Part shown: positions 1 through 26,698 of the stretch, piece by piece | How the letters are laid out: each line of letters begins with the position of its first letter | Numbering within the stretch: the first letter of the stretch is position 1 | IMG/VR virus record: IMGVR_UViG_3300004369_000121 | Coordinates: 1 to 26,698 of that record | Source: a virus | DNA: 26,698 nucleotides | Reading direction: 5' to 3' (one strand) | Program-made: the position numbers and the translations under genes | Notes under the pieces: generated by a model | Databases searched by the model: none | What the model saw: the letters and a program-made list of their open reading frames with translations, nothing else | What the model was told of the DNA's origin: nothing

Positions 1-135
1 CGCCAGTATGACCGGTACGATGCCCTCATCCCCCGCCTGGAATCGCAGTTCGGGCAGATGACCCCTGACGGTGCTCGCTGGATGGACCCTACCATTGACA
101 CCGACGCCCTGGATGAGATGCTGACCGATTTCTAA
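1..135 (+). CDS. C-terminal end of an unidentified protein (5' end outside window)
   Basis: Frame 1 is open from the first base and ends at TAA 133-135, giving 44 residues. The tail is acidic: it contains DTDALDEMLTDF at the very end and an earlier QMTPDGARWMDP stretch. The codons are strongly GC-ending (CTG, GCC, GAC, ACC), like the next gene and unlike everything after about 725. A G/C hairpin follows directly. I do not recognise the family, and too little is present to assign a function. The reading frame itself is supported by the GC-rich third positions and the clean stop before a hairpin. Confidence 0.6.
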   Translation, partial: RQYDRYDALIPRLESQFGQMTPDGARWMDPTIDTDALDEMLTDF

Positions 136-147
136 ACCGTCCACTTC

Positions 148-166
148 AGGGGGACCTGCTCCCCCT
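148..166 (+). terminator. G/C hairpin after the first partial gene, possible terminator
   Basis: AGGGGG (148-153) pairs perfectly with CCCCCT (161-166) across a 7-nt loop. It lies 13 nt after the stop at 135. Only two T residues follow, so it is not a canonical intrinsic terminator. It could instead be a transcript-stabilising 3' hairpin. Confidence 0.4.
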
Positions 167-202
167 TCCACCCTTATACTGATCTCAGTTCAGACAAAGC
201 AA

Positions 203-634
203 ATGACCGCTCTTACCGCTGACCAACTGACCGCCATGGAGTTCTACCAGGAGAACCTCCGTTACGTTGAGGGGTTTGGTCTGACCAACTTGGACCGCCC
301 CGAGCGTCTGCTTTTTAAGAAGGGTCGTCGCCTGGTAGAAGACGCCCTCGCCGCCGCTACCCGTACGAATAAGACCTATGTTCAGTGGACTGCTGAAGAG
401 CATGACGCCCTGGCAGCGTGCTATCTTCGGTTTGAGGGCAACCGTCCCGCTATCGTCGCCGCCTTTATGGCATTCAGTGCCCGCCATACTGCCGACGCCG
501 TAGATATCGCCGCTCAGTCCTGCAAGGCACTTGATACCCAGCACCCTGAAACCGTGGGTATGAGAGACCATGCCGACGGTCTGCTCAACGCTCTTAACGC
601 CCTCTCCCCTGGTCGCTTTAAGAGCACCCGCTGA
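203..634 (+). CDS. 143-aa GC-rich unknown protein, possible Myb/SANT-like helical motif
   Basis: This is an alanine-rich, probably all-helical soluble protein with no signal peptide or membrane segment. Residues 62-107 start W-T-A-E-E-H, continue with a GN-R-x-x-I-V-x-x-F segment and reach an R-H-T-A-D-A-V segment. That layout is reminiscent of Myb/SANT-type three-helix DNA-binding domains (W-[ST]-x-E-E ... GN..I...F ... R[ST]...V). The resemblance is weak and by eye only. GC content (57-63% in sampled lines) and GC-ending codons differ sharply from the AT-rich late genes downstream, suggesting a different history or an early-gene island. No strong Shine-Dalgarno precedes ATG 203; ATG 236 is an alternative start. 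The antisense frame over the same bases looks like a shadow. A C-rich/G-rich hairpin ends the unit. Confidence 0.7.
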   Translation: MTALTADQLTAMEFYQENLRYVEGFGLTNLDRPERLLFKKGRRLVEDALAAATRTNKTYVQWTAEEHDALAACYLRFEGNRPAIVAAFMAFSARHTADAVDIAAQSCKALDTQHPETVGMRDHADGLLNALNALSPGRFKSTR

Positions 635-640
635 GTTCGT

Positions 641-660
641 GGGGGGGCACCGTGCCCCCT
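641..660 (+). terminator. G/C hairpin after the 143-aa gene
   Basis: GGGGGCA (643-649) pairs with TGCCCCC (653-659) over a CCG loop, beginning 8 nt after the stop codon at 634. The tract that follows is TTATGTGTT, so the U-run is weak. It marks the end of the GC-rich unit. A second imperfect stem lies just downstream at 690-710 (CCGCCGC against GCGG-T-CGG). Confidence 0.5.
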
Positions 661-727
661 TATGTGTTCGTGATTTGGCAGTGCCCCCGCCGCCGCCCTT
701 GTGCGGTCGGGTCGCCCTTAACGCCCG

Positions 728-827
728 TATATAAAACCCATGGGTCCCTATAAGCTATAAAGTCTTGCTTTTGCCAGCTCAATATTTCGACACTCTTTAT
801 AAAACTCACAACTTTTCTATATAAAAC
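728..827 (+). promoter_or_regulatory. AT-rich leader with three TATAAAAC direct repeats, candidate promoter region
   Basis: TATATAAAAC occurs at 728-737 and again at 818-827, with a one-base variant, TTTATAAAAC, at 796-805. The last copy ends 4 nt before the ATG at 832. The repeats look like -10 elements or degenerate T4-type late boxes (consensus TATAAATA), but none matches exactly and no convincing -35 box at proper spacing was found. The location is the gap between a hairpin-terminated GC-rich unit and the first AT-rich gene, which is where a promoter is expected. Confidence 0.35.
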
Positions 828-831
828 AAAA

Positions 832-1029
832 ATGGAAACACAAATACCTCAAATGCAGAAAAATCCCGGAGAAAATTTTACAACCGTAGAAGTCGATCCA
901 ATAACTGGAGAGTATTATATTAATATACCTGAGTGGGTCCTGAATGAGTTTGAGTGGTACGAGGGCACTGTAGTAAACATGGAGGTTGATGGTGATAGTA
1001 TATTGATAACCGAAGTATCTCCTGATTGA
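832..1029 (+). CDS. 65-aa AbrB/MazE (SpoVT-AbrB)-like small protein
   Basis: The core (residues ~17-61) has the swapped-hairpin pattern of the SpoVT/AbrB family: a beta strand with TTVEVDP, then G-E-Y-Y-I-N-I-P followed by an amphipathic helix, then a W-Y-E-G-T-V turn and a closing strand V-D-G-D-S-I-L-I-T-E-V. Family members bind DNA as dimers, either as transition-state regulators or as antitoxins. No toxin gene of MazF or PIN type is visible next door, so an antitoxin role is not supported. A phage regulator or a virion-unrelated accessory is more likely. The protein is acidic overall, which is unusual for a DNA binder. It is preceded by TATAAAAC repeats and no clear Shine-Dalgarno. The fold call is by eye. 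Confidence 0.65.
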   Translation: METQIPQMQKNPGENFTTVEVDPITGEYYINIPEWVLNEFEWYEGTVVNMEVDGDSILITEVSPD

Positions 1030-1035
1030 CACTAG

Positions 1036-1051
1036 ATACATAATGATGTAT
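1036..1051 (+). other. Short intergenic hairpin
   Basis: ATACAT (1036-1041) pairs with ATGTAT (1046-1051) over an AATG loop, between the AbrB-like gene and the glycosyltransferase-like gene. The stem is weak (six mostly A/T pairs) and no T-run follows. It may be a processing site or chance. Confidence 0.25.
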
Positions 1052-1077
1052 GATTACTGATGTAAACGATCTTTCTT

Positions 1078-1836
1078 ATGGCTAAAGGATTTACTGTTAA
1101 GGCGAAAACTCCGATTGGCGCTGATACCACTGAGGAGTGGGATTATGCGAAAGCGCGAGAGATGATTAAAGGTAAGACTATTGTATTTTGTCTACCTGGG
1201 AGAGGAGTTTCTTACACATATCTAAAGAACTTTGTACAACTTTGTTTTGATTTGGTACAGAACGGTGCAGCGATTCAGATTTCGCAAGACTATTCTTCCA
1301 TGGTAAACTTTGCAAGATGTAAGTGTCTTGGAGCGAATGTTTTGCGTGGACCTGATCAGATTCCGTGGGATGGCAAGCTAAAGTATGATTATCAATTATG
1401 GATTGATAGTGATATTGTTTTCAATACTGAGAAGTTTTATCAATTAGTATTGATGGATAAAGACATTGCCAGTGGTTGGTATTGTACTGAAGATGGTATG
1501 ACGACTTCTGTTGCACACTGGATGGAGGAGGACGACTTCAGAAACAATGGAGGCGTTATGAATCATGAGACATTAGAAACGATGTCAAAGCGAAAGAAAC
1601 CATTTACTGTTGACTATGCAGGATTTGGTTGGTTAATGATTAAGAATGGAGTTTTTGAGCATTCAGAAATGAAGTATCCATGGTTTGCACCTAAGATGCA
1701 AGTCTTTGAATCTGGAGAGGTTCAGGATATGTGTGGAGAGGATGTAAGTTTTTGTCTGGATGCAATCGCAGCAGGTTTTGAGATTTGGTGCGATCCTCGT
1801 ATTAGAGTTGGTCACGAGAAGACAAGAATTATCTGA
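1078..1836 (+). CDS. Glycosyltransferase-like protein, GT-A type
   Basis: The 252-aa protein shows the hallmarks of GT-A nucleotide-sugar glycosyltransferases. An N-terminal strand KTIVFCLPGRG (33-43) is followed by a helix, then YQLWIDSDIVF with the DxD-type motif D110-S-D112 for metal/nucleotide binding. The C-terminal GEDVSFCLDAIAAG (220-233) supplies the acidic catalytic-region motif, and IRVGHEK places a histidine at 246 that often completes metal coordination. There is no membrane anchor. T4-type phages use such enzymes on DNA bases or on virion/host glycans. The acceptor cannot be read from sequence. The start at ATG 1078 has no evident Shine-Dalgarno but fits the MAKGF N-terminus. It is followed 4 nt later by the next gene, so they are probably co-transcribed. 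It lies just upstream of the baseplate block, which makes virion or host-surface glycan modification a reasonable inference only. Confidence 0.8.
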   Translation: MAKGFTVKAKTPIGADTTEEWDYAKAREMIKGKTIVFCLPGRGVSYTYLKNFVQLCFDLVQNGAAIQISQDYSSMVNFARCKCLGANVLRGPDQIPWDGKLKYDYQLWIDSDIVFNTEKFYQLVLMDKDIASGWYCTEDGMTTSVAHWMEEDDFRNNGGVMNHETLETMSKRKKPFTVDYAGFGWLMIKNGVFEHSEMKYPWFAPKMQVFESGEVQDMCGEDVSFCLDAIAAGFEIWCDPRIRVGHEKTRII

Positions 1837-1840
1837 TATA

Positions 1841-2002
1841 ATGACAGAACTATATACAGTTCTCCACAAGGGTAAAGTATTACATAAGAACTTGACGGAG
1901 GAACAATACTTTGATATTATGGAGGACCTGTCGATAGAGTATTATCAGACAGGTTCTCCAAGACCACAAGATCTTAAAACTGAAATTACTCGGAGGTATT
2001 AA
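1841..2002 (+). CDS. 53-aa conserved-looking phage protein of unknown function
   Basis: ATG 1841 starts 4 nt after the preceding stop. Longer upstream starts in this frame overlap the glycosyltransferase-like gene and are not needed. The sequence begins MTELYTVLHKGKVLHKNLT, followed by an acidic helix (EEQYFDIMEDLSIEYYQTG) and a charged tail PRPQDLKTEITRRY. Small proteins with this LTEE.YF..MEDL..EYY.TG.P layout are familiar to me from T4-like cyanophages, but no function is known to me. The last codons contain CGGAGG, the Shine-Dalgarno of the next gene, and its stop lies 2 nt before that start, so the two genes are translationally linked. Confidence 0.65.
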   Translation: MTELYTVLHKGKVLHKNLTEEQYFDIMEDLSIEYYQTGSPRPQDLKTEITRRY

Positions 2003-2004
2003 TT

Positions 2005-2142
2005 ATGGCTATGCGTAAGGGTGGCGGTTATGTAGAGGGCGCACCGAAGAAAACTCGTCAAGGAGCAGGTATGAATACTAAGTATGCAGCGTCTTCTCGC
2101 AATAAAGCAAAGAAGAAGTATCGCGGACAAGGTAAAGGGTGA
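2005..2142 (+). CDS. 45-aa very basic protein, unknown function
   Basis: This complete small ORF (ATG 2005, TGA 2140-2142) has an excellent Shine-Dalgarno (GGAGG at 1992-1996), 2 nt spacing from the previous stop, and a strong terminator right after it. The peptide starts MAMRKGGGYVEGAPKKTRQG and ends with a lysine/arginine/glycine-rich tail (NKAKKKYRGQGKG). I count 13 Lys/Arg against one Glu and no Asp. Such composition suggests nucleic-acid binding, as in short ribosomal proteins or DNA-condensing peptides, but this is inference. I recognise the general pattern from cyanomyovirus genomes as a conserved hypothetical. It is short and easily missed in gene calling. Confidence 0.75.
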   Translation: MAMRKGGGYVEGAPKKTRQGAGMNTKYAASSRNKAKKKYRGQGKG

Positions 2143-2143
2143 T

Positions 2144-2170
2144 AAAAGGGGGGGTCATGACCCCTTTTTT
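2144..2170 (+). terminator. Strong intrinsic (Rho-independent) terminator
   Basis: AAAAGGGG (2144-2151) pairs with CCCCTTTT (2161-2168), and the T tract continues to 2170. An alternative inner stem is the palindrome GGGGTCATGACCCC (2151-2164). It begins 2 nt after the stop of the 45-aa gene and separates the 832-2142 operon from the baseplate module. Confidence 0.85.
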
Positions 2171-2175
2171 ATGAA

Positions 2176-2183
2176 AATAAATA
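2176..2183 (+). promoter_or_regulatory. Late-promoter-like box AATAAATA
   Basis: AATAAATA differs at one position from the T4-type late box TATAAATA. It sits immediately after the terminator, with the 90-aa gene 57 nt downstream. A transcript starting ~6 nt after the box would have a ~50-nt leader containing the hairpin at 2215-2232. Placement is good but the match is not exact. Confidence 0.5.
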
Positions 2184-2214
2184 GTATTAAGGGATAGCAA
2201 CCCCTCTAAAAGTT

Positions 2215-2232
2215 CTGATTTGTATAAATCAG
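2215..2232 (+). promoter_or_regulatory. Leader hairpin touching the ribosome-binding site
   Basis: CTGATTT (2215-2221) pairs perfectly with AAATCAG (2226-2232) over a GTAT loop. The last two stem bases are the first part of AGGA (2231-2234), the likely Shine-Dalgarno for ATG 2241. The hairpin could therefore tune translation of the 90-aa gene. It also contains the TTG at 2220, which argues against that triplet being the real start. Confidence 0.45.
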
Positions 2233-2240
2233 GATCTAAA

Positions 2241-2492
2241 ATGGGACAATCACCTGTCGATAGGAACAAAGAATACATGAGGGAGATGTGGGGGACCACA
2301 AAACTTGCCTCAGATTATGGTTCAATGCAAAATTTACCTCAAAAAAGAGTGTTAACAGAGGTAATGCACGACACTGCACCTCGTCATGACCTTAAAAAGC
2401 AGACAGAATTGCATGAAAAAATTCGTAATGATGAAGATTATGATGATTGGAGTTATGGTACAGAACCAAATTATGGAAATCTTTGGAAGTAA
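2241..2492 (+). CDS. 83-aa unknown protein upstream of gene 25
   Basis: I choose ATG 2241 because AGGA lies 6 nt upstream, while the longer option (TTG 2220) sits inside a hairpin stem. The protein starts MGQSPVDRNKEYMREMWG. It is highly charged with many Asp, Glu, Lys and Arg residues and has an acidic aromatic C-terminus (DEDYDDWSYGTEPNYGNLWK). No membrane segment or known motif was seen. It lies between its own late-like promoter and the exact late promoter of gene 25, with the TATAAATA box beginning 1 nt after its stop codon. The late context suggests a virion or assembly role, but I do not recognise the family. Confidence 0.65.
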   Translation: MGQSPVDRNKEYMREMWGTTKLASDYGSMQNLPQKRVLTEVMHDTAPRHDLKKQTELHEKIRNDEDYDDWSYGTEPNYGNLWK

Positions 2493-2493
2493 A

Positions 2494-2501
2494 TATAAAT
2501 A
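2494..2501 (+). promoter_or_regulatory. T4-type late promoter for the gene 25-6-7 block
   Basis: An exact TATAAATA lies 21 nt before ATG 2523. In T4 this octamer is recognised by RNA polymerase carrying the late sigma gp55 with gp33 and the sliding clamp. Transcription would begin near 2508 and could read through genes 25, 6 and the giant gene 7, which are separated by only 3 and 1 nt. Confidence 0.8.
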
Positions 2502-2522
2502 ATCCAGAAAACTTCTTGGCAA

Positions 2523-2924
2523 ATGGCAGTCACAAGGATATCAAGAACATTTAAGGACATTAGTTTGTCTTTTGAACCACATCCTGTGACAAAAGACCTA
2601 CCAATATTGAAGAATTCGAACGCAATTGCACGTTCTGTTCGTAATATAGTACAAACTATCCCATCTGAAAAGTTTTTTAACTCTATTTTTGGGTCCGATG
2701 TACGCTCAAGTCTGTTTGATTTTGTTGATTTTGGTACTGCATCACTCATTGAAGATCAAATTATAACAGCAATTGAAAATTTTGAACCAAGAGTGGATAA
2801 TTTAGAGGTTCAGGTCATTCCTGAACCTGATAATAATGCTTTTGACGTAACAGTGATCTTTGATATTGTCGGTCAAGATGTTCCTACTCAAGAATTTTCA
2901 TTTTTACTAGAGGCTACCAGATAA
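2523..2924 (+). CDS. 25: Baseplate wedge subunit gp25
   Basis: This is a 133-aa homologue of T4 gp25 (132 aa), the GPW_gp25 family and the P2 W / type VI secretion TssE equivalent. gp25 sits at the centre of the baseplate wedge and primes sheath assembly. Family features are clear. Residues 32-66 hold the A-I-A-R-S-V-R-N-I-V helix followed by P-S-E-K-F-F-N and F-G-S-D-V-R-S-S-L-F. The conserved E-P-R (88-90) occurs in the segment ENFEPRVDNLEVQV, followed by the closing beta sheet. Length is complete. It has an exact late promoter and lies 3 nt before gene 6. Confidence 0.95.
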   Translation: MAVTRISRTFKDISLSFEPHPVTKDLPILKNSNAIARSVRNIVQTIPSEKFFNSIFGSDVRSSLFDFVDFGTASLIEDQIITAIENFEPRVDNLEVQVIPEPDNNAFDVTVIFDIVGQDVPTQEFSFLLEATR

Positions 2925-2927
2925 AAC

Positions 2928-4802
2928 ATGCCTTTTACAAAATTTTCAAACCTAGATTTTGACCAAATAAAGACCTCTATTAAGAGTTATCTCCGTGCAA
3001 ACTCAGATTTCACGGATTTTGACTTTGAGGGGTCTAATTTTTCGGTTTTAATCGACACATTAGCGTACAATACTTACATTAATGCGTTTAACGCAAACAT
3101 GGTTGCCAATGAATCCTTCTTGGACTCGGCAACATTGCGCGAAAACGTCGTTTCTTTAGCAAGAAACATTGGATACGTACCTCGCTCTAGAAGCGCCTCT
3201 AAGGCGACTGTAAGTATTAGTGTATCTACAGCAGAAGATAAGAATACTGCGACCTTACAGGCGGGTCTAGTGTGTATAGGAGCGGTAAATGGCAGCAATT
3301 ACATATTTTCTATTCCAGAAAATGTCACAACTACATTAAAATTTGGAAATGGAACTTTTAGTGACATAATCGTCTATGAAGGAACATATCTTAAAAAGCA
3401 ATTTGTTGCTAATACATCAATAAATCAGCGTTTTATTCTTGATAATTCTTTCATTGACACTTCAACTATAGTTGTAAGAGTAAAAGGACCATCAGATAGT
3501 GGTGAAGGTAATGAATACACTAGAGTTGATAATATTCTGAAAATTGATAAAAACTCCAAAGTATACTTAATTCAAGAAGTTCAGGATGAGAAGTATGAAC
3601 TGTTGTTTGGAGATGGTTATTTTGGTAAAAAGTTGGAAAATGGCGCAATAATCACAGTATCATACATTACTACTAATGGTGAGGAAGGTAATGGTGCTAG
3701 TGAATTTGCTTTTGCGGGAAGAGTAATAGATGATAGCAATACTATAATTGAAAATGTATCAATTACAACTAAAACTAAATCTATAAATGGAGGAAATATT
3801 GAAAGTGTAGATTCGATTAAGTACTTTGCTCCTAGATTATATTCATCCCAATATCGTGCTGTAACTGCTCGTGATTATGAAGGAATTATTCAATCAATTT
3901 ATCCAAATACAGAGTCTGTATCTGTTGTTGGTGGCGAAGAGTTAGATCCACCACAGTTTGGTAATGTTATCATTAGCATTAAACCAAAGAATGGCAGTTA
4001 TATTTCGGATTTTGATAAACAAACATTACTTTCAAAACTGAAGAACTATTCTCTCTCAGGAATAAATCAGAAAATTGTAGATCTTAAGGTCTTATATGTT
4101 GAAATAGATTCTGCAGTTTATTATGACAACTCCAGAACATCCAGTGTTGCCGATCTTAAGAGCGCCGTAGTATCAGTCCTCAATAGTTTCGCAAAAGCAA
4201 ACATCAATCAGTTTGGAGGAAGGTTTAAGTATAGTAAGATATGCCAAACAATTGATAACTGCGATAATGCGATTACATCAAACATTACAAGAGTTATTAT
4301 TCGTAGAGATTTAAAAGTTCAAATTAATCAGTCTACACAGTATGAATTGTGTTTTGGTAATAAGTTTCGTGTCAATAGTGAAGGATTTAATATAAAGAGT
4401 ACAGGATTTACTCTTTCTGGCAGAACGGGAACATTCTATTTCACAGATGTTCCAAACAGTGATGGTACTACTGGTGTTATATCTGTCGTTAAAGATATTG
4501 GAAATTCTGGTAAATATGAGGTTGTACTCAAATCTGCAGGAACTGTTGATTATGTTAAGGGAGAGATAATTTTAGAAACTCTGAATATAACTTCAACTAC
4601 AGTAGACAATAATATTGTCGAAATTCAAGCATTCCCAGAATCAAATGATATTGTAGGATTAAAGGATTTGTATCTATCCTTTTCTGTTGCTGATAGTACC
4701 ATAAATATGGTTAAAGATACTATAACATCTGGCGAACAGATTTCTGGCGTTGGATACAAGGTTACTTCAAGCTACTTAAACGGAGAACTTAAGAGGGGAT
4801 AA
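2928..4802 (+). CDS. 6: Baseplate wedge subunit gp6 (baseplate J-like)
   Basis: At 624 aa it is close to T4 gp6 (660 aa). gp6 dimers form the inner ring linking wedges. The N-terminal ~85 residues are typical of the family: F-S-N-L-D-F-D-Q-I-K then LIDTLAYNTYINAFNANMVA, NESFLDSA and ARNIGYVPRS. The central T-A-R-D-Y-E-G-I-I segment (about 312-320) followed by a GGE..DPP.FG.V pattern is the standard baseplate-J/gp6 core signature. The C-terminal ~200 residues are beta-rich and less recognisable. It overlaps neither neighbour but is packed between gene 25 (3 nt) and gene 7 (1 nt). Its last codons, AAGAGGGGA, contain the Shine-Dalgarno for the next gene. Confidence 0.93.
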   Translation: MPFTKFSNLDFDQIKTSIKSYLRANSDFTDFDFEGSNFSVLIDTLAYNTYINAFNANMVANESFLDSATLRENVVSLARNIGYVPRSRSASKATVSISVSTAEDKNTATLQAGLVCIGAVNGSNYIFSIPENVTTTLKFGNGTFSDIIVYEGTYLKKQFVANTSINQRFILDNSFIDTSTIVVRVKGPSDSGEGNEYTRVDNILKIDKNSKVYLIQEVQDEKYELLFGDGYFGKKLENGAIITVSYITTNGEEGNGASEFAFAGRVIDDSNTIIENVSITTKTKSINGGNIESVDSIKYFAPRLYSSQYRAVTARDYEGIIQSIYPNTESVSVVGGEELDPPQFGNVIISIKPKNGSYISDFDKQTLLSKLKNYSLSGINQKIVDLKVLYVEIDSAVYYDNSRTSSVADLKSAVVSVLNSFAKANINQFGGRFKYSKICQTIDNCDNAITSNITRVIIRRDLKVQINQSTQYELCFGNKFRVNSEGFNIKSTGFTLSGRTGTFYFTDVPNSDGTTGVISVVKDIGNSGKYEVVLKSAGTVDYVKGEIILETLNITSTTVDNNIVEIQAFPESNDIVGLKDLYLSFSVADSTINMVKDTITSGEQISGVGYKVTSSYLNGELKRG

Positions 4803-4803
4803 A

Positions 4804-7800
4804 ATGATACAAACGGGCTTTGAGAAGAGGGTAAAAGTTCAACAAATAATCGAGAGTCAATTACCAGAATTCATACTTTCAGAAAGTCCAAAGGCAGTAG
4901 ATTTTCTAAAGCAGTATTATATTTCACAGGAATATCAGGGAGGAACTTTAGACCTTACTGATAACCTCGATCAATACTTAAAGTTAGATAATTTAACTCC
5001 CGATGTAATTTTTAGCAACACTACACTTTCCGTTGGCATTACAACCACATCGGAAGTGAGTACTATTGAAGTTTCAAGTACCAAGGGATTTCCACCAGAA
5101 TACGGATTATTTAAAATTGATGATGAAATTTTCACATATACTGGAGTAAGTGGAAATAGTTTTACTGGTTGTATTAGAGGATTTTCTGGAATAACTTCTT
5201 TCAGGACTGATCTAGACTCTGAAGAGATAATATTCAGTGAATCTAAGGCAGCAACACACTCTTCTGGTAACAAAGTAGAGAATTTAAGTGTAGGATTTTT
5301 AAAAGAGTTTTATAAAAAATTAAAGTATCAATTAACCCCGGGTCTTGAAGGTACTGGTTTTGTATCGGATTTGAATGTTAATAATTTTATAAAGGAAGCA
5401 AGAAGTTTATATGAGTCAAAAGGAACTGAAGAATCATTCAAAATTCTATTCAAGGTTCTTTATGGCGTAGATGTAAAGGTAGTTGATTTAGAAAATTATC
5501 TACTTAAACCATCCTCATCTAATTACAGAAGAAGAGAAGTTGTTATTGTTGAAGTTATTTCCGGAGAACCAAATAATTTGGTTGGTCAAACCATAACAAA
5601 ATCGTCAGATTCTAGAACTTCTGCATCAGTATCTGAGGTAGAAATTTTCAATAGACCTGGATTTGGAACATATTACAAACTAGGTTTGTTTATTGGATTT
5701 GATGATATAGATTTAATTGAAGGAACTTTTAATGTTCAAGCAGAAACTAAAGTAATTAATGAAGTATCCGTAGGATCCTCTGTAATTACAGTAGATTCGA
5801 CGGTAGGTTTTCCTGATTCTGGGACAATCATAAGTGGTGATAATATTATTACATATACATCGAAATCAGTAAATCAGTTTTTAGGATGTAGTGGTATTCA
5901 AAATATAATTGAGATAAAGGATAATATAAGAACTAATGAGTACTTCTTTGGATATGAAAATGGAGATATTTCTAAAGAGGTAAGAATTAGAATTACTGGA
6001 GTTTTATCAAAATTTACCCCTAAAGGAGTAGTTAGTTCTTTAGTGGAAGGTCAAAAAATATATGTCGATAATGTTGGAGAAAAAATCCTTAACCTTGGCA
6101 GAACAGAAAAAGAAATTTTAGCAAATAGTTGGATTTATAATACAAGTTCAAGATTTGATGTTGAGAGTCGTGATGACACTACTTTTGTATTAAAGGGTTC
6201 AGTTGATAAGTCTAGTTTAAGAGTTGGCGATTCTGTTGATATTCTTAATGGGACAACTAACACAGTTTTATACAGTGGAGCAATTGTATCTTCAATTGAC
6301 GGTAAAAATTTATCATTAGATAATTTAGTAGGATTTTTAGAAACACAAGAACTCACTTTAAGAAGAAATTTAAGAACTTCATCTAGCACTGGAGTACCAA
6401 TTTCTTTTGGTAATAATTCAATTATTTCTGACGTTCAAAATTTATATACAGATTCTGATTATGCGTATGTTGCGTCAAATTCTCTTCCATCTTCTGATAT
6501 AACTCAGAATACTATAAGTTCTACAATACCATCTCCAACAAAGGATAGTTATATATTAGGTTTTAATTCTACTACATTAAAGTATTCAATAATATCTTTT
6601 GATATTCCTGTAGATTTTATTACTGGAGATGAAATATATTACAGTTCTTCCAATCCTTTGATTGGTCTTCCAGAAGGTAATTATTTTGTAGAAGTTTTAT
6701 CAAACCCAAGACAAATAAAATTATATGGTTCAATATCATTAATCGATGTTGGGGTCAATCTAGAATTCTCTATTCCAGAAGTATCAGCATCACATACTTT
6801 CATATTATACACTCAAAAAGATAATTTTATTCAACCACAAAGATTACTTAAAAAGTTTCCATTAGTCCGAAATATTAAAAACGGAAATGATGTTTTAACA
6901 GAAGAATCATCAACGGTGGGAATGGCAGTTAATGGTGTTGAAATTGCAAGTTACAAGTCTTCGGATAAAATTTATTATGGTCCTATAGACAAAATAAACA
7001 TTTATAATGCAGGAAGAGATTATGATGTAATTAATCTGCCAGTAATTGAAGTTTCTTCACCTCCAGTTGGATATACTACCGCTTTAATTACTGCAGTAGT
7101 TAGTGGTACATTAAAGGAAGTTCAGGTAGATCCACAAGACTTTGATTTGTATAATGTTCTTTCAGTATCTATTTCTGGTGGCAATGGTGATGGTGCTATT
7201 TTAAAACCCGTTTTAGAAACTAGAAATCGTGAAATTGAATTCAGTGCTAGATTAACTTCGGATGGTGGAGGTCTTAATACCACTGATGATACCATCACAT
7301 TTAAAAAACCACACTACTTGACTAGTGGTGATGCAATCATTTATGATAGAAATAATAATAATCCTATTGGCGTAGGAACTTTTGGTGGAAGTAATGAATA
7401 TCAAAATTTGGATTTAAGTTCTGGTTCTGTATACTATGCTGAAGTTGTCGATACAACAAAAATAAAACTGTATGATTCTCTCTCAAATTATAATAGTGGA
7501 ATTAATACAGTAGGATTCACAACAACATCTCAGGGTATTCATAAGTTTAAATTATATAATACTAAGAAGACACTCAAAGAAATTAAAGTTATAAGTCCTG
7601 GATCAGGATATGAAAACAGAAAGTTAAAAGTAAAATCCGAAAACATTAATCCTGTAGATGATACTATAACATTTGAAAATCATGGTTTTAGTCATGGTGA
7701 TATTATCGCATATACTACCGATGGTTCTTTAGTCGGTGGATTATCAACATCAGTAAGATATAAAATTATAAAAATATCTGATAATAAATTTAAACTCGCA

Positions 7801-10800
7801 AATGTTGGTGTTGGCGCTACAGATGATACAAATTATCTGAAGAACATTGTCGTAGATATTACTAGTTCTGGTTCTGGGTATCAAAATTTCGCATATCCAG
7901 ATATAGAATTAACTATTAACGCTCAATACGATGGAGTATCGGGAATCATAACAGCAACTCCTGTTGTTAGAGGAGAAATTGTAGATTTATATCTCTATGA
8001 AAAAGGTACAGGGTATGGATCAAACATTCTCAATTTCCAAAAGAAACCACAGTTAACTGTAAAAACTGGTAAAGGAGCAGAATTACTTCCAGTAATTTCA
8101 AATGGTGAAATAGTATCAGTTTACATAGAAACTCCAGGATCTGAATATTTCTCCACCCCAGATTTGGAAGTTGTTGGGGATGGTAATGGTGCAAAATTGA
8201 GAGCGATTACTTCTGGTGGAAAAATTACTAATATTGTTGTATTAAATCCTGGATATGGTTATACTTCGACCAAAACTTTTATTCGTATTCTTTCTGCAGG
8301 TAAAGGTTTAAATTCAAAGATAGATTTGAGGGCTCTTACATTAAACAATCATTACCGTTTCGGAGATGAGATAATTTTAAATAATAATGATAGTTTGGAA
8401 TATGCATTAGTTGGTTATTCTACCTCCAAAGGATCGTCGGAGTTTGGAGATACTGGAAACAATCATTCTCCAATTATTGGATGGGCATATGATGGTAATC
8501 CAATATATGGTGGTTATGGATATACGGATCCTTCAGATTCAGATTCAAACATTAAATTATTGACCAGTGGTTACACATTATCAGCAAGTAATGTTGTCGA
8601 TAGACCATCTGTTTCACTGTTCCCATTAGGTTATTTTGTTGAAGATTATAAGTTTACAAGTTCTTCATCGGATTTAGATGAACATAATGGTAGATATGCA
8701 AAAACTCCCGAATACCCTAATGGTGTTTATGCTTATCATACTTCTCTTAGTTCTAACGGGAAGACCTCAATATTTCCATATTTTATAGGTAATACATATC
8801 GTTCTTTACCAATAGAACAAGATTTGGATCAAAGTTATGATTTTAACAGTTCGAGTTTGATTAGGAATACATTCCCATACCGTGTCAATGAAAAATATTC
8901 AAACAATGATTTTATTGTAGAACCATATGAATATTTGGTTCAGAGTGGAGTTGTGGATTCTGTTACAAAGGGATCTGTAGAAGGTTTTATTATTAATGAT
9001 TCTGGCAGCAATTACCAAATCGGTGATTCTTTAGTTTTTGATAATACTGGTACTAATGGATATGGAATTTCTGCAGAGGTAAAATCTTTAGAAGGAAAGA
9101 CAATTACCGATGTAACAACTACAACTATATCATATGATCCATCTATTTTGATTAGGGATAATCAAAATCAAGTTTCTGTCCATATTTCACCATCTCACGA
9201 ATTTTCAAATAATGATTACATAGCAATATCTGGTCTATCTACTTTTATTTCCGGCATCACAAAAGTTCATAAAATTGGTGTTAGTACCGAATCAACAAGA
9301 TTACTTACGGAAGTTTCAGCAAATTCAACAGTTGGTGTTGTAACTGATATCTTTGTTGTAAATATCCCTCCTAGTGTCTCTGCGGGAACCACTGTTGCTA
9401 TCGGAACAGAGAGAATGTCTGTTCTTAACACTTATCCTCAGAACAGGGTTATAAGGGTTGTTAGAGGGGTTACAGGTACTGCTCATACGGAGAATACCCA
9501 GGTAGATGTATCCCCTGGAAGTTTTACTTTACCAATAAACACAAAATATTTCGAATCTTATTTAAATGATAAGATTTATTTCAACCCAACACAATCTATT
9601 GGTATTGGAACGACTCCTGGTAACTTTGTTAACAATAGTTACTTTATAGGAGACAGGAGTAGAGATCTATCCGTGGAGACACAGAATGTTTACCTCCCCA
9701 ATCATCCATTTAAAACTGGACAACAAGTAACCTTAGAAATACCACCTTCATCTAATACAATCTCTGTTTCTTCCACAGAGACTAGTACATCATTCAATAT
9801 TCCTCAAAGTGGAACTACCGAAACATTATTTGTAATCAAAAAGTCTGATGATTTTATTGGACTTTGTACACAAGTTGGATTGACGACAAACACAAAAGGT
9901 CTATTCTTTATATCATTTACAGAAAATGTAGATTATTTTACAAATTACAAGTATTCTTTAACTTCAAACAAGACTCAAATAACTGCTAAAGCACAAAGAA
10001 TAACATCTAGAGTATCGGTATCAACTGCTCATGGTCTTTTGGAAAAAGATCAGATTAATTTGACTGTAGTTCCTAACCAATCTGTTGGTATTGGAACTTC
10101 AACATCAGTATTTGTAAAATATAATTCATCATTTGATAAGTTGTTGCTAAATCCAGTTGGTTTTACTTCAGACAGTGTAAATGCTTCATCAAATACATTG
10201 ACCATAGCAGATCATGGATTTGTAACTGGCGAAAAAGTATTTTACGATTCTTCAGATGATTTAATATCTGGATTGTCAACTGGTCCATACTATGTCTACC
10301 GTATAGATGATAATACAATAAACTTAACACCTTCTTACTATGATGCAGTATCTTCCCCACCATCCATAGTTAGTTTTGGTTCTACTGGAGGATCTGAGCA
10401 GGAGTTGTCATTAGTTAATCCAAAATTACACCCAACCAAGGGTAATAATTTAGTTTTTGATGTTTCTGATTCTTCTTTGAATGGATATTCCTTAGATTTT
10501 TACTATGATAAAGGATTTAAAAATAATTTTACTTCAATAGGTTCTTCAACATCATTCAATGTTTCTGGTTTTGGTACAGTTGGTGTTACAACAAATGCAA
10601 CAGTAACTTTAAATTATCAAAATAATTTACCAGAAAAAATTTATTATCAAATTTCTAAATCTGGTTTTATCAGCACTTCTGATACAGAAGTTAAAGATTA
10701 CTCTATAATTTCTTTTGTTGATAGCGTTTATAATGGATCATACAATATTATTGGTATAGGAACAACTACATTTGATATTTCTCTAGGAAAAAATCCAGAA

Positions 10801-13800
10801 AATAATAATTATACACAATCTTCTACAGGTACTTTAAAGTATTCCACCCAATCATTAACTGCAAGTGGTGGTGTTAATTCTATAAATCTGCTATTTGGTG
10901 GTATAAACTATGAGAGACTTCCTGAGTTTTTATCCATAACTTCTACTAATGGAGAAAGTGCTGATATTATTACAACATCAAGCACTATTGGTAATCTTAA
11001 TAAATTAACTATTAATGATCCTGGTTTTGATTTTTCTGCCGATAAAACATTAAGTCCAGAAGCATATATTTCTCCAAATATTGTTTTAAATAACAGAGAT
11101 TATATTTCCAGTGTTGATGTAACTTTTGGAGGTTCTGGATATTCTTCAACACCAGATTTGGTAATAGTTAATCCAAATACTGGCACTGAATATAATACAG
11201 GTCTTTTGTTGGCAAAAATTCAAGGAACCGCTATTACATCTGTAGAGATTATTGAATCTCCAAAAGGCATTTCCGAAGTTAAATCTGAAATTTATGCAAT
11301 TAATAATAGTAATGGTATTTCTATTACTAATTGTGATACTTCTTCATCAGGAATTGTAACCTGCACATTAAGTACACCAATTGTTGGTTTTACTACTAGT
11401 CCGTTTGTTGAGGGTGATCTTATTTTTGTTGAAGGAATACAACAGTATTCAACGACAGGGACTGGATTTAATTCAAAAGACTACTCTTACAATTTCTTCA
11501 AAGTAACGGAATATGTAAATTCTAATCCAGCAGTAGTTAAATTTGACATATCACCATATGCTACTAATCCAGGTATAGCTAAAACCATCCAAGGAGGGTT
11601 TGCTACAATTATAAACAAAAAAGTATATCCAACGTTTAACGTAATACAAAAACCAAAACAATTTTCAATTGGCGAAAATATACTTATAAAATTAAATAAT
11701 TCTTATACCAAAGTAGATCTTAAGATTACTCATACTCTGAACGACTCCATAAAAGTTTATGGTTCTTACGATTTGGTAGTTGGTCAGGTAATATATGGAC
11801 AAGATTCTGGATCAGAAGCGACAATTAAATCAATTACAGAAAGTAATGGTACTTTTACAATTGATTATAGTTTAGTCACAGATTTTGGGTGGTCTGATGA
11901 TGTAGGAAAACTGAACAAGGATTATCAAGTTATTCAAGATAATGATTATTATCAGAATCTTTCATATTCAATCAATAGTCCTATAGAATATGATGATTGG
12001 GTTGACCCTGTTAATAGTGTTCTTCACTCCACTGGTCTCAAGAATTTTGCAGACACTAGCATAATATCAAAAGCAACAGTTTCTACTGCACAAACAGGAT
12101 CCTCAAACTCAATTGCAATTTTCGATCTTCTCTCCGAAAATAGAGTGGATACAATTAATATTTTTGACTTTGCTTCAGATGTTAATGTTCTCTCGGGAAA
12201 ATCAAAATTTGTTGCATTACAAAACAAAAAATTAAGTGATTATATTGAATGTAAAACAAATAGAGTCTTAACAATTGACAATTTTAATAATCTGTTTGTT
12301 AATAGTGAGGATGTAAATTCTACTTTGTATAGAGATTTTGAAATTGTATACCCTGGTCAGGGTTATATGAATTATTTGGTACAAATTATAAATCCGAATA
12401 ACACAGATATACAGACAACAGAAATTGTATTATTAGATACTAATTTAGATAATATTGTAATAGGGCAAAAATCATCTTTACATTCTACAGATAATCCCAT
12501 TGCAGATTTACAAATATATAAAGATACTGTAGGAACTCATTATCTCAGATTTGTACCTGTAGATCCATATGATTCCGATTTTGATATCAAGTTTATAAAA
12601 TCTGACTTTAATACTACTGCTTCTGGAGTTGGTACACAATCTATAGGATTTGTTGATTTGGTGGGAATCAACACAACTATTGGTGTTGGTTCAACAGGTG
12701 TAATATATCAGAAGTCTAAAGATACTTTTGAATATTTGATTGCCGAAGTTGAATTATTCAACGAAGTTACAAAAAATAAAACAGTTGTTGATTTGTTTAT
12801 AGACCATGACGATACCGATGTTTATAGATCGGAGTTGTTCTTTGATGGATTTGATTCGACACAATTCTCTTCCAACTTTATTGGAACATTTACTTCAGAT
12901 ATTGATTCTGGAACTGATTTATTCTCTCTTAAATTTGAGAATAACACCGAATTAAATACTGTACGCCTTAGATCTTCAATTGTTGGATTTGGAACAACTA
13001 CGGTAGGAATAGGTACTTATATATTTAAAGCAAGCGGACAACCAGAATCTAGTGTTAGGGCGGCTAGACTGGAGTCTAATTATTCGATATTACCTGGTTC
13101 CGGTATTTCTACAGTTTTAACATATGCCGAATCTGATGTTAGTAGTGTAAAATCTATAGTAAGAGTTTCATACGGTAATACTTCTGCTGTTGGTAAGGTT
13201 TTATTTAATCACAATGGAACTAATACTTATATAACACAATATCCATACTTAAACATCAAGGATAATCTTGGCATTGGTACTTTTGGAGCAGAAATTGATG
13301 GAAGTGATTTTAATTTGATCTTCTATCCAGATTCTGGAATCTCTGATGATATTACAATTCAGTCTTTCAGTCAAATTATACAGACCACCAGTGATTCGGT
13401 TAATACGCCACAAGAATTAACATATGGTAGTGTTAGTAAGAATTTAAATATAACCGAATTTAACTCAGTCAATGGGGACAGAACCAATAGAACAGACTTT
13501 GATTTAAATCATAATAGATATCCAATTTTTGAGAAAACATTTGACCCATCAGTGTCAGTTGTAAACGAAACTGGATTATTTAAAATAGATAATCATTTCT
13601 TCAAGACTGGTGAGCAGTTAATTTATACTCCAAGATCATCATTTATTGGATCTTCATCAACTTCAATGGTGATGTCTGATACGAATATTCTCCCAACGGA
13701 TGTTTATGCTATTAGAATTAATGTAAATGAATTTAAACTTGCAACCAGTTTATTAAATGCAAACGCTGGAATAGCAGTAACATTTAATTCTGCAGGAAGT

Positions 13801-16704
13801 GGAAATGCTCATACTTTAGAAATGAGTAAAAAGATGGAAAAATCATTGATTATTCTTGATGGAATTGCAAGAGCACCTTTAGCATTTACAGAAATTAATC
13901 ACCAGTTGTCTTACAATGAAGGTGGTTCTATCTCAGCAGCATCAACATTCTTTACTGTATCTGGCATCTCTTCTATTTCTAGAGGAAATGTTCTTAAAAT
14001 TGATGATGAATATGTACAAGTTGTATCGGTTGGTTTGGGAACAACAACTGTAGGTCCTATAACGGGAATTGGAACTTACAATGTAATAGAATCTAAAAGA
14101 GCATTTGTTGGTTCTTCTGCTACCACTCACAATAATGGAGCGACTGTTAGACTTTATGGAGGTTCTTATAATATAGCCAGAAACAAAATTCATTTCACAG
14201 AGGCACCAAGAGGAAATGCTTTTGAAATAGTGGATAATTCAAATCTTTCTCCTAATAAATCTGTATTCAGTGGTAGAGTTTATTTGAGAAATGATTACTC
14301 TAATAACAGAATTTTTGATGACATTTCATCACAATTTACTGGAATTGGTGCCACATATAGACTGACTGTTGAGGGTAGTGATGTTACTGGAATTGAAACA
14401 GGAAGCGCTATGTTATTCCTCAATAATATCTTCCAAGAACCAATAACATCAAATAATTCTATCGGAAATTACAATTTTATTGAAAATTCAGGAATAAGCA
14501 GCGTTGTTTTCTCTGGCAATAGTGATGATAGTCTTTCTGATTATGATGTAAATCAAAACGTATTGCCGAGAGGTGGTTTGATTGTTTCTCTTGGATCTAC
14601 TCAAGGTCTCGGTTTCGCTCCTCTGGTTGGTGCTTCGGTAACATCAGTTGTTTCTGGTGGCGTCATCCAAAATAGCATTGGTATTGGAACCACAGACAAT
14701 GTTGGTTCTGGATATTATGGCGGCACTGTTTCAATTGGTGTTACTGATCCAAATCAGACACCAGGAAGCACTGAAGCAACAATTATTGCTACTGTAGGCG
14801 CTGGTGGATCACTATCATTTAACGTTACTAACGGTGGTTCTGGATATACAAATACAGCAGTAATTCAAATACCCGATCCATCGTATAGCAACCTTCAAAT
14901 CGAAGGAGTTTCACGTATTGGTATTGGTTCTACTACTGATACTGGAAGCAATTTACTTCTCAGTGTGGAAGTTGGAGCAGCAAATACTAATGTTGGGATA
15001 GGATCAACATTGTTTGAAGTTAAAAACTTCAAGATAACAAGACCTGGATGGGGATTTAGAAAGGGTGACAAGTTTAAACCAGTTGGTTTAGTTACAGCGA
15101 AAGACCTTACAGAACCAGTTAATAATTTTGAATTAGAAGTTCTTGATGTTTTCAATGATTCATTCTCCTCTATACAACTTGGTCAGTTTGATTATATTGA
15201 TTCAATAACTAGTCTTCAAGATGGTTTTAGGAAGAGATTTCCTTTAAAATACCAAGGCGAACTTGTAAGTTTTGAGATTGATAAAGATAATCCAGATTCC
15301 GCAGAGATAGATCTAGAATCTGTTCTTTTAGTTTATATCAATGGCGTTCTTCAAAATCCAGGAGAAACTTATAAATTTGTAGGCGGAACATCTATTCTTT
15401 TTGTTGAAGCTCCACGCGGACCACAACCTCTTGATCCTAAACAACAAGTTGGTGATAATATAGAAATATTCTTCTACAGAGGCACAAGAGGAGTTGATAG
15501 CATATTGATTGATAATATATCAGAAACAATTAAACCTGGTGATAAAATACAGTTATATCCAACTGATAATATAGTTGGACAAAATGAAAGAACTGTGTTT
15601 AATATTTACGGTTCTGATGAATTAGAAACTGATCCATATACTGGTATTGGTGTCTCTGAGAGTCAGTTCAGACCTGTGAGTTGGACAAAACAAAAAGTTG
15701 ATCTTGTTGTTGGTGGACAAATTGTATATAAAACAAGAGACTCTATAGAAGCACAAGTTTATCCGACAGCAAAAATTATTGGTGATTTCAGTTCAACAGA
15801 TACAAACATTTTTATTGATGATGCAAGATTCTTCAACTATGAAGGTCTTATTGGAGAAAATACAACTGACTTGTTCATAGTTAATACACCAATAAATTCA
15901 GTAGCAGCTGCTATAACAGCAACAGTTTCTGCTGCTGGAACTATTTCAGGATTTACTATTAGTGATGGTGGTTCTGGATATACAGGTTCTTCTGCAGACA
16001 TAAAGATTTCTGCTCCTTCATATATTAAAGTGGGTGTTGGTACAACCGCTACAGCAACAGCAACTGTAACAAACGGTTCTATTACCTCAGTATCAATCAC
16101 CAATCCTGGTCTTGGATATACTAACACCACACCCCCACAAGTTATAACTGCACTTCCAGAAGTGTCTTATGAAAATGTATTGAATGTAACTGGTATTGGT
16201 GGAACTACAGGAACTATAACAGGAATTGGAACTACAGTTGGTACTGGAAGTCACTCTTTGGCACTTAAATTCACTCTGAATATTATTGATACTGGAGAAA
16301 CTTTTGAGGATATTACAGGTTATCCAATATACATTTTCAATACTAGTATTGGATCTGGTGTTACTTCAGTCAATAGTTCTGATAGTGCAACCGTTGGAGT
16401 AGGAACTACTTTCTTAGATAATATCTACATTGCAAGTGCGTTTAGTTCCAACAACAATGTAGGAATTGTAACCTGCAATATTCTTTCAACAACCAATGTT
16501 GTTGGGTTAGAGACATCGGGAAGTGCTACAAATCCACAAGGATTATTCTCTTGGGGTAAACTTTCTGGATTTACTAGATCGTTATCACCTATCTCCATTG
16601 GTGTTACAGGTCTTACAATTGATTCTGGTTTATCGACATTCCCAACTGTCCAAAGAAGAGGATTTGGATTAAGATCTAACGGTTCTTTGAGAAAGGGTCT
16701 TTGA
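4804..16704 (+). CDS. 7: Giant 3966-aa gp7-like baseplate wedge protein with repeat modules and YHYH-type domain
   Basis: Residues ~1-300 match the C-terminal part of T4 gp7 (T4 protein 1032 aa). LPEFILSESPKAVDFLKQYY aligns with the T4 segment around LLQDSNFEAF. YESKGTEESFKILFKVLY (203-220) aligns with YSTKGIEASYKFLFKVLY of T4. LVGQTI (259-264) is identical. gp7 wraps the wedge together with gp6 and gp53. The T4 N-terminal ~600 residues have no counterpart ahead of this domain. The remaining ~3600 residues are Ser/Thr/Gly/Asn-rich beta sequence built from recurring modules: pGsGY turns (Tyr at 936, 1026, 1071, 1115, 1153, 1404, 2113, 2521, 3348, 3726, 3772); H-G-[FL]..G[DE] units (e.g. 828-895, 952-1004, 1797-1844); RG-type units (80-133, 320-366, 1502-1570, 3040-3119); NGV.Q.P units (3015, 3203, 3508); and GIGTT motifs. 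A YHYH-like domain lies at ~1220-1334. The C-terminus (SWGKLSGFTRS ... STFPTVQRRG) is a phrase I know from cyanophage structural proteins. Uninterrupted frame and even codon use argue for one polypeptide. Confidence 0.88.
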   Translation: MIQTGFEKRVKVQQIIESQLPEFILSESPKAVDFLKQYYISQEYQGGTLDLTDNLDQYLKLDNLTPDVIFSNTTLSVGITTTSEVSTIEVSSTKGFPPEYGLFKIDDEIFTYTGVSGNSFTGCIRGFSGITSFRTDLDSEEIIFSESKAATHSSGNKVENLSVGFLKEFYKKLKYQLTPGLEGTGFVSDLNVNNFIKEARSLYESKGTEESFKILFKVLYGVDVKVVDLENYLLKPSSSNYRRREVVIVEVISGEPNNLVGQTITKSSDSRTSASVSEVEIFNRPGFGTYYKLGLFIGFDDIDLIEGTFNVQAETKVINEVSVGSSVITVDSTVGFPDSGTIISGDNIITYTSKSVNQFLGCSGIQNIIEIKDNIRTNEYFFGYENGDISKEVRIRITGVLSKFTPKGVVSSLVEGQKIYVDNVGEKILNLGRTEKEILANSWIYNTSSRFDVESRDDTTFVLKGSVDKSSLRVGDSVDILNGTTNTVLYSGAIVSSIDGKNLSLDNLVGFLETQELTLRRNLRTSSSTGVPISFGNNSIISDVQNLYTDSDYAYVASNSLPSSDITQNTISSTIPSPTKDSYILGFNSTTLKYSIISFDIPVDFITGDEIYYSSSNPLIGLPEGNYFVEVLSNPRQIKLYGSISLIDVGVNLEFSIPEVSASHTFILYTQKDNFIQPQRLLKKFPLVRNIKNGNDVLTEESSTVGMAVNGVEIASYKSSDKIYYGPIDKINIYNAGRDYDVINLPVIEVSSPPVGYTTALITAVVSGTLKEVQVDPQDFDLYNVLSVSISGGNGDGAILKPVLETRNREIEFSARLTSDGGGLNTTDDTITFKKPHYLTSGDAIIYDRNNNNPIGVGTFGGSNEYQNLDLSSGSVYYAEVVDTTKIKLYDSLSNYNSGINTVGFTTTSQGIHKFKLYNTKKTLKEIKVISPGSGYENRKLKVKSENINPVDDTITFENHGFSHGDIIAYTTDGSLVGGLSTSVRYKIIKISDNKFKLANVGVGATDDTNYLKNIVVDITSSGSGYQNFAYPDIELTINAQYDGVSGIITATPVVRGEIVDLYLYEKGTGYGSNILNFQKKPQLTVKTGKGAELLPVISNGEIVSVYIETPGSEYFSTPDLEVVGDGNGAKLRAITSGGKITNIVVLNPGYGYTSTKTFIRILSAGKGLNSKIDLRALTLNNHYRFGDEIILNNNDSLEYALVGYSTSKGSSEFGDTGNNHSPIIGWAYDGNPIYGGYGYTDPSDSDSNIKLLTSGYTLSASNVVDRPSVSLFPLGYFVEDYKFTSSSSDLDEHNGRYAKTPEYPNGVYAYHTSLSSNGKTSIFPYFIGNTYRSLPIEQDLDQSYDFNSSSLIRNTFPYRVNEKYSNNDFIVEPYEYLVQSGVVDSVTKGSVEGFIINDSGSNYQIGDSLVFDNTGTNGYGISAEVKSLEGKTITDVTTTTISYDPSILIRDNQNQVSVHISPSHEFSNNDYIAISGLSTFISGITKVHKIGVSTESTRLLTEVSANSTVGVVTDIFVVNIPPSVSAGTTVAIGTERMSVLNTYPQNRVIRVVRGVTGTAHTENTQVDVSPGSFTLPINTKYFESYLNDKIYFNPTQSIGIGTTPGNFVNNSYFIGDRSRDLSVETQNVYLPNHPFKTGQQVTLEIPPSSNTISVSSTETSTSFNIPQSGTTETLFVIKKSDDFIGLCTQVGLTTNTKGLFFISFTENVDYFTNYKYSLTSNKTQITAKAQRITSRVSVSTAHGLLEKDQINLTVVPNQSVGIGTSTSVFVKYNSSFDKLLLNPVGFTSDSVNASSNTLTIADHGFVTGEKVFYDSSDDLISGLSTGPYYVYRIDDNTINLTPSYYDAVSSPPSIVSFGSTGGSEQELSLVNPKLHPTKGNNLVFDVSDSSLNGYSLDFYYDKGFKNNFTSIGSSTSFNVSGFGTVGVTTNATVTLNYQNNLPEKIYYQISKSGFISTSDTEVKDYSIISFVDSVYNGSYNIIGIGTTTFDISLGKNPENNNYTQSSTGTLKYSTQSLTASGGVNSINLLFGGINYERLPEFLSITSTNGESADIITTSSTIGNLNKLTINDPGFDFSADKTLSPEAYISPNIVLNNRDYISSVDVTFGGSGYSSTPDLVIVNPNTGTEYNTGLLLAKIQGTAITSVEIIESPKGISEVKSEIYAINNSNGISITNCDTSSSGIVTCTLSTPIVGFTTSPFVEGDLIFVEGIQQYSTTGTGFNSKDYSYNFFKVTEYVNSNPAVVKFDISPYATNPGIAKTIQGGFATIINKKVYPTFNVIQKPKQFSIGENILIKLNNSYTKVDLKITHTLNDSIKVYGSYDLVVGQVIYGQDSGSEATIKSITESNGTFTIDYSLVTDFGWSDDVGKLNKDYQVIQDNDYYQNLSYSINSPIEYDDWVDPVNSVLHSTGLKNFADTSIISKATVSTAQTGSSNSIAIFDLLSENRVDTINIFDFASDVNVLSGKSKFVALQNKKLSDYIECKTNRVLTIDNFNNLFVNSEDVNSTLYRDFEIVYPGQGYMNYLVQIINPNNTDIQTTEIVLLDTNLDNIVIGQKSSLHSTDNPIADLQIYKDTVGTHYLRFVPVDPYDSDFDIKFIKSDFNTTASGVGTQSIGFVDLVGINTTIGVGSTGVIYQKSKDTFEYLIAEVELFNEVTKNKTVVDLFIDHDDTDVYRSELFFDGFDSTQFSSNFIGTFTSDIDSGTDLFSLKFENNTELNTVRLRSSIVGFGTTTVGIGTYIFKASGQPESSVRAARLESNYSILPGSGISTVLTYAESDVSSVKSIVRVSYGNTSAVGKVLFNHNGTNTYITQYPYLNIKDNLGIGTFGAEIDGSDFNLIFYPDSGISDDITIQSFSQIIQTTSDSVNTPQELTYGSVSKNLNITEFNSVNGDRTNRTDFDLNHNRYPIFEKTFDPSVSVVNETGLFKIDNHFFKTGEQLIYTPRSSFIGSSSTSMVMSDTNILPTDVYAIRINVNEFKLATSLLNANAGIAVTFNSAGSGNAHTLEMSKKMEKSLIILDGIARAPLAFTEINHQLSYNEGGSISAASTFFTVSGISSISRGNVLKIDDEYVQVVSVGLGTTTVGPITGIGTYNVIESKRAFVGSSATTHNNGATVRLYGGSYNIARNKIHFTEAPRGNAFEIVDNSNLSPNKSVFSGRVYLRNDYSNNRIFDDISSQFTGIGATYRLTVEGSDVTGIETGSAMLFLNNIFQEPITSNNSIGNYNFIENSGISSVVFSGNSDDSLSDYDVNQNVLPRGGLIVSLGSTQGLGFAPLVGASVTSVVSGGVIQNSIGIGTTDNVGSGYYGGTVSIGVTDPNQTPGSTEATIIATVGAGGSLSFNVTNGGSGYTNTAVIQIPDPSYSNLQIEGVSRIGIGSTTDTGSNLLLSVEVGAANTNVGIGSTLFEVKNFKITRPGWGFRKGDKFKPVGLVTAKDLTEPVNNFELEVLDVFNDSFSSIQLGQFDYIDSITSLQDGFRKRFPLKYQGELVSFEIDKDNPDSAEIDLESVLLVYINGVLQNPGETYKFVGGTSILFVEAPRGPQPLDPKQQVGDNIEIFFYRGTRGVDSILIDNISETIKPGDKIQLYPTDNIVGQNERTVFNIYGSDELETDPYTGIGVSESQFRPVSWTKQKVDLVVGGQIVYKTRDSIEAQVYPTAKIIGDFSSTDTNIFIDDARFFNYEGLIGENTTDLFIVNTPINSVAAAITATVSAAGTISGFTISDGGSGYTGSSADIKISAPSYIKVGVGTTATATATVTNGSITSVSITNPGLGYTNTTPPQVITALPEVSYENVLNVTGIGGTTGTITGIGTTVGTGSHSLALKFTLNIIDTGETFEDITGYPIYIFNTSIGSGVTSVNSSDSATVGVGTTFLDNIYIASAFSSNNNVGIVTCNILSTTNVVGLETSGSATNPQGLFSWGKLSGFTRSLSPISIGVTGLTIDSGLSTFPTVQRRGFGLRSNGSLRKGL
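5041..5202 (+). repeat. RG-type module copy 1 (protein repeat in gene 7)
   Basis: This encodes residues 80-133. The pattern is S-T-I-E-V-S-S-T-K-G-F-P...G-L-F-K-I-D-D-E-I-F-T-Y-T...F-T-G-C-I-R-G-F-S-G. The same order (V-x-V-x-S-T-x-G-F, G, I-D-D-E, Y-T, G-C-x-R-G) recurs elsewhere in gene 7 and once in the 2380-aa protein. Similarity is at protein level; DNA copies are diverged. Confidence 0.65.
5761..5901 (+). repeat. RG-type module copy 2 (protein repeat in gene 7)
   Basis: This encodes residues 320-366. S-S-V-I-T-V-D-S-T-V-G-F-P-D-S-G is followed by G-D-N-I-I-T-Y-T and F-L-G-C-S-G. It lacks the R of the RG and is the shortest copy. Confidence 0.6.
8461..8805 (+). other. YHYH-type domain inside gene 7
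   Basis: This encodes residues 1220-1334. NHSPIIGWAYDGNPIYG is followed by HNGRYAKTPEYPNG and VYAYHTS (Y1309-A-Y-H1312), then F-P-Y-F-I-G-N-T-Y-R-S. This is the order of blocks in the YHYH domain family: HSPI.G.A.DG.PIYG, then DxNGR, then YHYH with a downstream P-Y-F/G. The motif here reads YAYH, with one histidine replaced. Histidines 1221, 1294 and 1312 could form a metal site. Function of the family is not established. Confidence 0.75.
9307..9513 (+). repeat. RG-type module copy 3 (protein repeat in gene 7)
   Basis: This encodes residues ~1502-1570, with S-A-G-T-T-V-A-I-G-T-E-R-M as the ligand-like strand and VIRVVRGVTGTAHTENTQV as the RG tail. Its DNA is more GC-rich than the gene around it (29/60, 25/60 and 25/60 GC in lines 9361, 9421 and 9481). 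Confidence 0.6.
13921..14160 (+). repeat. RG-type module copy 4 (protein repeat in gene 7)
   Basis: This encodes residues 3040-3119. The order is S-T-F-F-T-V-S-G...R-G-N-V-L-K-I-D-D-E-Y-V-Q-V, then a GLGTTTV/GIGTY insertion, then V-I-E-S-K-R-A-F-V-G-S-S-A-T-T-H-N-N-G-A-T-V. Confidence 0.55.
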
Positions 16705-16708
16705 TAGT

Positions 16709-16716
16709 TATAAATA
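16709..16716 (+). promoter_or_regulatory. T4-type late promoter for gene 8
   Basis: An exact TATAAATA lies 4 nt after the stop codon of the giant gene and 18 nt before ATG 16735. It gives gene 8 and the 2380-aa gene a transcript independent of the 14-kb read-through from 2494. Confidence 0.8.
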
Positions 16717-16734
16717 CAGAAAAAAGCTATTACG

Positions 16735-18306
16735 ATGGCGGCAATTGTAACAGACCAGTTTAGAATATTAAATGCGGAAACTTTTGTAAACTCCGTTACT
16801 GACTCCTCAAATTCATATTATGTTTTTGTTGGTCTCTCTAACCCAGCAATAATTGGGTATGGGAGATCGGAAAATTGGAATACTAGCGAATCTTCTAGAT
16901 CTCCTATTGATAATATTGATTATGAAAATTTTATTGGTGATAACATGTCTTTTGGAAAAAAGATAACACCATCAAATATAAGAAGAGTAGTTAGAAGAGT
17001 AGATTGGGTAAGTGGCACAAGATACGAAATGTATCGCCATGATTATAGTGTAAATAATAAATCTCCAAAAACGGGATCTGCATCATTATATGATACAGAT
17101 TACTATGTTATGAATAGTGATTTTAAAGTCTATATTTGTATTGATAATGGTTCATCTGGCATTAACACCACTGGCAATTCATCTACAATTGAACCAACAT
17201 TTACAGACTTAGAACCATCAACTGCTGGCGCAGGTGGTGACGGGTATGTTTGGAAGTATCTTTTTACAGTACCACCAAGTGATATTATAAAATTTGATTC
17301 TACGGAATATATTACGTTACCAAATGATTGGTCAACTTCTACTGATGCTCAGATTGTATCTGTAAGAGATAATGGAGACTCTACAGTAAATTCAAATCAA
17401 ATAAAAAAAGTTTATATTGATGAGAGAGGATTTGGATATAGTGCAAATGCCTCTATTGAAGTTCCTATTCTTGGAGATGGTACTGGAGGAAAAGTTGTTA
17501 TCGAAACAGATTCTCTTGGAAGAATAACCAGTGCTATTGTATCATCTGGCGGTAAAAACTATACTTATGGTATAGTTGATCTTGGAGACATGAATAATGG
17601 CATTCTTGCCAATCAAACAAGCAATTTTGCAAAATTGATTCCCATTATACCTCCGTCAAAAGGACATGGATACGACATTTATAGAGAACTTGGTGCAGAT
17701 AAGGTTATAGTATATGCAAGATTTGATGATTCCACAAAAGATTTTCCAGTTGATACAACTTTTGCTCAAATTGGAATAGTTAAAAATCCAACATCATCAA
17801 CTTCCGATTTAGTTTTTGCTGAAAGTCAGTATTCATCTCTTTATTCTATAAAATTTGTAGACTCACAATCTGGCACTTTGTCTGTTGGAGACAAAATTAC
17901 TCAGGATGTGACTGGTGTTGGGACTGCTAGAGGTTACGTAGTTTCATATGATACTGAGACTAAAGTTGTTAAATATATTCATGAAAGAAATCTATATTTC
18001 AATCAAACTACTTACACACATAAAGATCATCCGGAGGTATCCAATCAATCCAAATTGGTTGGATTTACATCAACAGGAAGTGTAATTGGACCTAGTTTTG
18101 TTGGTTCAATACAGAGCGGATTTAGTGGTTTAACCACAAATCCCACTGGTTCTAAATTAATTTCTTTGGGGACTGAATTTAATAGTGGTCTTGCTGATCC
18201 TGAGATAAATAAAGGGTCAGGAGATATCATATACATTGATAATCGTCCTACTATCTCCAGAAGTTCTAGACAAAAAGAAGACGTTAAAATTATCCTGGAA
18301 TTTTAA
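16735..18306 (+). CDS. 8: Baseplate wedge subunit gp8, with a central insertion
   Basis: This 523-aa protein is a homologue of T4 gp8 (334 aa). The N-terminus A-A-I-V-T-D-Q-F-R matches T4 A-I-V-T-S-K-F-R. G-R-S-E-N-W matches G-R-S-E-P-W. GDGYVWKYLFTVPPSDI matches GDGYVWEYLFEIPPDVS and is followed by E-Y-I. The C-terminus G-D-I-I-Y-I-D-N-R-P-T ... K-E-D-V-K-I-I-L-E-F matches G-E-M-I-Y-M-E-N-R-P-P ... E-E-I-N-I-L-F-T-F. gp8 is a dimeric peripheral wedge protein bridging to gp7/gp10 in T4. Most of the extra ~190 residues lie in the middle. Residues 223-285 hold two GfGY/GGKnY turns of the module that is abundant in the giant neighbour. The protein has its own late promoter and lies 3 nt before the next gene. 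Confidence 0.93.
   Translation: MAAIVTDQFRILNAETFVNSVTDSSNSYYVFVGLSNPAIIGYGRSENWNTSESSRSPIDNIDYENFIGDNMSFGKKITPSNIRRVVRRVDWVSGTRYEMYRHDYSVNNKSPKTGSASLYDTDYYVMNSDFKVYICIDNGSSGINTTGNSSTIEPTFTDLEPSTAGAGGDGYVWKYLFTVPPSDIIKFDSTEYITLPNDWSTSTDAQIVSVRDNGDSTVNSNQIKKVYIDERGFGYSANASIEVPILGDGTGGKVVIETDSLGRITSAIVSSGGKNYTYGIVDLGDMNNGILANQTSNFAKLIPIIPPSKGHGYDIYRELGADKVIVYARFDDSTKDFPVDTTFAQIGIVKNPTSSTSDLVFAESQYSSLYSIKFVDSQSGTLSVGDKITQDVTGVGTARGYVVSYDTETKVVKYIHERNLYFNQTTYTHKDHPEVSNQSKLVGFTSTGSVIGPSFVGSIQSGFSGLTTNPTGSKLISLGTEFNSGLADPEINKGSGDIIYIDNRPTISRSSRQKEDVKIILEF
17401..17587 (+). repeat. GSGY-type module inserted in gp8
   Basis: This encodes residues ~223-285. K-K-V-Y-I-D-E-R-G-F-G-Y235 is followed by a strand, G-D-G-T-G-G-K-V, then D-S-L-G-R-I-T-S-A-I-V-S-S-G-G-K-N-Y276. 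This is the same 'x.i.v..pGsGY ... G.ga.....G.I..i.v...G..Y' pattern as at residues 1100-1160 of the giant gp7-like protein. T4 gp8 has no such segment. Confidence 0.6.
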
Positions 18307-18309
18307 AAA

Positions 18310-21300
18310 ATGCCACAGAAAACGAACCTCAATATAAATCCTTATTATGATGATTTTGATAAGGATGATAATTTCTATAAGGTTTTATTTAAACCAGGAT
18401 ATCCTATCCAGGCAAGAGAATTAACAACACTACAATCTATCTTACAAAATCAGATAGAGACGTTTGGTAGTCATATGTTTAAAGAGGGATCTATGGTTAT
18501 TCCTGGAGGAATAACCTATGATTCTGACTATGATTCTGTAAAGATAAATTCTACTCATTTGGGTATAGATGTTAACATTTATGCCGATAAACTGGTAGGA
18601 AAAAAACTTAGAGGTCAAACATCTGGTGTAGTGGCGACAGTTGACAAGTGGTTAGATATTTCAGAATCGGCAGGAATTACTCACTTAACGTTATTTGTAA
18701 AATATATTAATGCAAATAATAATAATGAGGCAGAATCATTTGATGATGGTGAAGTTCTTATAGTAGAAGAAAATTTTACCTATGGTAATACAACAGTTAA
18801 TTCTGGAGAGTCTGTTGCATCTTTAATTGACGAAAACGCAACAGCACTTGGAACGGCTGTCGGCGTTACGGAAGGAGTATTTTTTGTTAGAGGAACATTT
18901 GTATACGTTCCCACAGAAAAACTTGTCTTAGATGCTTATAGTAATAGTTCATCTTACAGAGTTGGATTCACAGTACTAGAAGAACTGGTTACAGCAAAAG
19001 ATGATGATTCTCTGTATGATAATGCGAAAGGATATTCAAATTACGCTGCCCCAGGTGGAGATAGATTAAAAATTTCATTGGTGTTGTCCAAAAAATCTTT
19101 GACAGATTTTAATGATACATCTTTTGTAGAAATTGTAAGGGTTCAAGGTGGTGATGTAAAGAAAATACAAAATAAGTCTGATTATAATTTGATACGAGAC
19201 TATTTTGCAAAAAGAACTTATGAAGAGTCTGGCGATTATGCCGTAGATACATTTTTTGTTGAAGTATCAGATTGTTTAGATGATGGAATATCTACAGAGG
19301 GATCATTTACAAGCAATCAAATTACCGATCAAGGAAATGTTCCTTCGGAAGATCTTTTATCTGTTAAAGTATCGCCCGGAAGGGCATATGTAAAAGGTTT
19401 TGACGTAGATTTACAATCTACAACTATTATTGATGTAGAAAAACCAAGGGATAAAAGGGAAGTTTCTTCTGCACTGGTTCCTTTTAATTTTGGAACTCTG
19501 TTAAGAGTTAATAATGTTCAAGGAACTCCTATTTTAGGGATTAATAACAACCTTACCGTAAAATTATATGACCAAAGAAGAGGTTCTGCTACAGACGCAG
19601 CAACTGGAAATGAAATAGGACAAGCAAGAGTTTATTCTTTTGGATTATCCGATGCTCCATATTCAAACGCTTCTTCGTCTTGGAATCTGTATTTGTTTGA
19701 CGTACAGACTTATACATTTTTAACTCTGAATTCAACAGTAACTACTGCCCAAGTGCCCGCTAGTTCTTATATTAGAGGTTTAAGTAGTGGAGCATCTGGA
19801 TATGTCACAACGGCTCCTGCAGGATCCGATACCATAGAATTGACACAAACTTCTGGTACTTTCGTTGAAGGAGAACAGATACTTATTAATGAAACGACTG
19901 AATTATCCAGATCTATTAACTCTATAAGAGTTTGTGGAATTGAAGATGTAAAATCAATCTATCAAGATACTAGTGCCGAAACTGGGTATGTAGTTGATTT
20001 TATTGCAGATACAGTCCTTCAAAAGAGACTAGCACCAAACTTTAGTATTAATGATACCATTAGCATTAGTTCTAATACCGTTACATCTCCCGGAAAGATT
20101 TTTACTGGTATTAAAACAGAATCTATTATTAGATATCAGATATCTGGAACTAGTGAAGAAACTTTCAACAGAGTAACCGCAGTTAGTGCTGATGGCACTA
20201 ATTTAACTGTTGCTTCAGTTGAAAGTATTAGTAGTGTTTGTAATGGTACTGTAGGTGTTGTTACATCTGTACCATTCTCTATTGGTGTCCCCCTAGTTCC
20301 ACAAAGTGGTGGTCTTTATTCTCCAATTGGAGAAAGAAATATTGCATCGGTAAATCTTTCGGGTTCCAACATCATAGTATCAAGTCAAATCACCGAACAG
20401 GAGACCAATGCTCTTGGAGAGATGACAATAAATGTCACTGCTACTGGTATTAGTAGTGCATTCTTTGAAGCTTTTGATGCCGAAAGGTATAGTATATTTT
20501 ATCAAAATGGAGATGTTGAAGATCTTTCATCAGATCAAGTTACATTTGGTTCAAATGGTCAATCAATAACATTTAGTGGGTTGACACCCTCTCAGCAAGA
20601 TCCTAATTATGTTACAGTTAATACTACTGTTAGAAAAAACTCTATTACAAGTAAGTCTAAAATTTACACTAGAAGTGAAAAATTAACAATAGATAAATCA
20701 ATATCTGGAGTTTCCACTCAAATTAGTGGTCTTACACAAGGATCTTATTATGGAACAAGAGTTGAAGATAAAGAGATATGTCTAAACTTCCCAGATGTTT
20801 CCGAAGTTATAGCAGTTTATGAATCATATAATGATTCAGCACCAACATTAGATTCTATTGAATTTCCATCAGGTCTGTCTTTAGATACATCTTCTATTCT
20901 TGGTGAAAGAATTGTAGGATCTGATAATGGAGCCGTTGCTCAAATTGTAACTAGATCTTCTGCAACTAAGGTTGAAATTGTATATTTAAATTCCAAAGTA
21001 TTTAAAGTAGGTGAGTTAGTAAAATTTGAAGAGTCCAATATAGAATCATTAATTACTACCGTAAATAGTGGTAATTATCAAAATGTAAGAAGTCAATATG
21101 TCTTGAATAAAGCAACAAGAGAACAATATTATGATTATTCTAGACTTGTAAAAGTTAACAGAAATTATACCCCTTCACATCAACTTTTAGTTATATTTAA
21201 TCGTTATTCTGTCCCATCTAATGATAATGGAAATGTTTATACTGTAAATTCATATTCTGCAGATAGATTTAAAAATAATATTCCTTCAATGGTTGGAGGA

Positions 21301-24300
21301 TTAAGAGCATCAGATACTCTTGACTTTAGACCAAGAGTTGCCGAGTTTACATCAACAACATCTTCTCCTTTTGACTTTGCAAGTAGAAATTTTGCTACCG
21401 CTGGTGTTAATCCAACTTTAGTTGTCACTCCTGGCGAAAGTTCTCTCATAGGATATGATTATTATCTCCCAAGAATCGATAAAGTAGTATTAGATAAAGA
21501 GGGAGATTTAATAGTCATAAAAGGTTCTTCATCCCCAAATCCACAAGAACCATCAAACTATAAAGATGCTATGGAGATTGCAACAATATCTCTTCCAGGA
21601 TATCTTTATAATCCAGAGAATGCAATTGTCTCTTTAGTTGACAATAGAAGATATACAATGAGAGACATTGGTGCAATTGAAGATAGACTTGAGAATTTAG
21701 AAGTTGCAACTTCGTTAACACTTTTAGAACTCGATACTCAATCACTTCAAATTAGGGATCCTGATGGTTTAGATAGATTTAAATCTGGATTCTTTGTAGA
21801 TGATTTTAAAGATTCTCTTAGATCGGACGTGCTCCAGTCAACTGCACTAATTGATGAAGATAGAAATGAGTTAACTACACTGGTTGAATTAAATACAATA
21901 CCTTTACAATTAGCTTTAGATCCATCAATAAACGAAGACTCTGCCGATAATATAGACAATATTCTTTTAGACCCTAATGTCCAAAAAACTGGAAATTTGG
22001 TAACGTTGAAATATGAAAAAACTACCTTACTTGAACAACCATATGCAACTAGAGTTGAGAATGTAAATCCATTCCACGTTGTTGAATACACTGGTAATAT
22101 ACAAATAGTTCCAACAAATGATACATGGGTTAGAACTATTAATATTAATGGTGGAACAAGACTTATAGGACCCGCCCAAGATATTGTTAATACCATTAGT
22201 CTTCCGTTTGGCACTCGTCGAGGGGGCGGTCGCCAGGAGATACAAACAAGAGAAATTCAGGTTGTAACTCCAACACGGACAGTATCAGACACTATACAAG
22301 TATCTGTACAATCCAGTGCAGAACAATTTATTCGTTCTAGAAATGTATTTTTTAAAGGAACTAGTTTAAGACCTTATACTAGACATTATCCTTTCTTTGA
22401 TAGTTCTTCGAATTTAGATATTATTCCAAAATTACTAGAAATTAGTATGATTTCTGGAGTATTTGAACCTGGCGAAGTTGTAAGAGGTTTTGATGAAGGT
22501 AGAAATATATTTACTTGTAGAGTTGCTAGACCAGATCATAAAGAAGGTCCAAGAGCAAACCCATCTAAAAAATATAGTTTAAATCCATATAATAATCAAA
22601 CAAGTTTACCAACATCATATTCTGCATCTTCTTCTGTTCTAAATTTGGACATTGTAGATTTGCAAACAGAAGTACTTGGTAGGTTTAATGGTTATGTAAC
22701 TACGGGTATGATTCTTGTTGGAGAAACTAGCGGAGCCCAAGCTTCAGTATCTGATATTAGACTAGTTGCGGATAGGGTAGGGGATATTTACGGATCTATG
22801 TTCTTCAGAGATCCATTAACATCTCCTCCACCACCAAGAAGATTTACAACTGGAGCAAAAACTTTTAGATTGACATCAAGTTCTACAAATATACAACCTC
22901 TGCGTGGAAGTAAATTGATCAGTAGTGCTGATGGAACTTACACAGCTACGGGAAGAGTTGATAGAATTACAAGAACTCGTGTAATAGTGAGGGAGGTCCA
23001 AAGAGTAGATCCTTTAGCACAAACATTTACAGTTGATGAAAATGGTGCATTTTTAACTGATGTTGAATTGTTCTTTGCAAATAAAGATGAAGTAGAAAAT
23101 CTACACATAGAAATTAGAACAGTTGAACTTGGTATACCAACAAGAACTCTTGTTTCGGAGTATGCAACTGTAGAGGTTGATCCTAGTGAAATTGAAACAT
23201 CTAGAGATGCTTCTATTGGGACAACAATAACTTTCCCATCTCCAATTTATTTGGAATCTGATACTGAATATGCCTTAGTAATATTGTCACCAAATTCAGT
23301 TAATTATGAACTTTGGGTATCAAGAATGGGAGAAAGGACTGTTACTGTAGCAAACCTACCAGATGCTGAAAGTATTATTGCCACACAGGCATATACTGGT
23401 GGTAGTCTTTACAAATCACAAAATGGAACAGTTTGGACTGCAAGTCAAGAAGAAGATTTGAAATTTAAGTTAACTAAAGCATCCTTTGTTTCGGGCGGAA
23501 CTGCGTATTTCTATAACTATCCTTTAATAGCAGAAAATTTAGAAAACAGATTGCCCAATGATTCAATTAGAACTCTACCAAGAAAATTAAAAGTTGGAGT
23601 TGATTCAAATACTTTGCAGACAAGTATTTTGACAATTGGTAGGAAGGTTGCCGATGGAACTTTATCTTCTTCTGCTTCTGGATTTATTGAGGGTGTTGGT
23701 GGTGGAGCTGCAAATGCAACAACCAACTTAGTTGGTGTTGGATATAGTAATGGTACTTTTACTGGGGTTCCTCTATATTCAATCACAGGATCTGGAACTG
23801 GAGCACAAGGTACTGTTACATTTTCTGCAGGTAAAGTATCGGGAAATCCATCTATAACCGCATCAGGATCTGGATATTCTGAAGGTGACATTCTTGGAAT
23901 TACAACTGCCAATGTATCAAAAGGAACTGGTGCTCAAATTACAGTCTCTAGTGTCACCAATGTAGATACACTATATTTGACTAATGTTCAAGGTGAAGAA
24001 TTTACTACAGGTCAAGATTTAGTTTATTATGAAGGGTCTACAGCAGTTTCTATGGCAAGTACCCATGTTACAAGTTCAAGTCTAATTAGTGACCTCTTTG
24101 ACGGAAGAGTTATTGAAGTTAATCATTTAAATCATGGAATGCATTCGGATACTAATATTGTTTCTATTACTGGAATTGAACCAAACACAATACCAGCATC
24201 ATTAACACAACCTATCGGTATTAATACAAATATAATTTCTGTTGCAGATACTACAAGATTCTCCACCTTTGAAGGTATTAGCACATCTCAAGGTTATTTG

Positions 24301-25452
24301 AAAGTAAAAAATGAAATTATTTTTTATGATTCTATTACTGCTGGTACTGGCGATGGCTCAGGAACTCTTGGAATTGGGACTAGAGGTGTAGATGGTTCAT
24401 TATCTATGAATCATAGTATTGGTGATTTAGTTTACCCTTACCAATTGAATGGAGTATCACTAACAAAAATTAATACGCAACACAATTTACCAACCAATAC
24501 AACATTAAAATCATTGAGAGATTATGATACTTATCATCTACAGATTAGTCGTGGTGCAAGAACAACAGGAGATAGTCAGTTAAGTTTCACTGACGAAAAT
24601 ACTGTAGGAGGTGGGGATATTTCTGCATCCAGAAATATTCAATTCAACACTATTATTCCAAATCTTAATGTGAGAGTTCCTGGAGAAGCAACGAGAATTA
24701 CATCACAAATTAGAACGGTATCAGGCACTAGTGCTTCTGGTTCAGAATCATCGTTTATTGATCAAGGTTTTGAAAATGTTGAACTGGATGTTCTCAATAC
24801 TTTAGAATCTACTCGATTAATTGCATCCGAAGATAATGAGACTGTTAGACTTACTTCCTTACCAAAGAATAAGTCATTCACACTTTCAGTTTCAATGACA
24901 TCTAATAATGCGAATTTGTCTCCTCAAATAGACATATCAAATACATTAGAACCTAGTATTACTGTTAGTAGATCTGGATTGAATAGACCAATTTCCAACT
25001 ATGCTAATTCTAATGTTGTTAAACAGGTTGAAGAAGATCCACATATGTCAGTTTATGTTACAAATCCAATTTTATTGAGTCAACCAGCAACTTCCCTAAG
25101 AGTTTTAATCTCAGCATATCGTCACTCGTCTGCAGATTTCAGAGTTCTTTATCAATTAATTAGATCTGATTCAAGTGAAATTGAACAAACTTACGAATTA
25201 TTCCCAGGTTATGATAATCTTTTAGATAATGATAATGATGGATTTGGAGATGTTGTAATTGATTCTAAATTAAATAACGGAAGACCAGATCGTTTTGTAC
25301 CTTCCAGCAACGAAGGTGAATTTTTAGATTATCAATTTAGTGCTGACAATTTAGAACAATTTAACGGTTTTAGAATTAAACTTGTAATGAGCGGAACAAA
25401 TGAAGCAAAACAACCCAGATTCAGAGATCTCAGAGCAATCGCTTTAGCATAA
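18310..25452 (+). CDS. 2380-aa virion structural protein, DUF4815-type N-terminus (probable tail-fibre or baseplate-periphery protein)
   Basis: The N-terminus (residues ~1-70) has INPYYDDFD, FKPGYPIQARELTTLQSILQ and FGSHMFKEGSMVIPGG, which is the DUF4815 signature of phage tail-fibre/structural proteins. The domain probably continues to V-K-V-S-P-G-R-A-Y-V-K-G-F-D-V near 350-366. Residues ~1338-1365 (RSRNVFFKGTSLRPYTRHY then PFFDS) and ~1568-1674 (VDPLAQTFTVDENGAFLTDV ... ESDTEYALVILS) are two further phrases I know from cyanophage structural proteins. Residues ~1805-1862 carry a GSGY module (Y1856) and 1966-2046 an RG-type module, both shared with the giant gp7-like protein. A short Gly/Arg patch, T-R-R-G-G-G-R (~1302-1308), falls in a local GC-rich spot. 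It sits where T4 has genes 9-10, but no homology to those was recognised. Start ATG 18310 is 3 nt after gene 8. Confidence 0.85.
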   Translation: MPQKTNLNINPYYDDFDKDDNFYKVLFKPGYPIQARELTTLQSILQNQIETFGSHMFKEGSMVIPGGITYDSDYDSVKINSTHLGIDVNIYADKLVGKKLRGQTSGVVATVDKWLDISESAGITHLTLFVKYINANNNNEAESFDDGEVLIVEENFTYGNTTVNSGESVASLIDENATALGTAVGVTEGVFFVRGTFVYVPTEKLVLDAYSNSSSYRVGFTVLEELVTAKDDDSLYDNAKGYSNYAAPGGDRLKISLVLSKKSLTDFNDTSFVEIVRVQGGDVKKIQNKSDYNLIRDYFAKRTYEESGDYAVDTFFVEVSDCLDDGISTEGSFTSNQITDQGNVPSEDLLSVKVSPGRAYVKGFDVDLQSTTIIDVEKPRDKREVSSALVPFNFGTLLRVNNVQGTPILGINNNLTVKLYDQRRGSATDAATGNEIGQARVYSFGLSDAPYSNASSSWNLYLFDVQTYTFLTLNSTVTTAQVPASSYIRGLSSGASGYVTTAPAGSDTIELTQTSGTFVEGEQILINETTELSRSINSIRVCGIEDVKSIYQDTSAETGYVVDFIADTVLQKRLAPNFSINDTISISSNTVTSPGKIFTGIKTESIIRYQISGTSEETFNRVTAVSADGTNLTVASVESISSVCNGTVGVVTSVPFSIGVPLVPQSGGLYSPIGERNIASVNLSGSNIIVSSQITEQETNALGEMTINVTATGISSAFFEAFDAERYSIFYQNGDVEDLSSDQVTFGSNGQSITFSGLTPSQQDPNYVTVNTTVRKNSITSKSKIYTRSEKLTIDKSISGVSTQISGLTQGSYYGTRVEDKEICLNFPDVSEVIAVYESYNDSAPTLDSIEFPSGLSLDTSSILGERIVGSDNGAVAQIVTRSSATKVEIVYLNSKVFKVGELVKFEESNIESLITTVNSGNYQNVRSQYVLNKATREQYYDYSRLVKVNRNYTPSHQLLVIFNRYSVPSNDNGNVYTVNSYSADRFKNNIPSMVGGLRASDTLDFRPRVAEFTSTTSSPFDFASRNFATAGVNPTLVVTPGESSLIGYDYYLPRIDKVVLDKEGDLIVIKGSSSPNPQEPSNYKDAMEIATISLPGYLYNPENAIVSLVDNRRYTMRDIGAIEDRLENLEVATSLTLLELDTQSLQIRDPDGLDRFKSGFFVDDFKDSLRSDVLQSTALIDEDRNELTTLVELNTIPLQLALDPSINEDSADNIDNILLDPNVQKTGNLVTLKYEKTTLLEQPYATRVENVNPFHVVEYTGNIQIVPTNDTWVRTININGGTRLIGPAQDIVNTISLPFGTRRGGGRQEIQTREIQVVTPTRTVSDTIQVSVQSSAEQFIRSRNVFFKGTSLRPYTRHYPFFDSSSNLDIIPKLLEISMISGVFEPGEVVRGFDEGRNIFTCRVARPDHKEGPRANPSKKYSLNPYNNQTSLPTSYSASSSVLNLDIVDLQTEVLGRFNGYVTTGMILVGETSGAQASVSDIRLVADRVGDIYGSMFFRDPLTSPPPPRRFTTGAKTFRLTSSSTNIQPLRGSKLISSADGTYTATGRVDRITRTRVIVREVQRVDPLAQTFTVDENGAFLTDVELFFANKDEVENLHIEIRTVELGIPTRTLVSEYATVEVDPSEIETSRDASIGTTITFPSPIYLESDTEYALVILSPNSVNYELWVSRMGERTVTVANLPDAESIIATQAYTGGSLYKSQNGTVWTASQEEDLKFKLTKASFVSGGTAYFYNYPLIAENLENRLPNDSIRTLPRKLKVGVDSNTLQTSILTIGRKVADGTLSSSASGFIEGVGGGAANATTNLVGVGYSNGTFTGVPLYSITGSGTGAQGTVTFSAGKVSGNPSITASGSGYSEGDILGITTANVSKGTGAQITVSSVTNVDTLYLTNVQGEEFTTGQDLVYYEGSTAVSMASTHVTSSSLISDLFDGRVIEVNHLNHGMHSDTNIVSITGIEPNTIPASLTQPIGINTNIISVADTTRFSTFEGISTSQGYLKVKNEIIFYDSITAGTGDGSGTLGIGTRGVDGSLSMNHSIGDLVYPYQLNGVSLTKINTQHNLPTNTTLKSLRDYDTYHLQISRGARTTGDSQLSFTDENTVGGGDISASRNIQFNTIIPNLNVRVPGEATRITSQIRTVSGTSASGSESSFIDQGFENVELDVLNTLESTRLIASEDNETVRLTSLPKNKSFTLSVSMTSNNANLSPQIDISNTLEPSITVSRSGLNRPISNYANSNVVKQVEEDPHMSVYVTNPILLSQPATSLRVLISAYRHSSADFRVLYQLIRSDSSEIEQTYELFPGYDNLLDNDNDGFGDVVIDSKLNNGRPDRFVPSSNEGEFLDYQFSADNLEQFNGFRIKLVMSGTNEAKQPRFRDLRAIALA
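24205..24447 (+). repeat. RG-type module copy in the 2380-aa protein
   Basis: This encodes residues ~1966-2046. I-I-S-V-A-D-T-T-R-F-S-T-F is followed by G-Y-L-K-V-K-N-E-I-I-F-Y-D-S-I and T-L-G-I-G-T-R-G-V-D-G-S-L-S-M-N-H-S-I-G-D-L-V. It has the same order of elements as the four copies in gene 7 (strand, G, I/V-x-[DN]-E, Y, RG...G, H, G..V). Confidence 0.6.
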
Positions 25453-25453
25453 A

Positions 25454-25657
25454 ATGAAAAGAGTTGAGGGTCATAAGCACCTGTTTCGTGAAAACTCAGG
25501 TGCTATTGTAAATACTAATACTGCTGAATATTTACAATATGTTAGATTAAGATCTGAAAAACAAAGACAGAGGGAAGAAATTGATCAAATAAAACAAGAC
25601 ATTAATGAAATTAAATCCTTACTCATGGAGGTTATCAATGGATCCAGACAAAATTGA
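25454..25657 (+). CDS. 67-aa small protein with C-terminal coiled coil
   Basis: ATG 25454 begins 1 nt after the stop of the 2380-aa gene. The N-terminal half, V-E-G-H-K-H-L-F-R-E-N-S-G-A-I-V-N followed by a T-A-E-Y segment, is a pattern I know from small cyanomyovirus proteins. The C-terminal half (about 31-63) is highly charged with heptad spacing of I/L/V (EEIDQIKQDINEIKSLLMEV) and should form a coiled coil. The function is unknown. Position suggests an accessory structural or chaperone-like partner of the large fibre/baseplate protein. The 3' end overlaps the next gene by 20 nt. Confidence 0.75.
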   Translation: MKRVEGHKHLFRENSGAIVNTNTAEYLQYVRLRSEKQRQREEIDQIKQDINEIKSLLMEVINGSRQN

Positions 25658-25808
25658 ACTAGAAACAATATCAAAGATGTTTGAATATGAAAAGTCGTCA
25701 AGAGAACTTGACGATTGCGATGATCCTGATGTACTCAGAAATTGTGCAAAAGCATATATCAAACTATATCTTAAACAACAAGAAGTTGTTGCAACGATGA
25801 TGCGATAA
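25638..25808 (+). CDS. 56-aa small acidic helical protein, unknown function
   Basis: I place the start at ATG 25638 (MDPDKIELETISKMFEYEKS) because GGAGG at 25627-25631 lies 6 nt upstream. A longer start at 25605 would lie deeper in the upstream gene with no such site. The protein is helical with a K-M-F-E-Y-E-K segment, an acidic D-D-C-D-D-P-D turn, and a second helix, A-Y-I-K-L-Y-L-K-Q-Q-E-V-V. It overlaps the previous gene by 20 nt, implying coupled translation. The general layout is familiar from T4-like cyanophages, but no function can be named. Confidence 0.7.
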   Translation: MDPDKIELETISKMFEYEKSSRELDDCDDPDVLRNCAKAYIKLYLKQQEVVATMMR

Positions 25809-25811
25809 ATA
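25804..25811 (+). promoter_or_regulatory. Late-promoter-like box GATAAATA
   Basis: GATAAATA differs from TATAAATA at the first base only and overlaps the stop codon (25806-25808) of the preceding gene. It lies 21 nt before ATG 25833, the same spacing as the exact late boxes at 2494 and 26450. Confidence 0.65.
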
Positions 25812-25832
25812 GTTACAAAAGACTATTAGAAA

Positions 25833-26177
25833 ATGTCTGCTGTATACGTCACTAATATAACAATTAATGGTGGAACTGACTTTAGTCAGGTTTATGAGTT
25901 GGAGGACAGTACAACAAACGCTGCCTTAAATCTATCTGGATATAGTATTAAAGCGGAAATGAGAAAGCATCCCAGTGCTAGTGGTGTTACTACATTTACT
26001 TCTGAAATTTTTAGTGAAAGCACAGGAAAAATAAAAATAGGTTTGTCCACTTCACAAACAACAGCACTAAAAGAGGGTAGGTATGTTTATGATGTAGTTA
26101 TTACTGACCCATATTCAGTAATGAGTAGAGTTGTTGAAGGAACTGCACTAGTTAGGGTAGGAGTAACCAAATTCTAA
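25833..26177 (+). CDS. 114-aa probable virion protein, beta-sandwich-like
   Basis: The protein begins MSAVYVTNITINGGTDFSQ and consists of alternating short strands. One is Y-S-I-K-A-E-M-R-K-H-P. Another, T-G-K-I-K-I-G-L-S, leads into T-T-A-L-K-E-G-R-Y-V-Y-D-V-V-I-T-D and ends in a V-V-E-G-T-A-L-V-R-V strand. This pattern (fold, then 'LkeGrYvYDv.i.d ... .ve.G...V') is typical of small beta-sandwich domains at the N-terminus of phage upper-baseplate and fibre-attachment proteins, so a tail-fibre adaptor is plausible. It has its own late-like promoter, and its TAA overlaps the next ATG by one base (TAATG). Confidence 0.7.
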   Translation: MSAVYVTNITINGGTDFSQVYELEDSTTNAALNLSGYSIKAEMRKHPSASGVTTFTSEIFSESTGKIKIGLSTSQTTALKEGRYVYDVVITDPYSVMSRVVEGTALVRVGVTKF

Positions 26178-26437
26178 TGGCAATCAAAGTAAAAACTAAC
26201 AACAACACAACAACGGTAAGAGTTGGTCAGCAAAATGCTATTAAGGTAGTAGCATCAAATAAGTCTGCTGCTGCTCTTGGCAGAATGCAAGAAGTTACTG
26301 ATGTTAATATTGACGATAGAACAACAAACACACTATTAATGTTTAATGGAACTGAATATATACACGTTCCTTCATCTGCCATTTTAGATTTGGTTGACGG
26401 CACATTTGATGGTGTGGTTGATTATGGCAGTTTTTGA
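26177..26437 (+). CDS. 86-aa probable tail-fibre-associated protein
   Basis: The start is in a TAATG overlap with the previous gene. An N-terminal beta-rich portion is followed by MQEVTDVNIDDRTTNTLLMF and N-G-T-E-Y-I-H-V-P. This is the 'l.DV....~~~g.vL.y.g..yv' phrase common in phage tail-fibre repeats. The C-terminus D-G-T-F-D-G-V-V-D-Y-G-S-F also resembles the linker phrases of marine phage fibre proteins. At 86 aa it could be a stand-alone fibre segment or connector. Its neighbours (beta-sandwich protein before, fibre N-terminus after) fit that reading. Confidence 0.65.
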   Translation: MAIKVKTNNNTTTVRVGQQNAIKVVASNKSAAALGRMQEVTDVNIDDRTTNTLLMFNGTEYIHVPSSAILDLVDGTFDGVVDYGSF

Positions 26438-26449
26438 GGGTGTTAAAAA

Positions 26450-26457
26450 TATAAATA
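26450..26457 (+). promoter_or_regulatory. T4-type late promoter for the tail-fibre-like gene
   Basis: An exact TATAAATA lies 12 nt after the preceding stop codon and 22 nt before ATG 26480, matching the spacing of the other late boxes in the window. Confidence 0.8.
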
Positions 26458-26479
26458 CATAAAAATAGAACAATAACAA

Positions 26480-26698
26480 ATGGTTTCTCCTGTATTGCAG
26501 TTTAAAAGGGGTGCTTTTGCTGATCTGCCCGCTCTGAGTGCAGGTGAACCTGGTTTTACGACAGACAGATACGATTTATATATTGGTACTGGTGCAGGCA
26601 CTACGGAATCCAATATATTCGTTGGTTCACAAAGATTTTGGTCAGTAGGAACTGCTTCTACTGGTAGTGGTGTAAAATTTGTTGAAGGAACTGATAAT
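26480..26698 (+). CDS. Tail-fibre-like structural protein, N-terminal 73 aa (3' end outside window)
   Basis: The open frame from ATG 26480 runs to the window edge. It starts M-V-S-P-V-L-Q-F-K-R-G, continues L-P-A-L-S-A-G-E-P-G-F-T-T-D and D-L-Y-I-G-T-G, and then F-V-G-S-Q-R-F-W ... G-V-K-F-V-E-G-T. The 'KRG....lp.l..GEpgfttD...LYiG.G' opening is a widespread N-terminal phrase of phage tail-fibre and receptor-binding proteins. The following phrase I know from cyanomyovirus structural proteins. The receptor-binding part would lie outside the window. Confidence 0.85.
   Translation, partial: MVSPVLQFKRGAFADLPALSAGEPGFTTDRYDLYIGTGAGTTESNIFVGSQRFWSVGTASTGSGVKFVEGTDN

Follow-up and report, generated by a model that had tools for sequence, protein, structure and literature searches.

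A recurrent GC step upstream of gp25 in T4-like cyanophages, probably marking the right-hand end of a hyperplastic small-gene array

Why should the base composition of a phage genome fall within a few bases, between one small gene and the next? The question is raised by a 26,698-base record from an uncultured virus, which was analysed over its whole length and is called the window here. The window is a fragment of a T4-like cyanophage carrying gp25 and gp6; a DNA similarity search matched 225 phage records, and the best among the matches listed included S-SRM01, S-SKS1 and P-SSM2. Under a single-breakpoint model, the maximum-likelihood GC breakpoint was base 727 (plausible range 716–750, within 4 likelihood-ratio units; likelihood ratio 198), with 59.7% GC to the left versus 33.8% to the right. 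GC over positions 1–725 was 0.596, a value reached in 0 of 100,000 block permutations, and the next highest 725-bp stretch in the window had 0.411. Codon usage switched at the same place: GC3 was 0.63–0.76 left of the step (GC1/2/3 of 0.65/0.47/0.63 in the ORF of a 143-aa protein) and 0.16–0.37 in the right-hand genes. These measurements bear out a preliminary description of this DNA, which had reported a sharp boundary in GC and codon usage at about 725. Its remark that late genes often fall to 20–35% GC is true of GC3 and of short stretches but not of 500-bp GC, which is 28–41% once the step itself has been passed.

Promoter-early stem-loop (PeSL) cassettes are reportedly found in hyperplastic regions of T4-like phages (Arbiol 2010 and Comeau 2014, as cited in PMC4503421). 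One PeSL-like unit is present in the window, whose features around the step are as follows:

1–135, + strand: 3' end of the ORF of an array gene, 44 codons visible, 5' end outside the window; GC3 0.76
136–202, + strand: intergenic PeSL-like unit; stem-loop 148–166, then TATACT 175–180, then ATG 203
203–634, + strand: gene for the 143-aa protein; GC3 0.63; predicted all-helical
638–664, + strand: GC hairpin 3' of the 143-aa gene; dG −22.3 kcal/mol, z −4.1, 0 of 200 shuffles equally stable
665–727, + strand: GC-rich non-coding stretch reaching the step; fold not unusual (z −0.65)
728–763, + strand: boundary element, a late-promoter-like dual box; TATATAAAA 728–736, CATGGGTCCC, CTATAAA 755–761
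797–827, + strand: two more boxes, TTATAAAA and TATATAAAAC, the last stopping 4 bp short of the 65-aa ORF
832–1029, + strand: 65-aa protein, phrog_661; opens the AT-rich side
1078–1836, + strand: 252-aa protein, phrog_1574; weak glycosyltransferase match
2494–2501, + strand: late promoter TATAAATA of the canonical cyanomyovirus type, 21 bp upstream of gp25
2523–2924, + strand: baseplate wedge gp25, start of the structural module
2928–4802, + strand: baseplate wedge gp6, following gp25 at the start of the structural module

The switch had been placed after a hairpin and before AT-rich repeats, and this order was confirmed by the hairpin at 638–664 and the boxes that begin at 728; TATAAAAC occurs at 730, 798 and 820. 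The hairpin has no T-run immediately 3' of its stem and is a possible end of the early transcript. The stem-loop at 148–166 (AGGGGGA-CCTGC-TCCCCCT) has a 7-bp stem, a dG of −12.3 kcal/mol and a modest z of −1.5. A scan for PeSL-like units had a hit here at 175, and relatives share the layout of the unit together with a TATAnTGAnTTCAGTTC-type leader. On the right, gp25, gp6 and the canonical late promoter together identify a late module of a T4-like cyanophage. The structural module also contains two very long ORFs, at 4804–16704 (3966 aa) and 18310–25452 (2380 aa). The 65-aa protein (phrog_661) matched MazE/AbrB-type proteins only very weakly, short of the cut-off (E 0.036), and its homologue in S-SRM01 is annotated as DNA-binding. 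The protein could be a regulator located at the boundary.

The step is shared by other phages. The 143-aa protein led to 17 relatives; in 16 of them, as in the window, a TATATAAAA-type box begins at the step, and the sequence of the 17th (L006) stops before the step position. The breakpoint lay 13–15 bases before ATGGGTCCC in the 15 loci having ATGGGTCCC; in L016 and L017, the TATATAAAA-type box is present and ATGGGTCCC absent. Several of the 17 are near-identical (L007–L010, L014/L015 and L016/L017) and therefore represent fewer independent lineages, and their agreement to a single base is partly by construction, because the breakpoint finder is attracted to AT-runs. Because a left-side gene had selected this sample, we drew a second one through the 252-aa gene on the right side, taking its best 80 relatives with near-duplicates kept, of which 48 were scorable and 32 had less than 1300 bp upstream. 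Of the 48 scorable loci, 38 showed a GC drop of at least 15 points and 42 one of at least 10, leaving 10 without a 15-point step. Across all 48, a TATAWA box was found at the break in 40, the second boundary box in 43 and both boxes in 36, at near-fixed spacing.

For seven cultured cyanophages, we also took the 1-kb GC peak of the 10 kb preceding gp25 and ranked it genome-wide. This peak came first in S-CAM7, S-SRM01 and ACG-2014f and fell within the top 0.4–1.6% of 1-kb windows in S-T4, S-SKS1 and P-SSM2; in Sf-CH8 it was weak and unremarkable (7.5%). Among the other GC peaks looked up, some were gp23, tail-fibre or collagen-repeat genes, and one was annotated as hypothetical only. Tail-fibre and capsid genes, considered as a cause of GC peaks, thus account for most of the other peaks looked up but not for the peak upstream of gp25.

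The GC drop near 727 is real and recurrent in these phages, and it is no oddity of one contig. Independent contigs carry the same junction, element and downstream genes, and cultured isolates have a comparable GC peak at the same place, upstream of gp25, which makes misassembly very unlikely. We give next to no credence to an assembly chimera of two genomes joined at about 727, and for the lineage such a chimera is refuted. A junction common to so many contigs is neither an assembly error nor recent. The preliminary description had proposed that DNA from a GC-rich host or phage was recently inserted, and this reading is not supported on either of two counts. A recent insertion should be absent from close relatives, and the step was present in the window, in 16 of the 17 relatives and in 38 of the 48 loci. 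Nor was a recognisable donor found for the 143-aa family, the one family searched, which is diverged (40–43% identity to the window protein) and missing from 400 host-family genomes. GC-rich genes may nonetheless have been imported earlier, or may still be arriving.

Relatives of the 143-aa protein came from 17 IMG/VR loci (38–47% identity) and from S-CAM7 (40%), and in the relatives measured the family has a GC of 0.59–0.62 despite its sequence divergence. A search of Synechococcus genomes, suggested earlier as a check on its origin, detected the family in 0 of 400 Synechococcus-family genomes, and none was found in genome_contigs; as a control, the same query was detected in 4 of 10 phage records. 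The protein had no match in PHROG or Pfam at E ≤ 0.001 and none in NCBIfam at E ≤ 0.1, only weak Myb-like matches, and a best PDB sequence match at E 0.64. Its predicted structure gave no match at E ≤ 0.001 in a PDB fold search. Compared with L019:12001–12423, the protein (203–634) looks mosaic, its N-terminal half resembling the IMG/VR relatives and its C-terminal end S-CAM7.

The feature extends beyond 1–725: relatives show a longer array, of which these bases form just the final portion. Left of the step, the relatives carry a run of small ORFs, called by a script according to length so that wrong frames may be included. The same gene families of the array turn up from relative to relative, some being gained or lost and their order partly conserved, and the gene next to the boundary varies by locus, being a member of the 143-aa family or of others. 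Gaps in the array often contain a GC stem-loop followed by a -10-like box, a short leader and ATG. Scanning seven loci, we found 10 PeSL-like units in 23.6 kb left of the step versus 0.6 expected, and 0 in 49 kb right of it versus 0.8 expected, expected counts here and for S-CAM7 being derived by first-order Markov resampling rather than exact shuffles. Stem-loops joined to a sigma70-like promoter are thus found above chance in small-gene gaps, as in PeSL cassettes. Among the isolates, only S-CAM7 has such units at high density: the 10 kb preceding gp25 contains 9 versus 0.1 expected; the same 10 kb holds none in S-SKS1 and S-T4 and one or two in each of four others. Consecutive gaps in S-CAM7 carry an almost identical TACAATTGATTCATACCAAA leader, and their stems differ in sequence and still fold. 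Most stem-loops in the array units are without a T-run, and a terminator role therefore stays putative. As an alternative to recent insertion, the preliminary description had offered a distinct early-gene island. The island is supported in substance, since relatives have small ORFs arrayed with stem-loops and sigma70-like -10 boxes, an arrangement absent to the right; the early timing of the island is predicted. No known RNA families were found in seven sources, and tRNA clusters, considered as a cause, were found in none of 12 loci.

According to PMC2984593, cyanomyoviruses have a gp55 homologue and late promoters of consensus NATAAATA. The boundary boxes, TATAAAAC and CTATAAAG, share the TATAAA core of this promoter, which stands in canonical form before gp25 in the window. 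Unlike that promoter, the boundary boxes end in AC, AA or AG rather than TA, and they are paired at near-fixed spacing. Their class is uncertain, because they are variants rather than the consensus; the dual box may function like a gp55-type late promoter. As TATAAAAM occurs 8 times in the whole window versus 8.2 expected by chance, the case for the boxes lies in their clustering and conservation, not in their number.

Leftwards of the boundary, composition follows a gradient. In 14 of the 48 loci, mean GC rose over 3.5 kb, from 43% to 64%, before dropping to 35%. Because these loci were picked for a long flank and a clear step, omitting long-flank loci with a small step (such as L265, L285, L269, L222 and L287), the profile describes the shape where a step exists. 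In 19 loci picked in the same way (20 less one near-duplicate), all site classes rose toward the boundary: GC2 from 0.34 to 0.48, fourfold sites from 0.41 to 0.65 and intergenic GC from 0.46 to 0.62, with GC1 rising likewise. Codon usage in 13 hand-picked array ORFs of relatives correlated with that of WH7803, which may not be the host, at r 0.88 for ribosomal genes and 0.80 for other genes, versus −0.17 for the late genes of the window. For S-CAM7 (12 of 15 CDS in range), the corresponding values were 0.80, 0.77 and 0.08. A preference of the array for ribosomal over ordinary host codons is not secure, the bootstrap fraction above zero being 0.96 with WH7803 and 0.62 with WH5701.

We consider it likely that 1–727 is the right-hand end of a hyperplastic small-gene array in a T4-like cyanophage, with early genes to the left and late genes to the right, an assignment of the two sides that is predicted from their sequence elements. 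Early on, the host sigma70 RNA polymerase would transcribe each left gene from a stem-loop/-10 unit of its own, and the stem-loops would end or insulate the array transcripts. The phage late (gp55-type) machinery would start at the dual box and continue through the 65-aa gene into the structural module. The left side would consist of exchangeable genes suited to the host translation pool and the right side of an AT-rich, vertically inherited module, so that composition would differ between the sides because their gene populations differ. A related reading, which we regard as unlikely, is that a compositional sawtooth is maintained by host-codon selection on the array genes nearest the boundary, late genes being freed from it after the translation pool has changed. 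Because each array promoter would add read-through to the next gene, the genes nearest the late boundary would be the most expressed before takeover. Two observations are compatible with such selection: the fall lies at the dual box, and the GC slope within gene families is largest at third positions (0.033 per kb versus 0.007 at positions 1 and 2).

Other processes could produce a step or a gradient. GC-rich cyanobacterial or phage genes might keep entering the site and drift towards AT, the step being the end of the entry zone. Such continued import would fit the host-like composition across all site classes, intergenic DNA included, and the variable gene content. It would also fit the lean of recent left-side changes towards AT (82 S→W versus 45 W→S in three trios), a lean as extreme in 0.062 of stationary simulations and so short of significance at the 5% level, although parsimony on such composition is itself biased towards S→W. 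We nevertheless find import somewhat doubtful: the 143-aa family, the sole array family searched, is absent from the 400 host-family genomes and from genome_contigs, and it is diverged yet has kept its high GC in the relatives measured. A regional mutational process or GC-biased gene conversion, strongest at the boundary, could instead make the gradient, as suggested by the rise of GC1, GC2, fourfold and intergenic GC towards it and by a within-family slope of 0.016 per kb (r 0.29, n = 213; 44 loci after near-duplicate removal, from 38 of the 48 plus 10 others). The overall slope in that sample, however, was 0.052 per kb and thus mostly between families; the DUF6267 family stays at a GC of about 0.44 even 0.6 kb from the boundary; and the left-side equilibrium GC estimated from recent changes was 0.40 pooled, which is not raised (trio parsimony, biased towards S→W). 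These three results disfavour regional mutation bias, and a fall within a few bases would be hard for it to produce; we judge such a process distinctly unlikely.

A replication origin at the change in skew is very improbable. GC skew does turn from negative to positive at the step, and the detrended cumulative-skew minimum lies 1.8–3.3 kb upstream of gp25 in S-CAM7, S-T4 and two fragments, but it is not there in the other five of the seven isolates, and codon bias alone can produce the change.

The early/late array that we favour resembles PeSL cassettes in three ways: between small genes of unknown function, its stem-loops immediately precede a sigma70-like -10 box; consecutive gaps of S-CAM7 hold near-identical copies; and its genes turn over. 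It differs from them in being GC-rich and ending at a compositional step, in the scarcity of T-runs after its stem-loops and in that its activities are predicted. Like the 'ORFanage' of S-PM2 (PMC4503421), it is a cyanomyovirus block of small unknown genes and a hotspot of gene exchange. That paper describes few PeSL-like signals in the 'ORFanage' and judges PeSL-type shuffling unlikely there, and the descriptions in its Results and Discussion mention no GC step, unlike the array described here. The g15–g18 hyperplastic region of cyanomyoviruses (Millard 2009, cited in PMC2984593) is described as carrying host-like metabolic genes; its variable genes, like those here, are flanked by structural genes, but the present array lies elsewhere in the genome, upstream of gp25–gp6. 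We found no prior statement of a GC step or of dense PeSLs in cyanophages in searches of open-licence papers.

The interest of the locus lies in the tie among a composition step, a promoter type and gene turnover. If the favoured early/late reading is true, the step and a short element mark the border between early and late blocks in uncultured cyanophages and delimit a region where small host-takeover proteins can be sought, and PeSL-type gene shuffling becomes directly testable in the isolate S-CAM7. If selection also maintains a sawtooth, the early-to-late switch of uncultured cyanophages could be read from the GC step.

Within the array, copies of a DUF6267 protein (about 300 aa; L012:1009–1920 and L002:1298–2206) appear repeatedly, with a GC of about 0.44 amid GC-rich neighbours. 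At L007:1255–2728, three gaps hold near-identical stem-loops built around GGTTCTCAATA...TATTGAGAATC, which form a second kind of repeated intergenic unit, farther from the boundary. The leader TATAMTGAYTTCAGTTC was found in at least 120 IMG/VR stretches, up to four times per stretch among those listed (for example, the viral contigs L306 and L374).
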